Below are positions 1 through 64,000 of a DNA stretch of 64,000 nucleotides, piece after piece. This DNA comes from Pseudomonas syringae (GTDB taxonomy: Bacteria > Pseudomonadota > Gammaproteobacteria > Pseudomonadales > Pseudomonadaceae). The DNA lies in the NCBI RefSeq assembly GCF_001698815.1, contig NZ_LGSI01000020.1, positions 257,483-321,482 on the forward strand, written 5' to 3'. The notes under the pieces were generated by a model. It saw only the letters and a program-made list of their open reading frames with translations. It was not told the DNA's origin and made no database searches. Within the stretch, counting starts at the first letter, position 1. Every line of letters starts with the position of its first letter. The translations under genes and the position numbers were made by a program.

Positions 1-2
1 TG

Positions 3-17
3 CCTACCAATAGTAGG
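3..17. promoter_or_regulatory. Small dyad upstream of the first gene
   Basis: CCTAC (3-7) and GTAGG (13-17) form an inverted repeat with a 5-base spacer, 32 bases before the first start codon. It could be an operator or the end of a hairpin cut by the window edge; nothing else supports a role. Confidence 0.2.
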
Positions 18-48
18 TTGTAGCCGGAAAAACCAAGGAGAACACACA

Positions 49-1056
49 ATGTCACTAAATCCTATCCTGTTAATGGGCGGTTCTGGCGCCATTGGCCAGC
101 ACACTGCCCGGGCGTTGCGCGCAGCCCATCCCGACGTCCCACTGCTGATCGGCGGCCGCGACCTTGCCAAGGCTCAGCGGGCCGCAGAGCAAATGGGTGG
201 AGCGCAGGGCGTGGTGATCGATCCCGCCGCAGACGACCTGGGCCTTGGCGATCGCCAGGTCAGCGGCGTCGTGGTCTTTTACATGGACCACGCCCTTGCC
301 GGACTGCGTTACGCGCAAAAGCGCGGTGTACCGCACCTCAGCATCTCTTCTGGCGTTTTCGAGATCGCGCCGGAAATCGCGACCTACATGCACACCCCTG
401 ACGCGGCGCCCATCGTCCTCGGTTACGAATGGATGGTAGGCGCGACGACCGTGTCGACGCTGAAGGTTGCCAGGGCATTCGGTCGGGTAAACAACATCAG
501 CATCAACGCGCTGGTCGACGAGCAAGACACCGGAGGCCCGACTGTAGCCACTGATTTCGAGCACCTGAACAAAATGCTGCCCGCTGCGCTGACACGGCGC
601 GCTGGTATGTACGTCTGGCGCGAAGGCGAGGATTCCAAGGTCAGCTTCCGCGCGGTGGACGGTACGGAAATCGAAGCCTCGGGCTTCTCGTCCATCGACG
701 TCGTTGGTCTGGCGGCCGCGACGGGGGCGCCCAATGTCCAGTTCAACATGGCCATCGGGGTGAGCTCGACTCGCCGCCAGGGTAGGCCGATGTCGACCGA
801 GATCATCATCGAACTCGCGGGCGAAGACCTGAGGGGTGAACCGCTGCGCACACGTCATGCCGTTGTCCACCCCGCGGGCGCTGCACCGCTGACCGGCCTC
901 AGCGTGGCAATGATCCTGGAGCGACTGCTCGGGCTGGACGGTCAACCGCCAACCCCGCCAGGCCTCTACTTTCCTTATCAACTGTTGGACGCCGCCGCGT
1001 ATCTGAAGCGCCTGGAGCAAGAGGGTGGTGAGTTGCGCGAGTTGCAGGTGCAATGA
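49..1056 (+). CDS. Saccharopine dehydrogenase-like NAD(P)-binding protein
   Basis: The 335-residue protein opens with a Rossmann nucleotide-binding loop GGSGAIG at residues 10-16, followed by GGRD about 25 residues later, as in the NAD(P)-binding domain of saccharopine dehydrogenase-like oxidoreductases. The rest is a compact alpha/beta domain without a signal peptide or membrane segment, so a cytoplasmic dehydrogenase or reductase is likely. The start is fixed by AAGGAG eight bases upstream of the ATG. It is intact and faces a serine hydrolase gene, separated by only about 70 bases from that gene's 3' end. The substrate cannot be told from sequence; true saccharopine dehydrogenases are longer, so a lysine-pathway role is not claimed. 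Confidence 0.7.
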   Translation: MSLNPILLMGGSGAIGQHTARALRAAHPDVPLLIGGRDLAKAQRAAEQMGGAQGVVIDPAADDLGLGDRQVSGVVVFYMDHALAGLRYAQKRGVPHLSISSGVFEIAPEIATYMHTPDAAPIVLGYEWMVGATTVSTLKVARAFGRVNNISINALVDEQDTGGPTVATDFEHLNKMLPAALTRRAGMYVWREGEDSKVSFRAVDGTEIEASGFSSIDVVGLAAATGAPNVQFNMAIGVSSTRRQGRPMSTEIIIELAGEDLRGEPLRTRHAVVHPAGAAPLTGLSVAMILERLLGLDGQPPTPPGLYFPYQLLDAAAYLKRLEQEGGELRELQVQ

Positions 1057-1123
1057 TGCTGCGAGGAATACGGCAATTGTACTCGCGGCGGTTGACCAAT
1101 CAGGAGGCTGGCGCTGAAAGGAC

Positions 1124-2020
1124 TCAGGCGTCCAAAGCCTCCTGTCGCAAAGCCTGTTTCAGTTGCCGAACAACGAAGGCTTCGACGGCGCCTTCACTGG
1201 CGCCCGGCTCAAAAGCAGCGCAACAAGCCGATGCGTCGCCGTCGCAGGCACGGTATACGGCAATGACACTGCCCGGCCCGCAGCCTGTGTGTCCGCATAG
1301 GGACAAGCCGCCGTCAATCAAACCTTGCATCACACCAAGGCCATATCCAGGGGTAATCCATGGGCGTCCGGGAATCGGGCCACCCAATGTTCGTGCTGTC
1401 TGCATTTCCTGGAGCAAACCCGTGGGGAGAAGGTCTGCGCAGAGCAGTCGATCCAGGAATAGCGCGGCTTGTGAAACCGGACCGATCAGCAAGCCGTGAT
1501 AGACCCAGGCGGGATCATAAGTCGATGTATTTCCCAGGAGGGTCTGTTGTAAGTCTGCTCGCGTCTTGGCGAAGCAAACGCTCGACAGGCCCAAAGGCGT
1601 CAGCGCACGTTGAGTGACCGCCTCTTCAAGCGTCAGATCAGTCAACCTTTCAATAAGCCTCCCAATGAGCAAGTAGCCCACATTGGAGTAGCGCCAACGG
1701 GTTCCGGGGCTGTATCGAAGCCGAGCACCATCAAGGCGTTGCATCATTTCACTTTCCGACCAGGCTGACTCATTGTCAGCAACGGCGGCGTGATACTCCG
1801 CCAGTTCGCCATAATCGCCGAGACCTGCCTCATGCCGCAGGAGCTGGCGCAACGTGAAAGGATGACCAGAAATCGGGCCGTCCAATCCGATACGCCCATC
1901 ACGCACCAGTGACAGGGCGGTCACGGCCAGGACTGTCTTGGTAAAGCTCCACCATGGCACCATCGGTTCTGATCGGTCAGTCGTGAGTGACTGACCATTT
2001 GATACGAGTGAACTTAGCAT
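1124..2020 (-). CDS. Beta-lactamase-fold serine hydrolase (class C / EstB type)
   Basis: The protein carries the three marks of the serine beta-lactamase/penicillin-binding fold: SFTK (nucleophile Ser with Lys three residues on) near the N-terminus, YSN in the middle (WRYSNVGYLLIG) and HTG near the C-terminus. Members include esterases, D-aminopeptidases and class C lactamases. The frame extends to 2128, but the ATG at 2018-2020 has AGGGA about six bases upstream and gives a 298-residue protein, so that start was chosen. No secretion signal precedes the SxxK motif, unlike true AmpC enzymes, so a cytoplasmic esterase or peptidase is more likely. Given the D-amino-acid gene content downstream, a D-stereospecific hydrolase is conceivable but not shown. 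Confidence 0.75.
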   Translation of the reverse strand: MLSSLVSNGQSLTTDRSEPMVPWWSFTKTVLAVTALSLVRDGRIGLDGPISGHPFTLRQLLRHEAGLGDYGELAEYHAAVADNESAWSESEMMQRLDGARLRYSPGTRWRYSNVGYLLIGRLIERLTDLTLEEAVTQRALTPLGLSSVCFAKTRADLQQTLLGNTSTYDPAWVYHGLLIGPVSQAALFLDRLLCADLLPTGLLQEMQTARTLGGPIPGRPWITPGYGLGVMQGLIDGGLSLCGHTGCGPGSVIAVYRACDGDASACCAAFEPGASEGAVEAFVVRQLKQALRQEALDA

Positions 2021-2500
2021 TGAATTCCCTGGAGTGTTGAACGGATCGACAGCTCGGCAAGATATCCCATTTACTCTTTTCCGAGAGAGTGCAAAGTCAC
2101 GTTGAGGCGTTTGTACAATCCTGAACAACTGCTATTGGCTGATTCTGTTGAAAAAGTCGGTTTTTTCAGACGGCCTGCTTACCGGTCCTGGGAACCGCGT
2201 TTATGGTCGTTACTCTCTCAAACCATTTGCTTGGGTGTCGAGAGGCCGCTTCTGGCCGGGAGCTTTCGGCAACAGCTGGAGGTGAATAGCCTCCACACCC
2301 ATCGCCAGCGGTTTCAGAAGCGTGACCCCTAACGTTCTTCTTCAAGAATTTTGTTGATCAACTCGTCGGTGATTCGCTCCATATCAGCCGGATTTGCCGC
2401 AGTTTGCGTGCTTCGATACAGCGTTTCATCAGACACCTCTGCGTATGACAGTTGTATCCCTCCGGTATACCATGTGTATTTCTCCTTCTGCGAGACGTCC
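2021..2500. other. Intergenic scar with one insertion-sequence end
   Basis: This 480-base gap holds no convincing gene. Bases 2145-2166 are identical to the left end of the 169-bp element at 41384, so a truncated copy of the same mobile element ended here. A minus-strand reading frame (2517-2329, 62 codons) ends cleanly in TAG with a charged, helical C-terminus (ITDELINKILEEER) and may be the surviving tail of a disrupted gene; its family was not recognised. GGTATACC at 2464-2471 lies just before the aminotransferase start and is listed separately. Confidence 0.4.
2464..2471. promoter_or_regulatory. GGTATACC palindrome, candidate GntR operator
   Basis: A perfect 8-base palindrome 30 bases upstream of the aminotransferase ATG at 2501. 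The same 8-mer recurs at 10417-10424 between divergent promoters of the amino-acid island, and a one-base variant occurs at 24706-24713. FCD/GntR regulators, of which two lie nearby, usually bind short palindromes of this kind. Confidence 0.35.
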
Positions 2501-3703
2501 ATGAGCAGTGCCTCCACCGACCATCAGCTGTCGTCTGTTGTGTCCCGGATCCGTCCCTCCGCCACAGCGGCGATTGCCGATGCTGCGCGGCGCATGGCCG
2601 CCGAGGGGCGCGCAGTCATCAGCCTCAGCACCGGGGAGCTGGATTTCGACACCCGCCGCCATCGATGCCATGCGTCAGGGCCAAACCCGGTACACCAGCG
2701 TCTCGGGGACCGTGGCCTCAAGCAGGCAATCATTGGTAAATTCCAGCGCGACAACCGGCTGACCTACACCAGCGATCAGGTGATCGCTTCTACCGGCGCC
2801 AAGCAGATCATTTTCAACGCATTACTGGCCACACTTGAGCCCAGTGATGAGGTGGTGTTCGTTGCCCCGTACTGGGTGTCGTACCCGGAAATGGTCTTGC
2901 TGACCGGCGCCAGGCCCGTGGTCGTAACGCCTGAGCCGGGTCACGCTTTCAAGCTCACTGCGCACTCTCTCGCTGCCGCGTTGACGCCCCATACCCGTTG
3001 GCTGCTGCTCAATTCCCCAGGCAACCCGTCGGGCGCGTTATACAGCGCCGAGGAATTACAGGCGCTGGGCGAGGTGCTGCGCGGTTATCCACGCGTGTTG
3101 ATTCTGTCCGATGATATCTACGAGCCGATTGTGTTCGAAGGCCACTTCGCATCGTTCGCCCAGGCTGTGCCTGACCTTCATGACCGCACGCTGACCGTGA
3201 ACGGCGTCTCGAAAAGCCACGCCATGACCGGTTGGCGCCTGGGTTATGCGGGCGGACCCGCTTGGTTGATCAAGGGCATCGAACTGCTGCAGTCGCAAAG
3301 CACCACGAATCCCTCATCGATCAGCCAGGCGGGAGCCGTCGCGGCATTGAACGGGCCGCAGGACTTCATCGCGCAGTGGTGCGAGCGGCTGCGCGGGCGT
3401 CGCGATCATGCGTTGGCGGTGTTTGCCGGTGCCCGGCCGTTGTTGAACGTCGCGTGTCCCCCCGCCGCGTTTTATTTGTATGTCGAATGCGGCGGGTTGA
3501 TCGGCAAAACCGCCCCGGCAGGCAACGTCATCGCAACCGATGTCGACCTGTGCCGTTACCTGCTCGAAGTTGGCGGCGTGGCGGTGGTGCCTGGCACCGT
3601 GTTTGGTCTGGCGCCTTATTTTCGCGTTTCCTACAGCGTCAGTGATATAGATCTGGCTACCGCCTGCGAGTTGATCGTCGCCGCCTGCCGGGCGCTGGTG
3701 TGA
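2501..3703 (+). CDS. Class I/II PLP aminotransferase with a frameshifted internal segment
   Basis: A fold-type I aminotransferase of the aspartate aminotransferase group: it has the PYWVSYPEM segment, NSPGNPSG, SDDIYEP and the Schiff-base lysine in VNGVSKSHAMTGWR. It is a clear paralogue of the intact gene at 31431. The ATG at 2501 aligns with that paralogue's start, so the upstream extension of the frame is ignored. Between about 2652 and 2716 the translated residues no longer match the family: the expected TPAAIDAMRQGQTRYTSV lies in another frame. About five residues are also missing relative to the paralogue (fits a 14-base deletion), and a later one-base deletion restores the frame. About 20 residues near the substrate pocket are therefore scrambled, so the product is probably inactive even though the frame is open. 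Confidence 0.7.
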   Translation: MSSASTDHQLSSVVSRIRPSATAAIADAARRMAAEGRAVISLSTGELDFDTRRHRCHASGPNPVHQRLGDRGLKQAIIGKFQRDNRLTYTSDQVIASTGAKQIIFNALLATLEPSDEVVFVAPYWVSYPEMVLLTGARPVVVTPEPGHAFKLTAHSLAAALTPHTRWLLLNSPGNPSGALYSAEELQALGEVLRGYPRVLILSDDIYEPIVFEGHFASFAQAVPDLHDRTLTVNGVSKSHAMTGWRLGYAGGPAWLIKGIELLQSQSTTNPSSISQAGAVAALNGPQDFIAQWCERLRGRRDHALAVFAGARPLLNVACPPAAFYLYVECGGLIGKTAPAGNVIATDVDLCRYLLEVGGVAVVPGTVFGLAPYFRVSYSVSDIDLATACELIVAACRALV

Positions 3704-3710
3704 CGGTGGG

Positions 3711-3801
3711 GGCTTCACGCAAGGCGGCAATTACGACGGCGCCGCCGGGTAGTGGCCGGACTTGCCGTGCTGAGCGGCTGGAGCAAGAGCGGCTATCGGC
3801 C
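3711..3801 (+). pseudogene. hyuC-like N-carbamoyl amino acid amidohydrolase, 5' fragment
   Basis: Read in two frames, this segment encodes TQGGNYDGAAG and then VAGLAVLSGWSKSGYRP. This is the metal-site stretch that follows GSHLDT in M20-family N-carbamoyl-L-amino acid hydrolases and allantoate amidohydrolases. One base has been lost at about 3750, and everything before the stretch (roughly 80 residues) is missing, the fragment abutting the aminotransferase stop codon. The reading continues after the insertion at 5654: removing the insertion and one GGCC copy restores TAT CGG CCG GAG CAT, i.e. YRPEH. This is direct evidence of one ancestral gene. Confidence 0.8.
3798..3801. repeat. Target-site duplication GGCC (left copy)
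   Basis: GGCC at 3798-3801 is repeated at 5654-5657, directly outside the inverted ends of the inserted element. Collapsing the two copies restores the amidohydrolase reading frame, which supports a 4-base target duplication. Confidence 0.75.
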
Positions 3802-3863
3802 TAGAGTGTGTAAAAAACGCGTAGCGATGTTCAAAGATGTTTTAGAGAGAAGAGGAGTGACTC

Positions 3864-4541
3864 ATGCGAATCGCCTGCCTACATACAGCTGAAAGCAACG
3901 TGGCGGTCTTCGACTCGGCTGCGAAGGCGCTGGGTATTGGGCTAAATATTTTGCAGCATGAGGTTCGTGCTGATCTCCTGGCAGCGGCCGAGCGTTCAGG
4001 CGGACTGACTGCGGGTATATCGAATGCAACGCAGCAAGCGCTTCTTTCACTCGCTCACCATGCTGACGCAGTTGTACTCACGTGTTCGACCTTAGGCCCT
4101 TCTATCGAAGGCCTTGCAAAGAACGCTTCACCCACAATTATGAGAGCGGATGAAGCTCTGGCCTGCGCTGCGGTTCATGCGGGTACTGTGGGTCGTAAAA
4201 TCGTGGTTTTGTGTGCCGTCGAGACCACTGTCGATCCCACATCTCGTCTTTTCATGCACGCTGCGGAGAGATCCAAAGCGTTGGTTGAGATACGACTTGT
4301 TTCCGGGGCTTGGGCACTATTTAAATCCGGTGACTTCAGAGGGTATCTAGCAGCTGTTGCTGAGGCGGTGGACCGTGCATACCTCGACGGCGCGTCAGTG
4401 GTCGCCTTGGGACAAGCTTCAATGAGTGGAGCGGCATCGCTCGTGACGACTGGTCCTTCCCCGCTCACCAGCGCAACGGAAGGCTTAAAGGCAGCAGTGG
4501 AAGCCGCATCGAGTCACGTAAAACTAAATAGACGAGGGTAG
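3864..4541 (+). CDS. Asp/Glu/hydantoin racemase-family protein, carried in the insertion
   Basis: The 225-residue product resembles the Asp/Glu/hydantoin racemase superfamily: an N-terminal alpha/beta lobe with a catalytic-type cysteine in VVLTCSTLGPSIEG (about residue 76) and a second lobe containing ASVVALGQASMSGAA. In most members a second cysteine sits in the latter position; here the motif reads GQASM, so the two-cysteine racemase mechanism may be incomplete and a decarboxylase or isomerase variant is possible. AGAGAAGAGGAG directly precedes the start. Base composition is visibly less GC-rich than the flanking genes, fitting horizontal origin. It lies between the left end of an IS and its transposase, and inside a gene for N-carbamoyl amino acid hydrolysis, the enzyme family hydantoin racemases normally work with. 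Confidence 0.65.
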   Translation: MRIACLHTAESNVAVFDSAAKALGIGLNILQHEVRADLLAAAERSGGLTAGISNATQQALLSLAHHADAVVLTCSTLGPSIEGLAKNASPTIMRADEALACAAVHAGTVGRKIVVLCAVETTVDPTSRLFMHAAERSKALVEIRLVSGAWALFKSGDFRGYLAAVAEAVDRAYLDGASVVALGQASMSGAASLVTTGPSPLTSATEGLKAAVEAASSHVKLNRRG

Positions 4542-4598
4542 TGTCTGCTTGAGGTTCAGGGGCTATGATTTCTGAGAAATTCATCGCAAGGGAAACCC

Positions 4599-5494
4599 AT
4601 GAAACGGTTTATCCAGGGTGAACACCAAGGTCAAAGCACCTTGCTTCCCGAGAGCCTCGACGACTACGTCAGCGATACCAATCCGGTGCGCATGGTCGAT
4701 GTTGGTTGCCATCGACGGCAGTAAATTCAAGGCCGTCAACAACCGCGACCGCAATTTCACCAGCGCCAAACTGAAGCGGCGAATGGAAGGGGAATAGTCG
4801 GCTACAACGTACAGACGGCGGTCGACACCCAACACCATTTGATCGTTGCTCATGAGGTCACCAACGTCCGCTCCCACCGCGACCAACTCAGCTCGATGGC
4901 GAAGCAGGCGCGGGAAGCCATCGGCTCAGAAACCCTGTCGGTAGTGGCTGATCGGGGCTACTTCAAAGGTGAAGAAATCCTGGCCTGTTACGACGCAAAC
5001 ATCACCGCCTATTTGCCAAAGCCGATGACCTCCGGCGCCAAGGCAGATGGGCGGTTCAACAAAGATGCCTTCGTACATGACGTGACGAAAAATGAATACA
5101 TCTGCCCGGCGGGAGAGGCCCTGATCTGGCGCTTCTCCAGCGTTGAGAAAGGCATGAAGTTGCACTGTTACTGGAGTTCAAATTGCCAGAACTGCACGCT
5201 ACAAACTCAGTGCACGCCGAGCAAGCCACGGCGAGCTCGGCGCTGGGAGCATGAAGCCGTATTGGAGGAAATGCAGAACAGGCTGAGCAATGCGCCGGAG
5301 ATGATGCGGATCCGAAAACGGACTGTTGAGTATCCCTTCGGGACGCTCAAGCAATGGATGGGGGCGACGTACTTTCTGACCCAAAGCTTAACGGGGTAAG
5401 CGCCGAGATGAGCTTGAATGTGCTTGCCTACAACCTGAAACGAGTCATGAAAATCATCGGCACCACTGGCTTGATGAAAGCGTCAACGGGGTAA
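4599..5494 (+). pseudogene. IS1182-family transposase, decayed
   Basis: The start MKRFIQGEHQGQSTLLPESLDDYV is that of IS1182-type DDE transposases. The reading breaks after VRMVDV (about 4703), where roughly a hundred residues including the first catalytic region are missing. It resumes in another frame with VAIDGSKFKAVNNRDRNFT, meets a TAG at about 4796, then continues as GYNVQTAVDTQHHLIVAHEV in a third frame to 5399. A final frameshift separates the C-terminal AEMSLNVLAYNLKRVMKIIG. Two internal deletions plus a frameshift make it non-functional. The stretch missing here is the part that survives as a fragment at 41060-41290. Confidence 0.85.
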
Positions 5495-5653
5495 AAACCG
5501 GTCTTTTTTTGCCCCATCCAAAGGGCTTTAAGAGGTTGCTGAGCGGTTTTAACTGTTCCTGGAAACGTCACGGACTTGATCAGTTTGCGAAACGTAAGCA
5601 CGGTCTCCTAGCATCGATGTGAGAAACTCAATCTGACGTTTTTACACACTCTG

Positions 5654-5657
5654 GGCC
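5654..5657. repeat. Target-site duplication GGCC (right copy)
   Basis: Second copy of the 4-base duplication flanking the insertion; see 3798-3801. Confidence 0.75.
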
Positions 5658-6577
5658 GGAGCATGACGTCACGATCATGGCCATCCGCGCCGAGGAAAGC
5701 GCCTGGTTTCCGGTTTCGTACGTGGGCAGCAAGTCCGCTTTCGCCTGTTGCCCGCTGATGCGCTGCTGGCCAGGCGTGCCGCCACCGCACGGACCTTGAG
5801 CGAGCACTTGGCTCAGCTGGGTGGCGATCCGCTGACTCTGGCCGCGCAGCTGCCCGCCCTTAATCCCGCGATGATCAACAGCTTTATCGAAGTGCATATT
5901 GAGCAGGGCCCGGTGCTGATCGATGCCGGTATACCGCTGGGCATCGTCAGCGGCATTTGTGGCAGCCTGCGTTATCGCAAGGCGCGTGCGCTCGGCTATT
6001 ACGCGCATTCCGGCGCTACGCCGCGTGTTATCGGTGCGACGCAGTGGTCGCGGCCAGCCAGTTGGTGGTGACGTTGCATGCGTTGTGGGGGCGTATGGAA
6101 CGCGAAGGGCATGAGCTGACCTTAACGGTGGGCCGGTTCGCCACGGATGCTGTTCAGGCTGATTTCAGCAAGGTGTCCGGCCAGGTGGCCTTCTGCATCG
6201 ACCTGCGTTCGCAACAGCCCTGGACCCTGGCGTTGATGGATGAGCGTTTGCAATGTGCCGTGCGGGACATTGCCGCCGAACGCGGCGTGACATATGACCT
6301 CGGTGAGCGCACGCAGAGCACGGCCGGGGTGATGTCGGCCGAGTTGATCGCTCAAACGCACGATGTCGCGTTGGCGCTCGGACTGCCCGCACGGTCCATG
6401 CCCAGCGGGGCGGGCCACGATGCGGTGGTGTTCGCGGAGCAAGGTATCGACACCGCGATGCTGTTCATCCGTAACGCCAATGGCAGCCACAACCCTGATG
6501 AAGCCATGAGCATGGAGAATTTTCAGCGTGCAACGCAGGTGCTGGGAAGGGTGCTGACCCCGCGCGGTGCAAGTGAA
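5658..6577 (+). pseudogene. hyuC-like N-carbamoyl amino acid amidohydrolase, 3' fragment
   Basis: Continuation of the fragment at 3711-3801. It encodes HDVTIMAIRAEESAWFP (metal-binding Glu pair), INSFIEVHIEQGPVL, HALWGRMEREGHEL, PSGAGHDAVVFA and IRNANGSHNPDEAMS, the signature order of M20 N-carbamoyl-L-amino acid hydrolase / allantoate amidohydrolase enzymes. One-base deletions shift the frame at about 5740 and again at about 6030. The natural stop seems lost: the frame runs on across the 3' end of the GntR gene on the other strand. With the 5' truncation, the one-base deletion near 3750 and the insertion, this is a multiply hit pseudogene. Its presence suggests the island once degraded N-carbamoyl-L-amino acids as well as the D forms. 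Confidence 0.85.
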
Positions 6578-7291
6578 TCAAAGCTGGCTGAAGCGGTTGA
6601 TGATGCCTTGGCGAACGCTGTCTATGTGCGCCGCGGCGGCCTTTTGCGCAGCTTCCGGATCGCCTGCGCGCAGCGCCTCGATGATTGCCAGGTGCTCCAG
6701 GTAACCGACCTTCAAGGCCTGCACGATTGCCAGGTGTTCCTGATGCGCGCTTTCGAAGCGTTCGGGCGCCACGCTCAGGTTGAACATCCGGGTCTTCAAA
6801 CGCAGGGTTTCGATGTACTGCGTCAGCAGCAGGTTGCCGCTGTAGTGCGAGAGCATCTGGTGCAGCTTGCTGTCGACGATCCAGTCCTCCTCGGCATTGG
6901 GGACTTCAGCTTCCAGCAGGCGTCGTACGCTGGCTTCGAGTTCATCGAGCTCGGCGATCGGTACACGGCCTGCCGCCAGGCGTGCGGCTTCGGCTTCCAG
7001 CGTGCGGCGAACGTGTAGCGTCTCGATCAACTCACGGATGGAAAATTGCCGCACCACCAGGGTACGCCCGGCGGTACGACTGATCAGGCCCTCGTTTTCC
7101 AGGCGGGTCAGGGCGTCGCGAACCGGGGTGCGCGAGATATTCAGCAGCTCGGCCAGCCTGCGCTCCTGGAGCACCGTATTGGCCGGCAACTCTCGACTGA
7201 TGAGCATCTGCAGCATCGCGTCGTACGCTTTGGCGCTGAGATTCTGTTCCCGTTCACCGAGGAAGTCGGCCGTGGATTTGATCGGTTCCAT
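6578..7291 (-). CDS. GntR-family (FCD subfamily) transcriptional regulator with internal duplication
   Basis: An N-terminal winged helix (residues about 17-80, with LAELLNISRTPVRDALTRLENEGLI) is followed by an all-helical FCD ligand domain with candidate metal-binding histidines at 144, 183 and 222. Such regulators usually repress catabolic operons and are released by the substrate. Residues 185-198 (EHLAIVQALKVGYL) and 199-212 (EHLAIIEALRAGDP) are an imperfect tandem duplication of 14 residues (42 bases), lengthening the loop or helix between two of the histidines. The gene lies just downstream of, and in the same direction as, the ABC operon 10360-7426, whose regulator it may be. Confidence 0.85.
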   Translation of the reverse strand: MEPIKSTADFLGEREQNLSAKAYDAMLQMLISRELPANTVLQERRLAELLNISRTPVRDALTRLENEGLISRTAGRTLVVRQFSIRELIETLHVRRTLEAEAARLAAGRVPIAELDELEASVRRLLEAEVPNAEEDWIVDSKLHQMLSHYSGNLLLTQYIETLRLKTRMFNLSVAPERFESAHQEHLAIVQALKVGYLEHLAIIEALRAGDPEAAQKAAAAHIDSVRQGIINRFSQL

Positions 7292-7425
7292 AAGTCACTT
7301 CACACAAGGGGTATCAGACAAAAGTGGACTGGCAGCCGGTAAACGGGGGCGGCTGCCAATGACGGCCCGCATTTTACGCCGTGTCGCTCCCTGCGCGATA
7401 GCACGCGGCGCAAGATGTCTGGCGA

Positions 7426-8217
7426 TTACTGCGCCAGTGAACGGACCGGGTCTTTGGGCGCTGGGTCGTAGCCGATCAGGTCGCTGGTCAGCTTTGCATA
7501 TGTTCCGTCGGCTTGCATGTCAGCCAGGGCCTTGTTCACGGCGGCTACCAGTTTCGGCTTGCCTTTTTTGAAGGCGAAACCCTTCTGTATGTGGCTGACG
7601 TAATCGTCCGTCATGGTGATCGGCAGGCCGACATGCTTGATCAGGTACGCCCCGGTAATCGCGTCGGTGATCACAGCCTCGACATTGTGGTTGGCCAGGT
7701 CCTGCACGGTGTCCGATTCGGATTTGTAGCTTTTGACCACCGCGCCGTGCTCCTCGGCCAACACGGCATAAGTGGACGAGACCTGAGTGCCGACGCGCTT
7801 GCCTTTAAGGTCAGCGGCCGATTTGATCGACGAATCGAGGGGCGTGAGGATGCGCGCTCCGGATTCGATCCAGCCATCGGAGAAGACGATCTGTTTCTGG
7901 CGAGCGGGGGTGATGTCCATCGCGGCGGTGCTGACGTCGAACTGGTTGGCCTCAAGGGCGACCAGCAAGGAATCCCACTGCACCAGCATGGGCGTGTATT
8001 CCAGGTTCAGACGTTTGGCGATTTCCTTCATGACGCGAATTTCCAGGCCATCGAGCTGGCCGTTGGGGCTGCGCATGGTGAACGGTGGGAAAGTGCCCAG
8101 GGTCGCGACTTTCAACTGGCCAGGCTTCAACAGCTCCAGATCATCGGGTGCTGCATGGGCGCCAACGCTCAAGACAGAAAGGACGGTGAACAGCGTGAAA
8201 AGGCGTTTGATATTCAT
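7426..8217 (-). CDS. Periplasmic amino-acid-binding protein (SBP family 3)
   Basis: A cleavable signal peptide (MNIKRLFTLFTVLSVLSVGAHA) leads into a family 3 solute-binding protein: LKVATLGTFPPFTM, LDGLEIRVMKEIAKRLN, WDSLLVALEANQFDVS and the late KPKLVAAVNKALADMQADG are typical of polar amino-acid receptors. The product feeds the permease and ATPase encoded immediately upstream in the same operon. It is closely similar over its whole length to the orphan binding protein at 26512-27306, for example in the shared DDYVSHIQKGFAFK block, so one arose by duplication or both come from one lineage. The ligand cannot be read from sequence. Confidence 0.9.
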   Translation of the reverse strand: MNIKRLFTLFTVLSVLSVGAHAAPDDLELLKPGQLKVATLGTFPPFTMRSPNGQLDGLEIRVMKEIAKRLNLEYTPMLVQWDSLLVALEANQFDVSTAAMDITPARQKQIVFSDGWIESGARILTPLDSSIKSAADLKGKRVGTQVSSTYAVLAEEHGAVVKSYKSESDTVQDLANHNVEAVITDAITGAYLIKHVGLPITMTDDYVSHIQKGFAFKKGKPKLVAAVNKALADMQADGTYAKLTSDLIGYDPAPKDPVRSLAQ

Positions 8218-8260
8218 GGTTGCTTACTCGTTGGCCAAATAAGGGGAAGACGCGACGGAT

Positions 8261-8917
8261 TCAGCTCAGACGCACCTGGCGGCGTTCCATCCAGGACGAC
8301 AGTTGCGTCAACATCGTGGTCAGGATCAGGTAGATCACAGCGGTAGCGATGAAGAACTGGAAGGGACGGAACGTCGTGGAAATAATCGTTTGCGCATACA
8401 GCGTCAGGTCGACCACGGTGATGGTGGACAGCAGTGACGTGTTTTTCAGCGCGGCAATGGCTTCGTTGGTCAACGGCGGCAGGATGATGCGGAACACCTG
8501 CGGCAGGACGATCCTGACCATGGTTTCCGGATGGCTCATGCCCAGCGCCTGTGACGATTCGAACTGGCCGTTGGGAATCGCCAGCAGCCCGGAGCGGATG
8601 ATCTCCGCCACGTAGGCGCCGCTGTTTAGGCCCAGCGCGATCACGCCCGCCATGAACGGCGAGGGGTTGATCCCCACTTGTGGCAGCCCGAAATAAATGA
8701 TGAACACCTGGATCAGCGCTGGCGTGCCACGGATGAACCACACGTAGAAGCTGGCGATGGCGCGCAGCAGCACCAAGTTGGAGCGCTTGCCCAGCACTGC
8801 GAGCAGACCGAAGATCCAGCTCAGGAAAATCGTCGCCACGGTTATGAGCAACACCACCCAGGCGGCTTCCATAAAGCCGGCACCATAAAGAGAGATGTCG
8901 CTGTACAGCTGACTCAT
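8261..8917 (-). CDS. Polar amino-acid ABC transporter permease (HisM/GlnP type)
   Basis: A 218-residue inner-membrane protein with about five hydrophobic segments and the EAA loop seen in ESSQALGMSHPETMVRIVLPQ, which contacts the ATPase. GGAGA lies eight bases before the ATG, and the start overlaps the ATPase stop codon (ATGA), so the two are translationally coupled. Only one permease gene is present; this family can act as a homodimer. Confidence 0.9.
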   Translation of the reverse strand: MSQLYSDISLYGAGFMEAAWVVLLITVATIFLSWIFGLLAVLGKRSNLVLLRAIASFYVWFIRGTPALIQVFIIYFGLPQVGINPSPFMAGVIALGLNSGAYVAEIIRSGLLAIPNGQFESSQALGMSHPETMVRIVLPQVFRIILPPLTNEAIAALKNTSLLSTITVVDLTLYAQTIISTTFRPFQFFIATAVIYLILTTMLTQLSSWMERRQVRLS

Positions 8918-9720
8918 TGCGGTTTCTCCAAGGCTGACCGGGTGATGTCTTCATGCAGGATGCGTTTGAGGAACTGGCGCAGGCGGTCGTTCTTCGGATT
9001 GCGCAGCACTTCTTCAGGCGGGCCGTCTTCGGCGATGCAGCCCTGATCGAAATACAGTACGCGGCTGGCGACGTCGCGGGCGAAGGCGATTTCGTGGGTC
9101 ACCAGCAACATGGTCATGCCTTCGGCGGCCAGCGAGGCGATCAGCGCCAGCACCTCACCGACCAGCTCTGGGTCCAGCGCCGAGGTTGCTTCGTCAAACA
9201 ACATGACCTTGGGCTTCATTGCCAGCGCACGGGCAATGGCGACGCGTTGTTGCTGGCCGCCGGACAATTTGCCGGGATACTGATGGCATTTGTCGAACAG
9301 TCCGACCTTGGTCAGCAGTGCTTCGCCCTCCTTGATGGCCTGGGCCTTGGGTACTTTGAGCACGCGCATCGGCGCTTCGATCACGTTCTGCAGCACCGTC
9401 TTGTGCGGCCAGAGGTTGTAGCTCTGGAACACCATGCCAATCTGCGCGCGCAACGCACGCAGTTGATTGGTGGTCGGTTGTGCCCGAGCACCGTCGCGAA
9501 AGTCGAAGGAGAAATCCTCGAACTCCATGAACCCGTGCTGGGGCATTTCCATGACGTTCAAGCAGCGCAGAAAGGTGCTTTTACCTGAACCGCTGGCGCC
9601 GATGATCGACACCACCTCGCCGGGATAAACGTCGAGTGCGACGTTTTTGAGCACATGCAAATCGCCGTAGCTTTTGCTCAGCTCTTTGATGCGCAGCATC
9701 GGTTTGACTGTTTGGGTCAT
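8914..9720 (-). CDS. Amino-acid ABC transporter ATP-binding protein
   Basis: Walker A GASGSGKST, the Q-loop MVFQSYNLWPH, the signature [19 protein letters not shown] and Walker B VMLFDEATSALDPE are all intact, as in GlnQ/HisP ATPases for polar amino acids. The open frame extends to 9789, but the ATG at 9718-9720 (MTQTVKPMLRI) follows the DUF1989 stop by four bases and gives the normal length of about 268 residues. It powers the permease encoded directly downstream. Confidence 0.9.
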   Translation of the reverse strand: MTQTVKPMLRIKELSKSYGDLHVLKNVALDVYPGEVVSIIGASGSGKSTFLRCLNVMEMPQHGFMEFEDFSFDFRDGARAQPTTNQLRALRAQIGMVFQSYNLWPHKTVLQNVIEAPMRVLKVPKAQAIKEGEALLTKVGLFDKCHQYPGKLSGGQQQRVAIARALAMKPKVMLFDEATSALDPELVGEVLALIASLAAEGMTMLLVTHEIAFARDVASRVLYFDQGCIAEDGPPEEVLRNPKNDRLRQFLKRILHEDITRSALEKPQ

Positions 9721-9724
9721 GAGG

Positions 9725-10360
9725 TCATTGCTCGGCGGGAAGAGGGTGGATGACCCAGGCGATGTCGCTGGGCTGACAACCGGTGCCATTGATTGGGGTG
9801 ATGTGCTGCGGGCACGCCGACAACACCACCATCACGTCCATTTCTGCCAGCAGCGTCACACTGTCGCCCGGCCGGGAGCGCGGCGGCACACGTTGCACGC
9901 TGCCGTCTTCGGCCACCGGAATGTTCATGAACAGGTTCAGTGAGGCGGGGGTGTAGCTGCACTGCAAGCCTTGTTCGGCGAGTGCTTCGTGGAAATTGTC
10001 GGTGCAGCTGCGGTGGTAGTCGATGCAACCCAGTTCTTGATAGATGGCGCCGTTGCATGGGCACAGGAGGGTGTCGTGACGTCCGGGGGAGGTGTCCTCG
10101 ACCAGCGTGAGCATCGGGCGACGCAGGTTGCTGACCAGAGTCATGCCCGTTTCGAAGAATATGTTGCTGTTGATCGAGCGGGTATGTTCCAGCGCGCTGC
10201 ACTCATTGCTGTCGGTCAGATTGACGGCCCAGGCGTCCACCACCTGGCTGCCGTGCAGGTTGATGATGCGGATGACCTCGCCCTTGCACAGCTTGATGGC
10301 GGTCCCGCGCGTGGCCTTCAGGATTTGCTGTAAATCGTCAGTGGGCGATAAAGGGGGCAT
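9725..10360 (-). CDS. DUF1989 (urea carboxylase-associated family) protein
   Basis: The 211-residue product matches the DUF1989 family as found near urea amidolyase, carboxylase and amino-acid transport genes: GTAIKLCKGEVIRIINLHGSQVVD at the start, then cysteine/histidine-rich motifs (PCNGAIY, DYHRSCTDNF) and a late MDVMVVLSACPQHITPING with likely metal-binding Cys and His residues. The ATG at 10358-10360 has GAGAGGA six bases upstream and was preferred to the earlier ATG at 10426. First gene of the operon with the ABC importer. The family has no assigned reaction known to me that applies here; an amidase- or carbamate-related role on the imported solute is inference only. Confidence 0.8.
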   Translation of the reverse strand: MPPLSPTDDLQQILKATRGTAIKLCKGEVIRIINLHGSQVVDAWAVNLTDSNECSALEHTRSINSNIFFETGMTLVSNLRRPMLTLVEDTSPGRHDTLLCPCNGAIYQELGCIDYHRSCTDNFHEALAEQGLQCSYTPASLNLFMNIPVAEDGSVQRVPPRSRPGDSVTLLAEMDVMVVLSACPQHITPINGTGCQPSDIAWVIHPLPAEQ

Positions 10361-10416
10361 GTCGTCCTCTCTTGCTCGAACAGATCGCAGAAGGATGTCA
10401 GTTCTGGTAGATTTCA

Positions 10417-10424
10417 GGTATACC
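10417..10424. promoter_or_regulatory. GGTATACC palindrome between divergent operons
   Basis: Second exact copy of the 8-base palindrome seen at 2464. It lies between the divergent starts of the DUF1989-ABC operon (10360) and the 2-hydroxyacid dehydrogenase (10483). The context reads GGTATACCAATGGAATGC; a related string TACCAATAAATGCAA precedes the aminotransferase at 31431. Candidate operator for a GntR regulator of the island. Confidence 0.4.
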
Positions 10425-10482
10425 AATGGAATGCAAGGTAAATGCCATTGTGTGATTTCCTCCGAAAAACGACGAGAGCCCC

Positions 10483-11418
10483 ATGAATCAATGCCTGATG
10501 CCGCAACCCATTCACGCCTGCGGGATAGAGACCCTGCGCGCCGCTGGCCTGGAGCCGCTGATCGGTGAGCAAGCGTGCCTGCGGGCGGATCCGCAACGGG
10601 TGGTGGCCGGCATATTGCGCAGTAGCCGCTTTGGACGCCTCGAGATAGAGCGCTTCAAAAACCTGCGCGTCATCGGGGTGCATGGCGCAGGCTTCGATAA
10701 TATCGACCTGGACGCGGCGCGGGATTTGCGCATTCCGGTGTTCAACACCCCCGGACGCAATGCTCGCTCGGTTGCCGAGCATGCGATTGCATTGATGTTC
10801 GCGCTGAGCAAGCAGCTGTTGCAAAGCGATCAGGCGGCCCGGGCCGGGGACATGGCGTTTCGTTTCCGGGCACAGTTGCGCGAGCTGCACGGTCAGCGCC
10901 TGGGGCTGGTGGGTTTCGGGGCGATCGGCAAGGCCACCGGGGCGTTGGCCCAAGCCTTGGGCATGCAGGTTCAGGTGTTCGCCCGTAGCGCCACCCACGA
11001 GCAATTGAATGCCCTGGGCATGCAGCGGGCAGAGAGTCTTCAGGCGCTACTCAATGGCAGCGATATCGTGTCCCTGCATCTGCCCTCGGTGCCGCAGACC
11101 TATCACCTGATCGGCGCCGAACAGTTACGCGAGATGAAACCCACGGCGTTGTTGATCAATACCGGGCGCGCGCCATTGGTGGATGAAGCCGCATTGATCG
11201 ATGCCTTGCATTCAGGTGTCATTGCCGGGGCGGGGCTGGACGTCTATGCCTTTGACACCATGCCCGCCGACTACTCGCTGCTGCACTCGCCCAACGTCCT
11301 GCTGACACCGCACACCGGCGCCTCCACTGAACAGTCGCTGATGCGGATGGCCTACGCCGTGACTGAAGGCGTGGTACATGTGCTGGCTGGCGGGGAGCCG
11401 CAAGATCGCTTGGCGTAG
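10483..11418 (+). CDS. D-isomer-specific 2-hydroxyacid dehydrogenase
   Basis: A 311-residue NAD-dependent dehydrogenase: Rossmann loop GFGAIG at residues 144-149, INTGRAPLVDE with the catalytic Arg at 229, and LTPHTGAST with the catalytic His at 277. The usual glutamate of the DVFxxEP motif appears as Asp 258 (DVYAFDTMP), a conservative but unusual change. Such enzymes interconvert 2-oxo acids and D-2-hydroxy acids, which fits an island that makes 2-oxo acids by transamination and oxidation of D-amino acids. It diverges from the ABC operon and ends four bases before the convergent AEC carrier gene. Confidence 0.85.
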   Translation: MNQCLMPQPIHACGIETLRAAGLEPLIGEQACLRADPQRVVAGILRSSRFGRLEIERFKNLRVIGVHGAGFDNIDLDAARDLRIPVFNTPGRNARSVAEHAIALMFALSKQLLQSDQAARAGDMAFRFRAQLRELHGQRLGLVGFGAIGKATGALAQALGMQVQVFARSATHEQLNALGMQRAESLQALLNGSDIVSLHLPSVPQTYHLIGAEQLREMKPTALLINTGRAPLVDEAALIDALHSGVIAGAGLDVYAFDTMPADYSLLHSPNVLLTPHTGASTEQSLMRMAYAVTEGVVHVLAGGEPQDRLA

Positions 11419-11422
11419 CGGC

Positions 11423-12322
11423 TCAGATCGCGCCGTTGAGCCACATCCACAACGGCAGGGTCACCGCCGACAGGATGGTCGACAGGCAGATGGCGGAGCT
11501 GGTTTTCTGGCTGTCCTCCAGCGAGCGGGCAAAGCCCAGTACGTTCACGCCGCAGGGATTGGCCGCCATCAGCACCAGCACGCCGCGCGGCAACCCGACG
11601 ATACCCAGCAGCATGCACGCCAGCAGCACCAACAACGGCAAGGCGATCAACTTGGCGAACGTGATCCCGACGGCGTACAGGCTCGGTCGTAGCTGATAAC
11701 CGGAGAGGTTGGCGCCCAGTACGATGAGCGCGCAGGGCAGCGCTGCCTGGGCCAGCCAGGTCGCCAATTGCAGACCCCAACCGGGCAGCGTCAGGTCCGA
11801 CAAGTTGACCGCCACACCCAGCAGCAACCCGATGATCATCGGGTTGGCCAGGCTCGACACAAGTGTTGCCGGCTTGAACGGTTCGGCCCCGGCGAAGCTG
11901 TTGTACAGGCTCTGGAAGCTGAACAGCAGCAAGCTGTGGACCGCCAGCACCGTGAACAACAGCACCAGGCCGCCGCTGCCGAACAGCGCGGCGACCATGG
12001 GAATGCCGATCAAGGCGTTGTTGCCGAACGCAGCGGTCAGGCCGAACGGCGTGGGACGCTTAATGAAGCGATGGGCGATCAGGTTGACCGTGGCAAACAC
12101 CAGCAGCGCCGGTACGAAATACGCCACCAGCACCTTTACGTTCAAACCGTCGTGCAGCGGCGCGTTGACCATCCCGGTGAACAGCACCATGGGCATGAAC
12201 AGCTTGAACGCCAGGTTGCCCAGCGCCTTGTTGGTCGGCGGATTGATTGCGCCACGGCGGGCAAGCACATAGCCAATGATGATTAGGAGAAAAATGGGCA
12301 GGATCGTTTGCGGGACAGACAC
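11423..12322 (-). CDS. AEC-family (auxin efflux carrier-like) membrane transporter
   Basis: About 299 residues with ten or so hydrophobic segments, beginning PQTILPIFLLIIIGYVLARRG, the usual N-terminus of AEC-family carriers; a conserved NPMIIGLLLG segment breaks a membrane helix in the middle. Bacterial members move malonate, malate, amino acids or related anions. The GTG at 12320-12322 with GAGG eight bases before it fits the family N-terminus better than the ATG at 12352. It diverges from the LysR gene at 12489, which probably controls it. Confidence 0.85.
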   Translation of the reverse strand: MSVPQTILPIFLLIIIGYVLARRGAINPPTNKALGNLAFKLFMPMVLFTGMVNAPLHDGLNVKVLVAYFVPALLVFATVNLIAHRFIKRPTPFGLTAAFGNNALIGIPMVAALFGSGGLVLLFTVLAVHSLLLFSFQSLYNSFAGAEPFKPATLVSSLANPMIIGLLLGVAVNLSDLTLPGWGLQLATWLAQAALPCALIVLGANLSGYQLRPSLYAVGITFAKLIALPLLVLLACMLLGIVGLPRGVLVLMAANPCGVNVLGFARSLEDSQKTSSAICLSTILSAVTLPLWMWLNGAI

Positions 12323-12402
12323 GGCGCGCGCCTCAGGAAAAAGTGCGCGCATTATTACCGCGCCGGTTCGCGGCTGTCAGCGTGATCCTCAGGTTTATTT
12401 AT

Positions 12403-12420
12403 CAATTGGCATACTAATTG
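12403..12420. promoter_or_regulatory. LysR-type dyad between AEC carrier and LysR gene
   Basis: CAATT (12403-12407) and AATTG (12416-12420) form an inverted repeat in the divergent intergenic region, consistent with the T-N11-A style binding sites of LysR regulators, here probably autoregulating the gene at 12489 and controlling the AEC gene. Confidence 0.4.
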
Positions 12421-12488
12421 CTATCGACCTATAACGTATTGTTAAGCGTCGGCCGCTATGGGGCGCAATTCGGCAAAGAGGAAGTTGA

Positions 12489-13409
12489 ATGCAGTCGCTC
12501 AATCTGCGGCAGATCGAAGTGTTCCGCGCGGTGATGATCACCGGCTCCATCAGCGGCGCGGCACAGCTACTGCTGGTCTCGCAGCCTGCTGTCAGCCGTA
12601 TGCTCTCGCACACCGAGGTGCGCATTGGCTTTCAACTGTTCGAACGGGTCAAGGGCCGGTTGTATCCTTCGCCCGAGGCCCGGCGTTTGTTTGCCGACGT
12701 CGAATCGGTCTACCGCGACATCCAGAGGGTAAACACCACGCTGCACGATCTGGTGCAGCAGCGTCATGGGGTCCTGCGCATTGCCAGCAGCCCCAGCCTG
12801 GGCCATCAACTGGTGCCCGATGCCATCGCCGCGTTCAGGCGCTGCAACGCCGACATTCGTGTCAGTCTTGAGTGCTTGCGCCATGTGTTGCTGCGCGACA
12901 GGCTGCTGGATCAGCAGGCTGACCTCGGTATCTCGCTGTTTCCGATCGATCACCCTAATTTGCGTGCCGTGCCGCTGAGCGACATCCGGGTACTGGTGGT
13001 GTGTCCTGCCGATCATCCGCTGACCCATGTGCCGCAGGACGAGCTGCCCCAGGCGCTGGCTGATTCGCCCTTCATCGGCTACCCGGCGGACACTCCTTTT
13101 TTCAGTTTCATGAAGCCTGCGTTCGAGCGCGTAGGCCTGGCGTATCGCCCGGACATCCATGTTGACTCGCCCCACCATGCTTGTGCGCTGGTGAAAAACG
13201 GTGCGGGTTTCTCGGTGGTCGACGAAATTTCCTGGCGCGCCTCCGGTACCGAACGCATGGCGGTGTTGCCCTTGCTGGCCGACGAGCGCCTGACGGTCAG
13301 CCTGGTGCACCTGCGTCGCGAACCGCTGGCGCAAGTGGCCCACGGTTTTGTCGAACACCTGCGTGGCACCCTCGGTGGCAACGGGTTTGAACTGTTCGGC
13401 ATGGATTAA
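12489..13409 (+). CDS. LysR-family transcriptional regulator
   Basis: A 306-residue regulator with an N-terminal winged helix (NLRQIEVFRAVMITGSISGAAQLLLVSQPAVSRMLSH) and a two-lobed effector domain (LRIASSPSLGHQLVPDAIAAFR onward). Gene order suggests two possible targets: the divergent AEC carrier and the downstream D-carbamoylase operon, which begins 125 bases after its stop in the same direction. The effector is probably an N-carbamoyl or free D-amino acid, by context only. Confidence 0.9.
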   Translation: MQSLNLRQIEVFRAVMITGSISGAAQLLLVSQPAVSRMLSHTEVRIGFQLFERVKGRLYPSPEARRLFADVESVYRDIQRVNTTLHDLVQQRHGVLRIASSPSLGHQLVPDAIAAFRRCNADIRVSLECLRHVLLRDRLLDQQADLGISLFPIDHPNLRAVPLSDIRVLVVCPADHPLTHVPQDELPQALADSPFIGYPADTPFFSFMKPAFERVGLAYRPDIHVDSPHHACALVKNGAGFSVVDEISWRASGTERMAVLPLLADERLTVSLVHLRREPLAQVAHGFVEHLRGTLGGNGFELFGMD

Positions 13410-13533
13410 CACCAGGTTAACCATCGTCGACGTATTGGCATGCGACAGGCGGGGACGACCCTCCCACAATGACCCCTAAGCACTGCACCAGGGTTTGCCG
13501 GCACCGAGCCGGTCTCGTGAGAGGACATGCGAC

Positions 13534-14457
13534 ATGCGCGAAATCATCATCGGCGGCGCCCAGTTGGGCGCCATCCAGAAAACTGACGCCAGGGCCACTG
13601 TGGTCCAGCGCATGTTGGTGCTGCTGGAGCAGGCCCGGCGGCAGGGGTGTGAACTGGTGGTGTTCCCGGAGCTTGCGTTGACGACATTTTTCCCGCGCTG
13701 GTTCATGCCGGATCAGCAGGAGGTCGACACCTGGTTCGAGCGTGAAATGCCCAGCGATGTCACCCGCCCATTGTTCGACTTCTCCCGTGAGCACGGCATC
13801 GCGATCTCCTTTGGCTACGCCGAACTGACACCCGAGGGCCAGCATTTCAACACCTCGATCCTCACTGATCGCCAGGGCAACATCGTTGGCAAGTACCGCA
13901 AAGTGCATTTGCCTGGCCACGTCGAGTTCGACACGGAACGCGATTTCCAGCACTTGGAAAAACGTTATTTCGAACCTGGCGACCTGGGCTTCCCGACCTG
14001 GGAAACCCAGGGGGCGGTGATGGGCATGTGCATCTGCAATGACCGACGTTGGCCAGAAACCTATCGAGTCATGGGCTTGCAAGGCGTTGAGCTGATTACC
14101 CTGGGCTACAACACACCGTCGATCAATTCGCAGAAGCGTGGCGAAGGCGAAGAGCATCGGCTGTTTCATTCTGAATTGTGCATGCAGGCCGGGGCCTACC
14201 AGAACGCAACCTGGGTCGTCGGAGTCGCCAAGGCTGGAGTCGAAGACGGCTTCCCGCTGATGGGCGGCAGCGTCATCGTCGATCCCAACGGTTTCGTCGT
14301 GGCCAGGGCGCAAGGGCAGGGCGATGAACTGATCGTGCATGCCTGCGACATGGATTTGTGCACGTTTGGCAAGACCACGATCTTCGATTTCGCCCGCCAT
14401 CGACGCATCGAACACTACGGCATCATCACCCGTCAGACCGGCGTCGAACGCCCCTGA
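13534..14457 (+). CDS. N-carbamoyl-D-amino acid hydrolase (D-carbamoylase)
   Basis: A nitrilase-superfamily enzyme that hydrolyses N-carbamoyl-D-amino acids to the free D-amino acid, CO2 and ammonia. The Glu-Lys-Cys triad is present: Glu46 in VFPELALTTFFPRW, Lys123 in GKYRKVHLPGH and Cys168 in CICNDRRWPET. Long stretches (FPELALTTFFPRW, FQHLEKRYFEPGDLGFP, NDRRWPETYRVMGL, GYNTP) match the well-studied Agrobacterium D-carbamoylase, so specificity for the D form is a firm call. The ATG at 13534 has GAGAGGA upstream and gives the family length (307 residues). First gene of a run continuing into the transaminase 16 bases later. Confidence 0.92.
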   Translation: MREIIIGGAQLGAIQKTDARATVVQRMLVLLEQARRQGCELVVFPELALTTFFPRWFMPDQQEVDTWFEREMPSDVTRPLFDFSREHGIAISFGYAELTPEGQHFNTSILTDRQGNIVGKYRKVHLPGHVEFDTERDFQHLEKRYFEPGDLGFPTWETQGAVMGMCICNDRRWPETYRVMGLQGVELITLGYNTPSINSQKRGEGEEHRLFHSELCMQAGAYQNATWVVGVAKAGVEDGFPLMGGSVIVDPNGFVVARAQGQGDELIVHACDMDLCTFGKTTIFDFARHRRIEHYGIITRQTGVERP

Positions 14458-14473
14458 CATGGAGACAGCGACC

Positions 14474-15328
14474 ATGCGCAGCGTGTACCTGAACGGGACT
14501 TTCGTCCCTGGAAACGAAGCGAAGATTTCAGTCTTCGACCGTGGCTTCATGTTCGCCGACGGTATCTACGAAGTGACCGCCGTGCTGCAAGGCAAGCTGG
14601 TGGATTTCGACCTGCACCTTGCGCGTCTGGCGCGCTCGCTGGAGGGGCTGGGCCTGGATTTGCCACTCGACCATGCGCAATTGCTGGCCATTCACCGGGA
14701 ACTGATCGCGCGCAACCAGTTGCACGAAGGGCTGGTGTACCTGCAAGTCACGCGCGGCGTCGAGGACCGCAACTTCCTGTATCCGCCAGCTGGCAGCCCG
14801 CTGACGGTGGTGCTGTATACCCAGGCCAAGGTGGTGATCGATAGCCCGCTGGCCAAGCGCGGCATGAACATCATCGGCGTGCCCGATTTGCGCTGGGGCC
14901 GCAGCGATATCAAGACCACCCAGTTGCTCTACGCCTGTATGGCCAAAGAACAGGCCAGGGCACAGGGCGCCGACGATGCATGGCTGGTGAAGGATGGCTG
15001 GGTCACCGAAGGCACGTCCAACAACGCGTTCATCATCACCCACGACGGCGCCGTGGTGACCCGCGAGCTGTCCCGCGCGTTGTTGCCCGGCATCACCCGT
15101 GGCGCGTTGATCGCACTGCTCAAAGAACATGACCTGCGCCTTGAAGAGCGCGGCTACACCCTTCAAGAGGCGCAAACCGCCGCCGAAGCGTTCATCACCT
15201 CGTCCACCTCGTTTGTGTACCCGGTGGTCAGCATCGACGGCCAGCCGGTGGGCGATGGCAAACCCGGTGCGCGGACCCAACACCTGCGCCAGTTGTACAT
15301 CGATCATGCGCTTGCGGTGCTTGTCTAG
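14474..15328 (+). CDS. dat: D-amino acid transaminase
   Basis: Fold-type IV PLP enzyme of the D-alanine aminotransferase family, 284 residues: YLNGTFVP at the start, VFDRGFMFADGIYEV, the QVTRGVEDRNF segment, Schiff-base lysine at about residue 147 (RSDIKTTQLLYACMAK), and EGTSNNAFII. It would transfer the amino group from D-amino acids to 2-oxo acids. The ATG at 14474 is chosen because GGAGA sits eight bases upstream. Its place directly behind the D-carbamoylase gives an obvious two-step route from N-carbamoyl-D-amino acid to 2-oxo acid. Confidence 0.9.
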   Translation: MRSVYLNGTFVPGNEAKISVFDRGFMFADGIYEVTAVLQGKLVDFDLHLARLARSLEGLGLDLPLDHAQLLAIHRELIARNQLHEGLVYLQVTRGVEDRNFLYPPAGSPLTVVLYTQAKVVIDSPLAKRGMNIIGVPDLRWGRSDIKTTQLLYACMAKEQARAQGADDAWLVKDGWVTEGTSNNAFIITHDGAVVTRELSRALLPGITRGALIALLKEHDLRLEERGYTLQEAQTAAEAFITSSTSFVYPVVSIDGQPVGDGKPGARTQHLRQLYIDHALAVLV

Positions 15329-15332
15329 ACGC

Positions 15333-15356
15333 TGCACGCCACGGCTCAGGCGTGCA
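15333..15356. other. Hairpin between transaminase and transporter genes
   Basis: TGCACGCC (15333-15340) and GGCGTGCA (15349-15356) form a perfect 8-bp stem with an 8-base loop just after the transaminase stop. No T-run follows, so it is not a simple intrinsic terminator; it may adjust expression or mRNA stability between the two halves of the cluster. Confidence 0.4.
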
Positions 15357-15441
15357 CAGACACGCCGGGCTTGCCACGCCATTTGCACCAAGCAGCACGA
15401 CTGCCGACACCGACCGTAGCCATCTGTAAGGAGTGTTGAGC

Positions 15442-17040
15442 ATGACATCACGACCAACCCGCGCCCTGATTTCCCGCCTCTTGATGCCCATCGGCCTGGC
15501 CCTTGCGCTCAATGCGCCTTTCACCCTGGCCGCCGAGAAAACCCTGCATGCGGTGATGTCCTCATCCCTGCGAGTGCTTGATCCCATCGCCACCACGGCG
15601 CAGATCACCCGCAATCACGCTTACATGATCTACGACACGCTGATTGGCATGGATGAGCACTTCGTGCCCCAGCCGCAAATGGCTGACTGGACTGTGTCTG
15701 CAGATGGCCTGACGTACACCTTCACGCTGCGTGACGGCTTGCTATGGCATGACGGCAAACCGGTGACAGCCACCGATTGCGTCGCCTCGCTCAAGCGTTG
15801 GGCGCGCTTCGACGTCGGCGGCCAGTTGATGATGAAGTACACCGCTGGCATCGTCGCCACCGATGACAAGACCATCACCCTGACCCTGGCCAAACCGTTC
15901 GGCTACGTGCTGCAACTGCTGGCCAAGCCGTCTTCGGTGGCGGCGTTCATGATGCCCGAACGTGTTGCCACCATCGCCGATGGCAAGACCATCAGCGACT
16001 ACACCGGCTCCGGGCCGTATGTGTTCGTCGCCAAGGAGTTCGATCCCGGCAACCGGGTGGTCTACGAAAAATTCAAGCAGTACGTCCCGCGCAAAGAGCC
16101 AGCCAGCGGTACTGCCGGGGGCAAGGTGGTCAAGGTTGACCGCGTCGAGTGGATCAACATGCCCGACCGCATGACCGCGATCAACGCGCTGTCTTCCGGC
16201 GATATCGATTTCATCGAACAACTGCCCATCGACCTGCTGCCGATGGTGCAGGCCGACGATCACCTCAAGTCCGGTGTGCTGAGCAAGTTGGGGTCGATGA
16301 CCGGGGGGCGCATGAACTTCCTTTACCCGCCGTTCAACAACCCCGACATCCGTCGCGCCGCCTTGTTGGCGATGAACCAGAAGGATGTGCTCGATGCGCT
16401 GGTCGGCAACCCCGAGTACTTCAAGCAATGCGCTTCGGTGTTCGGTTGCGGGACCACGCTTGAAACCGAGGCGGGCGGCGAATCGCTGACCACCGGCGGC
16501 AATCTGGAAGCTGCACGTGCGCTGCTGAAAAAAGCCGGTTACGACGGCACGCCCGTGGTGATCATGCAGCCGACCGACGTCCCAAGTCAGGCGCCGCAGC
16601 CGGTGGTAGTGGCGCAAGCGTTGCGCAAGGCTGGCTTCAACGTCGATCTGCAACCGATGGACTGGCAAACACTGGTCTCGCGCCGAGCCAACCAAAATCC
16701 ACCCGCGCAAGGTGGCTGGAACCTGTTCTTCACCTATTGGAACGCCGAGACCATCTGGAACCCGGTGGTCAATCCGATGCTCGACGGTGGCGGGCAGAAG
16801 GGCGCTTGGTTCGGCTGGCCGACCGATCCGCAGATGAACCAGTTGCGGGTGGATTTCGCCACTGCCACCGATCCGGCAAAGCAGAAGGAAATCGCCGTCG
16901 ACATCCAGAAACGCGCCATGGATCAGGTCAGCTACATCCCGCTGGGTCAGTACTTTGACGTCGCCGCCTGGAACAGCCGCATCAGCCACTTGATGACCGG
17001 GCCGTCTACGGTGTTCTGGAACGTCGAAAAAGCTGACTGA
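15442..17040 (+). CDS. Dipeptide/oligopeptide ABC transporter periplasmic binding protein (SBP family 5)
   Basis: A 532-residue family 5 solute-binding protein with a signal peptide (cleaved near LAAEKT). Family hallmarks include YTFTLRDGLLWHDGKPVTATD and the late GWNLFFTYWNAETIWNPVVNP. The ATG at 15442 with AAGGAG eight bases upstream was preferred to the in-frame ATG nine bases earlier. It captures the substrate for the two permeases and the fused ATPase that follow. Context with D-aminoacylase and D-carbamoylase suggests N-acyl- or N-carbamoyl-D-amino acids, or D-residue peptides, as ligand. Confidence 0.9.
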   Translation: MTSRPTRALISRLLMPIGLALALNAPFTLAAEKTLHAVMSSSLRVLDPIATTAQITRNHAYMIYDTLIGMDEHFVPQPQMADWTVSADGLTYTFTLRDGLLWHDGKPVTATDCVASLKRWARFDVGGQLMMKYTAGIVATDDKTITLTLAKPFGYVLQLLAKPSSVAAFMMPERVATIADGKTISDYTGSGPYVFVAKEFDPGNRVVYEKFKQYVPRKEPASGTAGGKVVKVDRVEWINMPDRMTAINALSSGDIDFIEQLPIDLLPMVQADDHLKSGVLSKLGSMTGGRMNFLYPPFNNPDIRRAALLAMNQKDVLDALVGNPEYFKQCASVFGCGTTLETEAGGESLTTGGNLEAARALLKKAGYDGTPVVIMQPTDVPSQAPQPVVVAQALRKAGFNVDLQPMDWQTLVSRRANQNPPAQGGWNLFFTYWNAETIWNPVVNPMLDGGGQKGAWFGWPTDPQMNQLRVDFATATDPAKQKEIAVDIQKRAMDQVSYIPLGQYFDVAAWNSRISHLMTGPSTVFWNVEKAD

Positions 17041-17075
17041 TCGCCGCGACATGATGCTTGCCTCTGGAGGCTTCG

Positions 17076-18017
17076 ATGCTGGGTTACTTTTTACGTCGGG
17101 TGCTGGCCGCCATACCGGTGATGCTGGTGGTCGCACTGTTCGTGTTCCTGCTGCTGCGCCTGTCGCCGGGCGATCCTGCGGCAATCATCGCCGGTGACAT
17201 GGCCAGCCCCGAACAACTGGCGGCGATTCGCGAAAGCCTGGGCCTTAATCAGCCGTTGTACCGACAGTTTTTCGTGTGGATATGGCAACTGCTGCAGGGC
17301 GATTTCAGCACTTCGCTGATGGCCCACACGCCGGTGCTGAACATGATCGGCCAGCGGCTGGAACCGACGCTCAGCCTGGCGCTGGTGTCCATCGTGTTCA
17401 CCATCCTGATCTCGGTCCCCCTGGGAGTACTGGCGGCGTGGAAACACGGCAGCTGGATCGACAACCTAGTGATGTCGACCTCGGTGCTGGGCTTCTCGAT
17501 ACCGGTGTTCGTCATCGGTTACGTGCTGATCACCGTGTTCGCCCTGGAGCTCAAATGGCTGCCGGTGCAAGGGTTTCGCAGTATCAGTGATGGCCTGGGG
17601 CCATTTGCCCAACGCATTGTGCTGCCGGCGTTAACCTTGTCCTCGGTCTACGTGGCACTGGTGGCGCGCATGACCCGGGCCAGCATGCTTGAGGTGCTGG
17701 GCGAGGATTACATCCGTACCGCCCGCGCCAAGGGGCTGGCCGAAGTGCATGTGTTGTTCCGGCACGCGCTGCGCAACGCGATGATTCCGATCCTGACGGT
17801 GATCGGCACCGGCTTCGCGCTAATGATCTCCGGCGTCGTGGTGACTGAAAGCGTGTTCAACATTCCAGGGCTGGGCCGGCTGATCGTCGATGCCGTGCTG
17901 GCCCGCGACTACCCGGTGATCCAGGGCATGATCCTGCTGACCAGCGGCGTGTATGTCGTCATCAATCTGCTGATCGATCTGTCTTATGCGATCAGCGATC
18001 CACGCATTCGCTACTGA
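17076..18017 (+). CDS. Peptide-type ABC transporter permease (DppB-like)
   Basis: About 313 residues beginning [24 protein letters not shown], the standard DppB/OppB N-terminus, with six membrane segments and the EAA loop in [32 protein letters not shown] precedes the ATG at 17076. It pairs with the permease 10 bases downstream. Confidence 0.92.
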
Positions 18018-18027
18018 GGGCAAGGCC

Positions 18028-18903
18028 ATGAGCAAACCCGTTTCTCTGAGCCGGCCCGCGCCCCGGCGGCGACTGATCGCGCTGCCGCGAATGCCGCTGA
18101 CGTCGGCCTTGGCGCTGGTGGTGCTGGTGTTGATCATTGGCATGGCCGTTTTCGCACCTTGGGTGGCCAATCATGACCCGGTGGCACTGGCCCCGGCCTT
18201 TCGCCTGAAACCTGCCAGCGCCGAGTTTTGGTTGGGCACCGACGCCTATGGCCGCGACCTGTTTTCGCGCATCGTGTACGGCGCGCGTATTTCCCTGACC
18301 GTTGGCGTTGGCGTCACCGTGCTGAGCATCCTCATCGGTTTGCCGCTGGGTTTGATCGCTGGCTATTTTCGCGGCCTGGACGCTTTGTTGATGCGGGTGA
18401 TGGACGGGCTGATGGCGATCCCCGGCATCTTGCTGGCGATTGCCATCGTGTCCCTCAGCAGTGCCGGGATCTGGACGATCATGATCGCGATCACGGTCCC
18501 GGAAATCCCGCAGGTGGTGCGTCTGGTGCGCTCACGGGTGTTATCGACGCGCGAAGAACCGTACGTGGAAGCCGCCGTGCTGATGGGCACCTCGACGTTC
18601 AATATCCTCACCCGGCACCTGATGCCCAATACCCTGGCACCGCTGATTGTGCAGGGCACCTACATCTGCGCGTCGGCGATTCTCACTGAAGCGATCCTGT
18701 CGTTTCTCGGCGCGGGGATCGGCACCGAAATCCCGAGCTGGGGCAACATCATCTCCGAAGGCCGCGTGTATTTTCAGCTCAAGCCTTCGCTGGTGTTGTG
18801 GGCCGGTCTTGCGTTGTCGCTGTGCATCTTGTCGATCAATCTGTTGGGGGACGCGGTGCGCGATGCACTCGATCCACGCATGAAGAAAAGGGGCGCCGCA
18901 TGA
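18028..18903 (+). CDS. Peptide-type ABC transporter permease (DppC-like)
   Basis: A DppC/OppC-type permease of 291 residues: WLGTDAYGRDLFSRIVYGARISL near the N-terminus is the family signature, followed by five further membrane segments and the EAA loop (EPYVEAAVLMGTSTFNILTRHLMPN). The stop overlaps the next start (ATGA), so the ATPase is translationally coupled. Confidence 0.92.
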   Translation: MSKPVSLSRPAPRRRLIALPRMPLTSALALVVLVLIIGMAVFAPWVANHDPVALAPAFRLKPASAEFWLGTDAYGRDLFSRIVYGARISLTVGVGVTVLSILIGLPLGLIAGYFRGLDALLMRVMDGLMAIPGILLAIAIVSLSSAGIWTIMIAITVPEIPQVVRLVRSRVLSTREEPYVEAAVLMGTSTFNILTRHLMPNTLAPLIVQGTYICASAILTEAILSFLGAGIGTEIPSWGNIISEGRVYFQLKPSLVLWAGLALSLCILSINLLGDAVRDALDPRMKKRGAA

Positions 18904-20543
18904 GCGATCAACTGAGCGAGACGCTGCGGGTCGAGCAGTTGTGCGTGAACGCCGCAGATGGCACGCCGATCCTGCAAGACATCTCATTCGAAATCCGCCC
19001 CGGCGAAACGTTATGCCTGGTGGGCGAGAGCGGTTCGGGCAAGTCGGTGACCTCACTGGCGACCCTGGGCCTGCTGCCCAAGGATGCGTTGAGTGCAGTC
19101 AGCGGCCGGATCGTGCTGGACGGCGAAGACGTGTTGCAGGTCAGCAATGGCCGGCTCAAGGCCCTGCGCGGCAGCCGCATGGCGATGATTTTCCAAGAGC
19201 CGATGACCGCGCTCAACCCGGTACTCAGCGTCGGCCGCCAGATTGATGAGGTGCTGCAGACCCATACCGACATGAACGCCGCGCAGCGTCGCGTGCAAGT
19301 CATGACCGCGCTGGCGCAGGTGCATCTGCCTGACCTCGGACGTATGTACGACGCCTATCCGCATCAGCTCAGCGGCGGACAGCGTCAGCGCATCATGATT
19401 GCCATGGCGTTGGTCCTCGAACCGCGCCTGTTGATCGCCGATGAGCCAACCACCGCGCTGGACGTCACCACCCAGCAACAGATCCTCAAGCTGATCCGCG
19501 AGCTGCAACACAAGCACGGCACGGCAGTGTTGTTCATCACCCACGATATGGGCGTGGTGGTGGACATCGCCGACCGGGTTTGCGTCATGCGCCAGGGCCG
19601 TATCGTCGAGTCCGGCACGGTGGCAGATGTCTTGTCCCGCCCCCGTGAGGACTACACCAAAGCCTTGCTCGCGGCAGTGCCCGGCCTTGAGCCAAGGGCG
19701 GCACGGCATGAGGTCTACAGTGCCCAGGTGGTGCTCGACGTCAGCGAGCTGGGCAAGGTGTATCTGCCAGCGGGCGGTGCCTGGTGTTGGTTGGGCAAAG
19801 CCCGTGAAGGCACGCGCGCCGTGCATGATGTGTCGTTCACCCTCAAGCGTGGACGGACCCTGGGCATCGTCGGCGAGAGCGGGTCCGGAAAATCCACGGT
19901 AGCCCGTTGCGTGATGCGCTTGCTGGCCCCGACCCATGGCGCAATCAGGGTCACCGGCAAGGACATTTCCGAATTGTCGGCGGCCAGTCTCAAGCCGCAC
20001 CGCAAGCGCATCCAGATGATCTTTCAGGACCCCAACCGTTCGCTCAACCCGCGCGTCAGCATTGGCAAAAGCCTGGTGGAGGGACCGATGAACCATGGTG
20101 TGCCGTTCGCTGAGGCGTGGGCGCGCGGTCAGGAGTTGTTGGAGCTGGTGGGGTTGCCTGCCGATGCGATCGAGCGTTATCCGCATCAGTTTTCCGGCGG
20201 ACAGCGGCAACGCATTGCCATTGCCCGCGCGCTGGCCATGGAGCCGGACGTGATCGTCGCCGACGAGGCCGTTTCTGCGCTCGACGTCTCGGTGCAGGCG
20301 CAAGTGTTGCAACTGCTGCAGGACATTCAGCGGCGCATGGGGGTGGCCATCCTGTTCATCACCCATGACCTGCGCGTGGCGGCGCAATTGTGCGACGACG
20401 TGCTGGTGATGCATCGCGGGCAGGTCGTCGAGTACGGCCCGGCAGCTCTGGTCCTGACGCAGCCGCAGCAACCCTATACCCAGCAATTGATGGACGCGGT
20501 GCCCGGCAAGGGTTGGAATTTTGCTGCGGGCCAGAGGACGTGA
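18900..20543 (+). CDS. Fused ABC transporter ATP-binding protein (DppD-DppF type)
   Basis: A single 547-residue chain with two complete ATPase domains. Walker A GESGSGKS occurs twice, the signatures are [15 protein letters not shown] and [15 protein letters not shown], and the Walker B motifs are [12 protein letters not shown] and [12 protein letters not shown]. This is the fused arrangement of peptide importers such as GsiA. The linker around residues 260-300 includes the Cys-poor C-terminal extension typical of this family. ATG overlaps the preceding stop. It energises the two upstream permeases. Confidence 0.93.
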
Positions 20544-20545
20544 GC

Positions 20546-21994
20546 ATGACCTTCGATTTACTGTTTCGCGGTGTCACCGTGGTCGATGGCACGGGTGCCA
20601 AGCCGTATGTCGCCGACCTTGCGACCCAGGGCGATCGCATTGTCGCCATCGGCAATCTGGCGGGTCATGAGGCGGTGCGCAGCATCGATGGCAGCGGGCG
20701 CTGCCTGATGCCCGGTTTCATCGACGTGCACACCCACGACGACACCAACGTCATTCGCACCCCGGAAATGCTGGCCAAGATTTCTCAGGGCGTGACCACA
20801 GTCATCGTCGGCAACTGCGGCATCAGCGCATCACCGGTTACGCTGCCCGGTGTGCCGCCGGACCCGATGAACCTGCTCGGCACCCAGGACGCGTTCGTCT
20901 ACCCCACATTCACGGCTTACGCTGACGCGGTCGAGCAGGCTGTCCCCAGCGTCAACGTCGCAGCCTTGATTGGCCACACGGCTTTGCGCGCCAACGTCAT
21001 GGTGCAGTTTGATCGTGCTGCACTGGACAGCGAGCTCGACGTGATGTGTCTGGCGCTGGAAAACGCGCTGCAGGCAGGTGCCATCGGCCTGAGTTCCGGG
21101 TTGGCGTACACCAATGCCAAGCAGGCGCCGATGGCCGAGATGCAGCGCCTGGTGGACATCGTCGGCGCCCATGGCGCGCTGTACACCACGCACATGCGCA
21201 ATGAACACGATGGGCTGCTGGACTCCCTGCAAGAGTCATTCACGACCGCGCGCAATGCCGGGGCAGACCTGGTGATTTCCCATCTCAAGTGCGCTGGCGC
21301 CGGTAACTGGGGGCAAGCGCCGCTGGCCCTTGCCGCGCTGGAGAACGCCGCCAGTGAGCAATCCTGCAATTGCGACTGTTACCCCTATTCGGCCAGCTCG
21401 ACCACACTGGATGCCTGGCGCGTGGATGGGCAGATGGAGATTTACATCACCTGGTCCGACCCTCACCCGGAAATGGCCCGCCAGACGCTCAACGACATCG
21501 CCGCCCAGTGGGGTGTTTCGCAGTGGGAAGCCACCGAGCGACTGCGCCCGGCTGGCGCGATCTACCACATGATGAGCGAAGACGACGTGCGCAGGATTCT
21601 CGCGCATCCGTTGTCGATGGTCGGTTCCGACGGTCTGCCCAACGACCCCAATCCGCACCCGCGGCTGTGGGGCACGTTTCCTCGGGTATTGGCGCATTAT
21701 TGCCGCGACCTGAAACTGTTCGATCTGGCCGAAGCAGTGCGCAAGATGACCGGATTATCGGCGACGCGGTTTCGTCTGCAGGACCGTGGTGTGCTGCGCG
21801 AAGGCGCCTTCGCCGACCTGACGCTGGTGGACATGCTGCGCATCGAGGATGTCGCCACATACAGCGACCCTTGTCGGCAGGCGCCGGGCATTGATCTGGT
21901 GGTGGTCAATGGCGTGGTCAGCTACGAAGGCGGCAGGGTGCAGGGGCGGCAAGGGCGCTTGCTCAAGCGCCAGCCTGCTGCTGTTGTGGGTTAG
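20546..21994 (+). CDS. N-acyl-D-amino acid deacylase (D-aminoacylase)
   Basis: An amidohydrolase-superfamily zinc enzyme of 482 residues that removes N-acyl groups from D-amino acids. Metal ligands are visible: H62 and H64 in GFIDVHTHDD, C91 in VGNCGISASP, H216, H246 in ISHLKCAGAGNWG and D362 in MVGSDGLPNDPNPHPRLWG. The last motif and the bridging cysteine are characteristic of D-aminoacylase rather than dihydropyrimidinase. The ATG at 20546 follows the ATPase stop by two bases, so it belongs to the importer operon; the gene after the transporter therefore states what is likely imported. It overlaps the convergent RidA gene by four bases. Confidence 0.92.
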   Translation: MTFDLLFRGVTVVDGTGAKPYVADLATQGDRIVAIGNLAGHEAVRSIDGSGRCLMPGFIDVHTHDDTNVIRTPEMLAKISQGVTTVIVGNCGISASPVTLPGVPPDPMNLLGTQDAFVYPTFTAYADAVEQAVPSVNVAALIGHTALRANVMVQFDRAALDSELDVMCLALENALQAGAIGLSSGLAYTNAKQAPMAEMQRLVDIVGAHGALYTTHMRNEHDGLLDSLQESFTTARNAGADLVISHLKCAGAGNWGQAPLALAALENAASEQSCNCDCYPYSASSTTLDAWRVDGQMEIYITWSDPHPEMARQTLNDIAAQWGVSQWEATERLRPAGAIYHMMSEDDVRRILAHPLSMVGSDGLPNDPNPHPRLWGTFPRVLAHYCRDLKLFDLAEAVRKMTGLSATRFRLQDRGVLREGAFADLTLVDMLRIEDVATYSDPCRQAPGIDLVVVNGVVSYEGGRVQGRQGRLLKRQPAAVVG

Positions 21995-22347
21995 GCGCCG
22001 ATGGCGGCGGTCAGCATAATTTCGACCAGCACGTCCGGTGACGCCAGGTCGGCCTGGATCGTGGCGCGGGCGGGGGCGGCGCCTTCGGGCAACCATTGGC
22101 TCCAGACTTCATTCATGGCGGCGAAGTCGGCGCTGATGTCCTTGAGCCAGATCTGGGCGCTGAGCAATTTTGATTTATCGCTGCCGGACTGGGCGAGCAG
22201 GGCATCGATCTTGGCCAGCACCTGGCGGGTCTGGCCTGCGCAATCGGCACCGCGATCATCGGGCACCTGGCCGGACAACCACGCCAGACCGCTGTGGACG
22301 ACGGCGCCGGACAGTCGTGGATTAACGGAAATTCTCTGGATGCTCAT
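21991..22347 (-). CDS. RidA-family imine/enamine deaminase
   Basis: A 118-residue RidA (YjgF/YER057c/UK114) protein: AVVHSGLAWLSGQVPDD, QVLAKIDALLAQSGSDKSKLLSAQIWLKD and APARATIQADLASPDVLVEI with the catalytic-type Arg. These enzymes hydrolyse reactive imines or enamines released by PLP and flavin enzymes. In this setting it would clear imino acids produced by the neighbouring DadA-type dehydrogenase. AGGAG precedes the ATG. Its start is 132 bases from the divergent dehydrogenase gene. Confidence 0.9.
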   Translation of the reverse strand: MSIQRISVNPRLSGAVVHSGLAWLSGQVPDDRGADCAGQTRQVLAKIDALLAQSGSDKSKLLSAQIWLKDISADFAAMNEVWSQWLPEGAAPARATIQADLASPDVLVEIMLTAAIGA

Positions 22348-22479
22348 GGCAACTCCTGACGGGGTAATGGATCGGCAACGCTAACCAAGCTCGTCGCGCA
22401 TTGCCATGAACAAATTGACGGTCGGCCATAACCTGGTGCTATGGCCACCGTCGCGACTCGCAATTGAAAGGGGAACGCT

Positions 22480-23727
22480 GTGCAGGTAGTGGTGATAGGA
22501 GCGGGTGTGGTGGGTCTGACCAGCGCCTGGTATCTGGCGCAACAGGGCGTGCAGGTCACGCTGGTGGACCGTCATGCCGATGTTGCGCAAGAGACCAGCT
22601 TCGCCAACGGCGGACAACTGAGCTACAGCTACGTGGCGCCCTTGGCTGATCCGGGAGTGATCGGCAAATTGCCGCAGTGGTTGTTGCGCGGTGATTCGCC
22701 GCTGCGTTTCAGGCCGCGCCTGGACCCGATGCAGTGGCGCTGGTGCCTGGAATTTCTGCGCGCCTGCAACGACGCACAAGTGCGCCGCACGATTGGCCAG
22801 ATGCTCAGCTTGTCGTACCTGAGCCGCGATTCGCTGAACGAGCTGTTGGCCGCGCATCCTCTGGATTTCGATCTGATTCGCACCGGCAAACTGGTGGTGT
22901 ACCGTGATCAGCAGGCGTTGGTCGCTGCCGAACCGATGGTCGATTGGCAACGTACGCTGGGCGCTGACCAGCAGGTCCTCGACGGCCCGGCTTGCGTGGC
23001 CCTTGAACCGGCGCTTCAGGCCATTGGCGATAACTTGGCCGGCGGTATCTACACGCCGGGCGAAGCGACCGGCGATTGCCTGCGCTTTTGTCAGGGCTTG
23101 AAAGGCCTGCTCGCGCAGCTGCCAAACGTGCGGCTGGCACTTGGGGTCCAGGTGCAGGCGTTGGTGAGCGAACGCTCGCGCGTTGTCGCGGTGCGCACCG
23201 ATCAGGGCGATCTGCCAGCCGATGCGGTGGTGGTCACGGCGGGGATGTTCAGTGTGTCGTTGCTCAAGCCGCTGGGGATTTCACTGCCGCTGTACGCCCT
23301 GCGCGGCTACAGCTTGAGCGTGCAGCTGGACCCTGGCATGCAGGCGCCACGCTTGAGCGTGACCGATGCCGCGCGCAAGGTGGTCTACGCGCCGCTGGCC
23401 CGGCAGCTGCGCATCGCCGCGATGGTGGATATGGGCGTGAGCCGGGCTGATGTCGACCCGGCGCGCATCACTCTGCTCAAGCAGCAAGTGGCCGAGACCT
23501 TCCCGCAGCTGGATTTGAACAATGCACAGGCGTGGGCGGGGTTACGTCCCAGTACCGCCCATAGCAAACCCATCGTTGGGCGCGCGGGCGACTTCAGCAA
23601 TCTGTGGCTGAACGTCGGGCAGGGTGCCCTGGGTTTCACCCTGGCACTGGGCAGCGCCCGGCTGCTGGCCGCGCAGATGCTCAACGAACCCTTGCCCATC
23701 GATTCGGCACCGTTTCAGTTGCGATAG
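22480..23727 (+). CDS. D-amino acid dehydrogenase, DadA-type FAD oxidoreductase
   Basis: A 415-residue flavoprotein of the DadA small-subunit family: the FAD loop GAGVVG at residues 7-12, ETSFANGGQLSYSYVAPLADPG, and the C-terminal WAGLRPSTAHSKPIVGRAGDFSNLWLNVGQGALGFT, almost as in E. coli DadA. It oxidises D-amino acids to imino acids, passing electrons to the respiratory chain, and sits at the inner membrane face. Start is GTG at 22480 with AAAGGGG upstream. No dadX (alanine racemase) lies nearby, so this is probably a second, island-specific copy rather than the housekeeping dadA. Confidence 0.9.
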   Translation: MQVVVIGAGVVGLTSAWYLAQQGVQVTLVDRHADVAQETSFANGGQLSYSYVAPLADPGVIGKLPQWLLRGDSPLRFRPRLDPMQWRWCLEFLRACNDAQVRRTIGQMLSLSYLSRDSLNELLAAHPLDFDLIRTGKLVVYRDQQALVAAEPMVDWQRTLGADQQVLDGPACVALEPALQAIGDNLAGGIYTPGEATGDCLRFCQGLKGLLAQLPNVRLALGVQVQALVSERSRVVAVRTDQGDLPADAVVVTAGMFSVSLLKPLGISLPLYALRGYSLSVQLDPGMQAPRLSVTDAARKVVYAPLARQLRIAAMVDMGVSRADVDPARITLLKQQVAETFPQLDLNNAQAWAGLRPSTAHSKPIVGRAGDFSNLWLNVGQGALGFTLALGSARLLAAQMLNEPLPIDSAPFQLR

Positions 23728-23813
23728 GGATTGATCGCTGCGACTTGCCTGATACACCGTAATCGCGGCTGAGGCTTGCTCGTCAGTTCATAACACACTG
23801 AGCGCCTTTGACT

Positions 23814-24590
23814 TCATTTTGCTCCGACCACCGCCGCCATCGGCGCAATCTGCACACCGGCGCCCTCAAGTAACGTGCGCAGCTGTTCGGCCATATCCGT
23901 GGCGCCCGGCGTGTCGCCGTGCAGGCAAACGGTGTCGATCCGCACGGGCATGCGTGTGCCGTCGACGGTGGTGATGGCTTGCTCTTCGATCATGCGCAGC
24001 ACGCGGGTGGCGGCGATTTCGCTGTCATGAATAACAGCGCCCGGCAATTTTCGCGAGACCAGGTTGCCGTTGGCGGCATAGGCGCGGTCAGCGTAGATCT
24101 CCCGCGCCATGCGCAGACCCAGTTGCTCACCGGCACGCTCGGTTTCGAGGCCGGGCATCACCACGAAAATCAAATCCGGGTCGACGGCCTTGATCGCGCG
24201 CGCCACAGCCAGCGCCAGTTCCGGGTCTTCATTGGCCATGTTGCCCAGTGCGCCATGCGTCTTGACGTGTTGCAGGGGCAACCCGGCTGCGTGCGCGAGC
24301 GCTTTGAACGCCCCGATCTGGTAAATGATCTGGCGTTCGATCTGTGCCGGGCTATCGCCACGAATCTGCCGACGACCGAAACCGTGCAGGTCGAGGAAAC
24401 TGGGGTGGGCGCCGACCGCGACCCCTTTGTCACGCGCCATGGCGGCGGTGGCAAACATGATGTCGGGATCACCGGCATGAAATCCGCAGGCGATGTTCGC
24501 AGAGCTGACGATGTCGAGCATTGTGCTGTCATCGCCCATCTTCCAGGCGCCAAAGCCTTCACCCATGTCGCAGTTCAAGTCGATCAGCAT
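23814..24590 (-). CDS. pxpA: 5-oxoprolinase subunit A (LamB/YcsF family)
   Basis: A 258-residue LamB/YcsF protein: DLNCDMGEGFGAW at the N-terminus, ANIACGFHAGDP, GAHPSFLDLHGFGRR, VKTHGALGNMA and VCLHGDTPGA are the family's conserved blocks. With PxpB and PxpC it forms the ATP-dependent 5-oxoprolinase that opens pyroglutamate to glutamate. The ATG at 24588-24590 (AAAGGTGA upstream) is used rather than 24617. It is divergent from pxpBC instead of co-directional, an arrangement that needs two promoters in the 157-base gap. Confidence 0.9.
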   Translation of the reverse strand: MLIDLNCDMGEGFGAWKMGDDSTMLDIVSSANIACGFHAGDPDIMFATAAMARDKGVAVGAHPSFLDLHGFGRRQIRGDSPAQIERQIIYQIGAFKALAHAAGLPLQHVKTHGALGNMANEDPELALAVARAIKAVDPDLIFVVMPGLETERAGEQLGLRMAREIYADRAYAANGNLVSRKLPGAVIHDSEIAATRVLRMIEEQAITTVDGTRMPVRIDTVCLHGDTPGATDMAEQLRTLLEGAGVQIAPMAAVVGAK

Positions 24591-24705
24591 GCAGTCACCT
24601 TTGAGACCATTAACCATCGTGATTCGGTTGACCCCGGCATCACACCGGGCGATTGTGCGGGCACAAGGGCTATCTTTCGTATCGGCATATTGCCAGAATA
24701 CTTAT

Positions 24706-24713
24706 GGTATTCC
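24706..24713. promoter_or_regulatory. GGTATTCC, near-copy of the island operator
   Basis: In the pxpA/pxpBC divergent gap, GGTATTCCAAAAGCATTCC differs by one base in its core from GGTATACC at 2464 and 10417 and has a similar downstream half. It may bind the same GntR-type regulator. Confidence 0.3.
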
Positions 24714-24747
24714 AAAAGCATTCCATCGTTTTGCGGAGAGTTGAGCA

Positions 24748-25479
24748 GTGAACATCGAGGAGCCCGAGCCGTCTCTACGCATTGCGCCAATCGCCGATCA
24801 TGCGCTGTATATCGATTTTGGCGAAGTGATCGATGCGGCGGTCAATCAGCGCGTCACGGCCCTGGCCAAGCGTGTCGGCGAGGCACGTATCGATGGCGTC
24901 ACCGGCCTGATCCCCACCTACCGCGCGTTGACTGTGGCGTACGACTGCACCCGCATCCGGCAAGGGCGCCTGATCGGGCACATTGAGCGGCTGTTGGCTG
25001 AGCCCGATGCGGCGGCTGACCCCGTGCGCAGCTGGGAGGTGCCGGTGGCCTATGGCGGTGAACACGGTGTCGATCTTCAATGGCTGTCTGAGCATCACCA
25101 ACTGGATCCTGACACCGTCATTCGCTTGCACAGCGCGGTGGGTTATCGCGTCTACATGATCGGCTTCATGCCAGGGTTCGCCTACCTGGGCGGGCTGGAC
25201 GCGCGGCTGCACACCTCGCGCCGCGAGTCCCCCCGGCTGAAAACCCCAGCGGGCTCGGTCAGCATTGGCGGCATGCAAACGGCCGTGGCCTCGGTCGAGG
25301 CGCCGAGCGGCTGGCACCTGATCGGTCGAACCCCGGCGCGCAGTTTCGAGCCGTCGCGTGAGCAGCCGTTTCTGTTCAGCGCCGGTGACGAAATCCGCTT
25401 TACCCCCATCAGCACCGAGGAATTCGATGCGCTGTGGGCACAACCTGATTACGTCCCGCAATGGACCTGGCGCACATGA
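24748..25479 (+). CDS. pxpB: 5-oxoprolinase subunit B (KipI-like)
   Basis: A 243-residue KipI/PxpB protein: DHALYIDFGEVID, GLIPTYRALTVAYD, GYRVYMIGFMPGFAYLGGLD and TPAGSVSIGGMQTAVASVEAPSGWHLIGRTP are diagnostic. Start is GTG at 24748. It acts in one complex with PxpC, whose start overlaps its stop (ATGA). The set would convert 5-oxoproline, a product of glutamine or glutamate N-terminal cyclisation, to glutamate. Confidence 0.92.
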   Translation: MNIEEPEPSLRIAPIADHALYIDFGEVIDAAVNQRVTALAKRVGEARIDGVTGLIPTYRALTVAYDCTRIRQGRLIGHIERLLAEPDAAADPVRSWEVPVAYGGEHGVDLQWLSEHHQLDPDTVIRLHSAVGYRVYMIGFMPGFAYLGGLDARLHTSRRESPRLKTPAGSVSIGGMQTAVASVEAPSGWHLIGRTPARSFEPSREQPFLFSAGDEIRFTPISTEEFDALWAQPDYVPQWTWRT

Positions 25480-26441
25480 GCAGTTTTCACGTTTTGAATC
25501 CGGGGCTGCTCACCACGCTGCAGGATCGTGGCCGCACAGGCTATGAGGATCGCGGCGTGCCGCCCTCCGGTGCGCTCGATGAATTGAGTTTTGCCATCGC
25601 CAATGCACTGGTTGGCAACCAGGCTGGCACTGGCGCGCTTGAGTTCACGCTGGTCGGCGGGCAGTTTCGCGCAGGAGAGGGCGGTTGCGTCATCGCAGTC
25701 ACGGGGGACATGCAGGTGTTCATCGACGATCAGCCCGTCGCGCCCTATCAGTGCCACGTACTGAGTTCGGGCGACGTGCTCAAAATCGGTCGGGTATTGA
25801 GCGGGGCTCGCGGTTATCTGGCGGTTGCCGGTGGGTTTGCAGCCGAGCCGGTACTGGGCAGCGTCTCGACCTTGGTGCGCGGCGCACTGGGCGGCTTTGC
25901 CGGCCGCGCCCTGGCCAAGGGTGACGAGTTACCGCTGGCGGCGCCTTCGCAATACTTGCCATTGGCCGCGCGCGCGCCCGGTCAGCGCCTTCTGCCGCAA
26001 CGAGAGCATCAGCCGCTGAGGGTCGTGTTAGGTCCGCAACAGGCACATTTCAGCCCGGCGCAAGTTCGGCGCTTTCTCAGAGAATCCTTCCAGGTGTCAG
26101 GCCAGAGCGACCGCATGGGCTACCGCCTGACCGGCCCGGTCATTACTCATCTCAAAGGCTTCAATATCGTCTCGGATGCAATCAGCACCGGCAGCGTGCA
26201 GATCCCCGGCAGTGGTCATCCGATTATCGCCATGCATGATCGGCAAACCACCGGTGGATATCCGAAAATCGCCACGGTGATTCGTGCGGACCTGGCCCGC
26301 CTGGGGCAACTCAAGCCGGGCGACTGGCTGAGCTTTGCCGAGGTCTCGGTGGAGGACGCCGAAGAACTGTGGTGCGAGCGTCAGGTGCTGCTCAACGCAT
26401 ATCTGGATGAACTGTTGATGCGCTACCGCCGTCGCCGTTGA
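25476..26441 (+). CDS. pxpC: 5-oxoprolinase subunit C (KipA-like, biotin-dependent carboxylase-related)
   Basis: A 321-residue protein of the allophanate hydrolase subunit 2/KipA family: NPGLLTTLQDRGRTGYEDRGVPPSGALDE, LEFTLVGGQFR, SDRMGYRLTGP and HDRQTTGGYPKIATVI. The ATG at 25476 overlaps the pxpB stop and fits the family N-terminus better than 25461. Third subunit of the ATP-dependent 5-oxoprolinase. Confidence 0.92.
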   Translation: MSSFHVLNPGLLTTLQDRGRTGYEDRGVPPSGALDELSFAIANALVGNQAGTGALEFTLVGGQFRAGEGGCVIAVTGDMQVFIDDQPVAPYQCHVLSSGDVLKIGRVLSGARGYLAVAGGFAAEPVLGSVSTLVRGALGGFAGRALAKGDELPLAAPSQYLPLAARAPGQRLLPQREHQPLRVVLGPQQAHFSPAQVRRFLRESFQVSGQSDRMGYRLTGPVITHLKGFNIVSDAISTGSVQIPGSGHPIIAMHDRQTTGGYPKIATVIRADLARLGQLKPGDWLSFAEVSVEDAEELWCERQVLLNAYLDELLMRYRRRR

Positions 26442-26459
26442 ACACTGAAGCCCGCTGAC

Positions 26460-26511
26460 CTGTAGGTGCGAGACTTGCTCCAACAAACGGGCAAGCCTCG
26501 GGCCTACACAG
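26460..26511. repeat. REP-like hairpin between convergent genes
   Basis: A 52-base imperfect dyad: CTGTAGG...GAG.CTTGC on the left pairs with GCAAG.CTC...CCTACACAG on the right. Its sequence resembles the repeated extragenic palindromes of Pseudomonas (GCAAGCCTCGG-type cores). It separates pxpC from the convergent binding-protein gene and may work as a bidirectional terminator. Confidence 0.6.
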
Positions 26512-27306
26512 TTACTTGATGATCGAGCGGATCGGTTCTTTTGGCGCCGGATCGTAGCCCACCAGGTCCAGCGTCAACTTCGCGTACGTGCCGTCGGCAT
26601 TCATGTCCGCCAGCGCTTTGTTGACGGCTTTCACCAGGTTGTTTTTACCCAGTTTGAAGGCAAAGCCCTTCTGGATATGGCTGACGTAATCGTCGGTCAT
26701 GACAATCGGCAGGTGCACGGTCTTCATCAGGTAAGCGGCGCTTATGGAGTCGGTGATCACCGCATCGGTGTTGTGATTGATCAGGTCCTGGATTGCGTCG
26801 GATTCGGCCTTGTAGTTCTTCAGCACGCCGCCTTTTTCTTCGGCGATGGCGCTGAAGGTGGTAGACACCTGAACACCGACGTTTTTTCCCTTCAGGTCGG
26901 CGGCAGATTTGATCGGGGAGTTTGGCGGCGTCACCACGCGCCCACCCGATTCCAGCCAGCCATCGGAAAACAGAATCTGTTCCTGGCGTGCCGGCGTGAT
27001 GTCCATCGCCGCGCTGATCACATCGAACTGATTGGCGGCAAGTCCCACCAGCAACGCGTCCCACTTGATCAACACCGGGGTGTATTCAAGGTTCAGGCGC
27101 CGGGCGACTTCCTTCATGACACGGATTTCCAAGCCATCGAGCTGCCCCCCCGCGTTGCGCATGCTGAACGGTGCAAACGTGCCTTCGGTGGCAACGAGCA
27201 ATTTGCCCGGACGGATCAGCTCCAGTTGCTCATCCGCATTCGCCCAGGTGCCAAACGTCAGCACCGACAATGCCGCGAACATTTGCACGATATTTCTGAC
27301 TTTCAT
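26512..27306 (-). CDS. Orphan periplasmic amino-acid-binding protein (SBP family 3)
   Basis: A signal peptide (MKVRNIVQMFAALSVLTFGTWANA) precedes a family 3 binding protein, close paralogue of the protein at 7426-8217: EGTFAPFSMRNAGGQLDGLEIRVMKEVARRLNLEYTPVL and DDYVSHIQKGFAFKLGK are nearly shared. No permease or ATPase accompanies it, so it probably delivers its ligand to the transporter encoded at 8261-9720. ATG 27306 is used; a GTG six bases upstream is also possible. It lies about 100 bases downstream of the ureohydrolase gene, in the same direction. Confidence 0.9.
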   Translation of the reverse strand: MKVRNIVQMFAALSVLTFGTWANADEQLELIRPGKLLVATEGTFAPFSMRNAGGQLDGLEIRVMKEVARRLNLEYTPVLIKWDALLVGLAANQFDVISAAMDITPARQEQILFSDGWLESGGRVVTPPNSPIKSAADLKGKNVGVQVSTTFSAIAEEKGGVLKNYKAESDAIQDLINHNTDAVITDSISAAYLMKTVHLPIVMTDDYVSHIQKGFAFKLGKNNLVKAVNKALADMNADGTYAKLTLDLVGYDPAPKEPIRSIIK

Positions 27307-27402
27307 GGTCACGCTCTCTTTGCTGGTTAGTGTTGAACGTGGGGTCGCAGGCGCGGCAGGCCGGGGCTTTATTCCATCAAGTCAATCAAGGTCATCGGTC
27401 AA

Positions 27403-28368
27403 TCAAACGGGCGTCGACCCGCGTACGCGCTCGCTGGCGAGCAACGACATGAATTCACTGAGGACTGTAGCCCCCAGCAACGAGGTGATTTGACCTGGGC
27501 CTTCGTACATCGGGCTGATTTCGGTGACGTCGCAACCCACCAGATTGATACCGTGCAGGGCACGCAGCAATTGCAGGGTTTCGCGAGTGGTCGGGCCGCC
27601 CGCTTCGGGGGTCTGCACACCGGGCGCCGAGGCGGGGTCGACGAAGTCCATGTCGAAGGTGATGAACGTCGGACGACCGCCGGTGCGCTCGCGGATGCGC
27701 TCGGCCAACGTTGCAATACCCATTTCAAACATCTGATCGGTGGTCACCACCTCGTAGCCCAGATCGATCGACTGACTGATATCGGTGGTCCGAAACAGTG
27801 AGCCGCGCAGGCCGATTTGAATCGAGTGGGCAGGATCCACCAGATTCTCTTCCACCGCGCGACGAAACGGCGTGCCGGCGCTGTACAGCTTGTCGGCGAA
27901 ATACTTGTCCCAAGTATCGCTGTGGGAATCGAATTGCACCAAGGCCACCGGCCCGTGTCTGGCCGCCACAGCGCGCAACTCGCCCAGGGTCACCGAATGG
28001 TCGCCGCCGATCCCGAAGGGGACCACGCCGGCGTTGACCAGGCCTGCCACTGCCTGCTCGATCCGCGCCAGGCATTCCTCTTCATAGCCCGGCACCACTG
28101 CAGCGTCGCCGGCGTCGGCGATGTTCAGGGCTTCAAAGATATTGATGTTGTCGCGATACGGGCTGATAGGGCGCAGCATCACTGACATCGCGCGCACCGC
28201 ATTGGGCGCGAAACGCGATCCGGTCCGGAACGCCGCGCCAGAATCGGACGGCAAACCGATGACCGCTGCGTCGAGGCCTTCCAGCGTGGTCGCCATGGGC
28301 AAGCGCATGAAAGTCGGTACGCCGCAGAAGCGTGGCGTGGAGAGAGAATCGGTGGGTAATACGCTCAT
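27403..28368 (-). CDS. Ureohydrolase (agmatinase/guanidino-acid hydrolase family)
   Basis: A 321-residue binuclear manganese hydrolase: GIGGDHSVTLGE (H124), VQFDSHSDTWDKY (D147, H149, D151) and ITFDMDFVDPASAPGVQTPEAGG (D239, D241) supply all six metal ligands. The family splits urea or guanidine from agmatine, guanidinobutyrate, guanidinopropionate or related compounds; the SHSDT variation of DAHxD fits guanidino-acid hydrolases more than arginase. GGAG precedes the ATG. It lies between the orphan binding protein and the DapA-family gene, all on the minus strand. Confidence 0.88.
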   Translation of the reverse strand: MSVLPTDSLSTPRFCGVPTFMRLPMATTLEGLDAAVIGLPSDSGAAFRTGSRFAPNAVRAMSVMLRPISPYRDNINIFEALNIADAGDAAVVPGYEEECLARIEQAVAGLVNAGVVPFGIGGDHSVTLGELRAVAARHGPVALVQFDSHSDTWDKYFADKLYSAGTPFRRAVEENLVDPAHSIQIGLRGSLFRTTDISQSIDLGYEVVTTDQMFEMGIATLAERIRERTGGRPTFITFDMDFVDPASAPGVQTPEAGGPTTRETLQLLRALHGINLVGCDVTEISPMYEGPGQITSLLGATVLSEFMSLLASERVRGSTPV

Positions 28369-28446
28369 GTCATGCTCCGAATGCTCAGCAATTCTTGATG
28401 GCCAGTGGCGCGCTCAGGCGTCACCGGCCGACGTCGGGTCAAGGGA

Positions 28447-29370
28447 TTACGCAGGCAGCACGATGGCTGAGCGCGGGTCGCTGGCCAGTGCGCGCAGTGC
28501 GACGGCCACTTCTTCCAGCTCCGCGCCTTGCAGGTCCAGTAACGGCTGGCGGACCGAGCCGCCCTTGAACCCGCGCAGGTTCATGATCGCCTTGGTGGTT
28601 TGGGGCTGGCCGTGCTTGCGCGCCAGTTCCCGCAGCGGGAACCAGAGACGATGCAATTCAATGGCCAGCTTTGCATCACCGGTCTGCAGCGCGCGGAAAG
28701 TCGCCAGGATCAGCTCGGGCAAGGCACCGCTATTGGTGGAACTGATGCCGTCGAAACCGGCCATCATCGGGCCGCTGAACACTAGGTCCGATGCGCAGAA
28801 CAGCCGCACCTTGCCACCCAGCTTGTTGGCGATGCGGTCGATGACCGTAGGGGTCAGGTCACCCTGTTTCAAGCCCACCACGCCTTCGATGGCTGCCAGT
28901 TGCTCGATCACTGGCACCGAGAGGGTGATGCCGATGCCCGGTGCGTTGTAGATCAGAATCCCGGTTTTCGACAGGGGGGCCATCTGCTTGAAGAAGCTGA
29001 CGATCTGGGCGTCGGTGATCTCGGAGACGAACGGTGGCGTGACCATGGGCAGGCCGCCCAGATCACCGGCCAGTTGCGTCAGTTCACGTACCACACGGCT
29101 GTCGGAACCTGCGGTGCAGAGCATCACCGGAACGCGGTCGCCGACGATCTCCATGACTTTGCGGAACATGTCGGCACGCTCTTCAACAGTCATTACGGGG
29201 AATTCGCCGTACGTCCCGCCGATCAGCAACCCGTCATAACCCAGCGCGATGACGCGCTCGATGTTTTCGGCCATGGCCGGGTAATCGAATTCACCGGTGG
29301 TGGTGAAAGGGGTGACGGTGATGTTGAAGATACCGTGAAGACGTTCGCGACATTCTTGAAGGGTCTGCAT
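28447..29370 (-). CDS. DapA/N-acetylneuraminate lyase-family aldolase
   Basis: A 307-residue TIM-barrel Schiff-base enzyme: FNITVTPFTTTGEFD, GGTYGEFPVMTVEER (the usual GTTGE appears as GTYGE), catalytic Tyr141 in LIYNAPG and Schiff-base Lys168 in VVGLKQGD. The variant substrate-binding motif separates it from true dihydrodipicolinate synthase and points to a catabolic aldolase or dehydratase for a 2-oxo acid derived from the island. Divergent from the GntR gene at 29539, with a TTGTAT-N6-ATACAA dyad between them. Confidence 0.88.
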   Translation of the reverse strand: MQTLQECRERLHGIFNITVTPFTTTGEFDYPAMAENIERVIALGYDGLLIGGTYGEFPVMTVEERADMFRKVMEIVGDRVPVMLCTAGSDSRVVRELTQLAGDLGGLPMVTPPFVSEITDAQIVSFFKQMAPLSKTGILIYNAPGIGITLSVPVIEQLAAIEGVVGLKQGDLTPTVIDRIANKLGGKVRLFCASDLVFSGPMMAGFDGISSTNSGALPELILATFRALQTGDAKLAIELHRLWFPLRELARKHGQPQTTKAIMNLRGFKGGSVRQPLLDLQGAELEEVAVALRALASDPRSAIVLPA

Positions 29371-29416
29371 GGGGATTCCCTGGGCTGGAGGTAAGAGTGA
29401 TCCGATATTGTATTAT

Positions 29417-29434
29417 TTGTATTCATATATACAA
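29417..29434. promoter_or_regulatory. TTGTAT-N6-ATACAA operator candidate
   Basis: Perfect 6-base arms with a 6-base AT-rich spacer in the gap between the divergent aldolase and GntR genes; an additional half-site TTGTAT lies at 29408-29413. The form matches GntR-type operators, so autoregulation and control of the minus-strand operon are likely. Confidence 0.5.
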
Positions 29435-29538
29435 TGATTTTCTTGGGCGATGTCGCCACTGTGTGTTCAAACGGGTGTGGGGTTGCGGCGAGGGTCCTTG
29501 GTAGGATGTGCGCACTTAATTTTCGAGGTTCACCGTCC

Positions 29539-30495
29539 ATGGCTTCGTTACCGGGTCAGAACAGCCGCCGTCTGGCCAACCAGATTCTCGATTTCGTGCG
29601 CAAGGCCAAATTCGAGCCTGGGCATCACCTGCGCGAACAACAGATCGCCGATTTGCTTGGCGTCTCACGCACACCGATCCGCAACGCGCTTAAGTTGCTG
29701 GTCGAGCAAGACATCGTCGAAGCCCGGCGCAATCAGGGGTTCTTTCTGCTCAAGGCGTTCGATGCCCTGCAACGGGTGGAGCTGAGCGTTTCGTCGAGCC
29801 TTGAGGAATCGCTGTATGAGCGACTGGTGAATGACCGGCTCAGCGGCGAGATCGCCAATTCCCTGACCCAGACCGAGATCGCCCGGCGCTATGAGGTTGA
29901 CCGTGTCACGCTGATGAAAACCCTGACGCGCCTGGCCGAGGATGGCCTACTGATTCGCAACAAAGGCCACGGCTGGAGCTTCTTGCCCACGCTGGACAAC
30001 GACGAAGCGCTGCGTAGCGGTTACCGGTTTCGCATGATGGTGGAGCCGGCCAACTTTCTACAGCCGCAGTTCAGGCCCAACGCCGCCGCCCTTGAGCGCT
30101 CGCGACTGCAACACCTGTATCTGGCCGGCCACGCGGATTCCGCGGCGGTCAGCAACGCGCAACTGTTCGAAACCGATGCGCAGTTTCACGAAATGTTCGC
30201 CGAGTTTGGCGGCAACACCTTCGTGATTCAGGCCATCCAACAACAGAACCGGCTGCGCAAGCTGCTGGAATTCGCCGGGTACGCCAACCGCCGCCGCGTG
30301 CGCGACTGGTGCACCGAACACCTGGCGATCATCGACGCGGTGGCTGATGGGCGATACGCCGAGGCCAGCGAGTTGATGCGCAACCACCTGACCCACGCCG
30401 ATGACGCGGCGCAACCGGGCAAGAGACCGGTGCGCAAAACGGCGGCAAAACCCCGCACGCCGCGCAAGGCGGCGAGTGTCCCGATTCCGGGTTAG
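29539..30495 (+). CDS. GntR-family regulator with two winged-helix domains
   Basis: From the ATG at 29539 the protein has 318 residues. Residues about 10-70 are a normal GntR winged helix (LREQQIADLLGVSRTPIRNALKLLVEQDIVEARRNQGFFL). Residues about 86-150 form a second one (LSGEIANSLTQTEIARRYEVDRVTLMKTLTRLAEDGLLIRNKGHGWSF). A helical FCD-like ligand domain follows, and a basic Lys/Arg/Pro-rich tail (KRPVRKTAAKPRTPRKAAS) ends the chain and could contact DNA. Usual FCD regulators have one DNA-binding head and about 230 residues. Upstream ATGs at 29434 and 29506 are possible but lack the family's start pattern. Confidence 0.85.
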   Translation: MASLPGQNSRRLANQILDFVRKAKFEPGHHLREQQIADLLGVSRTPIRNALKLLVEQDIVEARRNQGFFLLKAFDALQRVELSVSSSLEESLYERLVNDRLSGEIANSLTQTEIARRYEVDRVTLMKTLTRLAEDGLLIRNKGHGWSFLPTLDNDEALRSGYRFRMMVEPANFLQPQFRPNAAALERSRLQHLYLAGHADSAAVSNAQLFETDAQFHEMFAEFGGNTFVIQAIQQQNRLRKLLEFAGYANRRRVRDWCTEHLAIIDAVADGRYAEASELMRNHLTHADDAAQPGKRPVRKTAAKPRTPRKAASVPIPG

Positions 30496-30536
30496 CTCCG
30501 CCAGGAGCGTCCCATCCTGTAAAGAGAGAGGTTTTC

Positions 30537-31322
30537 ATGGATTTTGGTTTGCAAGGTAAACGTGCGCTGGTGCTGGGCTCCAGTCGTGGTCTGGGCCTGG
30601 CGATTGCCCAGTCACTGGCTGCCGAAGGCGTTGCGGTCACGTTATGCGGACGCAGTCGTGAAGCACTAGCCGATGCGGCCGCCAAGCTCACCGCCTCAGG
30701 TGCTCAGGCAGATTATCTGGTGCTGGATCTGGCCGATCCTGTTCAACGGCGCAGCGCCTTTGACGGTCTGCTGGCCGAAGGTCGCGGCTACGACATTCTC
30801 GTCAATAACGGTGGCGGCCCTGCACCGGGCGCGGTGGCCGCGGTTGCAACCGCCCAGTGGCAGGGCGCGTTCGACAGCATGGTCAGCTCGCTGTTTGAAG
30901 TCACCGCCAGGATCCTTCCCGGCATGCGCGAGCGTGGCTGGGGCCGGGTGATCAACGTAGTGTCTTCCGGCGTTGTCCAGCCCATTCCCAACCTCGGCAT
31001 CTCCAATACGTTGCGCGCCAGCATCATCGGCTGGGCCAAGACCTTGGCGGCTGAAGTGGCCGCAGACGGCGTCACCGTGAACTCGGTCATTCCCGGTCGC
31101 ATCGCCACCGCGCGTGTCGGCGAGCTGGATGAAGCCGCGGCCAAGCGCAGCGGCTCCACCGCCGCCGCGGTTGCCGAAGCTTCGCGCAATACCATCCCGG
31201 TCGGCCGTTATGGCGATCCCGCTGAATTCGCCGACGCCGTGGCTTTTCTGGCCAGCGCCCGCGCCGGCTACATCACCGGCACCAGCCTGCGGGTCGATGG
31301 CGGCCTGATCCGCAGCATCTGA
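30537..31322 (+). CDS. Short-chain dehydrogenase/reductase lacking the YxxxK motif
   Basis: A 261-residue SDR with the cofactor loop GSSRGLGLA, the NNGGGP motif and INVVSSGVVQP (active-site Ser). Where the catalytic YxxxK should follow, the sequence reads LGISNTLRASIIGWAKTLAAE, so both Tyr and Lys are replaced. The C-terminus (GYITGTSLRVDGGLIRSI) is normal. A subfamily of SDRs carries this SNxxR variant; its chemistry is not clear. AGAGAGG precedes the ATG. Co-directional with the GntR gene upstream and the aminotransferase downstream. Confidence 0.85.
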   Translation: MDFGLQGKRALVLGSSRGLGLAIAQSLAAEGVAVTLCGRSREALADAAAKLTASGAQADYLVLDLADPVQRRSAFDGLLAEGRGYDILVNNGGGPAPGAVAAVATAQWQGAFDSMVSSLFEVTARILPGMRERGWGRVINVVSSGVVQPIPNLGISNTLRASIIGWAKTLAAEVAADGVTVNSVIPGRIATARVGELDEAAAKRSGSTAAAVAEASRNTIPVGRYGDPAEFADAVAFLASARAGYITGTSLRVDGGLIRSI

Positions 31323-31430
31323 TCACCCTGTAGATCACTGAGTTGTGCCGCGCCGCGGCGCGGGAGGTTTTGCTTCGGTTTCAAGTGATCTATTTGTACC
31401 AATAAATGCAATTTCCGGGAGGCAACCTTC

Positions 31431-32636
31431 ATGTCAACACCGCTTCTGGCGCAGAGAATGCGCCGTGTCCGGCCGTCGCCGACAGCAGAAATCTCCGACA
31501 AGCTCCGGGCGCTCGCCGCGGCCGGACATTCGGTGATCAATTTGGGTGAGGGCGAGCTGGATTTCCCCACCCCGGCGCACATCGCTCAGGCCGGTATCGA
31601 CGCGATAAATGCCGGTGAAACCAAGTACACCGCAGTCCCCGGCAGCGGGCGTCTCAAGCAGGCGATCATCGACAAGTTCAGTCGCGAAAACGGCCTGAAC
31701 TACAGCACAGCCGAAGTCATCGCGGGGGCCGGCGCCAAGCAACTGATCTTCAATGCGCTGATGGCCACGGTCAATCCGGGCGATGAAGTGATCATCGCGG
31801 CCCCTTACTGGGTGTCGTACCCGGACATGGTGTCCCTGGCCGAAGGCGAAACCCGGATCGTCCTGTGCCATGAAGCCGATGGCTGGAAACTGCAGCCTGC
31901 GGCGCTTGAAGCGGCGATCACCAAGCGTACCCGCTGGGTGCTGCTCAATTCGCCGAACAACCCCACCGGTGCGGTCTACAGCGAAAGCGAAATCAGGGCG
32001 CTGACCGACGTCTTGTTACGCCACGAGCACGTGCTGGTGCTGGCCGACGACATCTATGAGCACACCCGTTTCGGGCCGCCGTTTTTCACCCCGGCTCAGG
32101 TCGAGCCGCGCTTGTTGCCGCGCACCTTGACGGTCAATGGCCTGTCCAAGGCGTTCTCCATGACTGGCTGGCGGATCGGTTACGCCGGCGGGCCGACCTG
32201 GCTGGTGGATGCGCTACAGGTCCTGCAGTCCCAGAGCACCTCGAACCCGAGCTCGATTTCCCAGGGCGCAGCGATTGCGGCACTGGACGGCGGCACCGGA
32301 TTCATCCATGACTGGATCGGCAGGCTTGCAAAGCGTCGGGACCGGGTGCTGGACAGTATCGGGCGCATCAACGGGCTGAGCTGCGCGATGCCGGAAGGGG
32401 CATTTTATCTGTTTGTGAACTGCCAGGGCATGTACGGCAAGCGGACGCCTGACGGCAAGGTCATTGCCAGCGATCTGGACTTCGCCAGCTACCTGCTGGA
32501 TGCAGCGAAAGTGGGGACAGTGCACGGCACGGCCTTTGGTGCGCCGGGTTACCTGCGGATCGCGTATGCGGTGGATGATCGCGTGCTGGACGAAGCGTGC
32601 CAGCGGATCGAAGCGGTGTGTCACGAGTTGGGCTGA
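31431..32636 (+). CDS. Class I/II PLP-dependent aminotransferase
   Basis: Intact 401-residue fold-type I aminotransferase of the aspartate aminotransferase group: INLGEGELDFPTPAHI, NSPNNPTG, LADDIYEH and Schiff-base Lys240 in VNGLSKAFSMTGWRIGYAGG. GGGAGG precedes the ATG. It is the undamaged paralogue of the gene at 2501, and the two flank most of the island. It probably handles the amino acid released by the neighbouring deacylase or racemase steps. Upstream, TACCAATAAATGCAA (about 31397-31411) resembles the flank of the GGTATACC site at 10417. Confidence 0.9.
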   Translation: MSTPLLAQRMRRVRPSPTAEISDKLRALAAAGHSVINLGEGELDFPTPAHIAQAGIDAINAGETKYTAVPGSGRLKQAIIDKFSRENGLNYSTAEVIAGAGAKQLIFNALMATVNPGDEVIIAAPYWVSYPDMVSLAEGETRIVLCHEADGWKLQPAALEAAITKRTRWVLLNSPNNPTGAVYSESEIRALTDVLLRHEHVLVLADDIYEHTRFGPPFFTPAQVEPRLLPRTLTVNGLSKAFSMTGWRIGYAGGPTWLVDALQVLQSQSTSNPSSISQGAAIAALDGGTGFIHDWIGRLAKRRDRVLDSIGRINGLSCAMPEGAFYLFVNCQGMYGKRTPDGKVIASDLDFASYLLDAAKVGTVHGTAFGAPGYLRIAYAVDDRVLDEACQRIEAVCHELG

Positions 32637-32645
32637 AAAAATGAA

Positions 32646-32684
32646 GCGCCGGTACGGGGTTGCAACCGTACCGGCGCTTTTTTT
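32646..32684. terminator. Strong bidirectional intrinsic terminator
   Basis: A perfect 12-bp stem (GCGCCGGTACGG, 32646-32657, with its complement at 32666-32677), 8-base loop and seven T residues on the plus strand; an A-run on the left gives the same signal on the minus strand. It sits exactly between two convergent gene ends. Confidence 0.92.
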
Positions 32685-32689
32685 GCGGG

Positions 32690-33865
32690 TCAGATCAGCA
32701 GCAATGGACGCTCAAGGGCGCCCAGGACGCGGTAACCGGTTTTGGTAATGACCACGGTCTCGCTGACGCCGACGGTGAACTCGCCGTAGATGCGTAAAGC
32801 GGGCGGAATGTGGAACGTCATGCCCGGTTGCAGCTCGGTTTTCACTCCGCTGTACAGGCTCAGGATCGAGCCTTCGCCCCAGTCCGGCGCGAATGAAACG
32901 CCCACCGAGTACCCCGTGCGTTTCTTGAACGCGTCGGTGAAGCCGGCTTTGTCAATGACCGCCTGACACGCGATGTGCGATGCCTCGCACGGCGCTCCCG
33001 GACTCAAGGCATCCAGTGCAGCCTGCAACGCGTCCTGGCAGACCTTTTCCATTTCCACCGCAATGGACGGTGGCTTGCCCAGCCAGGCACAGCGCATCAG
33101 TGCGGCGTGGTAGCGATCGTGGCTGGCCGCCATTTCCAGAAACACCGGCTCACCCGCTTGCAGCTTGCGTCGACGCCAGGTGCCGTGGGGAATGCCGGTG
33201 CGCGGGCCGCTGGACACCAGCGGTTCCATGCCCATGTACTCGGACCCTGCGGCAATCGAGGCCTGGAGCATTGCCGCCACCAGATCATTTTCACTGGCGC
33301 CTTCACGCACGGCGTTCATGCCCGCGCGCATGCCGGCGTCGACATAACGCGCGGCGAATTCCAGTTTTTCCACCTCGGCAGGGGATTTCACCGCGCGCAG
33401 TTTTTCCACGATGCCGGCCGCGTCATGGATGGCGCCGAGCTTGGCTTGCAGCGCTTCGTAGACCGCGATTGGCAGGAACCAGCCGCGCTTGTCGATGGCA
33501 ATCCGGCGCTTGCTCCAGCCTTTTTGCTCGATGGCGGCCACCAGGAAACTCACCGGATCGTCTCCGTCCAGGTACACCGACGCATCGCTGATGAAGGTGT
33601 TGGCGATGAAGTTGAAGTATTCAAGCTGGCGAATGACAAACATCGGCTCGCCGTCCACCGGCAGCACCAACGCCTGAAAGGTGTAGTAGCCGGGCGTTTG
33701 CTGGCCGGTCAGGTAGAAAATGTTCTCGGGTCCCGTGACGATCATCACGTCGATGTCGGCTTCAACCATATTGGCTTTGGCGCGGCGAACGCGTTCGCCG
33801 TATTCATGTGCAGCGAAGGCCGACTCGCTGCCTTGGCGTACGTTGACGGGGGGCGCTAGGTTCAT
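32690..33865 (-). CDS. M24 'pita-bread' hydrolase without metal ligands (creatinase/ectoine-hydrolase-like)
   Basis: A 391-residue two-domain protein of the creatinase/prolidase M24 family: N-terminal domain with PENIFYLTGQQTPGYY, C-terminal domain with PLVSSGPRTGIPHGTWRRR. The five metal ligands of M24 peptidases are not conserved: the DxGxxxxxYxSDxTR block is VFLEMAASHDRYHAALMR and the late EP motif is FHIPP. Residues corresponding to the creatinase active site remain (H227 in IPHGTW, E369 in VSETVV). This pattern is that of creatinase and ectoine hydrolase, which cleave C-N bonds without metal. Last gene of the operon; its start overlaps the epimerase stop by one base. Confidence 0.85.
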   Translation of the reverse strand: MNLAPPVNVRQGSESAFAAHEYGERVRRAKANMVEADIDVMIVTGPENIFYLTGQQTPGYYTFQALVLPVDGEPMFVIRQLEYFNFIANTFISDASVYLDGDDPVSFLVAAIEQKGWSKRRIAIDKRGWFLPIAVYEALQAKLGAIHDAAGIVEKLRAVKSPAEVEKLEFAARYVDAGMRAGMNAVREGASENDLVAAMLQASIAAGSEYMGMEPLVSSGPRTGIPHGTWRRRKLQAGEPVFLEMAASHDRYHAALMRCAWLGKPPSIAVEMEKVCQDALQAALDALSPGAPCEASHIACQAVIDKAGFTDAFKKRTGYSVGVSFAPDWGEGSILSLYSGVKTELQPGMTFHIPPALRIYGEFTVGVSETVVITKTGYRVLGALERPLLLI

Positions 33866-34962
33866 CAGAAACTCCGTATCAGTTGAGTTTTTTCGAGATC
33901 AAGGGTGATGCCCAGGCCCGGTGCCGTGGGCATCCAGGCTTGGCCATCCCGGTAGAGAAGGGGGCTTGCGGGGTCGTCACTCAAACCATCGGCGCCATAC
34001 AGTTCGGCAAATCGAGGCTGAGTGGTGCAGGCCACATGCAGCGCTGCGGCGGTGGCGGCAGCGCCTTCGTTCATCTGGCCGATCATGCAGGTGACGCCGG
34101 CCTGGGTCAGTCGTCGAGCAGCGGACACACAGGGGGCGATGCCGCCGATCTTGACCAGTTTTAGGTGCGCCCAGACCTTGCCGCCGAGGGCGCACAGCCG
34201 GTCCACGTCCTCACTGCCCGCCAGGCCTTCGTCGATCATCAGCGGCAGCGGGCTTTGCTCGGCCAGGCGCTCCATGGCCTCCCAGCCACCGGCGGCGATG
34301 GGTTGTTCGGCGTAGGCCAGATCAAATCGCGCCAGTGCCTCGAGGTGACTCAAGGCATCGTGTTGCGGCCATTGGCCGTTGACGTCCACGGCGATCTTGA
34401 TCTCGCTGCCGAAACGCTCGCGCAGTGCCTGCAGGCGAATCAGGTCCTCGTCGAAACTGCTCACCGCGATGCGCACTTTGAGGTCGCGAAAGCCACGGTT
34501 TACGTACGCATCGGCCTGCGCCAGGAAGACCTCGAACGGTGACCAGAACAGCGTCTGGTTGCTGGCATAACGCACCTTTGCGTCAGGCGCCCCCAGCCAT
34601 TGCGCCAACGGCAGACCGGCCCGGCGCGCGAGCAGGTCATGCAGGGCACAGTCGATCAGCGTGCGCACCGGCATGCTCAGCGCGGCCGCCCAGTGCGGCA
34701 TCTGCGCCAACAGTTGGGCGGGGTCCTGCTGCCAGGACACCGCCGAGACCGCCTTCAACGCCTGGGCGATCACTTCGCCAGGTGTGTAGCCGTTGAGGTA
34801 GGCGATGTTGATCCGCACCTCACCGACCGCCTGATGCTCACCGTCGTCCAGGCACAAATACAACGCCTGAAGCTCGCCTACACTGCCGGACGCCGCGGTG
34901 TGCAGCTGCACGCCGTTGCCGTAATGCAGGTCGGCGCGGCGCAGTGAGGCGGTCAGACTCAT
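33865..34962 (-). CDS. Enolase-superfamily racemase/epimerase
   Basis: A 365-residue enolase-superfamily enzyme: acid/base residues K162 (LKVRI, a KxR variant of KxK) and K268 (LKLVKIGG), metal ligands D193 (VDVNGQW), E219 (AEQP) and D244 (IDEG). The two lysines on opposite faces fit the muconate-lactonising subgroup used by N-succinylamino acid racemases and dipeptide epimerases. Start and stop both overlap the neighbours (ATGA), so it is coupled to the upstream M20 deacylase. The inferred job is to invert an N-blocked amino acid or dipeptide before or after deacylation. Confidence 0.87.
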   Translation of the reverse strand: MSLTASLRRADLHYGNGVQLHTAASGSVGELQALYLCLDDGEHQAVGEVRINIAYLNGYTPGEVIAQALKAVSAVSWQQDPAQLLAQMPHWAAALSMPVRTLIDCALHDLLARRAGLPLAQWLGAPDAKVRYASNQTLFWSPFEVFLAQADAYVNRGFRDLKVRIAVSSFDEDLIRLQALRERFGSEIKIAVDVNGQWPQHDALSHLEALARFDLAYAEQPIAAGGWEAMERLAEQSPLPLMIDEGLAGSEDVDRLCALGGKVWAHLKLVKIGGIAPCVSAARRLTQAGVTCMIGQMNEGAAATAAALHVACTTQPRFAELYGADGLSDDPASPLLYRDGQAWMPTAPGLGITLDLEKTQLIRSF

Positions 34963-36128
34963 GCCTGCACCAGCGGCAGCATTTTCAGGGCGATGTCGCG
35001 GTAGATCAGGCTCGCTGCGATGAATTCATCGATGGGCACGAACTCGTCCGGCTTGTGCGCAACCGCCAGGGTGCCGGGGCCGATGACGGTGCCGGTGGTG
35101 CCCAGGCTGCGAAAATGCACCAGGTCACAGCCGCCCTGAAAGCCGAACGGTCCGGCGTTGCCGTGGTTATGCTCGCGGCAGGCGGCCAGGCTGGCCTGGA
35201 CGATGGGTTCTTCCAGCGCGGTTTCGGTGGCGCCGCCGGTGGTCGGGATGTATTTAAGCACTTCAGCGCGCACGCCAAAGCACTCGTTGGCCAGGGCCAG
35301 CAGTTGGTCGATTTCGGCCTTGACCTCGTCTTCGTTTTCGCCTGGAACCATCCGCCGGTCCAGCAGCAGATCGCAGGCGCCGGGCAGTACGTTGTCGGCA
35401 TGGCCGCCGTTGATGCGGGTGACGGTCAGGCTGGCTTCGCCCACCAGCGCGTGGCAGTGGCATTTCACCGACTGCTCGTGGTGTTGCTCGATCAGGCCCA
35501 GCAACTGGCCGGCGCGGTAGATCGCGTTTTCGCCCAGATGCGGGGTGCCGGAATGCGCAGTCACGCCATGCACCCGCACCAGCGGCCGGAGGCTGCCCTT
35601 GTGCGCGGTGAAGGCTGAGTTCGACGTAGGCTCGCCAATCACGGCGAAGTCGATGTGCGGCGGCTGATTGGCAACGTAGTGCTTGGCGCCTTCGCTGGCG
35701 ATTTCCTCGTCAGCGGTAAACACCGCCATCAGTGTGCCGGACCACTGCTCGCGGCAGGCGATCAGCATGCGGGTGGCTTCGATCATCGCCACCATCGGCC
35801 CTTTGGCGTCGCAACCACCGCGGCCGTACAGCTTGCCATCCGCCTCGTGCAGCACGAACGGATCGGTCTTCCAGCCGTCACCGGCTGGGACCGTGTCGAT
35901 GTGGGTGTTGAAGGCGAAGGTCGGCCCCGGGCCGTTTTCGTAGCGTGCGATGACGTTGACGCGGCCGGGTTTGTACTCGGACAGCGACAGGTCAAAGCCT
36001 TCGGCTTCCAGCAGCACTTGCAGGCAGCGGGCTGCTTCCAGCTCGTGGCCTGGCGGGTTCTCGGTGTTGATCGCGACCAGTGTGGCGAGGTCGCGTTTCA
36101 TGCGGGCAAAGTCGGGTTGCTGATTCAT
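34959..36128 (-). CDS. M20 deacylase (acetylornithine deacetylase/ArgE-like)
   Basis: A 389-residue M20 metallohydrolase of the ArgE/DapE type: FNTHIDTVPAGDGW (His and Asp), GRGGCDAKGPM (bridging Asp), FTADEEIASEGAKH (Glu pair), VIGEPTSNSAF, and VRVHGVTAHSGTPHLGENAI in the dimerisation domain. It removes an N-acyl group from an amino acid. The ATG at 36126-36128 is 10 bases from the ATPase stop; the in-frame ATG at 36158 would overlap that gene. The gene before it is the transporter, the gene after it the epimerase. Confidence 0.88.
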   Translation of the reverse strand: MNQQPDFARMKRDLATLVAINTENPPGHELEAARCLQVLLEAEGFDLSLSEYKPGRVNVIARYENGPGPTFAFNTHIDTVPAGDGWKTDPFVLHEADGKLYGRGGCDAKGPMVAMIEATRMLIACREQWSGTLMAVFTADEEIASEGAKHYVANQPPHIDFAVIGEPTSNSAFTAHKGSLRPLVRVHGVTAHSGTPHLGENAIYRAGQLLGLIEQHHEQSVKCHCHALVGEASLTVTRINGGHADNVLPGACDLLLDRRMVPGENEDEVKAEIDQLLALANECFGVRAEVLKYIPTTGGATETALEEPIVQASLAACREHNHGNAGPFGFQGGCDLVHFRSLGTTGTVIGPGTLAVAHKPDEFVPIDEFIAASLIYRDIALKMLPLVQA

Positions 36129-36138
36129 GGTAGGGATC

Positions 36139-36897
36139 TCAGTGCAGGATCTGATCAAGAAAGTGGCGAGTGCGCGGGTTTACCGCACCGCCAAAGAAGT
36201 CGGCATTGCTGGCGTTTTCGATGATTTCGCCGCTTTCCATGAACACGATGCGGTCTGCCGCACGGCGGGCGAAGCCCATCTCGTGGGTCACCACCAGGCT
36301 GGTCATGCCTTCGTTGGACAGTTCGGCCATCACGTCGACCACTTCGCGGATCATCTCCGGGTCCAGTGCCGAGGTCGGCTCGTCGTAGAGCATGACTTTG
36401 GGTTTCATGGCCAGCGAACGGGCGATGGCCACGCGTTGCTGCTGACCGCCAGAAATCTCGTCCGGGTAGGCATCGGCCTTTTCCGGGATGCGCACTTTGC
36501 CCAGCAACTCCACGGCGAGGTCGTGGGCGTCGGTGCGACTCATGCCGAGCACTTTCATTGGTGCGAGCATGATGTTTTCTACCACCGACAAGTGCGAGAA
36601 CAGCTCGAAGTTCTGGAACACCATGCCGATGTCGCGGCGCAGAAGGTGGACCTGGCGCTTGTCGTAGTCGATGCGTCGGCCTTCGAAAAACACGTCGCCG
36701 CCGTCGGCCGGTTCCAGTTGATTGACACAGCGCAGCAACGTCGATTTGCCGGAGCCCGAGGGCCCGATGATGACCACGGTTTCCCCGGTGTGGACGTTCA
36801 GTGAACAGTTCTTGAGCACGTTGAACGGGCCGTAGCTCTTGTCGATACCGATGAGTTCCAGCAGCGGTTTGCCGTTGGCCGAGAGATTCTTTTGCAT
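36139..36897 (-). CDS. Amino-acid ABC transporter ATP-binding protein
   Basis: A 252-residue GlnQ-type ATPase with Walker A GPSGSGKST, Q-loop MVFQNFELFSH, signature ISGGQQQRVAIARSLAMKP and Walker B VMLYDEPTSALDPE. CAGGAGC precedes the ATG. It works with the permease 28 bases upstream. Confidence 0.92.
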   Translation of the reverse strand: MQKNLSANGKPLLELIGIDKSYGPFNVLKNCSLNVHTGETVVIIGPSGSGKSTLLRCVNQLEPADGGDVFFEGRRIDYDKRQVHLLRRDIGMVFQNFELFSHLSVVENIMLAPMKVLGMSRTDAHDLAVELLGKVRIPEKADAYPDEISGGQQQRVAIARSLAMKPKVMLYDEPTSALDPEMIREVVDVMAELSNEGMTSLVVTHEMGFARRAADRIVFMESGEIIENASNADFFGGAVNPRTRHFLDQILH

Positions 36898-36925
36898 GTG
36901 TGATTGCTCCTGGCTGACAGTGGCC

Positions 36926-37651
36926 CTAGCGAACGGAGGCGCCGCGTGGGTTGCCGAGCATGCGTTCGGTCAGGCTGGTACGCGGACCCTTGCGGCGTTT
37001 TTTTGGATCGAGCCGGCGTTCGATCAACGCTTGGACGCCCATGAACAGTGTGGTCAGGATCAGGTAGTAAATGCCTGCGGCGGTGAGCGCTTCGAAGTAG
37101 CGGAAGTTGGAGCTGGCAGTCTGGTTGGCCACCAGCATCAACTCTTCGACGGCGACCACGGAAACCAGCGCGCTGAGCTTGAGCATGCCGACCATCTGGT
37201 TGCCGATGGGGGGCAGAATCATCCGCGTGGCCTGGGGAATCACCACATGACGCAACACCGCAAAGGGCTTCATGCCCAACGCCAGGGCCGCTGTCCGCTG
37301 GCCCTTTTTCACCGCCTGCATGCCGGACCGAATGATCTCGGCCATGTAGGCGCCTTCATTGAGGGACAACGCCAACACGGCACTGACCATCGCCGACAGG
37401 CGAATGCCGAAGGTCGGCAGGACGTTGTAGATGAAGATGATCTGAAACAACACCGGTGTGCCACGAAACAGCCACAGGTAAATCAGCGCCAGGGTGCGAC
37501 CCATGCGGGTCTGGCTGTCTTGCAGCAGGGCGAGCACAACGCCGACGCCCACGCCGAACACTAGCGAATAGGCGGTGATGAGGAGGGTGGTCACGGCGCC
37601 GTGAAAAAACGCCGGGGATATCAGGTATTGCCAAACCAGTTCAAACGACAT
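36926..37651 (-). CDS. Amino-acid ABC transporter permease
   Basis: A 241-residue HisM-type inner-membrane permease: LIYLWLFRGTPVLFQIIFIY, NEGAYMAEIIRSGMQAVKKGQRTAALALGMKPF (EAA loop) and a basic C-terminal tail. GAGGA precedes the ATG. Second gene of the operon that starts at 38537. Confidence 0.92.
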   Translation of the reverse strand: MSFELVWQYLISPAFFHGAVTTLLITAYSLVFGVGVGVVLALLQDSQTRMGRTLALIYLWLFRGTPVLFQIIFIYNVLPTFGIRLSAMVSAVLALSLNEGAYMAEIIRSGMQAVKKGQRTAALALGMKPFAVLRHVVIPQATRMILPPIGNQMVGMLKLSALVSVVAVEELMLVANQTASSNFRYFEALTAAGIYYLILTTLFMGVQALIERRLDPKKRRKGPRTSLTERMLGNPRGASVR

Positions 37652-37718
37652 GGTGCATCCTCAAATGACGTGGCCGGGCGCTGACAGTGCAGCGCCGCGG
37701 CTACTCGGTGATCAGCTG

Positions 37719-38537
37719 TCAGTCGAACAGCGAAACCGTTACAGGAAACTTCCATTTTTCGATGATCTGTTTGTAAGTGCCATCCGCGACCACTTCCTTG
37801 AGCGCAGCCTGCAGGGCATCGCTCATCGCCGTGTTGCCCTTCGCCACGGCCATGCCGATCCGGGTTTCGGATTCAAACTCAGGGCCCACGGTTTTGAAGA
37901 CGCCGGGCACATCGCGCAGCATCTGCACCACGCCAGGGGTGGAATCGAATGTTGCGTCGGCGCGACCCTGGCGCAGGCTCAGGGCCGATGCCTGAGCGGT
38001 CGGCAGGGTCTGGACCTTCACCGACTCCAGGCCAGCGTCCTGGCAGCGTTTGTTATCCTGGCGCGCGTAGGTTTCTTCGATACCGCCCAGGGTCACGGCC
38101 ACCGTCCTGCCGCACAGCGAGTTGTCGCGGCCGGTGACTTTTGCCGGATTGTCCTGAGTCACCACCACCTGGTTGCCGATGCGCAGGTAAGGCACGAAAT
38201 CGACCTGGGTCGCCCGCGCCTCGTTCATGTACATGGCCGAGTTGATCAGGTCCACACGCTTGCCCTGCAACGCCGGGATCAGGCCCTGGAACTCCATGTT
38301 CATGGCGGTTGGCTTGAGGCCCATCTTTTTACCCAGCGCTTCGATCAGGTCGATATCGAAGCCTGTCAGCTTGCCATTCGCCTGAAACTCGAACGGCGCG
38401 AATGTCGCGGCCGTGCCGTAGGTGAGCAGGCCTGGGGTCATCACCGGTGCCGAAGGTGCAGCGTTGACCAGCGGTGCTGCGAGGAGCGCGGCCATCAGGG
38501 TGATGAAGCGCAGACTGAAGCGAGACGATGTCATCAT
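37719..38537 (-). CDS. Periplasmic amino-acid-binding protein (SBP family 3)
   Basis: A 272-residue receptor with signal peptide (cleaved after VNA), then LLTYGTAATFAPFEF, FDIDLIEALGKKMGLK and MNEARATQVDFVPYLRIG. The SLCGRTVAVTLGG cysteine and a second at KRCQDAG could form a disulfide. AGGAG sits five bases before the ATG. It is first in the operon with permease, ATPase, M20 deacylase, epimerase and M24 hydrolase, so the imported solute is probably an N-blocked amino acid or a cyclic/derivatised one. Confidence 0.9.
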   Translation of the reverse strand: MMTSSRFSLRFITLMAALLAAPLVNAAPSAPVMTPGLLTYGTAATFAPFEFQANGKLTGFDIDLIEALGKKMGLKPTAMNMEFQGLIPALQGKRVDLINSAMYMNEARATQVDFVPYLRIGNQVVVTQDNPAKVTGRDNSLCGRTVAVTLGGIEETYARQDNKRCQDAGLESVKVQTLPTAQASALSLRQGRADATFDSTPGVVQMLRDVPGVFKTVGPEFESETRIGMAVAKGNTAMSDALQAALKEVVADGTYKQIIEKWKFPVTVSLFD

Positions 38538-38562
38538 GTAATTCTCCTAAACCATCAATTAA

Positions 38563-38589
38563 TTGCACGAGTTGTGTCAACTAGTGCAA
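38563..38589. promoter_or_regulatory. 27-base near-perfect palindrome before the ABC-deacylase operon
   Basis: TTGCAC-G-AGTTG-TGT-CAACT-A-GTGCAA: the outer six and inner five bases pair exactly, with single mismatched spacer bases. It lies 26 bases upstream of the binding-protein ATG, so it is either an operator overlapping the promoter or a 5' leader hairpin. The length and symmetry suit a dimeric repressor such as a LacI- or LysR-type protein; the adjacent LysR gene at 40095 is a candidate. Confidence 0.5.
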
Positions 38590-38753
38590 ATATTCCGGAA
38601 GTTGCAATGAGCCCTTGCGGGGCATGCCGCTCTGAAATGATGCAGCGGGTAAGACTTTCGGCGTATTCAGCAGGAGGGGTGAAGCCCAATCAGGCTTCAA
38701 AGGGGTAGCAGCAATTTACATTCCATGTTTTTGAGTGTTGATCACGAGCAGGG

Positions 38754-39983
38754 TCACGCGCGCTGGCCCTGGTGGCGGGTGCCAGTGACGGCTAGCGCAG
38801 CCAGCAAGAAATCTTCGAGCAACGGATGGGCACGGGTGCTACGAGATCCAAGTTCAGGATGACCCTGCATGCCCTTGTAAAACGGATGTCCAGGCCAGTC
38901 GATGGCGTCGACGATCTGCCCGCTGAGGTCGGTTGCGGTGATCTCAAGCCCGGCATCGCGCAAGGGTTGAACGAGCGCAGGATTCAGCATGAAGCGGTGG
39001 TTGCAGCGTATTGTCGAGTGATCAGCGAACCGCTGCGTCAGTTCCGGATCGACAAATGTCAGGGCGTGGGCGCCCAGACGATGAGTCGGCAGGCCGGGGA
39101 CGCCGGCCATGGGAGAAAAACTCTTGATCGGCGCGTCCGGAACGGCTTCAGCCATATTGGCCTGATCGAGGCCGGGGCACGATTGCGCCAAAGCAGTGGT
39201 CATCGATTGCATGCCCAGGCACAGCCCCAGCGTGGGAATCATGGATCGCAGGCCGTGGCGCGCGGCTTCGATCTGCCCCGGCACGTTGCCCATGTCCGAG
39301 CCACCCGGCAAGACAATCCCGGCCACCGCAGACAGATGGGACAACTCCAACTGCGGCGCGGGAATAAAACGCACCTGGAGATCGATGCCGGTCGCATCCG
39401 CTGCATCGCCCAAGGCGGCGAGGGTGGCGGGGTAGACGTCGGTTTGATCAGCGTGCGAACCAACCAGGACCACCGTCAGCCTGTCTCGTCCCGGGGCGGC
39501 AGTTTTGTGGTCTTGCAAGCGGCCCCAGCGACCAAAACGGTCGCGGCTCCAGACGCCATACCGGGTCGGCTGACCCTGAGCGGTCAGCAGCTCCCAACCA
39601 TCCTCCAGACTCCGGGCCATCAGCTGGACCACCTGGACGCCTGCGCTGTTGGCTTTATCGAGCAGCAGGGTGCGCAAGGCTTCGCTGTGGAATTGTGGGT
39701 GCCACGGCACCACGACGTCCTGCCGGAGGGCCATGTCGATCATCTCGTCGACACTGCTGGCAGGCATCACGTCGCGCCCGGTGATCCGTTCGTACCAGAG
39801 CAGCCCGCTGGGCACCAGCGTGCCGGTGGCGGCCACCATCTGCACGGTGTCTGCCCCGTGCTCGGGTAGAAATTCAGCGGTGCAGTGCATCAACACCGCA
39901 TCATCGACTTGAGAGACGCTGGCGGCTAGTGCGCCGTACAGGGCAGAGCAGCAAGGTGAATGTGTGACCAGCGTGAGGGCCAT
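38754..39983 (-). CDS. Unknown N-terminal domain fused to a CTP-synthase-type glutamine amidotransferase domain
   Basis: From the ATG at 39981-39983 (GGAGA upstream) the protein has 409 residues. The C-terminal half (about 168-400) is a class I glutaminase: GIVLPGGSDMGN, nucleophile Cys255 in TLGLCLGMQS, and His375/Glu377 in KGMQGHPELGSRSTRAHPLLEDFL, closest to the glutaminase domain of CTP synthase. The N-terminal 165 residues (VTHSPCCSALYG, LWYERITGRDVMPASS, VVPWHPQFHSEAL) match no family I know and lack the CTP-synthase amidoligase motifs. It ends with a linker (RWGRLQDHKTAAPGRDR). A gamma-glutamyl amide hydrolase or an ammonia-channelling transferase are both possible. Confidence 0.7.
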   Translation of the reverse strand: MALTLVTHSPCCSALYGALAASVSQVDDAVLMHCTAEFLPEHGADTVQMVAATGTLVPSGLLWYERITGRDVMPASSVDEMIDMALRQDVVVPWHPQFHSEALRTLLLDKANSAGVQVVQLMARSLEDGWELLTAQGQPTRYGVWSRDRFGRWGRLQDHKTAAPGRDRLTVVLVGSHADQTDVYPATLAALGDAADATGIDLQVRFIPAPQLELSHLSAVAGIVLPGGSDMGNVPGQIEAARHGLRSMIPTLGLCLGMQSMTTALAQSCPGLDQANMAEAVPDAPIKSFSPMAGVPGLPTHRLGAHALTFVDPELTQRFADHSTIRCNHRFMLNPALVQPLRDAGLEITATDLSGQIVDAIDWPGHPFYKGMQGHPELGSRSTRAHPLLEDFLLAALAVTGTRHQGQRA

Positions 39984-40094
39984 CAAGGTCTCCGTAGCGT
40001 CGCGCACCGGCGCAATCATTGATGCAATCTAGAGTGTCCCTTTCAGCTCGATAGAGATAGCCTGTATTTTTTGTTTCAATCGAAAGTATTTCTT

Positions 40095-40952
40095 ATGGAC
40101 AGTCGATACCTGAAAAGTCTGCTCGCGGTGATTGAGTGCGGCTCGATTGCCGACGCCGCGCGCGCCGAAGGCTTGACCGCTGCCGCGGTGAGTCAACGTA
40201 TCCAGGGGCTTGAACGCTCGCTCGGATTCCCGCTGTTGTCGCGCGTGGGGCACTCCGCCAAGCCCACCGAAGCCTGCGTGGCGTTGCTGCCCAGAGCACG
40301 GCACATCGTCAGGGAGGTCGAATTGCTGGCAGGCGATGCGGACTTGAGCGGCATGACCGGCTCGCTGCGCATTGGCGCCATCTCCACCATGCTCACCGGG
40401 CTGCTGCCCAGTGCGTTGCTGGAACTGAGCCGGCGGGCACCAGGTATTCAGCCGTCGATACTGCCCGGCACTTCGCGTTCGCTGTATGCGGCGTTGCAGA
40501 ATGGAGACCTCGACGCGGCCATTATCGTGGCGCCGCCTTTCGAGCCGCCAAAGATGTTTCGCGTGGCGCCGCTGCATCGGGAGAAGCTGGTGATGGCCTC
40601 CAAGGCGCTTCCCGCCCACGGGATTGCCGACGTGCTGCGGTCCCATCCCTACATCTGCTACGAGCCGAAATCCTGGGGCGGCCTGCATGCGGAGCGCTAC
40701 CTGAACGACAACGGCTTGTCGCTCAAGCCGCTGTTCAGTCTCGACGGCCTGGAGGCGATTGCGATGCTGGTAGCCGACGGGGTCGGCGCCAGTCTGGTGC
40801 CCCAGTGGGCGGGGCTGGATCGACTGGCGCAGGATTTCAATATTACGCCGGTGGGCGAGGGCTATGACCGGCAGATTGTATTGATCATGCTGGCTCACAC
40901 CGACCGACCGCGGATGCTGGAGGCGCTGCTTCAATCACTGGCCAAGGGCTGA
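40095..40952 (+). CDS. LysR-family transcriptional regulator
   Basis: A 285-residue LysR protein with the N-terminal helix-turn-helix (YLKSLLAVIECGSIADAARAEGLTAAAVSQRIQGLERSLG) and effector domain starting LRIGAISTMLTGLLPSALLELSRRAPG. ATG 40095 fits the family N-terminus; no strong ribosome site is seen. It is divergent from the glutaminase-fusion gene, 111 bases away, and probably regulates it and perhaps the operon beyond. Confidence 0.88.
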   Translation: MDSRYLKSLLAVIECGSIADAARAEGLTAAAVSQRIQGLERSLGFPLLSRVGHSAKPTEACVALLPRARHIVREVELLAGDADLSGMTGSLRIGAISTMLTGLLPSALLELSRRAPGIQPSILPGTSRSLYAALQNGDLDAAIIVAPPFEPPKMFRVAPLHREKLVMASKALPAHGIADVLRSHPYICYEPKSWGGLHAERYLNDNGLSLKPLFSLDGLEAIAMLVADGVGASLVPQWAGLDRLAQDFNITPVGEGYDRQIVLIMLAHTDRPRMLEALLQSLAKG

Positions 40953-41059
40953 GGCGCACAGCGTCCGCACGGTCCTGGCTCCTTGGGCATGAGCACACTC
41001 ATCTTCTGCACTGTCGGGTAAGGCCGCCGCAACCGCTTCGAATGGCGCTGTGGATTGTG

Positions 41060-41290
41060 AGGTGCGCTAAGGCATTGAGAGGGCATGTTGTGCGAAGAGG
41101 CTCGTTTGCACCTGGCGTATCGCTGATTTTTCCGCTTGAGCTTCGTAGACGAAGTCCCTGATCACTCTTCTTTTTCCAAGAATAGTCACGGTCGTTTTCG
41201 CGACAGCGCTCTGTTTCGCTGGTTGTTCAACGAGGTGCTGCGTCGGTGCCTGGACGCAGGGATCGTCAAGGGCATAGTCATGGTTACGAC
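41060..41290 (+). pseudogene. IS1182-family transposase fragment
   Basis: Read from about 41094 the strand encodes EEARLHLAYR, a stop, then FFRLSFVDEVPDHSSFSKN and GRFRDSALFRWLFNEVLRRCLDAGIVKG, the early catalytic-domain block of IS1182 transposases (normally LAYRWFCRL...DEVPDHSTFSKNRHGRFRDS). Neither end of the gene is present. It covers just the stretch missing from the copy at 4599. Confidence 0.8.
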
Positions 41291-41383
41291 GCCATGCTGG
41301 GTTTTTAGAATAATTATTAACTCGTGCACCGCGTGTACCAAAGGCGACAGCCAAGTCAGAAGACGGACTGCTATCGATCGACT

Positions 41384-41552
41384 CTGTTGAAAAAGTCGGT
41401 TTTTTAAACTGATAAGACATGGATCGCTGGAAGCGGCCTTCTGGCACGCTTCTACTTAAAATCCGAGTCCGAACGTCTCTGCAAAGGTTCAAGATTTCAA
41501 TCTCAGGCGCTTACTTTTTTGGCTTACAAACCACAGCGGACTTTTTCAACAG
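41384..41552. mobile_element. 169-bp MITE-like element
   Basis: Left end CTGTTGAAAAAGTCGG (41384-41399) and right end CGGACTTTTTCAACAG (41537-41552) are terminal inverted repeats matching at 15 of 16 positions. The inside has no reading frame, as in a non-autonomous miniature element. The left 22 bases recur exactly at 2145-2166, next to the degraded block at the left edge. The rest of 40953-41618 holds only the transposase fragment. Confidence 0.65.
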
Positions 41553-41618
41553 AATTGACCGATAGCTACCAGCCACCAATCGGCAAATGCGGGCGATAAA
41601 TTGCCGCGACCAGAGCCG

Positions 41619-42428
41619 CTAACCTCGGCGCAATTGCGCGGGACTGACGCCAAGCCGATGCCTGAAGACGGTCGTCATGTGCGCCTGAGAGTTGAAACCG
41701 CAGGTGAGGGCGATGTCCGATAGGCCGAAGGTCGAGTCGAGCATCAGAGCACGGGCCTTGGCGAGGCGGCGGTCGATCAGATAAGCGTGGGGGCTTTTGC
41801 CGGTGGCGGTCTTGAATGCGCGCATGAAATACCCTTCGGACAATCCGAGCAACTGCGCCATCGCTTTTACACCCAGCGGTTCGCCAAGCATCACGTCGAT
41901 GAACTCATCGAGCAAGCGCATTCGGGCACCGGTTATCGAGCCGGTGTGTGGTATCGGCAATGCGTCGTGGCTGTGCGCCCGTTCTGCCAATGCAAGTGCC
42001 CAGCTTTCCCAGTCGTCCGCCACCGAGGCCTGCAACAGTGCGTTGCGCATGCGCGATGCGAGCCTGGTCGCCTGGGGATCGATGCGATTGTTGAAGGCTC
42101 GATCACCCGCCAGCGCGATACCGTCGGTGCGGATTACCCGCAGGTATTCTCCACCCTGAGGGGATTCCGACAACACGTCACAGCCAGCCGGGACGAATGC
42201 CAAGCCATTGGGGACGGCAGTGAAGGGCAGCACCCGGTCGCTGCCGATAGCGTGCAGGCCCCGCTGGCTGTCGAAGGCGAAGCCAATGGCTGCCTGAGTC
42301 GGTATGTATCGGGTTGCGTAGGCGCTGGCGGGTAGCAATTCAATCGTCCACGGCCCTGTTTCGACCCGGCGGACCGGTTCGGGCATTCGCGATGACTGTG
42401 GGCGATTACGATGGCTCATGAGCGCCAT
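41619..42428 (-). CDS. AraC-family transcriptional regulator
   Basis: A 269-residue regulator with a C-terminal double helix-turn-helix (MAQLLGLSEGYFMRAFKTATGKSPHAYLIDRRLAKARALML, then LSDIALTCGFNSQAHMTTVFRHRLGVSPAQLRR) and a variable N-terminal sensing region. No ribosome site clearly decides between 42428 and the ATG at 42419. It diverges from the dehydratase gene, which it probably activates. Confidence 0.88.
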   Translation of the reverse strand: MALMSHRNRPQSSRMPEPVRRVETGPWTIELLPASAYATRYIPTQAAIGFAFDSQRGLHAIGSDRVLPFTAVPNGLAFVPAGCDVLSESPQGGEYLRVIRTDGIALAGDRAFNNRIDPQATRLASRMRNALLQASVADDWESWALALAERAHSHDALPIPHTGSITGARMRLLDEFIDVMLGEPLGVKAMAQLLGLSEGYFMRAFKTATGKSPHAYLIDRRLAKARALMLDSTFGLSDIALTCGFNSQAHMTTVFRHRLGVSPAQLRRG

Positions 42429-42524
42429 AGTAGCGAGGAGAGGGCGTAGAAGTCAGGTCGGTTTTCTGAAAGCCAAACGGCTGCGCGCGTCCCTAGACTG
42501 GGCCATACCTTTGGAGCGCAAATC

Positions 42525-43481
42525 ATGCACAGACTGACACTTGATGATATCGAACAGGCAGCTCGACTGGTCTACCAGGTCATGCCGGCTACCGCCCAAT
42601 ATGCCTGGCCTTTACTGGCGGAACGGTTGGGTTGCAAGGTGTGGGTCAAGCACGAAAATCACACACCTACAGGCGCTTTCAAGGTGCGAGGCGGCATTAC
42701 CTTTATGCACTGGCTCAAGCGTGAGCATCCAGAGGCGAAAGGTATCGTCAGTGCTACCCGCGGCAATCATGGGCAGAGCGTGGCGCTGGCAGCAGGCGCG
42801 CTGGGCTTGCGGGCGTTGATTGTCGTGCCGCAAGGCAATTCCCCGGAAAAGAACAACGCCATGCGCGGCTTTGGCGGCGAAGTGGTGGAGTATGGCCGCG
42901 ACTTTGACGAGGCTCGGGAAGAGGCCGCACGCCTGTCGCAGGTGCATGGCCTGTTTCTGGTGCCGCCATTCCATACCGAGTTGGTCAAAGGTGTCTCCAC
43001 TTATGCGCTGGAGTTGTTCAAGGCTGCGCCAGATCTGGACACCGTCTATGTGCCCATCGGCTGTGGATCGGGGATTTGCGGGGTGATCGCCGCCCGCGAC
43101 GCGCTGGGCCTCAAGACTCAGGTGGTGGGCGTGGTGTCCACTGAGGCCGCTGGCGCCAAGTTGTCGTTTCAGACTGGAACTATCTGCGAGACTGCCTCGG
43201 CAGATACCTTCGCTGACGGTCTGGCCGTACGCAAGCCCGTCCCCGACGCCTTTGCCGTCTACGCGGCAGGCGCGGCGCGGATCGTATCAGTCAGCGACGC
43301 GCAGATCTGCGATGCCATGCGCATCTATTATTCCGACACCCATAATCTCGCCGAAGGTGCCGGCGCGGCGCCCCTGGCAGCGCTCATTCAGGAGCGCGAA
43401 ACAATGCTGGGGCGCAAGGTCGGTGTGATCCTGTCCGGTGGCAATGTGGACAGGTCAGTATATGCGCGGGTAATAGCGTGA
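42525..43481 (+). CDS. Threonine/serine dehydratase-like PLP enzyme (fold type II)
   Basis: A 318-residue fold-type II enzyme: Schiff-base Lys53 in PTGAFKVRGG, SATRGNHGQSVALAA, PIGCGSGICGVIAARDA (phosphate loop) and the closing ILSGGNVD. It lacks the C-terminal ACT domain of biosynthetic IlvA and is the size of catabolic dehydratases, hydroxyaspartate ammonia-lyases and the EutB-type enzyme of hydroxyectoine use. GGAG precedes the ATG. Beta-elimination of a hydroxy amino acid to a 2-oxo acid and ammonia is the expected reaction. Confidence 0.88.
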   Translation: MHRLTLDDIEQAARLVYQVMPATAQYAWPLLAERLGCKVWVKHENHTPTGAFKVRGGITFMHWLKREHPEAKGIVSATRGNHGQSVALAAGALGLRALIVVPQGNSPEKNNAMRGFGGEVVEYGRDFDEAREEAARLSQVHGLFLVPPFHTELVKGVSTYALELFKAAPDLDTVYVPIGCGSGICGVIAARDALGLKTQVVGVVSTEAAGAKLSFQTGTICETASADTFADGLAVRKPVPDAFAVYAAGAARIVSVSDAQICDAMRIYYSDTHNLAEGAGAAPLAALIQERETMLGRKVGVILSGGNVDRSVYARVIA

Positions 43482-43543
43482 GTGAGTGAAGTCAGCTATC
43501 GAGGAGACTGTTTTGAACTTCTGGGTCGTACCATTTTCTGCAA

Positions 43544-44194
43544 TCACTGTGCGATCAGAATATGATTTTCGACGTGACTGACACCTGGTACGGCCCATGC
43601 CGTGTGTTCACACGCTTTGCGTTCTCGCCAATGCCGAACGTGGCCTTCAAGTTTCACCGTTTTACCGTCAACGGTTACGCGAATTTTATTCGCATCCAGT
43701 TCCGAGTTTCGCGCCAGGGCCGTTTCTATGCGCACTCTGATGTCTTCGACACTGACCTTTGGCCTGACAATCAACATGTTATTGACACCGACGACACCGG
43801 TCAGCTTGCGGACTGCGTCTCGGGCAGCTTCTTTCTGGTATTGCCAGTCCACTTCGCCCTCAAGGGTGACCCATCCTTGTTGAACTTCGACCTGCATCCG
43901 GTCGGCAACCGTGTCGGTGTTCCAGCGGATAACGTCCAGGCAGCGCGACGCAATGGCCTCATCTCCAACCTCTAGCTCGCCAGGCACGCGTACCTGGAGC
44001 TCTTCGGCAACGGCCTTCACACCTTTGACACGTTTTACAGCACGCTCGGCAGCATCTTTTTCAGCGTAGGTCTTCACATGCCCGGTCAGGCTGACTACAC
44101 CATTTTCTATTGCCACGCCAATGGCAGCCGCATCGATATGGGGCTGAAATTCAAGCTCGTCGAGAATAGCGCGTCGTAACTCTAAATCACTCAT
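43544..44194 (-). CDS. Triple-BON-domain protein (OsmY-like)
   Basis: Three successive BON repeats of about 70 residues are visible: IAIENGVVSLTGHVKTYAEKDAAERAVKRVKGV; VEVQQGWVTLEGEVDWQYQKEAARDAVRKLTGV; VTVDGKTVKLEGHVRHWRERKACEHTAWAVPGV. BON domains bind membrane or lipid surfaces and appear in stress proteins. No signal peptide is present, so unlike OsmY it seems cytoplasmic. The ATG at 44192-44194 with AGGAG five bases upstream gives 216 residues. It follows the GNAT gene by 28 bases and shares its promoter region with the ANR-like palindrome at 44873. Confidence 0.88.
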   Translation of the reverse strand: MSDLELRRAILDELEFQPHIDAAAIGVAIENGVVSLTGHVKTYAEKDAAERAVKRVKGVKAVAEELQVRVPGELEVGDEAIASRCLDVIRWNTDTVADRMQVEVQQGWVTLEGEVDWQYQKEAARDAVRKLTGVVGVNNMLIVRPKVSVEDIRVRIETALARNSELDANKIRVTVDGKTVKLEGHVRHWRERKACEHTAWAVPGVSHVENHILIAQ

Positions 44195-44222
44195 GTTCAC
44201 TCCTGATTGGTAGCGCTCGCCG

Positions 44223-44795
44223 TCAGTATAGGTTCATACGATAGATGACCTGGCTGGCATCCAGCGGATCTTGTCGGCACACGAAACCAAGCTTGTTGGC
44301 CAGCCGGTGCATGGCTGAATTGCCCGCACTGTCGACAGACATCATTTCCGTGAAGCCATTGAGCCGGGCCTTGTTGATCAAGTGCTTCATCAGCAGCGTG
44401 GCGAGTCCCTTGTGCTGCCAGGCGTCCGCAACGACCACTGCCGATTCGCATTGTAAACTCTCTGCCAGCGCGGCGTAGCGTGCGACACCGATCTCCAGCA
44501 GTTGGCCCTGGTCCATGATGAGCGCTACATAGGCCATGCGTTTACGGTAATCCAGATCCATCAGTTGATCGAGCATTGGCTCGCCTGGCTCATTGATGGT
44601 GGCCAGAAAACGAAAGTGCCGGGCTTGCGGCGACAGGCTCTTGATGAAGGCAAATTCCCGTTCTCGATCTTTCGCCTCAAGGGGGCGGATCAGGATGTGT
44701 GTGCCGTCGTTCAGCGGCTCGATCCAGTGATGTTCCCCCAGATCTTCCGCATGCGGTTGCTCAGGGAGTTCGGGCGTTACAGGACGGTTGGCCAT
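44223..44795 (-). CDS. GNAT-family N-acetyltransferase
   Basis: A 190-residue acetyltransferase: AVVVADAWQHKGLATLLMKHLINKARLNGF is the acetyl-CoA-binding motif A (usual Q/RxxGxG/A appears as QHKGLA), preceded by IRPLEAKDREREFAFIKSLSPQARHFRFL, a block typical of the domain fused to acyl-CoA synthetases in protein-acetylating enzymes. AGGAGA precedes the ATG. First gene of a two-gene unit with the BON protein, behind a CTGAT-N4-ATCAG palindrome, so low-oxygen control is likely. Confidence 0.88.
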   Translation of the reverse strand: MANRPVTPELPEQPHAEDLGEHHWIEPLNDGTHILIRPLEAKDREREFAFIKSLSPQARHFRFLATINEPGEPMLDQLMDLDYRKRMAYVALIMDQGQLLEIGVARYAALAESLQCESAVVVADAWQHKGLATLLMKHLINKARLNGFTEMMSVDSAGNSAMHRLANKLGFVCRQDPLDASQVIYRMNLY

Positions 44796-44872
44796 GTCGA
44801 TCTCCTGGTTAAGTGTGTACGCGACGCAATTGCCACGTCATGCCTTTTTTACGCCTAGGCGCGCCATGGATA

Positions 44873-44886
44873 CTGATTAAGATCAG
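44873..44886. promoter_or_regulatory. ANR/FNR-like box CTGAT-TAAG-ATCAG
   Basis: A perfect dyad with the FNR geometry (TTGAT-N4-ATCAA consensus), 78 bases upstream of the GNAT start on the minus strand. The gap 44796-45136 otherwise holds only the box at 44963. Confidence 0.65.
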
Positions 44887-44962
44887 AAATACGTCGATGC
44901 GGTCCGTTTGTTCGACCATCGGCTGCTGTCCGCTGCCTTGCGGGAGGTGCAGACGGGTGATG

Positions 44963-44976
44963 TTGACTTAAGTCAG
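44963..44976. promoter_or_regulatory. ANR/FNR-like box TTGAC-TTAA-GTCAG
   Basis: A second dyad of the same geometry, about 160 bases upstream of the P-type ATPase start. The GAC/GTC cores deviate from the FNR consensus GAT/ATC, so a related Crp-family protein could be the binder. Confidence 0.45.
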
Positions 44977-45136
44977 GCGGCGGAAAACACGCGGTGCGAA
45001 CATAAGCCTGGATCCGGGCGGTGTACCAAGCCGACGGAGGTAGTTGCCGTGTAGGCATTCAAGGTGCAGCAGGGCTGTCGATTCGCATAGTTGTCCGCTC
45101 AACCGAGCGGATCGGTCTTCTCAAGGTCGTTTGCCT

Positions 45137-47926
45137 ATGGCCATGTGGTTCACGTCAGCGGTCAAAGCCAGCAGCACTCCTGGGGCGAACGCTGTGCACA
45201 CGGATAAGGCCCCGGAAAAATGGCCGGCTCACTCGGTCGAGCAGACCGCTTGTTTCTTGAACTCGGACCTCAGCCTTGGGCTGGCGGGGAACGAGCCCGA
45301 CGAGCGACGACAGCGGTGGGGCAATAATCAAATCAAACGACTTCCCGGTCGTCCGGCGCTCAGGATTGCTCTCGATCAATTCAAAAGCCTTATCGTGGTG
45401 CTGCTGTTGATTGCCACGGGGTTGGCCTACTGGATGGACGGAATTCTGGAAGCCATGATGATTCTGGTCGTGGTGCTCCTGAACGCCGCGATTGGATTTT
45501 TCACTGAGTGGAAGGCGCAACGAACGCTGATCAGTCTCCAAGAGCAGGACATTCGTCTGTGCCGGGTTATTCGTGATGGCAGAGAGCAGCGCATTTCTAC
45601 GGTCGATCTGGTTCCGGGCGATTTGATAACGCTCAACGCGGGTGACCGTATGCCGGCGGATGGCCGGATCGTGGTCAGCCACGGGCTGCAGGTCGATGAG
45701 TCTGCACTGACCGGAGAATCAGTCTCCGTCGAAAAGGTATCGTCATCGCTCATGGAGCCTGATCCCGCCCTTGGTGATCGGGTCAACATGGGATTCATGG
45801 AAACGCTCGTCATCAGTGGGCACGGCAGGATGCTGGTGACGGCAACCGGCTCCAGAACCGAGCTTGGCAAAATCGGCCGGCTGATCGATGAAACCAGCAA
45901 ACGTATTAGCCCTCTGGACCGACGGCTGCAGCGCCTGGGTGCCGCCCTGGCCGGTATCGTCGCGGTACTGTGCGTCGTGATGGTTGTCGCTGGAACGCTT
46001 CGCGCAATGCCATTTATCCAGATGCTGCAGATCGCTTTATCACTGGCAATAGCGGCGGTTCCCGAAGGCTTGCTCGCTGTTTCCACCATGACTTTAGCTA
46101 TCGGAATGCAACGCATGGCCAGAAAGGGGGCCTTGATCCGCAACCTGGCGGCGGTGGAAACGCTCGGGTCTGCGACCGTCATTTGCACCGACAAAACGGG
46201 CACACTTACCCGCAACGAAATGACCGTAGAAATGCTTGTAGTCGGCAATCGGAGTCTGAGCGTCACCGGCAGTGGCTACAAGGTTGAGGGAGGTTTTTCC
46301 GGGCCTGAGGGTGCCCTCGATGTGCGCGCGGACGAACTGGTTATCAACCTTTTGCGCGTTGGGGCTCTCTGCAATGACGCCAAGGTTACGCATGCCGCAG
46401 ATCAGGACGTTGTACTGGGCGATCCGACTGAGGCGGCATTGATCGTAGCCGCAGAAAAAGCCGGGATTGATCCGGTTGCTCTGAAAGCCCGATACCCGCG
46501 CGTTGCTGAGGTTCCGTTCTCGACTGAGACAAAATGGATGATGACCGAGCACTGTCCGGCGGATCTGCCGCCTGTCGAGTGCGCGAAAGGGGCGCCATTA
46601 CGCATTCTGGAACTGAGCGAATACGAAACGTGGCACGAGGGCAGCAGGCTACTGACTGCCGAGCGCCGACAGTGGTGGCAAGACGCAAATGCTCGCCTGG
46701 CAGGCAAGGCATTGCGCGTCCTTGGGTTTTCCTACCGAGAAAAGACCACGCTGGATCGGCGGGACGAAGCGGCCGGGCATTGGGTGTTTGCAGGGCTGGT
46801 CGGTATGATCGACCCGCTGCGCGATGAAGCATGTTCGGCTATCGCCCTGTGCCGCGAAGCCGGGATAGCAACGGTCATGATTACCGGCGACCAGGTGGCG
46901 ACAGCACGGGTCATCGCCAGTCGGTTAGGGATCGATCGCAGCGCGGATGGCAGCTCGTTGGAAACTGTCCATGCTCAGGTGCTTATGCAATCGGATCCTG
47001 AGTGCTTCAAGAGACTCCTGTCCCAAACTGCAGTCTTTGCCCGCGCAGAGCCCGGGCACAAACTACAGATTGTCAGAGCTTTTCAGCAGCTCGGGCACGT
47101 GGTGGCCATGACCGGCGACGGTGTCAACGACGCCCCGGCGTTGAGGCAGGCCGATATCGGCATTGCCATGGGGCTCAACGGGACCGACGTGGCCAGGCAA
47201 AGCGCCGATATGGTCATCACTGATGATAACTTTGCCACCATCGTTCAGGCCGTAGAACAGGGCAGGATGCTTTACGCCAACATCATTCATTTCGTCCATT
47301 ATCTGCTGTCGTGCAACCTCGCCGAACTGTTGACGGTATTCCTGGCAATCATGTTCGGCTGGCCGCTGCCATTGACGGCCCTGCAGATCCTCTGGTTGAA
47401 CATGATCACCGATATCTTTCCTGCTTTGGCCCTGGCCTTGGAACCCTCTGCGCCGGGAGTCATGCAGCGTCGGCCCCGGGCCCCGGACTCGGCGTTGCTG
47501 ACGCCTCAGCTCATGCTGCTCATCGCGTGGCAGGGCTTGTTGCTCGCGCTTGCGACGCTGGTGGCTTTCTACGTTGGTCTTCGTTGGTACCCCGAAGAGG
47601 TTGAGCGTGCGGTCACCATGGCCTTCATGACTCTCGCGTTCGTTCAGATCTTCCATGCATTCAACGCACGATCCATGCGCAGCTCGGCGTTGACCAGGCG
47701 CCTGTTCACAAACAAGTGGCTATGGGGCGCCACGGCTGCTTGCGTGGTATTGCAACTGATGACCGTGCATGTGCCGTATCTGCGCCTGGTACTCGGCACG
47801 ACGGCCCTTGAAGTCCTGGACTGGAGCGTAATACTCGGCTGTGCACTGGCGCCCGTTGTTGTCGTCGAACTGACCAAACTTATCCAGGCATGGATGGGCG
47901 GGCAGGCAGGCACGGTCCCGTCTTGA
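45137..47926 (+). CDS. P-type cation-transporting ATPase (P2 type)
   Basis: A 929-residue ion pump. The phosphorylated Asp352 lies in [12 protein letters not shown], with TGES in [17 protein letters not shown] in [11 protein letters not shown] and the hinge [22 protein letters not shown]. Membrane segment four has [14 protein letters not shown], the PEGL ion-binding motif of calcium/P2-type pumps. Eight to ten membrane segments are visible, with the C-terminal block [21 protein letters not shown] 45137 (AAGGTCG upstream) is preferred to 45044. A role in Ca2+, Mg2+ or K+/Na+ movement under low oxygen is suggested by the palindrome and stress genes around it. Confidence 0.93.
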
Positions 47927-47981
47927 ATAGGCCGGCTCAACGGCTGGACATGATCGCCCAGCCAGCCAGCGACCGGACCGA

Positions 47982-48905
47982 TCAGTCCAGTAATTCCGGC
48001 GCAATTACCCAAATGCTGCAGGGGACTTTGTACAGCAGACTCTCTACGGTGCTGCCGACCAGACGGCCTGGCTTACGATGCCCGACGCGACCCATGACCA
48101 CGACGTCGATGTCGTGGGCCGATGCATAGGCGGACAAGACATTGGCTGGCGCACCCATGATCATATGGCGTTGTTCAGGCGGGATACTGTTACGGTCGGC
48201 CAGCTCATTGAAGGCTTCACCTTGCGCCTCGAACAAGGTCTTTGCGACCTTCGAGGAGAAGAACGCCGAACCATCGTCGAAGCCGAACTCTGCTGAGCTG
48301 ATCGAAGACAAATCGTGTGCGTAAAGGACGTCGACGCGGGCGTCGCAGGCTGTCGCCAATTTCACAGCCTCGTGCAGGATGCGATCGTTGAAATCCTGGT
48401 ACCGACCATCGCGGTGGAAGGGATCCACGGCCGCCAATATCCGGCGTGGCAAGGCATGCTTGGCATGACTCACGAAATGCAGAGGCGTCGGGCATTCGCG
48501 CAGCAGGTGAATATCGAGCGGGGTAAAGATCATCCGCGACAGTCGCGACTGGTATTCCAGACCTTTGATTAGCGCGTCCATGGGCTGCTCCCTGAGGTGG
48601 ATCAGAATCTCGTCCAATGGCTCGTCTACCCAGATGACTTCGGTAGTTATCGTCCCCCCCAATTCTCGGAGCGGCCTGGCTTGGTCCTCCAGCCAGCTAC
48701 GGTGGCGCTCGACATAGCTTGCCTGTAGCGCCTCACGCACATCCTCGTTGACCAGGTTGGCCGTTACCAACCCTTCCAGGTAGTCGAACACAACGATATG
48801 CAGCGCAGCACCATGCGCTTTCGCCAGCGCGGCGGCTCTGTCGAATACCGGGTTACTTTCCATCTGCGACGAGGCTATCAGCATGAAACGTGGTTGCTCG
48901 GACAT
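47982..48905 (-). CDS. Universal stress protein, tandem UspA domains
   Basis: Two UspA folds in 307 residues. The second ends with the ATP-binding pattern G-x2-G-x9-G-S: MGRVGHRKPGRLVGSTVESLLYKVPCSIWVI. The first (residues 1-150) lacks a clean nucleotide loop, as usual in UspE-type tandem proteins. AAAGGA precedes the ATG. An ANR-like box lies at 48998-49011, 93 bases upstream, consistent with anaerobic survival Usp proteins of Pseudomonas. Confidence 0.92.
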   Translation of the reverse strand: MSEQPRFMLIASSQMESNPVFDRAAALAKAHGAALHIVVFDYLEGLVTANLVNEDVREALQASYVERHRSWLEDQARPLRELGGTITTEVIWVDEPLDEILIHLREQPMDALIKGLEYQSRLSRMIFTPLDIHLLRECPTPLHFVSHAKHALPRRILAAVDPFHRDGRYQDFNDRILHEAVKLATACDARVDVLYAHDLSSISSAEFGFDDGSAFFSSKVAKTLFEAQGEAFNELADRNSIPPEQRHMIMGAPANVLSAYASAHDIDVVVMGRVGHRKPGRLVGSTVESLLYKVPCSIWVIAPELLD

Positions 48906-48997
48906 GACAGTAATCCTTTTGGATTGAGCATGGCGTAGCCCGTGTATGTCTGGCTCGCCGTGGAACCTGGATCTTGCCGCTGTGCCGTGTAGAGAAC

Positions 48998-49011
48998 TTG
49001 ATTTGCATCAG
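48998..49011. promoter_or_regulatory. ANR/FNR box TTGAT-TTGC-ATCAG
   Basis: Nine of ten positions match TTGAT-N4-ATCAA. It lies upstream of the Usp gene 48905-47982 (minus strand) in an otherwise feature-free gap of about 250 bases. Confidence 0.75.
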
Positions 49012-49162
49012 ACCGGGGCAATGACCGGCAGGTGTTCCGACGTGCGGTGGTGAGAGGGGCATTCAAAAGGGGGATTACCTGACCATGATCAAGCTGGATT
49101 CGGTGGCCGTCCTTACCTTGGGCCTTGGCGCGGTGCACGATCTGTTCGCCCGGCAGCTGGAG

Positions 49163-49921
49163 TCAGCCAGGGCGCGCCCGTGCCGCACGGAGTTTGCGCG
49201 GCGGGCTGCAACCGGCGACCAGTGCCTTGAGGCGATCCTGGCTGACGATCTCGACGGCGCGCCCGGAAATCCGCACGATGCTGTTGTCCCTCAGGTACGC
49301 GATGGCGCGACACACCGTTTCGAGGCGCAGGCCGAGATAGGCGGCAATGTCCTCCCGGGTCATGCGAAGAACAAAGGCGTGGGGCGAGTATCCACGGCGC
49401 TGCATGCGCGCGGACAAATTGAGCAGAAAAGCCCCCAGCCGTTCTTCCGCGTTGAGGTTGCCCATCCACATCAATAGTTCATGGTCCCGCACCACTTCCT
49501 GACTCATGGTCCGGTTCAGATTATGGTGCAGCGACGGCAGCTCCCGGGACAGGCGCTCAAGTTGCGTGAAATGGATAGGGCAGACTTCGCTGTCCTCCAG
49601 AGCCATCGCGTCACATGCGTACTGTTCGCTGCTGATCGCGTCAATTCCAAGCAGCTCGCCTGGCATCTGAAAACCTGTCAGCTGCTCGCGACCGTCCTCG
49701 GAAACAACTGTTGTTTTGAAGAAACCATGACGTACGGCATAGAGATACTGCAAGGGATCGCCGAGATGAAACAGGGCTGCACCCTTTTTCACCTTTACAC
49801 GCTGTGGAATGATGTCAGCCAGGCGTCTTGCGTCGGCAGAATCGAGCCCGACCAACAGACAGAGTTCCCGAACCCGGCAGTTGACGCAGCTCTCGCTATG
49901 CAACGGTAGATAGTCAGGCAT
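49163..49921 (-). CDS. FNR/ANR-type oxygen-sensing Fe-S transcriptional regulator
   Basis: A 252-residue Crp/Fnr-family regulator. Cysteines 12, 15 and 21 (CVNCRVRELC) plus Cys103 (YACDAMALED) supply the four ligands for an oxygen-labile [4Fe-4S] cluster. A cyclic-nucleotide-like barrel and a C-terminal helix-turn-helix follow, containing MTREDIAAYLGLRLETVCRAIAYL; the recognition helix differs slightly from the canonical ETVSRxxxxL, with Cys for Ser. The ATG at 49919-49921 gives the normal FNR length; the frame upstream to 50143 is spurious. Being an extra copy inside a cluster of ANR-box genes, it may be a local ANR paralogue and not the global regulator. Confidence 0.9.
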   Translation of the reverse strand: MPDYLPLHSESCVNCRVRELCLLVGLDSADARRLADIIPQRVKVKKGAALFHLGDPLQYLYAVRHGFFKTTVVSEDGREQLTGFQMPGELLGIDAISSEQYACDAMALEDSEVCPIHFTQLERLSRELPSLHHNLNRTMSQEVVRDHELLMWMGNLNAEERLGAFLLNLSARMQRRGYSPHAFVLRMTREDIAAYLGLRLETVCRAIAYLRDNSIVRISGRAVEIVSQDRLKALVAGCSPPRKLRAARARPG

Positions 49922-50071
49922 GACGGGAGTCTTCCGACAGTTTCGTGTACTACCATCGAAGACCATACTCGTCCAGACAACGACTTCAATCATTGCCAGA
50001 TGGGCGGGCAATCCCCATCCGCCGTAATCCGCGTGGATGAACACGGCAGTGGTGATCGGCATATTGGTTTT

Positions 50072-50085
50072 CTGATCTAAATCAG
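50072..50085. promoter_or_regulatory. ANR/FNR-like box CTGAT-CTAA-ATCAG
   Basis: A perfect dyad (extended TTCTGAT...ATCAGAA) between the divergent FNR-type gene (49921) and the Usp gene (50200). It could serve both promoters and allow autoregulation. Confidence 0.65.
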
Positions 50086-50199
50086 AACCCGCCGCCGAGA
50101 TCTCTTCACACTGAAGTGGGCTCATGACGTCTGTGCGGCACAAAGCGCATGGCGGCAGCTTCTCTAGGTAGCCCCTTTAAGGCGTTAAGCGAGGTTGCC

Positions 50200-51195
50200 A
50201 TGAACCAGTCGCCAGGCTTTTTGTTGATCGCCTCATCAAAGATGCAGCGTACGCCTGCCTTTGAGCGCGCCGTGGCTCTGGCTCGGGCGTGCGGGGAACA
50301 CTTGCGGATCGTCGCGCTGGACTACAGCAGGGCCTTGGATGTCATGGGTGTTTTCGACCACTCGACATTCACCGTCCTACGTCAAAGCTATTTGCAGACT
50401 CACCGCCTGTGGCTGGAAGATCAGGCTGCACAGGAGCGCGCGCGTGGCCTTGAGTGCTCGGTCGAGGTGCTGTGGACGAATCGCTGTTTCGACGCGATTA
50501 GCGCCTACATCAAGACGACCCAGCCCAGGATGTTGATCAAGGATGTGCGTCATGAGCCGCTCTTCGCCCGGATCTTTTCCACGCCCCTTGACTGGCACCT
50601 GTTGCGCGACTGTGTCTGTCCGGTTCAATTCGTGACTGATGCGCGGCACCCTCTGCCTGGCAAGTTGCTGGCGGCAGTCAACCTTGATCGATACGAAGAA
50701 ACTGAATTGAAGCTCAATGACACCTTGGTCAGGACGGCTTCCAGCCTGGCCGGGCAATGCCGCGGAAGCGTTCATGTGTTGTACAGCGATGACTGGTCGG
50801 CGTTCTACGCCGCTAATGTCACCCTGCTGGGTGCCTTGCCGATCGAGACCGGCTTTCATGAGGCCCTGAGCGAGGCGCACGCAGAGGCATTCGCGTCTCT
50901 GTGCGAGCGCCACGGAATTCCGAGCGAATGTCGACATTTCCTGACCGGGACGCCGCAACCGACGATCAGTGCTTTCGCCCGCGAGAGTGACATAGACCTC
51001 CTGATCATGGGGATTTTGCCGCAGCGCGGCCTGGGAAGAATCATGGGAAACACCGCCGAATCGCTGTTGCTCCACGCGCCTTGCAGCGTACTGATCATCA
51101 AGCCCGGCGAAGATGCAAGCGACGTGAGCAGCCTGTTCTCTGTAAAGAAATCAACTGCAGTGCCGCGCGCATTTCTAACCCCGCGCGACCTTTAG
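50200..51195 (+). CDS. Universal stress protein, tandem UspA domains
   Basis: A 331-residue tandem UspA protein: FLLIASSKMQRTPAFERAVALARACG begins domain one, and domain two ends IDLLIMGILPQRGLGRIMGNTAESLLLHAPCSVLIIK with the G-x2-G-x9-G pattern partly kept. The ATG at 50200 aligns with the sister genes at 48905 and 51215; the ATG at 50149 lies too far upstream. A short extra tail follows the second domain. Co-transcribed with the next Usp gene, 19 bases downstream. Confidence 0.9.
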   Translation: MNQSPGFLLIASSKMQRTPAFERAVALARACGEHLRIVALDYSRALDVMGVFDHSTFTVLRQSYLQTHRLWLEDQAAQERARGLECSVEVLWTNRCFDAISAYIKTTQPRMLIKDVRHEPLFARIFSTPLDWHLLRDCVCPVQFVTDARHPLPGKLLAAVNLDRYEETELKLNDTLVRTASSLAGQCRGSVHVLYSDDWSAFYAANVTLLGALPIETGFHEALSEAHAEAFASLCERHGIPSECRHFLTGTPQPTISAFARESDIDLLIMGILPQRGLGRIMGNTAESLLLHAPCSVLIIKPGEDASDVSSLFSVKKSTAVPRAFLTPRDL

Positions 51196-51214
51196 CCCTG
51201 AAAGGAGGTGTGAC

Positions 51215-52132
51215 ATGTCCCAAGCTGAACGTTTGATGCTGATTGCGTCGCCACTGATGCAAAGAACCCCGGCGTTCGACCGCGCCCTGGCCCTGGCCAA
51301 AGCGCAGGATGTCGCGTTACACATCGTTGCATTCGACTATGTGGAAGCCCTGGCCACGGCCGGGCTTGTGAATGAGCAGGCCCTGCGGGAAATGAAGGAA
51401 GGGTATCTGGATCGCCATCGCGACTGGCTGGAACAGCAGGTTGTTCCCATGCGTCGCTCCGGCGTCCATGTCACCCACGAAGTGAGCTGGGTGACGCGTC
51501 CTCTGGACGAAATAATGGCGCACATTCATGAGATGAAGCCTTCAATGGTCATTAAAGACCTGGAGCATCAATCGTGGCTGTCCCGCGTCATGTTCACTTC
51601 GCTCGATGAACGTCTGCTCCGCGAATGCCCGGTGCCCCTGCACCTAGTCGCCCATGTGACCCATGCAATTCCGCGCAAGGTCCTGGCGGCTGTCGACCCT
51701 TTCCGCCTGGAGGAACAACACGACGGCCTGAATGAAAGGATTATCACCACAGCCGAAAAACTGGCAGCGCAGTGCAATGCGGACCTGCACCTGTTGTACG
51801 CCTACGATTTGTCCTCCGTCTTTGGCTGGGATAGCGACATGGCCTTTTCCTCCGAAGCCCAAGAGCAGATCTACGCTTCGGACAAGGAGGCTTTCGACAG
51901 CCTGGCTGCCCGTTTTGGCGTACCTCCGGACCGCAAGCACCTGGTGATGGGAAATCCGGCGAAGGTTATTGAAACCTACACCCGGACGTACGGCTTCGAC
52001 GTGGTCGTAATGGGTACTGTGCATCGCAGCGCACTGAATAAATGGTTGGGCAGCACCACTGAGCAAGTAGCACACAATATCGAAACCAGCCTGCTGACGA
52101 TCAGTCCCCACAAGGGCGCCCGGGGGGTGTGA
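51215..52132 (+). CDS. Universal stress protein, tandem UspA domains
   Basis: A 305-residue tandem UspA protein very similar to those at 47982 and 50200 (LMLIASPLMQRTPAFDRALALAKAQDVALHIVAFDYVEALATAGL). A perfect AAAGGAGG ribosome site lies seven bases before the ATG, suggesting strong translation. The second-domain nucleotide motif (MGTVHRSALNKWLGSTTEQV) lacks the first glycine pair, so ATP binding may be weak. Third Usp copy in 4 kb. Confidence 0.9.
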   Translation: MSQAERLMLIASPLMQRTPAFDRALALAKAQDVALHIVAFDYVEALATAGLVNEQALREMKEGYLDRHRDWLEQQVVPMRRSGVHVTHEVSWVTRPLDEIMAHIHEMKPSMVIKDLEHQSWLSRVMFTSLDERLLRECPVPLHLVAHVTHAIPRKVLAAVDPFRLEEQHDGLNERIITTAEKLAAQCNADLHLLYAYDLSSVFGWDSDMAFSSEAQEQIYASDKEAFDSLAARFGVPPDRKHLVMGNPAKVIETYTRTYGFDVVVMGTVHRSALNKWLGSTTEQVAHNIETSLLTISPHKGARGV

Positions 52133-52298
52133 TGCTTGACCAGTGTCGAGCGCTGTTGGTTGCCGATGACATCGGGAACAAGGTATGGCGTATAGCGGGC
52201 ACGAAACCTGGTCATTAATGATGAGGATTTGATAGCCGATTGACGGCCAGAGCAAGGATGTGTTTCTGACGCTGGCGGGCTGCGGCATAGTGATAGGT

Positions 52299-52312
52299 AC
52301 TCAATATTGAGT
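52299..52312. promoter_or_regulatory. 14-base perfect palindrome before the alcohol dehydrogenase
   Basis: ACTCAATATTGAGT lies 23 bases upstream of the dehydrogenase start. It does not fit the ANR geometry, so another dimeric regulator or a leader hairpin is possible. Confidence 0.35.
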
Positions 52313-52334
52313 CCCGCTGCGTCGGAGCCAAAAG

Positions 52335-53459
52335 ATGCGAATCAGAGCTGCTGTTCTCAGACACATGAACGTTGAGCCGCCTTATGCCCAGAGCAAGCCG
52401 ATTGTGATCGAGACAATCGACCTGGCACCGCCGGGACCCGGCGAGGTGTTGGTGCGTATCCGAGCCGTAGGCCTTTGCCATTCGGACCTTTCGGTGATCA
52501 ACGGTGACCGCCCGCGGCCGATGCCCATGGCGCTCGGCCACGAGGCAGCAGGGGTGGTTGAAGAGTTGGGCGAGGGCGTCCATGACCTCGAACCGGGCGA
52601 TCACGTTGTCATGGTGTTCATGCCCAGTTGTGGGCATTGCCTGCCGTGCGCTGAAGGTCGTCCGGCACTGTGCGAGCCGGGTGCGAAAGCGAACGCCGCA
52701 GGTACCCTGATAAACGGCTCAGTGCGTTTGAGCAGTCCTGCCGGCCACGTCCATCACCATCTGGGTGTCTCGGCTTTTGCTGAGTACGCCGTGGTGTCGC
52801 GTAACTCCTTGGTCAAGATCGACAGAGATCTGCCTTTTGTTGAAGCAGCGCTTTTTGGTTGCGCGGTGCTGACGGGCGTCGGCGCCGTGGTTAATACTGC
52901 GCAGTTGCGGGTCGGCTCGACCGCCGTGGTGATCGGTTTGGGCGGCGTCGGATTGGCGTCGGTGCTGGGTGCAAGGGCAGCAGGAGCGAGCAAAATCATT
53001 GCCGTAGATCTGTCGCCAGAGAAGCTCGCACTGGCCAAGGACGTCGGTGCAACCGCAGTTGTCAACGGGGGCGATCCGGACGCCGTTGAGCAGGTGTTGC
53101 AACTCACCGGCGGTGGTGCCGACTATGTGTTCGAAATGGCCGGCTCGATCCGGGCATTGGATAACGCCATGAAGATGACCAAACGCGGCGGGATGACTGT
53201 AACCGCCGGCCTTCCGCCACCCGGCTCGGCGCTATCGGTCAATGTTGTGCAGTTGGTAGCCGAGGAGCGTACGCTCAAGGGCAGTTATATCGGTACCTGT
53301 GTGCCACTCCGTGATATCCCGCGGTTCATCGAACTCTATCGAGATGGTCGCTTACCCGTAGATCGACTGTTGAGCGGCCGACTGAAACTGGACGACATCA
53401 ACGAAGGTTTTGACCGCTTGCACGAAGGCAGCGCGGTCCGTCAGGTCATCGAGTTTTGA
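52335..53459 (+). CDS. Zinc-dependent alcohol dehydrogenase (MDR family)
   Basis: A 374-residue medium-chain dehydrogenase. Catalytic zinc ligands: Cys48 (GLCHSDL) and His69 (ALGHEAAG), with a later Cys in the LFGCAVLTGVGAV block; structural zinc: Cys99, 102, 105 and 113 (SCGHCLPCAEGRPALC). The NAD loop GLGGVGLASV follows. The layout and length are those of class III-like enzymes that also handle S-hydroxymethyl adducts, but the substrate is open. GGAG precedes the ATG. Its position after the Usp/FNR genes suggests fermentative or stress metabolism. Confidence 0.9.
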   Translation: MRIRAAVLRHMNVEPPYAQSKPIVIETIDLAPPGPGEVLVRIRAVGLCHSDLSVINGDRPRPMPMALGHEAAGVVEELGEGVHDLEPGDHVVMVFMPSCGHCLPCAEGRPALCEPGAKANAAGTLINGSVRLSSPAGHVHHHLGVSAFAEYAVVSRNSLVKIDRDLPFVEAALFGCAVLTGVGAVVNTAQLRVGSTAVVIGLGGVGLASVLGARAAGASKIIAVDLSPEKLALAKDVGATAVVNGGDPDAVEQVLQLTGGGADYVFEMAGSIRALDNAMKMTKRGGMTVTAGLPPPGSALSVNVVQLVAEERTLKGSYIGTCVPLRDIPRFIELYRDGRLPVDRLLSGRLKLDDINEGFDRLHEGSAVRQVIEF

Positions 53460-53491
53460 GGAGCAGCATCATGGCTGATTCATACGTTAAA

Positions 53492-54688
53492 TCAGTGGCC
53501 CATCGCGCTGACTGGCGCAGTGGATAACGGTTGGTCTCTATCCAGACGACCGCTGAGTACGGTCAGCGCGTAGGCCACCAACACCACCAGCCCGCCAATC
53601 CAGGCGGTGTGGATCAGCCCCATGTGGGCGACGATCCAACCACCGCCCCAGGCGCCCCCGGCAATACCGAGGTTGAAGGCCGCGATGTTCAAGCCGGATG
53701 CCACATCGATTGCCTTGGGCGTGTGAACTTCGGCCTGACGCACGACATAAACCTGCAAGCCAGGAACGTTGCCGAACGCCACAGCACCCCAAAGCAGAAC
53801 GGTGACGACTGCCAGCCATGGAATACCGGCGGTAAACGTCAGCAAAATCAGCACGGCGGCCAGCGCCAGGAAGATGATTTTCAACGCGCCGACGGGGCCT
53901 TTGCTGTCAGCGAGCTTGCCGCCCCAGATATTGCCGATCGCGACAGAGATGCCGTAAACCAGAAGCACCAGGCTGACTGTCGAAGCGCTGAAGCCTGATA
54001 CTTCCTGAAGGATAGGGGCCAGGTAGGTGAAGGCGATGAAAGATCCGCCGTAACCAATCGCAGTCATTGCATAAACCAGCAACAGACGAGGCTGCTTCAA
54101 TACCTGCAGTTGTTGCAGCACCGAGGCGGGTTTGCTGTGCTGAATGTTTTTCGGAACGAAAATCAGACTGCCGATGAACGCAATGACACCCAGGGCCGAT
54201 ACCGCGAGGAAGGTTTCGCGCCAGCCGAAGTGCTGACCGATGAACGTGCCTAACGGCACGCCAGTCACCAGAGCAACAGTGAGGCCGGTAAACATGATGG
54301 CGATAGCACTGGCAGCTTTTTCCTTGCTCACCAGGCTGGTGGCGATGGTCGAGCCAATCGAGAAGAACACACCGTGCGCCAGGCCGGTGACGATTCGGGC
54401 GATGATCAAGGAGTCATAGCCCGGCGCTTTCCACGCGAGCAGGTTGCCCAGTGTGAACAGCACCATCAGTGTCAGCAGAAGAAGCTTGCGCGGCACCTTG
54501 CCCGTCAGAGCCGTCAGCAGAGGCGCGCCGATAGCAACGCCCAGCGCGTAAAGACTGACCAGCAAGCCGGCAGAAGGAAGATCAACGCCCAGATCTGAAG
54601 CGATGGTGGGCAGTAGCCCGACAATGACAAATTCGGTGGTGCCTATGGCAAAGGCACTCAACGTTAACGCTAGTAAGGCAATTGGCAT
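53492..54688 (-). CDS. MFS exporter (DHA1, sugar-efflux/AraJ-like)
   Basis: A 398-residue twelve-helix transporter starting MPIALLALTLSAFAIGTTEFVIVGLLPTIASDLGV, the standard N-terminus of DHA1 AraJ/YdhP-type exporters, with the inter-helix motif GKVPRKLLLL after helix two. The ATG at 54686-54688 has TGGAG upstream and was preferred to 54733. ACAAA-N4-TTTGT at 54761-54774 in its promoter region could be an operator, but no cognate regulator gene remains next to it. Substrate unknown. Confidence 0.88.
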   Translation of the reverse strand: MPIALLALTLSAFAIGTTEFVIVGLLPTIASDLGVDLPSAGLLVSLYALGVAIGAPLLTALTGKVPRKLLLLTLMVLFTLGNLLAWKAPGYDSLIIARIVTGLAHGVFFSIGSTIATSLVSKEKAASAIAIMFTGLTVALVTGVPLGTFIGQHFGWRETFLAVSALGVIAFIGSLIFVPKNIQHSKPASVLQQLQVLKQPRLLLVYAMTAIGYGGSFIAFTYLAPILQEVSGFSASTVSLVLLVYGISVAIGNIWGGKLADSKGPVGALKIIFLALAAVLILLTFTAGIPWLAVVTVLLWGAVAFGNVPGLQVYVVRQAEVHTPKAIDVASGLNIAAFNLGIAGGAWGGGWIVAHMGLIHTAWIGGLVVLVAYALTVLSGRLDRDQPLSTAPVSAMGH

Positions 54689-54760
54689 GACTGTCGCTCC
54701 AGTGTGGTTTGTGGAGCGCATTGTGCGAGACATATTCGTGCTTAAAAATGCCAGTTAAGG

Positions 54761-54774
54761 ACAAACATATTTGT
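54761..54774. promoter_or_regulatory. ACAAA-N4-TTTGT dyad upstream of the MFS gene
   Basis: Perfect 5-base arms around CATA, about 73 bases upstream of the exporter's start. HTH regulators of DHA1 exporters often bind such sites, but here the neighbouring gene is missing or lost in the adjoining scar. Confidence 0.3.
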
Positions 54775-54908
54775 TTTTAGGTCACGAATCCTTGGCAGAG
54801 AATCACCTTGGATCTTCACCTTTCAGGCAATAGCCGCCGGATTATTGAATCGATTGAATGCGTACAATCTCGGCACCCGAAGAGTGCGGCAGTAGGCGGC
54901 GGATACGC

Positions 54909-55185
54909 TCAAGGTATGGGGATGAGTGAGTAACACCCTTTAGGCGTGTAGTCAGCTGTGCAGTCTTTCCAGGCTACGATTTCCTGGCGCTTATTGCCCA
55001 GGCCCTCAATGCCAATAGTGATAACGTCGCCGGGTTCGAGTTGATAAAACTGCGACACATAACTGACGATCTGCCGCACATCACAGATGAGGTTGCTGGT
55101 ATTGCCGTTCTGAAAGCGGTGACCCTTCACCTCCAGCCAGATTGCGAGTTTACCGATGTCCGGGATCTCATCAGGTGTTACAGCC
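54909..55185 (-). pseudogene. Fumarylacetoacetate hydrolase-family remnant
   Basis: The strand encodes VTPDEIPDIGKLAIWLEVKGHRFQNGNTSNLICDVRQIVSYVSQFYQLEPGDVITIG, the C-terminal half of FAH-family hydrolases/hydratases. It then jumps to IEGLGNKRQEIVAWKD, the family's last residues, omitting the usual TPPGVG block of about 25 residues. The N-terminal two thirds are absent. So it is both truncated and internally deleted. Confidence 0.8.
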
Positions 55186-55358
55186 TAACAACCCATACCC
55201 GCTGACCTCCATGCAGCTGTCCATCCACCAACGGAGGATAGCCAACGAAACCACCTGGCAGTGGCGACGAAGGCTACTACAATCATCCAAAATGCGGTCA
55301 CTACGACAGTGTCTGCGGAAAAAACACGCCCTCATATTTAATATCTGAGTGGGTAGCT

Positions 55359-55964
55359 ATGACTATAAAATGGAAGAAGATCGCTACAGTCAGCTCTATT
55401 TTTGCGGCGTGGTTTGGCTTGTTGCTGGGTGGCTGGAGTGCTTATCTGGGTCAGCAGGACACCAAATTCAACCATGCAACGAAGGTTAAGGAGCAAAAAA
55501 CAGCTAGTTATTTATCTGCGATCGAAATCTTGAAGCTTCAAAAAAAGCCTAAAGAGTTAGATACTCTAAGAAATGACTATCTAAATGATGAGGCGGCATG
55601 GAGAGCGGAGGACGATATTTCGGTAATAATTCAACCTATGCTAGATAATAAGTTAAATGATATTCCTCCTGCGGATATGGAACGAATCAAGCGTTTATTG
55701 AACAGGCAGGTGAATAATGATCAGTTTCATCCGAGCGCGATTCTATTAGGTGGGGCTTATTTCGCAATTAACGAAAATGTAAAAGCTAAGGAGTATCTTG
55801 AATATGCCAAAAGGACTGGGTACGACCCGCCCGCGAACGCATTCTTGTCAGTTGTGTATGCCAGGCTTGTAGACACTTCTGTGGATTCAGCGTATGCGTC
55901 CGGCGAACCCACCTTCCTGACCCCGACGCCAAAGGCCATGGTGTCCACCTCAATTTTGATCTGA
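55359..55964 (+). CDS. AT-rich membrane-anchored hypothetical protein, 3' end replaced
   Basis: A 201-codon frame with one N-terminal membrane segment (IFAAWFGLLLGGWSAYL) followed by a helical, charged, probably periplasmic or cytoplasmic domain (KEQKTASYLSAIEILKLQKKPKELDTL; LGGAYFAINENVKAKEYLEYAKRTGY resembles a TPR/Sel1-like pair of helices). Codon use is AT-rich unlike all neighbours. From about 55890 the DNA turns GC-rich and the last 24 codons (ASGEPTFLTPTPKAMVSTSILI) look unrelated, ending at the IS3 left end. The native C-terminus is probably lost; no function can be assigned. Confidence 0.55.
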   Translation: MTIKWKKIATVSSIFAAWFGLLLGGWSAYLGQQDTKFNHATKVKEQKTASYLSAIEILKLQKKPKELDTLRNDYLNDEAAWRAEDDISVIIQPMLDNKLNDIPPADMERIKRLLNRQVNNDQFHPSAILLGGAYFAINENVKAKEYLEYAKRTGYDPPANAFLSVVYARLVDTSVDSAYASGEPTFLTPTPKAMVSTSILI

Positions 55965-56375
55965 CCCCGAAATGTTGGACATCAACATTGAGGGGTGCCA
56001 TGAAAAAGTACACAGAGCAGGCGAAACTGTCGGTTGTTGAAGATTACTGCTCGGGGAGCGCAGGTCACAGAGAGGTCGCGCATCGTCACGGGGTCAATGC
56101 TTCATCCCTTCGAAAGTGGATCAAGGAATATCAGGCGCTTGGTGCCGCAGGCCTCAAAAGCAAGAGAAAGAAGAACTACAGCGCTGAGTTCAAGCTGAAA
56201 GTGTTGCAGCGCATGCGAGAGGAAGAGCTATCCTATCGCCAAGTCGCTGCCCTGTTTGATATCCGGAAATCCGACATCATTGGCGAGTGGGGAGCGCAGG
56301 TCTGATGAAAGCGGATTGGAGGCCTTGTCCCGGCAACCAGGACGCGGATTTCACGGGAAGATGACAAAACCCACC
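55945..56375 (+). mobile_element. IS3-family element, 5' remnant
   Basis: TGATCTGACCCCGAAATG-type sequence marks the left end, followed by orfA. The right part including orfB is missing, and the remnant fades out about 130 bases before the chemoreceptor gene. Confidence 0.65.
56000..56375 (+). pseudogene. IS3-family transposase OrfA, frameshifted and truncated
   Basis: MKKYTEQAKLSVVEDYCSG, HGVNASSLRKWIKEYQALGAAGLKSKRK and the leucine-rich FKLKVLQRMREEELSYRQVAALFDIRK are OrfA DNA-binding features. The frame breaks at about 56293 (a stop after GEWGAQV). The expected continuation GERRSDESGLEALSRQPGR is in the next frame, then the homology ends. The programmed frameshift site and OrfB are absent. 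Confidence 0.8.
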
Positions 56376-56502
56376 CCGTCCATTATTCATCCAGCTCATC
56401 ATTCAGTTTCTGCCCGTGCGACCGATAAAGATGCATTATAGGTGCTATTTAAAGGGCAAGCCGCCCTGAAAAAATCCCTTCATTGACCGTGGGAAGAACC
56501 GA

Positions 56503-58422
56503 ATGTTTGCGACGATAAATAGAGCTCTGGAAAACATGAGTGTGCGTACCAAGCTCGCCATGGGCTTCGCAATCGTTCTTATACTGACCCTCCTGATTGC
56601 CGCAACCGGGTGGGTGGGTATTACAGATTTGGGTAATCGTGGTGATCGAATTCTCGACATCGCCAAACTCAATGACCTCACTCGTGATCTGCGAATTGCC
56701 CGCCTGCGTTACACCGCCTCCCCTGACAGTGAGCAGGCGACTGCGGTGCGTAAACAAATCGATAATCTCGATAGCCACCTTGTTTCAATCCGAGCGACCT
56801 TTATGGACGCAAATAACTTGGTCGAGATTCAGGCCGCGATAGATTCGGTAAAGCAGTACACCAACCACTTCAACGACTTCAGCCAAGCTATAAAAAACCG
56901 TGAAGACATACGGGGTGTGTTCGGTGGCTACGCTGATACCGCTGTCGCCGAGCTGAAAAAGCTCAGCGATGCAGTGGCCGCGCCGGCAGGTGAACAGGCC
57001 CAGCGAGATGTAGTCATCAAAGCCCAGTTCATGGTGCAGCAGGCACGTTTCCAGCTTCGCGGTTACAGCTACAGCATGAAGCCGGAACTGGAGCAGGCTG
57101 CCAAAGATGCCATCGACCAGGCCAGTGCTTATGCCAAAGCCGCAGTTGACCTGCTCCCGGCAGATCAAGCAGAACATCTGCAAAACTTGCAACGTGCGTT
57201 AGCGGGTTATCGCACCACGGTCGAGCAATTCAGCAACGCCTTGCAGGCGGCCACCAAGATCACGGCTCTGCTTAACGATGACATCTCTAATCTTTTCGCT
57301 GCGAGCAATAATCTGTCGAAAGCACAGGCTGAGAAACGTGCTGCGGATGTCACCCACTCACACAATTTGCTAGCCGGTGCAGCGCTGCTGGCCCTGTTGC
57401 TAGGGGTTTTGGCTGCGTGGGTGATTACCCGGATGATCGTAGCCCCGTTGCTTGACACATTGCGCCAGGCCGAGCGTGTGGCGTCCGGCGTGTTGACTGG
57501 CGGGCCCGCTGTAACGCGACGAGACGAATTGGGGCTCTTACAGCAAAGCATGCAGCGTATGACCCTGAACCTACGTGAGCTGATCACAGGCCTCAGGGAT
57601 GGTGTTGTTCAGATTTCCAGTGCGGCTGAAGAAATGTCTGCGGTCACTGAGCAGACAAACGTCGGGGTCAACAGCCAACGACTGGAAACAGACCAGGTTG
57701 CGACGGCCATGAATGAGATGGCCTCCACTGTTCAGGAAGTCGCGCGCAACGCAGAACAGGCGTCCGATGCCGCCAAGAGCGCAAGCCGCGAGGCGGCCCA
57801 AGGCGATGTCGTACTGGCTAAAGCTATCGACCAGATCAACCTTCTGGTCGGCGAAGTCGGTAACTCGACAACGGCTATGGCAGAGCTTAAGCGTGATAGC
57901 GACAAGATTGGCAGCATGCTGGATGTGATCAAGTCCGTCGCGCAACAGACCAATCTGCTGGCTCTGAACGCTGCCATCGAAGCCGCTCGTGCGGGTGAGG
58001 CCGGGCGTGGTTTCGCCGTAGTTGCCGACGAAGTACGAAGCCTGGCGCAGCGCACCCAGACCTCTACCGAGGAAATCGAAAACCTGATTGGTAGGCTGCA
58101 AAGCAGTACCGTACAAGTCGCGACTGCACTTGAAACCAGCCAGCAATTGACTGTAAGCAGCGTTGACCTCACGCGTCAGGCGGGCGAGTCTTTGACTGGT
58201 ATCAGTCGCTCGGTGGCTGGTATCGAATCGATGAACCTGCAGATCGCCGCTGCTGCTGAACAGCAGAGCGCTGTGGCCGAAGAGATCAACCGCAGCATCA
58301 TGAATGTGCGCGATATCAGCGAGCAAACGTCAACCGCGAGCAAGCAAACGGCAGAGGCAAGTATCGAGTTGGCGCGTTTGGGCGGGAGTTTGCAGTCGAT
58401 GGTGAGCAAGTTTACGTTGTAA
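56503..58422 (+). CDS. Methyl-accepting chemotaxis protein with HBM-type sensor domain
   Basis: A 639-residue chemoreceptor. Membrane segments at about 17-39 and 290-312 enclose a roughly 250-residue helical periplasmic domain with the HBM signature pattern ([13 protein letters not shown] near the start of one bundle, [14 protein letters not shown] in the other). A HAMP linker ([24 protein letters not shown]) follows, then the signalling tip [41 protein letters not shown] receptors respond to organic acids and aromatics. It lies between IS remnants but is itself intact; no CheR-binding pentapeptide is present at the C-terminus. Confidence 0.92.
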
Positions 58423-58494
58423 GGGGTGGGCGAGATGGGCAGCGGTGCCATGAGTGGGTGCCAGATATCCACGCTCTCGCAATCTCCTGTGTAG

Positions 58495-58562
58495 TGGTCT
58501 AATGAAACTGGACGCCCATTTAGGCGAGAATGCTTGCCACAGAGAGGTGCCTGATGACGAAA
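58495..58562 (+). mobile_element. Left end of a second IS3-family element
   Basis: GTAGTGGTCTAATGAAACTG followed about 35 bases later by GAGGTGCCTGATGACGAAACA looks like the terminal region and orfA start of an IS3-group element; orfA stops matching after four codons, where it abuts the IS66 remnant. Confidence 0.45.
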
Positions 58563-58596
58563 CAACCTATGCGTCCGGGCATCACGCCTTGCGTGA

Positions 58597-59275
58597 TTAA
58601 ACCGGCTGCCGCCTATGCGGCAGCAATTGATCGATTTCACTCGCTCGCTGCGTCGGCAGACGCGTAAGAACATCCTTCAGGTACGCATAAGGATCATGTC
58701 CATTTAGCCGCGCAGACTGAATCAAACTCATGATCGCCGGCGCGCGTTTTCCGCTGCGAAGCGACCCAGCGAAGAGCCAGTTCTTGCGTCCAAGAGCCCA
58801 TGGCCGGATCTGGTTCTCCTACCAGTTGTTATCAATGGGTACGCCTCCGTCATCGAGGTAGCGCGACAGCGCTGCCCAGCGTTTCAGGCTGTAATCGAGT
58901 GCTTTGCTGATGGCTGAGCCTTCGGGCACGAGGTCACGCTGGGCGATCATCCAGGCATCCAGGCATCCAGGCATGCAGGCATGCAGGCATGCAGCATCTC
59001 CATCATCGGCGCGGCTTTCTTGCCGTATTCGTGCCGTAAATCCGGCTCCAGGTCGCGGACGTCACTCTCGATTTCGTACAACAACTGGATATAGCGCAAG
59101 GCTTGTTCGGCGAGCGTGCTTTTATTCGTGGCATGCAGTTCGAAAAACTTGCGCCGCGCATGAGCCATAACCGATCTCGATCACACTGAGTTCGAAGCTG
59201 GCCTTGTAACCACTAAAATCATCACACACCAGCTTGCCTTTCCAGTCTTGCAGGAAGTTGCGTGCATGCCCCCCC
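58597..59275 (-). pseudogene. IS66-family transposase (TnpC) remnant
   Basis: On the minus strand: KLVCDDFSGYKASFEL (catalytic-core block), a one-base frameshift near 59165, MAHARRKFFELHATNKSTLAEQALRYIQLLYEIE, then an 8-base repeat tract, AISKALDYSLKRWAALSRYLDDGGVPIDNN, an in-frame stop, GSLRSGKRAPAIMSLIQSARLNGHDPYAYLKDVLTRLP and the C-terminal LLPHRRQPV with stop at 58597. The N-terminal half is missing beyond a run of eight C residues near 59270. Confidence 0.85.
58948..58994. repeat. Six-unit 8-base tandem repeat inside the IS66 remnant
   Basis: Three CATCCAGG units followed by two CATGCAGG units and a partial sixth. It replaces the single HGWMIAQRD-type junction of normal IS66 transposases and reads as a repeated MPA/ACL pattern on the minus strand; slipped-strand expansion is the simple explanation. 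Confidence 0.85.
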
Positions 59276-59286
59276 CGCAGGAGGTT

Positions 59287-59493
59287 GACACATCGAAGTG
59301 GGAGAAATCGCCAAAGAAATGGATGGTCAATGCTGATGATACAAAAGATCAAACCAAGAAATATTTGAAGTTTGCTTTCGATAATAAGGAGTTGACTGAT
59401 ATTGTAAAGGAAGATCCTGGCTCTAGTAAGTTGGTTGATATGGCACTGATGAATATAAGAAAAAGTGTTGAAAAAAGGACTCCGCGTGGGTGA
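59287..59493 (+). pseudogene. AT-rich 3' fragment of an unrecognised gene
   Basis: The frame VDTSKWEKSPKKWMVNADDTKDQTKKYLKFAFDNKELTDIVKEDPGSSKLVDMALMNIRKSVEKRTPRG ends in TGA, has far lower GC than the flanking IS66 DNA and no start of its own. Its lysine/aspartate-rich character recalls the C-terminal tips of polymorphic toxins or their orphan modules, but no family was recognised. Confidence 0.35.
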
Positions 59494-59624
59494 AAAGTAT
59501 TGATGGCGTGATGAATAAATAACCAGTGCTCGCAATTGCTTGCTGGTGAGAACTTTTATTCGCTCAACTGCCCAATCGTCTTGGTGCATCGCGCACCTCC
59601 TGCGTGAGCACCGTGTGTTTTGCT

Positions 59625-59785
59625 GCGACGCCAACCCGTGGCGTCGATGATGCATTGCCGGATCAGGCTGCGATCGGCGCGAGTCATGCGCGCTTCTTCC
59701 TTGTCTTCGCCGCCGGTGGTCAACCGTGCAGTGATTTCCAGTTCGCCGAGTACGTCGCGTTCGTCTTCATCAATCGCTTCTGTTC
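59625..59785 (-). pseudogene. Possible fragment of an ICE conjugative-transfer ATPase
   Basis: One minus-strand frame gives EAIDEDERDVLGELEITARLTTGGEDKEEARMTRADRSLIRQCIIDATG, which resembles, from memory, the TraC/VirB4-like ATPase of PFGI-1-type integrative elements. Both ends are cut. Between it and the AT-rich fragment, 59494-59624 contains a short minus-strand frame (MHQDDWAVERIKVLTSKQLRALV) that was not recognised. 59786-59973 holds only the leader of the LysR gene. Confidence 0.35.
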
Positions 59786-59973
59786 GTCGTCTTTATGAAG
59801 AGTTATTCATATAAACATCGATCCTCAATAGCGGTTATCAACGGTAACCATACACGGATAACTGGCTGCCTTGTTAAGGTCCTCGCAACTCTTAAAACCT
59901 TCACTTTGGGAATTGGTCTTCGTCGCTCATCAGGTGATAGCTCCCTTTCCCTATTCTTTAGCAAGAGAAAAAT

Positions 59974-60900
59974 ATGGACCTGCTACATCACATGCGAACG
60001 TTCGTGCTCGTTGGGAAATACAGTAGCTTTACGATCGCGGCTAAAGAGCTGAATCTAACGCTTCCCGCAGTCTCAAAGAGTATCTCCCGGTTGGAAGGCC
60101 ATCTAAACGCTGTATTGCTGAACAGAACAACCCGTAAGGTTACTTTGACGGGGCCCGGACAAGATTTCTTCAATCGTTGTTTAACCATTATTGTCGGTGT
60201 GGATGACGCGGTTCAAACCGTTGCCGACAGCAAGGTACAGCCTGAAGGGCACTTGCGTGTCCATACTCTGAATGAAATCGGACGGCGTTATCTTATCCCG
60301 TTGATCGCGGACTATCGACGATCATTTCCACTGGTGACCTTTGATCTGACCCTGGAAAATCGAATTCCCGACCTTTGCACCGGAAACTTCGATGTAGCAG
60401 TTTCAGTTATGCCGCTGCTGAATGAAAAATGGATTTCTCGCAATGTGGGCGCAACCTATAGCGTGCTGTGTGCTTCGCCCGACTATATTGCTGGTCATGG
60501 AATGCCACTGGTACCTGAGGACCTCGCTGGACATGAGTGCATCAGGCCCTCGGATGATCCTGCAAGCACGGTGGACAACGCTACGTTTGAGGGACCTTAC
60601 GGGCCGGTGAATCTTTATATTCCACCTTCGGAGTTTCACTTGAATACCAGTGATGGTCTATTGGATGCCGTAAATTCCGGTTTGGGGATCGGCTGCATCC
60701 CCGCCTTTGTTGCGGCAGAGCACCTGGCTGATGGACGACTGGTTAGAGTACTGCCTCTTTATCATCTTGAGTCGAACGGGATCCATGCCGTTTACCGATC
60801 AGAGTCAAGCAGCAACACGTGTATTCGAAGCTGGACTGCACACCTGGGCAATAACTTGCCCAGGCTCCTGGCCAGCGATCTGCATGAGCGATCGGCCTAA
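59974..60900 (+). CDS. LysR-family transcriptional regulator
   Basis: A 308-residue LysR regulator of the CrgA/DmlR-like branch: MDLLHHMRTFVLVGKYSSFTIAAKELNLTLPAVSKSISRLEGHL, then LRVHTLNEIGRRYLIPLIADYRRSFPLVTFDL. AGAGAAA precedes the ATG. It has no divergent partner; the cupin lipoprotein gene 75 bases downstream is the only plausible local companion. Intact despite the scar immediately upstream. Confidence 0.88.
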   Translation: MDLLHHMRTFVLVGKYSSFTIAAKELNLTLPAVSKSISRLEGHLNAVLLNRTTRKVTLTGPGQDFFNRCLTIIVGVDDAVQTVADSKVQPEGHLRVHTLNEIGRRYLIPLIADYRRSFPLVTFDLTLENRIPDLCTGNFDVAVSVMPLLNEKWISRNVGATYSVLCASPDYIAGHGMPLVPEDLAGHECIRPSDDPASTVDNATFEGPYGPVNLYIPPSEFHLNTSDGLLDAVNSGLGIGCIPAFVAAEHLADGRLVRVLPLYHLESNGIHAVYRSESSSNTCIRSWTAHLGNNLPRLLASDLHERSA

Positions 60901-60975
60901 CGGCGCATGCTGTCAGTCAGTCGGCTGCCTGTATGTGTTGTCTGATTATTTCCGTATCAAAATCGAGGTTGAACG

Positions 60976-61389
60976 ATGAGCTTCAAATCCAACGCCAGGC
61001 TTTGCCCAAGCGCGCTTTGCATAGTAGTCGCAACTGCTGCAGTCCTTGCCGGATGTGCCTCGGTGTCTGCACCAGCAAAGGGTTCAAGAACAGTTTTGCA
61101 ACACGAGGTTTACCCGTCGGGGTACGAAGTCAACGTGATCCGCATCGTGCTTCCTGCGAACACTAATTCACCCCATCACGAACACCCGGGTTTGGAGTCG
61201 GGCTATATCGCAAGAGGATCTGTGACGATCAGCATTGATGGCCAGGCGGAACATGTGCTGCGCGCAGGGGATACCTTTGAGACGCCGGCGTATGCGCCCC
61301 ATATTGTAAAAAATGGGCCCGCCGAGACAGAGATTATTTCGACCTACATCACTGAAACCGGAAAGCCAGTAACGAAGGCGCTGCCGTAG
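60976..61389 (+). CDS. Cupin-domain lipoprotein
   Basis: A 137-residue protein with a lipoprotein signal: hydrophobic stretch ending LAGC, Cys27 being the lipidation site, then a single cupin barrel (SPHHEHPGLESGYIARGSVTISIDG, motif one; GDTFETPAYAPHIVKNG, motif two) with metal-type histidines. Position +2 after the Cys is Ala, so outer-membrane sorting is expected. Envelope-anchored cupins of this kind are uncommon; a quercetinase-like or binding function is possible. GAGG precedes the ATG. Confidence 0.82.
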   Translation: MSFKSNARLCPSALCIVVATAAVLAGCASVSAPAKGSRTVLQHEVYPSGYEVNVIRIVLPANTNSPHHEHPGLESGYIARGSVTISIDGQAEHVLRAGDTFETPAYAPHIVKNGPAETEIISTYITETGKPVTKALP

Positions 61390-61620
61390 CTATTACTGGC
61401 TGGTTCGATGCCTGTCTTTACCCAGGCACCGAGCATGAAGCTTGGTGAGGTACCAGCGTTTCGGAGTAGGTGGCGCCTCCCCATACTTCTGATGTCACAG
61501 GAACCTCCAACGAGTAGATGAGTGCGCAGTTTGACAGCGCTACGGAAAAGCAATTTCCCGACTTTTGTGTCGAGCGAGCAGCTACAAGTTCAATCAGTGG
61601 CAAGGGGGGGCTAGCAACGC

Positions 61621-62520
61621 TCAGTCACTGAAAAGATCAAACATCAACTGCCGGAACCAGCGATTGGCCGGGTCGCGAACACATCGGGCATGCCAGAACA
61701 GGTTGATGGCAATTTCTGGCAGTGGCATCGGCAAGGGCAGGATGGTGAGACCGAATGGCTCGGTGCAACTGGTTGCGAAACGCTCCGGTACCGTTGCTAT
61801 GAGATCCGTATTCTGGAGGATGTGACCGACTGCGACGAAATGCGGCACTTCCAGTTTGATGTCTCGATGCAGACCAGCGCGCTGCATGACTCCATCTATT
61901 TCTCCGTGACCTGTACTGGCTGCGATAACCCTGACATGGCCGTATTCACAGTAACGCTCTTGGGTCATGGCGTGCTGTGTGATGGGATGCCCCTTCCTGC
62001 ATAAGCCTACGTAGCGATGGTGAAAAAGTCGTCGCTGATAAAAACCTGCCTGTAGGTCCGGTAACAGTCCTACTGCCAGATCAACGCTGCCGTTGGCCAG
62101 CCCTTCGGACAAGCCTGCATGGCTGCGCAGCGTCGTCACCGACACACCCGGCGCAAGCGTAAGCAGGGTCTGGATCAACTTCGGCATGAAGTAGATCTCG
62201 CCAATATCCGTCATCGCAATCACAAACCGTTTTTGCGTCGTCGCCGGATCGAAATCGTCAAGACGATTCAACGCACCGTGCAGTGTGCCAATGGCGTTAG
62301 CCACGGGCTCGGCCAGTTGCATTGCGTAGGGGGTGGGCTGCATGCCCTGATTCGTCCGTACGAACAGCTCGTCATTGAGTGCTGTGCGCAATCGTTTAAG
62401 GGCATTGCTCATTGCTGGTTGAGTAAAGCCAAGGTTCTGAGCGGCGATGGACACGCTTCGGTCTAGCAACAACTGGTGGAAGATCACCAGCAAATTTAAA
62501 TCCAGATCGCGTAAGTGCAT
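61621..62520 (-). CDS. nahR: NahR/SalR-type LysR activator of salicylate catabolism
   Basis: A 299-residue LysR protein nearly collinear with NahR: LRDLDLNLLVIFHQLLLDRSVSIAAQNLGFTQPAMSNALKRLR, AMTDIGEIYFMPKL, VDLAVGLLPDLQAGFYQRRL, GHVRVIAASTGHGE, LEVPHFVAVGHILQ and PLPEIAINLFWHA all match well over half of the residues as remembered. NahR binds salicylate and activates nah/sal genes. It diverges from the salicylate hydroxylase gene and a NahR-type site lies between them. The 230 bases between this gene and the cupin gene hold nothing recognisable. Confidence 0.88.
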   Translation of the reverse strand: MHLRDLDLNLLVIFHQLLLDRSVSIAAQNLGFTQPAMSNALKRLRTALNDELFVRTNQGMQPTPYAMQLAEPVANAIGTLHGALNRLDDFDPATTQKRFVIAMTDIGEIYFMPKLIQTLLTLAPGVSVTTLRSHAGLSEGLANGSVDLAVGLLPDLQAGFYQRRLFHHRYVGLCRKGHPITQHAMTQERYCEYGHVRVIAASTGHGEIDGVMQRAGLHRDIKLEVPHFVAVGHILQNTDLIATVPERFATSCTEPFGLTILPLPMPLPEIAINLFWHARCVRDPANRWFRQLMFDLFSD

Positions 62521-62554
62521 TGCGGTGCCCTTGAGGCCTGAGGCTAGAGCCGAT

Positions 62555-62569
62555 ATTCATGATGGTGAT
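62555..62569. promoter_or_regulatory. NahR-type operator
   Basis: ATTCATGATGGTGAT matches the published NahR consensus ATTCACGCT-N2-TGAT at 11 of 13 defined positions. It lies about 90 bases before the hydroxylase start, the place expected for an activator site. Confidence 0.65.
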
Positions 62570-62656
62570 AGTTTCTATGGTTTTTGCACCATTTATCAAT
62601 AGCGATCTGCGTTGCATTATCGGGACATTCCAAAAACAAGACGCAAGGTTGTCCCC

Positions 62657-63931
62657 ATGAGCAGTCCTCAATCGAAGCTACAAATAGCCATCGTTGGCGG
62701 TGGTATCGCAGGCGTGGCCCTGGCACTGGATCTGTGTCGCCACGCCCATCTCGACATCCTGCTATTCGAAGCGGCGCCTGCATTTGGCGAGGTCGGGGCG
62801 GGGGTCTCATTTGGTGCCAACGCCGTTCGTGCAATCGAAGGGTTGGGCATTGGCAAACCCTATCAACTCATTGCTGACCGCACTCCACAACCCTGGCAGG
62901 ACATCTGGTTTGAATGGCGTCGTGGCGCAGATGCGGGTTATCTGGGAGCCAGTATCGCGCCGGGCGTTGGCCAGTCATCCGTTCATAGAGCCGATTTTCT
63001 GGAGGCCTTGGCGCAGCAGTTGCCAGCTGGAATCGCTTGTTTTGACAAGCGTGCGCTGAAGGTCGAAGAAACAGCTGAGCGGGTTCGGGTTCACTTTACC
63101 GACGGAACCGAACACGAGTGTGACCTGCTGATCGCCGCAGACGGTATCAAGTCCTCGATTCGCGATTATGTTCTGCAAGGCTTGGGGCATCCCGCCGTAG
63201 TTCCTCGATTCAGTGGCACGTGCGCTTATCGTGGAATGATTGATAGCGAAACACTGCGTGCGGCTTATCGCGCAGCCGATATCGACGAACATTTGATTAA
63301 CGTTCCGCAGATGTATCTGGGCCTTGACGGGCACATCCTCACATTCCCGGTCAAAAAAGGCCGGCTGATCAATGTCGTGGCCTTCGTCTCTGATCGCAGC
63401 TCCCAAGACCCGCAATGGCCCCAGGATAAACCCTGGGTAAAAAACACCACACAAGCCGAGATGCTCGATGCGTTTTCGAGCTGGGGCGACGCGGTTCGGG
63501 TCCTGCTCGAGTGCATTCCTGCGCCCACGCTCTGGGCCCTTCATGAGCTGGAAGAGCTGCCCGGCTATGTTCATGGTCGCGTGGGCCTGATCGGTGACGC
63601 AGCGCACGCCATGCTACCCCATCAAGGAGCTGGCGCTGGCCAAGGCCTCGAAGATGCCTGGTTGCTCGCCCGTTTATTGGCAGATCCTCAGGTCGATGCC
63701 GGGAATGTCAAACGTGTGCTCGAGGTTTACGACCAAGTGCGCAGGCCACGTGCGTGCCGGGTCCAGCGGACCTCGTGGGAAGCCGGCGAGCTGTATGAAT
63801 ATCGTGATCGTCAGGTCGGCGATGACCAGCCCCTTCTATCAACGACTCTGGCCAACCGGTTCGACTGGCTGTGGAACCACGACATGGAAATTGATCTGGC
63901 GAGCGCACGCGCTCAGCTCGGATGGCAATAA
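62657..63931 (+). CDS. nahG: Salicylate 1-monooxygenase (salicylate hydroxylase)
   Basis: A 424-residue flavin monooxygenase converting salicylate, O2 and NADH to catechol and CO2. FAD loop GGGIAG at 14-19, the DG motif CDLLIAADGIKSSIR, and the second FAD motif GLIGDAAHAMLPHQGAGAGQGLEDAW. Blocks such as VGAGVSFGANAVRAI, PQPWQDIWFEWRRG, APGVGQSSVHRADF and GHPAVVPRFSGTCAYRGM are close to NahG. ATG 62657 with AAGG upstream is preferred to 62612. Divergent from nahR. A catechol pathway is not inside the window. Confidence 0.9.
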   Translation: MSSPQSKLQIAIVGGGIAGVALALDLCRHAHLDILLFEAAPAFGEVGAGVSFGANAVRAIEGLGIGKPYQLIADRTPQPWQDIWFEWRRGADAGYLGASIAPGVGQSSVHRADFLEALAQQLPAGIACFDKRALKVEETAERVRVHFTDGTEHECDLLIAADGIKSSIRDYVLQGLGHPAVVPRFSGTCAYRGMIDSETLRAAYRAADIDEHLINVPQMYLGLDGHILTFPVKKGRLINVVAFVSDRSSQDPQWPQDKPWVKNTTQAEMLDAFSSWGDAVRVLLECIPAPTLWALHELEELPGYVHGRVGLIGDAAHAMLPHQGAGAGQGLEDAWLLARLLADPQVDAGNVKRVLEVYDQVRRPRACRVQRTSWEAGELYEYRDRQVGDDQPLLSTTLANRFDWLWNHDMEIDLASARAQLGWQ

Positions 63932-63997
63932 CGAGGCTGGGTTGCCCCCGTGCCGGATCAATTGCAGAAACATCAACAATAAAAAAGGAGCCACATC

Positions 63998-64000
63998 ATG
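63998..64000 (+). CDS. Start codon of the next gene (cut by window edge)
   Basis: AAAAAAGGAGCCACATC-ATG ends the window: a strong ribosome site and start codon 66 bases after the hydroxylase stop. It is probably co-transcribed with nahG; the product cannot be known here. Confidence 0.6.

Follow-up and report, generated by a model that had tools for sequence, protein, structure and literature searches.

A candidate gamma-amide hydrolase of CTP-synthase-like architecture in a conserved, catabolic-type operon of Pseudomonas syringae

Introduction

In the window analysed here (the whole stretch of 64,000 nucleotides of Pseudomonas syringae DNA), one gene encodes a glutaminase domain of the CTP-synthase type, preceded by about 165 residues that resemble no family at first sight. 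What such a protein does, and where its N-terminal half came from, are the questions raised by this locus. An earlier note on this DNA had suggested that it might be either an ammonia-using enzyme or a hydrolase of gamma-glutamyl compounds, serving the island in which it lies, and had proposed it as a candidate for an undescribed activity. We refer to the protein as GAT. Homologues in public records are named 'CTP synthase' or 'gamma-glutamyl-gamma-aminobutyrate hydrolase family protein'. A full-text literature search on the Agrobacterium operon, its estimated old locus tags, CTP-synthase paralogues and methyleneglutamine did not turn up the family among the matches listed, subscription journals being mostly outside its coverage.

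Results

GAT carries an apparently complete glutaminase half

The gene and the parts of its C-terminal half are as follows.

38754..39983, minus strand: GAT, two-domain CTP-synthase-like protein of 409 residues (open reading frame, profiles, structure matches, homologue alignments)
38787..39491, minus strand: class-I glutaminase domain, residues 165-399 (Pfam PF00117, CTP synthases in the PDB)
39219..39221, minus strand: codon of Cys255, the putative nucleophile (alignment to the triad position)
38853..38861, minus strand: codons 375-377, His375-Pro-Glu377 of the triad (alignment to the triad positions)

The frame runs from 39983 down to 38754 and encodes 409 residues plus a stop codon; the longest open reading frame begins at 40019 (421 residues), and the homologue alignments begin at the Met at 39983. 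Two Pfam families exceed their gathering thresholds, GATase (PF00117; 65 bits over residues 189-392, cut-off 22.8) and Peptidase C26 (PF07722; 22.3 bits, cut-off 20.5). The closest solved structures are CTP synthases, with alignments that begin at residue 147 or later, the widest of them spanning 147-405.

The catalytic positions were compared with E. coli PyrG. Cys255 lies within PTLGLCLGMQ, and His375 and Glu377 lie within GMQGHPEL. The full CTP-synthase-type triad described in the earlier note is thus borne out by alignment. The glutamine-type pocket is intact too: Gln259, Glu279 and Arg330 align with the residues of PyrG that presumably hold glutamine, and all three are kept. Over 38 aligned members (GAT and 37 homologue loci, namely 29 others with an intact triad and 8 without the cysteine), Cys is present in 30, all of which also carry the His, the Glu, Gln259 and Glu279, and 29 of these 30 carry Arg330. 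Judged by its residues, the glutaminase half looks catalytically complete.

By the tests made, GAT is not a member of the CTP synthase family (PyrG; PRK05380, TIGR00337). It shares with these enzymes the triad, the glutamine pocket, the order of the domains and an alignment of the whole modelled fold. In contrast, it is about 135-140 residues shorter than the 543-550-residue enzymes, and it scores 127.3 against a cut-off of 308 with PRK05380 (residues 151-399) and 114.6 against 462.75 with TIGR00337 (residues 165-394). It also differs in sitting in a catabolic-type operon, in a genome that has a separate pyrG (a 550-residue frame with the P-loop SSLGKG intact). From its residues, GAT should work like the glutaminase half of a CTP synthase. 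The annotation of its family as 'CTP synthase' is probably wrong.

Three other glutaminase-like families were compared. The CTP synthase C-terminal-related (seleno)protein, PRK06186, has a glutaminase domain of the same type (72.1 bits); however, its cut-off of 260 is missed, its 228-long profile matches only from residue 170 of GAT, and six PRK06186-like sequences fall in a separate clade of the tree. PuuD and SpuA (Peptidase C26) are gamma-glutamyl amide hydrolases, acting as gamma-glutamyl-GABA hydrolase. They share the class-I glutaminase fold with GAT and are listed after CTP synthase in the structure comparison (Z 19.6-20.7), but their chains of 237-249 residues cover residues 165-406 only, and GAT scores 15.9 against 266 with the PuuD equivalog PRK11366. 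Gamma-glutamyl-CDP-amidate hydrolase is another hydrolase of glutaminase fold, without an N-terminal domain. Its profile, NF045546, matches 3 of the 38 members weakly (best E 0.00034) and is absent from the 16 families listed for GAT itself at E<=1. The CTP-synthase cut-off is missed and no described function was found in these searches; GAT is a candidate for an undescribed activity.

Origin of the N-terminal half

39504..39983, minus strand: N-terminal domain, residues 1-160, predicted alpha/beta, probably a shrunken CTP-synthase amidoligase without a P-loop (models and fold comparisons; the profile tests were not significant)
39915..39968, minus strand: putative degenerate P-loop segment VTHSPCCSALYGALAASV, residues 6-23, with Tyr16 at the position of the P-loop Lys (hhalign register and column census)

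The earlier note described the N-terminal 165 residues as neither the CTP-synthase ligase domain nor any family that its author recognised. For sequence profiles this stands. Profile searches assigned no known family, with no Pfam or NCBIfam match of GAT that starts before residue 151. Across the 38 members at a nominal limit of E 10, 11 Pfam families matched, CTP_synth_N not among them, and those unlike glutaminases were weak (1-4 members each, best E 0.016); the corresponding NCBIfam results list 25 of 37 families. In an hhalign comparison with the CTP-synthase N-domain profile, residues 1-30 were placed on CTP synthase residues 1-31 (E 0.056) with Tyr16 on the P-loop Lys. This match is not significant, as 22 of 200 column shuffles scored as high and the reversed profile scored higher (17.2 vs 15.3). 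With the domain split in halves, regions picked after the structure result was known, 9/150 and 21/150 shuffles reached the score. A global full-length alignment put the N-terminus in another register, from CTP synthase residue 171, and at a low threshold the alignment joined no more than residues 1-25 to the P-loop region. In the first register, which is itself not significant, the column of the P-loop Lys holds Tyr in 26 members, Phe in 10, His in 1 and Leu in 1, so that the Lys of CTP synthases is absent in 38 of 38.

Since these profile comparisons are not significant, the case for homology of the N-terminal half rests on structure comparison. An AlphaFold2 model of the whole protein, built on six sequences and with residues 39-56 below pLDDT 50, had a mean pLDDT of 81 and a pTM of 0.84. 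It aligns with CTP synthases from residue 1 to about 404, with a best Z of about 30. The ten best CTP-synthase entries have Z 30.4-29.7 over 363-382 aligned residues at 3.5-4.2 A, and the whole-chain CTP synthases listed have Z 21.3-30.4 over 317-386 residues. The gain in Z from the N-terminal half is small, glutaminase-only chains already reaching 28.7 against the whole model. In Foldseek, however, TMq rose from 0.52 for isolated glutaminase domains to as much as 0.72 for whole CTP synthases, and the N-terminal half therefore adds structural overlap. Modelled alone (pLDDT 77, again from six sequences), the N-terminus gave a different picture: its best fold match was to SRP-type GTPases (Z 7.5, below the level of a clear match), and many chains of diphthine synthase followed, with Z 6.1-7.5 among the best 50. 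The best 50 Foldseek matches of this model were mostly P-loop NTPases, RecA/KaiC types among them, with E 3e-3 or higher, likewise short of a clear match. CTP synthase was absent from the top 50 in both fold searches.

Two origins may account for these observations. In a true fusion, the first 165 residues would be an alpha/beta domain of unrelated origin that was joined to a glutaminase of the CTP-synthase type. The absence of profile matches before residue 151, the shuffle tests and the ranking of SRP GTPases and diphthine synthase by the isolated model all fit a fusion. On the other hand, the CTP-synthase alignment of the whole model takes in residues 1-165 with the same order and placement of domains, and the N-terminal domain was never found without the glutaminase in 388 genomes (E<=0.001): searched alone, it matched in two, both times in one frame with a glutaminase. 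We regard a true fusion as a serious possibility, if not a probable one. Alternatively, the domain derives from the ligase of CTP synthase. AlphaFold may be recalling the domain placement of CTP synthase; even so, a shrunken, P-loop-less amidoligase appears from the models to be the likeliest origin, preferred by a fair measure over an unrelated domain. The denial of a CTP-synthase ligase in the earlier note is thus weakened at the level of structure. A degraded ligase, which that note had named as the finding that would count against its proposal, becomes the likelier origin because the model of the full-length protein can be laid over CTP synthase from its first residue on. The sequence tests fall short of proof of this origin, and the gene is not decaying (see below).

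A conserved operon surrounds GAT

The following genes adjoin GAT in the window.

37719..38537, minus strand: SBP, family-3 amino-acid binding protein (profiles, alignment, operon)
36926..37651, minus strand: amino-acid ABC permease (gene order; annotated orthologue in L018)
36139..36897, minus strand: amino-acid ABC ATPase (gene order; annotated orthologue in L018)
34959..36158, minus strand: M20 deacylase, ArgE/DapE-like (TIGR01910 subfamily, 235 bits, cut-off 217.6)
33865..34962, minus strand: enolase-superfamily (MR/MLE) enzyme (profiles; one comparison through the L018 orthologue)
32690..33865, minus strand: M24 protein, closest solved relative ectoine hydrolase DoeA (profiles, structure match)
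31431..32636, plus strand: class I/II aminotransferase (profiles, operon)
30537..31322, plus strand: SDR oxidoreductase (profiles, operon)
29434..30495, plus strand: GntR-like regulator (named from GntR-annotated orthologues)
28447..29370, minus strand: DHDPS/aldolase-family enzyme (profiles, operon)

The M20 reading frame has a TTG start, and its true start is probably slightly downstream. Known families gave little guidance to the individual functions. The M24, enolase-superfamily, DHDPS-family, SBP, aminotransferase and SDR proteins reached no cut-off among the NCBIfam families listed, and the M20 protein passed only the broad TIGR01910. The M24 protein fell below both ectoine hydrolase cut-offs (NF038259, 298.5 vs 575; TIGR02993, 219.8 vs 613).

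The earlier note had proposed a survey of the neighbourhood. At the 29 other intact-triad loci, of which two are truncated at contig ends and one at the boundary of the extracted stretch, the M24 and enolase-superfamily genes were each found beside GAT in 27, and the M20, SBP, permease and ATPase genes each in 26, at set identity thresholds. By the same counts the GntR regulator was found in 25, the aminotransferase in 24, the DHDPS-family enzyme in 22 and the SDR in 16. The conserved neighbours make up what looks like a catabolic island. In Agrobacterium fabrum C58 and Rhizobium lusitanum, GAT is followed by genes for a VOC protein, a 2-hydroxyacid reductase and a D-amino-acid transaminase, and the aminotransferase, aldolase and SDR genes went undetected at the thresholds used. 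Between the window and locus L013, GAT is the least similar of the operon genes (70% identity; the others 81-95%).

The association with M24 was also seen in a plasmid collection. There, organism and match position assign 30 of 40 matching records to the GAT family; the remaining 10, which match only from residue 152 or later, resemble CTP synthases. When the lists were compared by eye, the same 30 records held an M24 gene at 60-80% identity, and none of them was among the 20 records whose best M24 match lies below 60%. These 30 records are mostly closely related A. fabrum and Pantoea strains and thus do not represent independent events; five of the roughly 30 (L018, L019 and L062-L064) were used here.

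The make-up of this operon bears on what becomes of the ammonia. GAT could serve as a glutaminase subunit, its ammonia being channelled to a partner enzyme encoded in the operon; the class-I glutaminase domain, its complete triad and the nearby PLP enzyme and dehydrogenase would agree with this. Apart from an importer and a regulator, the conserved part of the neighbourhood encodes hydrolases, an enolase-superfamily enzyme, an aldolase, an aminotransferase and a dehydrogenase. A known ammonia-accepting ligase is absent among these proteins, and the make-up is catabolic. For this reason an ammonia-using partner is less likely, and we consider channelling improbable. Of the two activities raised in the earlier note, plain hydrolysis is the likelier.

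Two details of the neighbouring proteins were also recorded. In the M24 protein (32690-33865), the residues that we take to be the usual M24 metal ligands are missing when the sequence is read by eye. In the SBP, all 27 aligned orthologues, the one in the window among them, carry Ser at the position aligned with the Asp of GlnH that we assume binds the alpha-amino group; the carboxylate-binding Arg is kept in all 27. A change from Asp to Ser would suit an N-blocked ligand.

An adjoining gene set and the class of substrate

A second gene set (2351-27312) adjoins the operon, with an agmatinase-family gene between the two.

27403..28368, minus strand: arginase-family gene (TIGR01230 agmatinase, 177.1, cut-off 174.3)
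26512..27312, minus strand: second amino-acid SBP (65% identical to the SBP of a pxpABC sister operon in L100)
23814..26441, mixed strands: 5-oxoprolinase-type genes pxpA (minus), pxpB (plus) and pxpC (plus) (homology to pxp genes)

Besides pxpABC and the second SBP, the set includes a carbon-nitrogen hydrolase, an amidohydrolase, a DUF1989 protein, a D-amino-acid transaminase (361 bits, cut-off 320) and a DadA-like D-amino-acid dehydrogenase (472 bits, cut-off 383). Taken as a whole, it has the look of an island devoted to D-, N-blocked or lactam amino acids. A hydantoinase/carbamoylase-like gene at 5799-7018 is in two pieces (53% from 5799, 38% from 6032) and is perhaps broken or frame-shifted. 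Elsewhere in the window, a PALP enzyme at 42525-43481 scored 512.8 with PRK06110 threonine dehydratase (cut-off 317); no such gene was detected near GAT at the 29 other intact-triad loci, and neither was the agmatinase-family gene (0/29).

In R. lusitanum, as in the window, the GAT and pxp gene sets stand side by side. No pxp genes were detected in the stretches examined at the other 36 GAT-family loci. In four plasmid regions, pxpABC stands together with a VOC gene, the genes of an amino-acid ABC importer and an M24 gene of 50-53% identity; GAT was undetected in these four. Three of them encode both a D-amino-acid transaminase and a reductase of the 2-hydroxyacid type, and a hydrolase of the hydantoinase/carbamoylase type is likewise found in three. 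A fifth region, which carries ehuB, resembles an ectoine locus.

The adjoining pxpABC, D-amino-acid and hydantoinase/carbamoylase-type genes suggest that the substrate belongs among the N-blocked, N-carbamoyl or lactam amino acids. As individual compounds, 4-substituted or cyclised glutamine, opines, nicotianamine and N-carbamoyl or N-acyl glutamine were considered as candidates. The idea that GAT replaces 5-oxoprolinase is weakened, as the window and L019 carry both.

Distribution and selection

A scan of GTDB contigs found five relatives: Pseudomonas sp. MWU16-30317 (70% identity), Paracidovorax wautersii (48%), Martelella alba (43%) and two Bosea (42% and 40%). The plasmid collection added A. 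fabrum (C58 pAt, ATU_RS26150, annotated 'CTP synthase'), R. lusitanum, Shinella and Pantoea. The two-domain form is not a chance product, as such homologues come from alpha-, beta- and gammaproteobacteria and the gene is under purifying selection (see below). Whole-genome surveys at E<=1e-50, with counts that include the genomes that started each search, gave 6/347 genomes in the order of Bosea (one of them, G494/L091, divergent), 2/298 in Pseudomonas, 1/250 in the family of Paracidovorax and 21/246 in the family of G427, where intact and Cys-less forms are pooled. The alignments omit two of the 23 survey places, G1215 and G1278, the contig of G1278 being that of L015. Among 398 genomes sampled across the phylum, 75 matched at 1e-40 and only 2 from residue 1; the other matches begin no earlier than residue 146 and lie in frames of 433-939 residues, mostly of CTP-synthase length. 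Since few of the genomes surveyed carry matches from residue 1, the two-domain form is rare and patchy.

Between GAT and L013 (69-70% identical), dN/dS was 0.18 for the whole gene, 0.27 for residues 1-160 and 0.11 for residues 165-399. Values of 0.27 against L069 and of 0.50, at a high dS, against L014 were obtained. By these estimates GAT is under purifying selection in both halves and is not a decaying gene. The 29 intact-triad members have a median identity to GAT of 30% in the N-terminal part and 47% in the C-terminal part.

A side branch without the catalytic cysteine

At 8 of the 37 homologue loci (L071, L073, L078-L081, L087 and L090) the nucleophile is replaced, by Asn in 6 and by Gly in 2, and Gln259 and Glu279 are lost too. 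The eight form one clade (support 0.999), which is nested inside the intact family in a tree rooted on CTP synthase (support for the whole family 0.835). None lies within a GAT-type operon (0/8); at the same identity thresholds, the M24, enolase-superfamily, M20, SBP, permease and ATPase genes were detected at none of them. Their median identity to GAT is 31% in the N-terminal part and 36% in the C-terminal part, and the only pair compared, L079/L080, has a dN/dS of 0.16. In the Cys-less members the N-terminal domain is about as well conserved as the glutaminase, which suggests a role for this domain beyond the hydrolysis of glutamine. In L079, L080 and L081 the paralogue lies no more than about 6 kb from what we take, from reading the sequences, to be a methionine-aminotransferase-like gene, an omega-amidase-like gene and a purine-catabolism-like (hpx) gene set.

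GAT might act mainly as a ligand-binding regulator in which catalysis is dispensable. A paralogous clade that lacks the Cys, retains the N-terminal domain as well as intact members do (31% vs 30%) and is nested in the intact family would agree with such a role. However, His375 and Glu377 are kept in all 30 Cys-bearing members, and the Cys-less clade lies outside the operon. We think a regulatory GAT very unlikely, if anything slightly more so than a channelling subunit.

Discussion

The explanation that we favour, with moderate confidence, is that GAT is a gamma-amide hydrolase derived from CTP synthase, with a dead ligase half, and takes part in the catabolism of N-blocked amino acids. Hydrolysis of a gamma-amide is plausible because gamma-glutamyl amide hydrolases of glutaminase fold, such as PuuD and SpuA, exist.

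The pathway may be pictured as follows. The ABC importer would take up a blocked or cyclised amino acid, which would perhaps in this order be unblocked or isomerised by the two hydrolases (M24 and M20) and the enolase-superfamily enzyme. A glutamine-like amino acid would then be held by Gln259, Glu279 and Arg330, and Cys255 would attack its gamma-amide, His375 and Glu377 completing the triad. GAT would thus release the gamma-amide group as ammonia or an amine, without synthesis of CTP. The aminotransferase, aldolase and dehydrogenase could take the carbon onward by transamination and aldol cleavage. The N-terminal 160 residues would be an amidoligase remnant that has lost the P-loop lysine and the middle of the domain; because of these losses it would be expected neither to phosphorylate UTP nor to join ammonia to anything. 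This half would presumably no longer bind ATP, and its present role is probably to shape or gate the pocket for the substrate.

A more far-reaching scenario is offered only tentatively and is less probable than the favoured explanation itself. A CTP synthase ancestor may have given up its synthase half and become the dedicated gamma-amide hydrolase of an undescribed pathway for N-blocked or lactam-type amino acids, common to plant- and soil-associated proteobacteria, its dead ligase domain serving as a substrate-recognition lid, and a side branch may then have lost the cysteine.

For practical purposes, the label 'CTP synthase' on proteins of this family can mislead metabolic models. The family also marks a conserved operon, including one on the pAt plasmid of A. 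fabrum C58, which is testable by gene deletion. More generally, GAT points to a way in which an essential enzyme of biosynthesis may be reduced to its hydrolase half and yet be kept.
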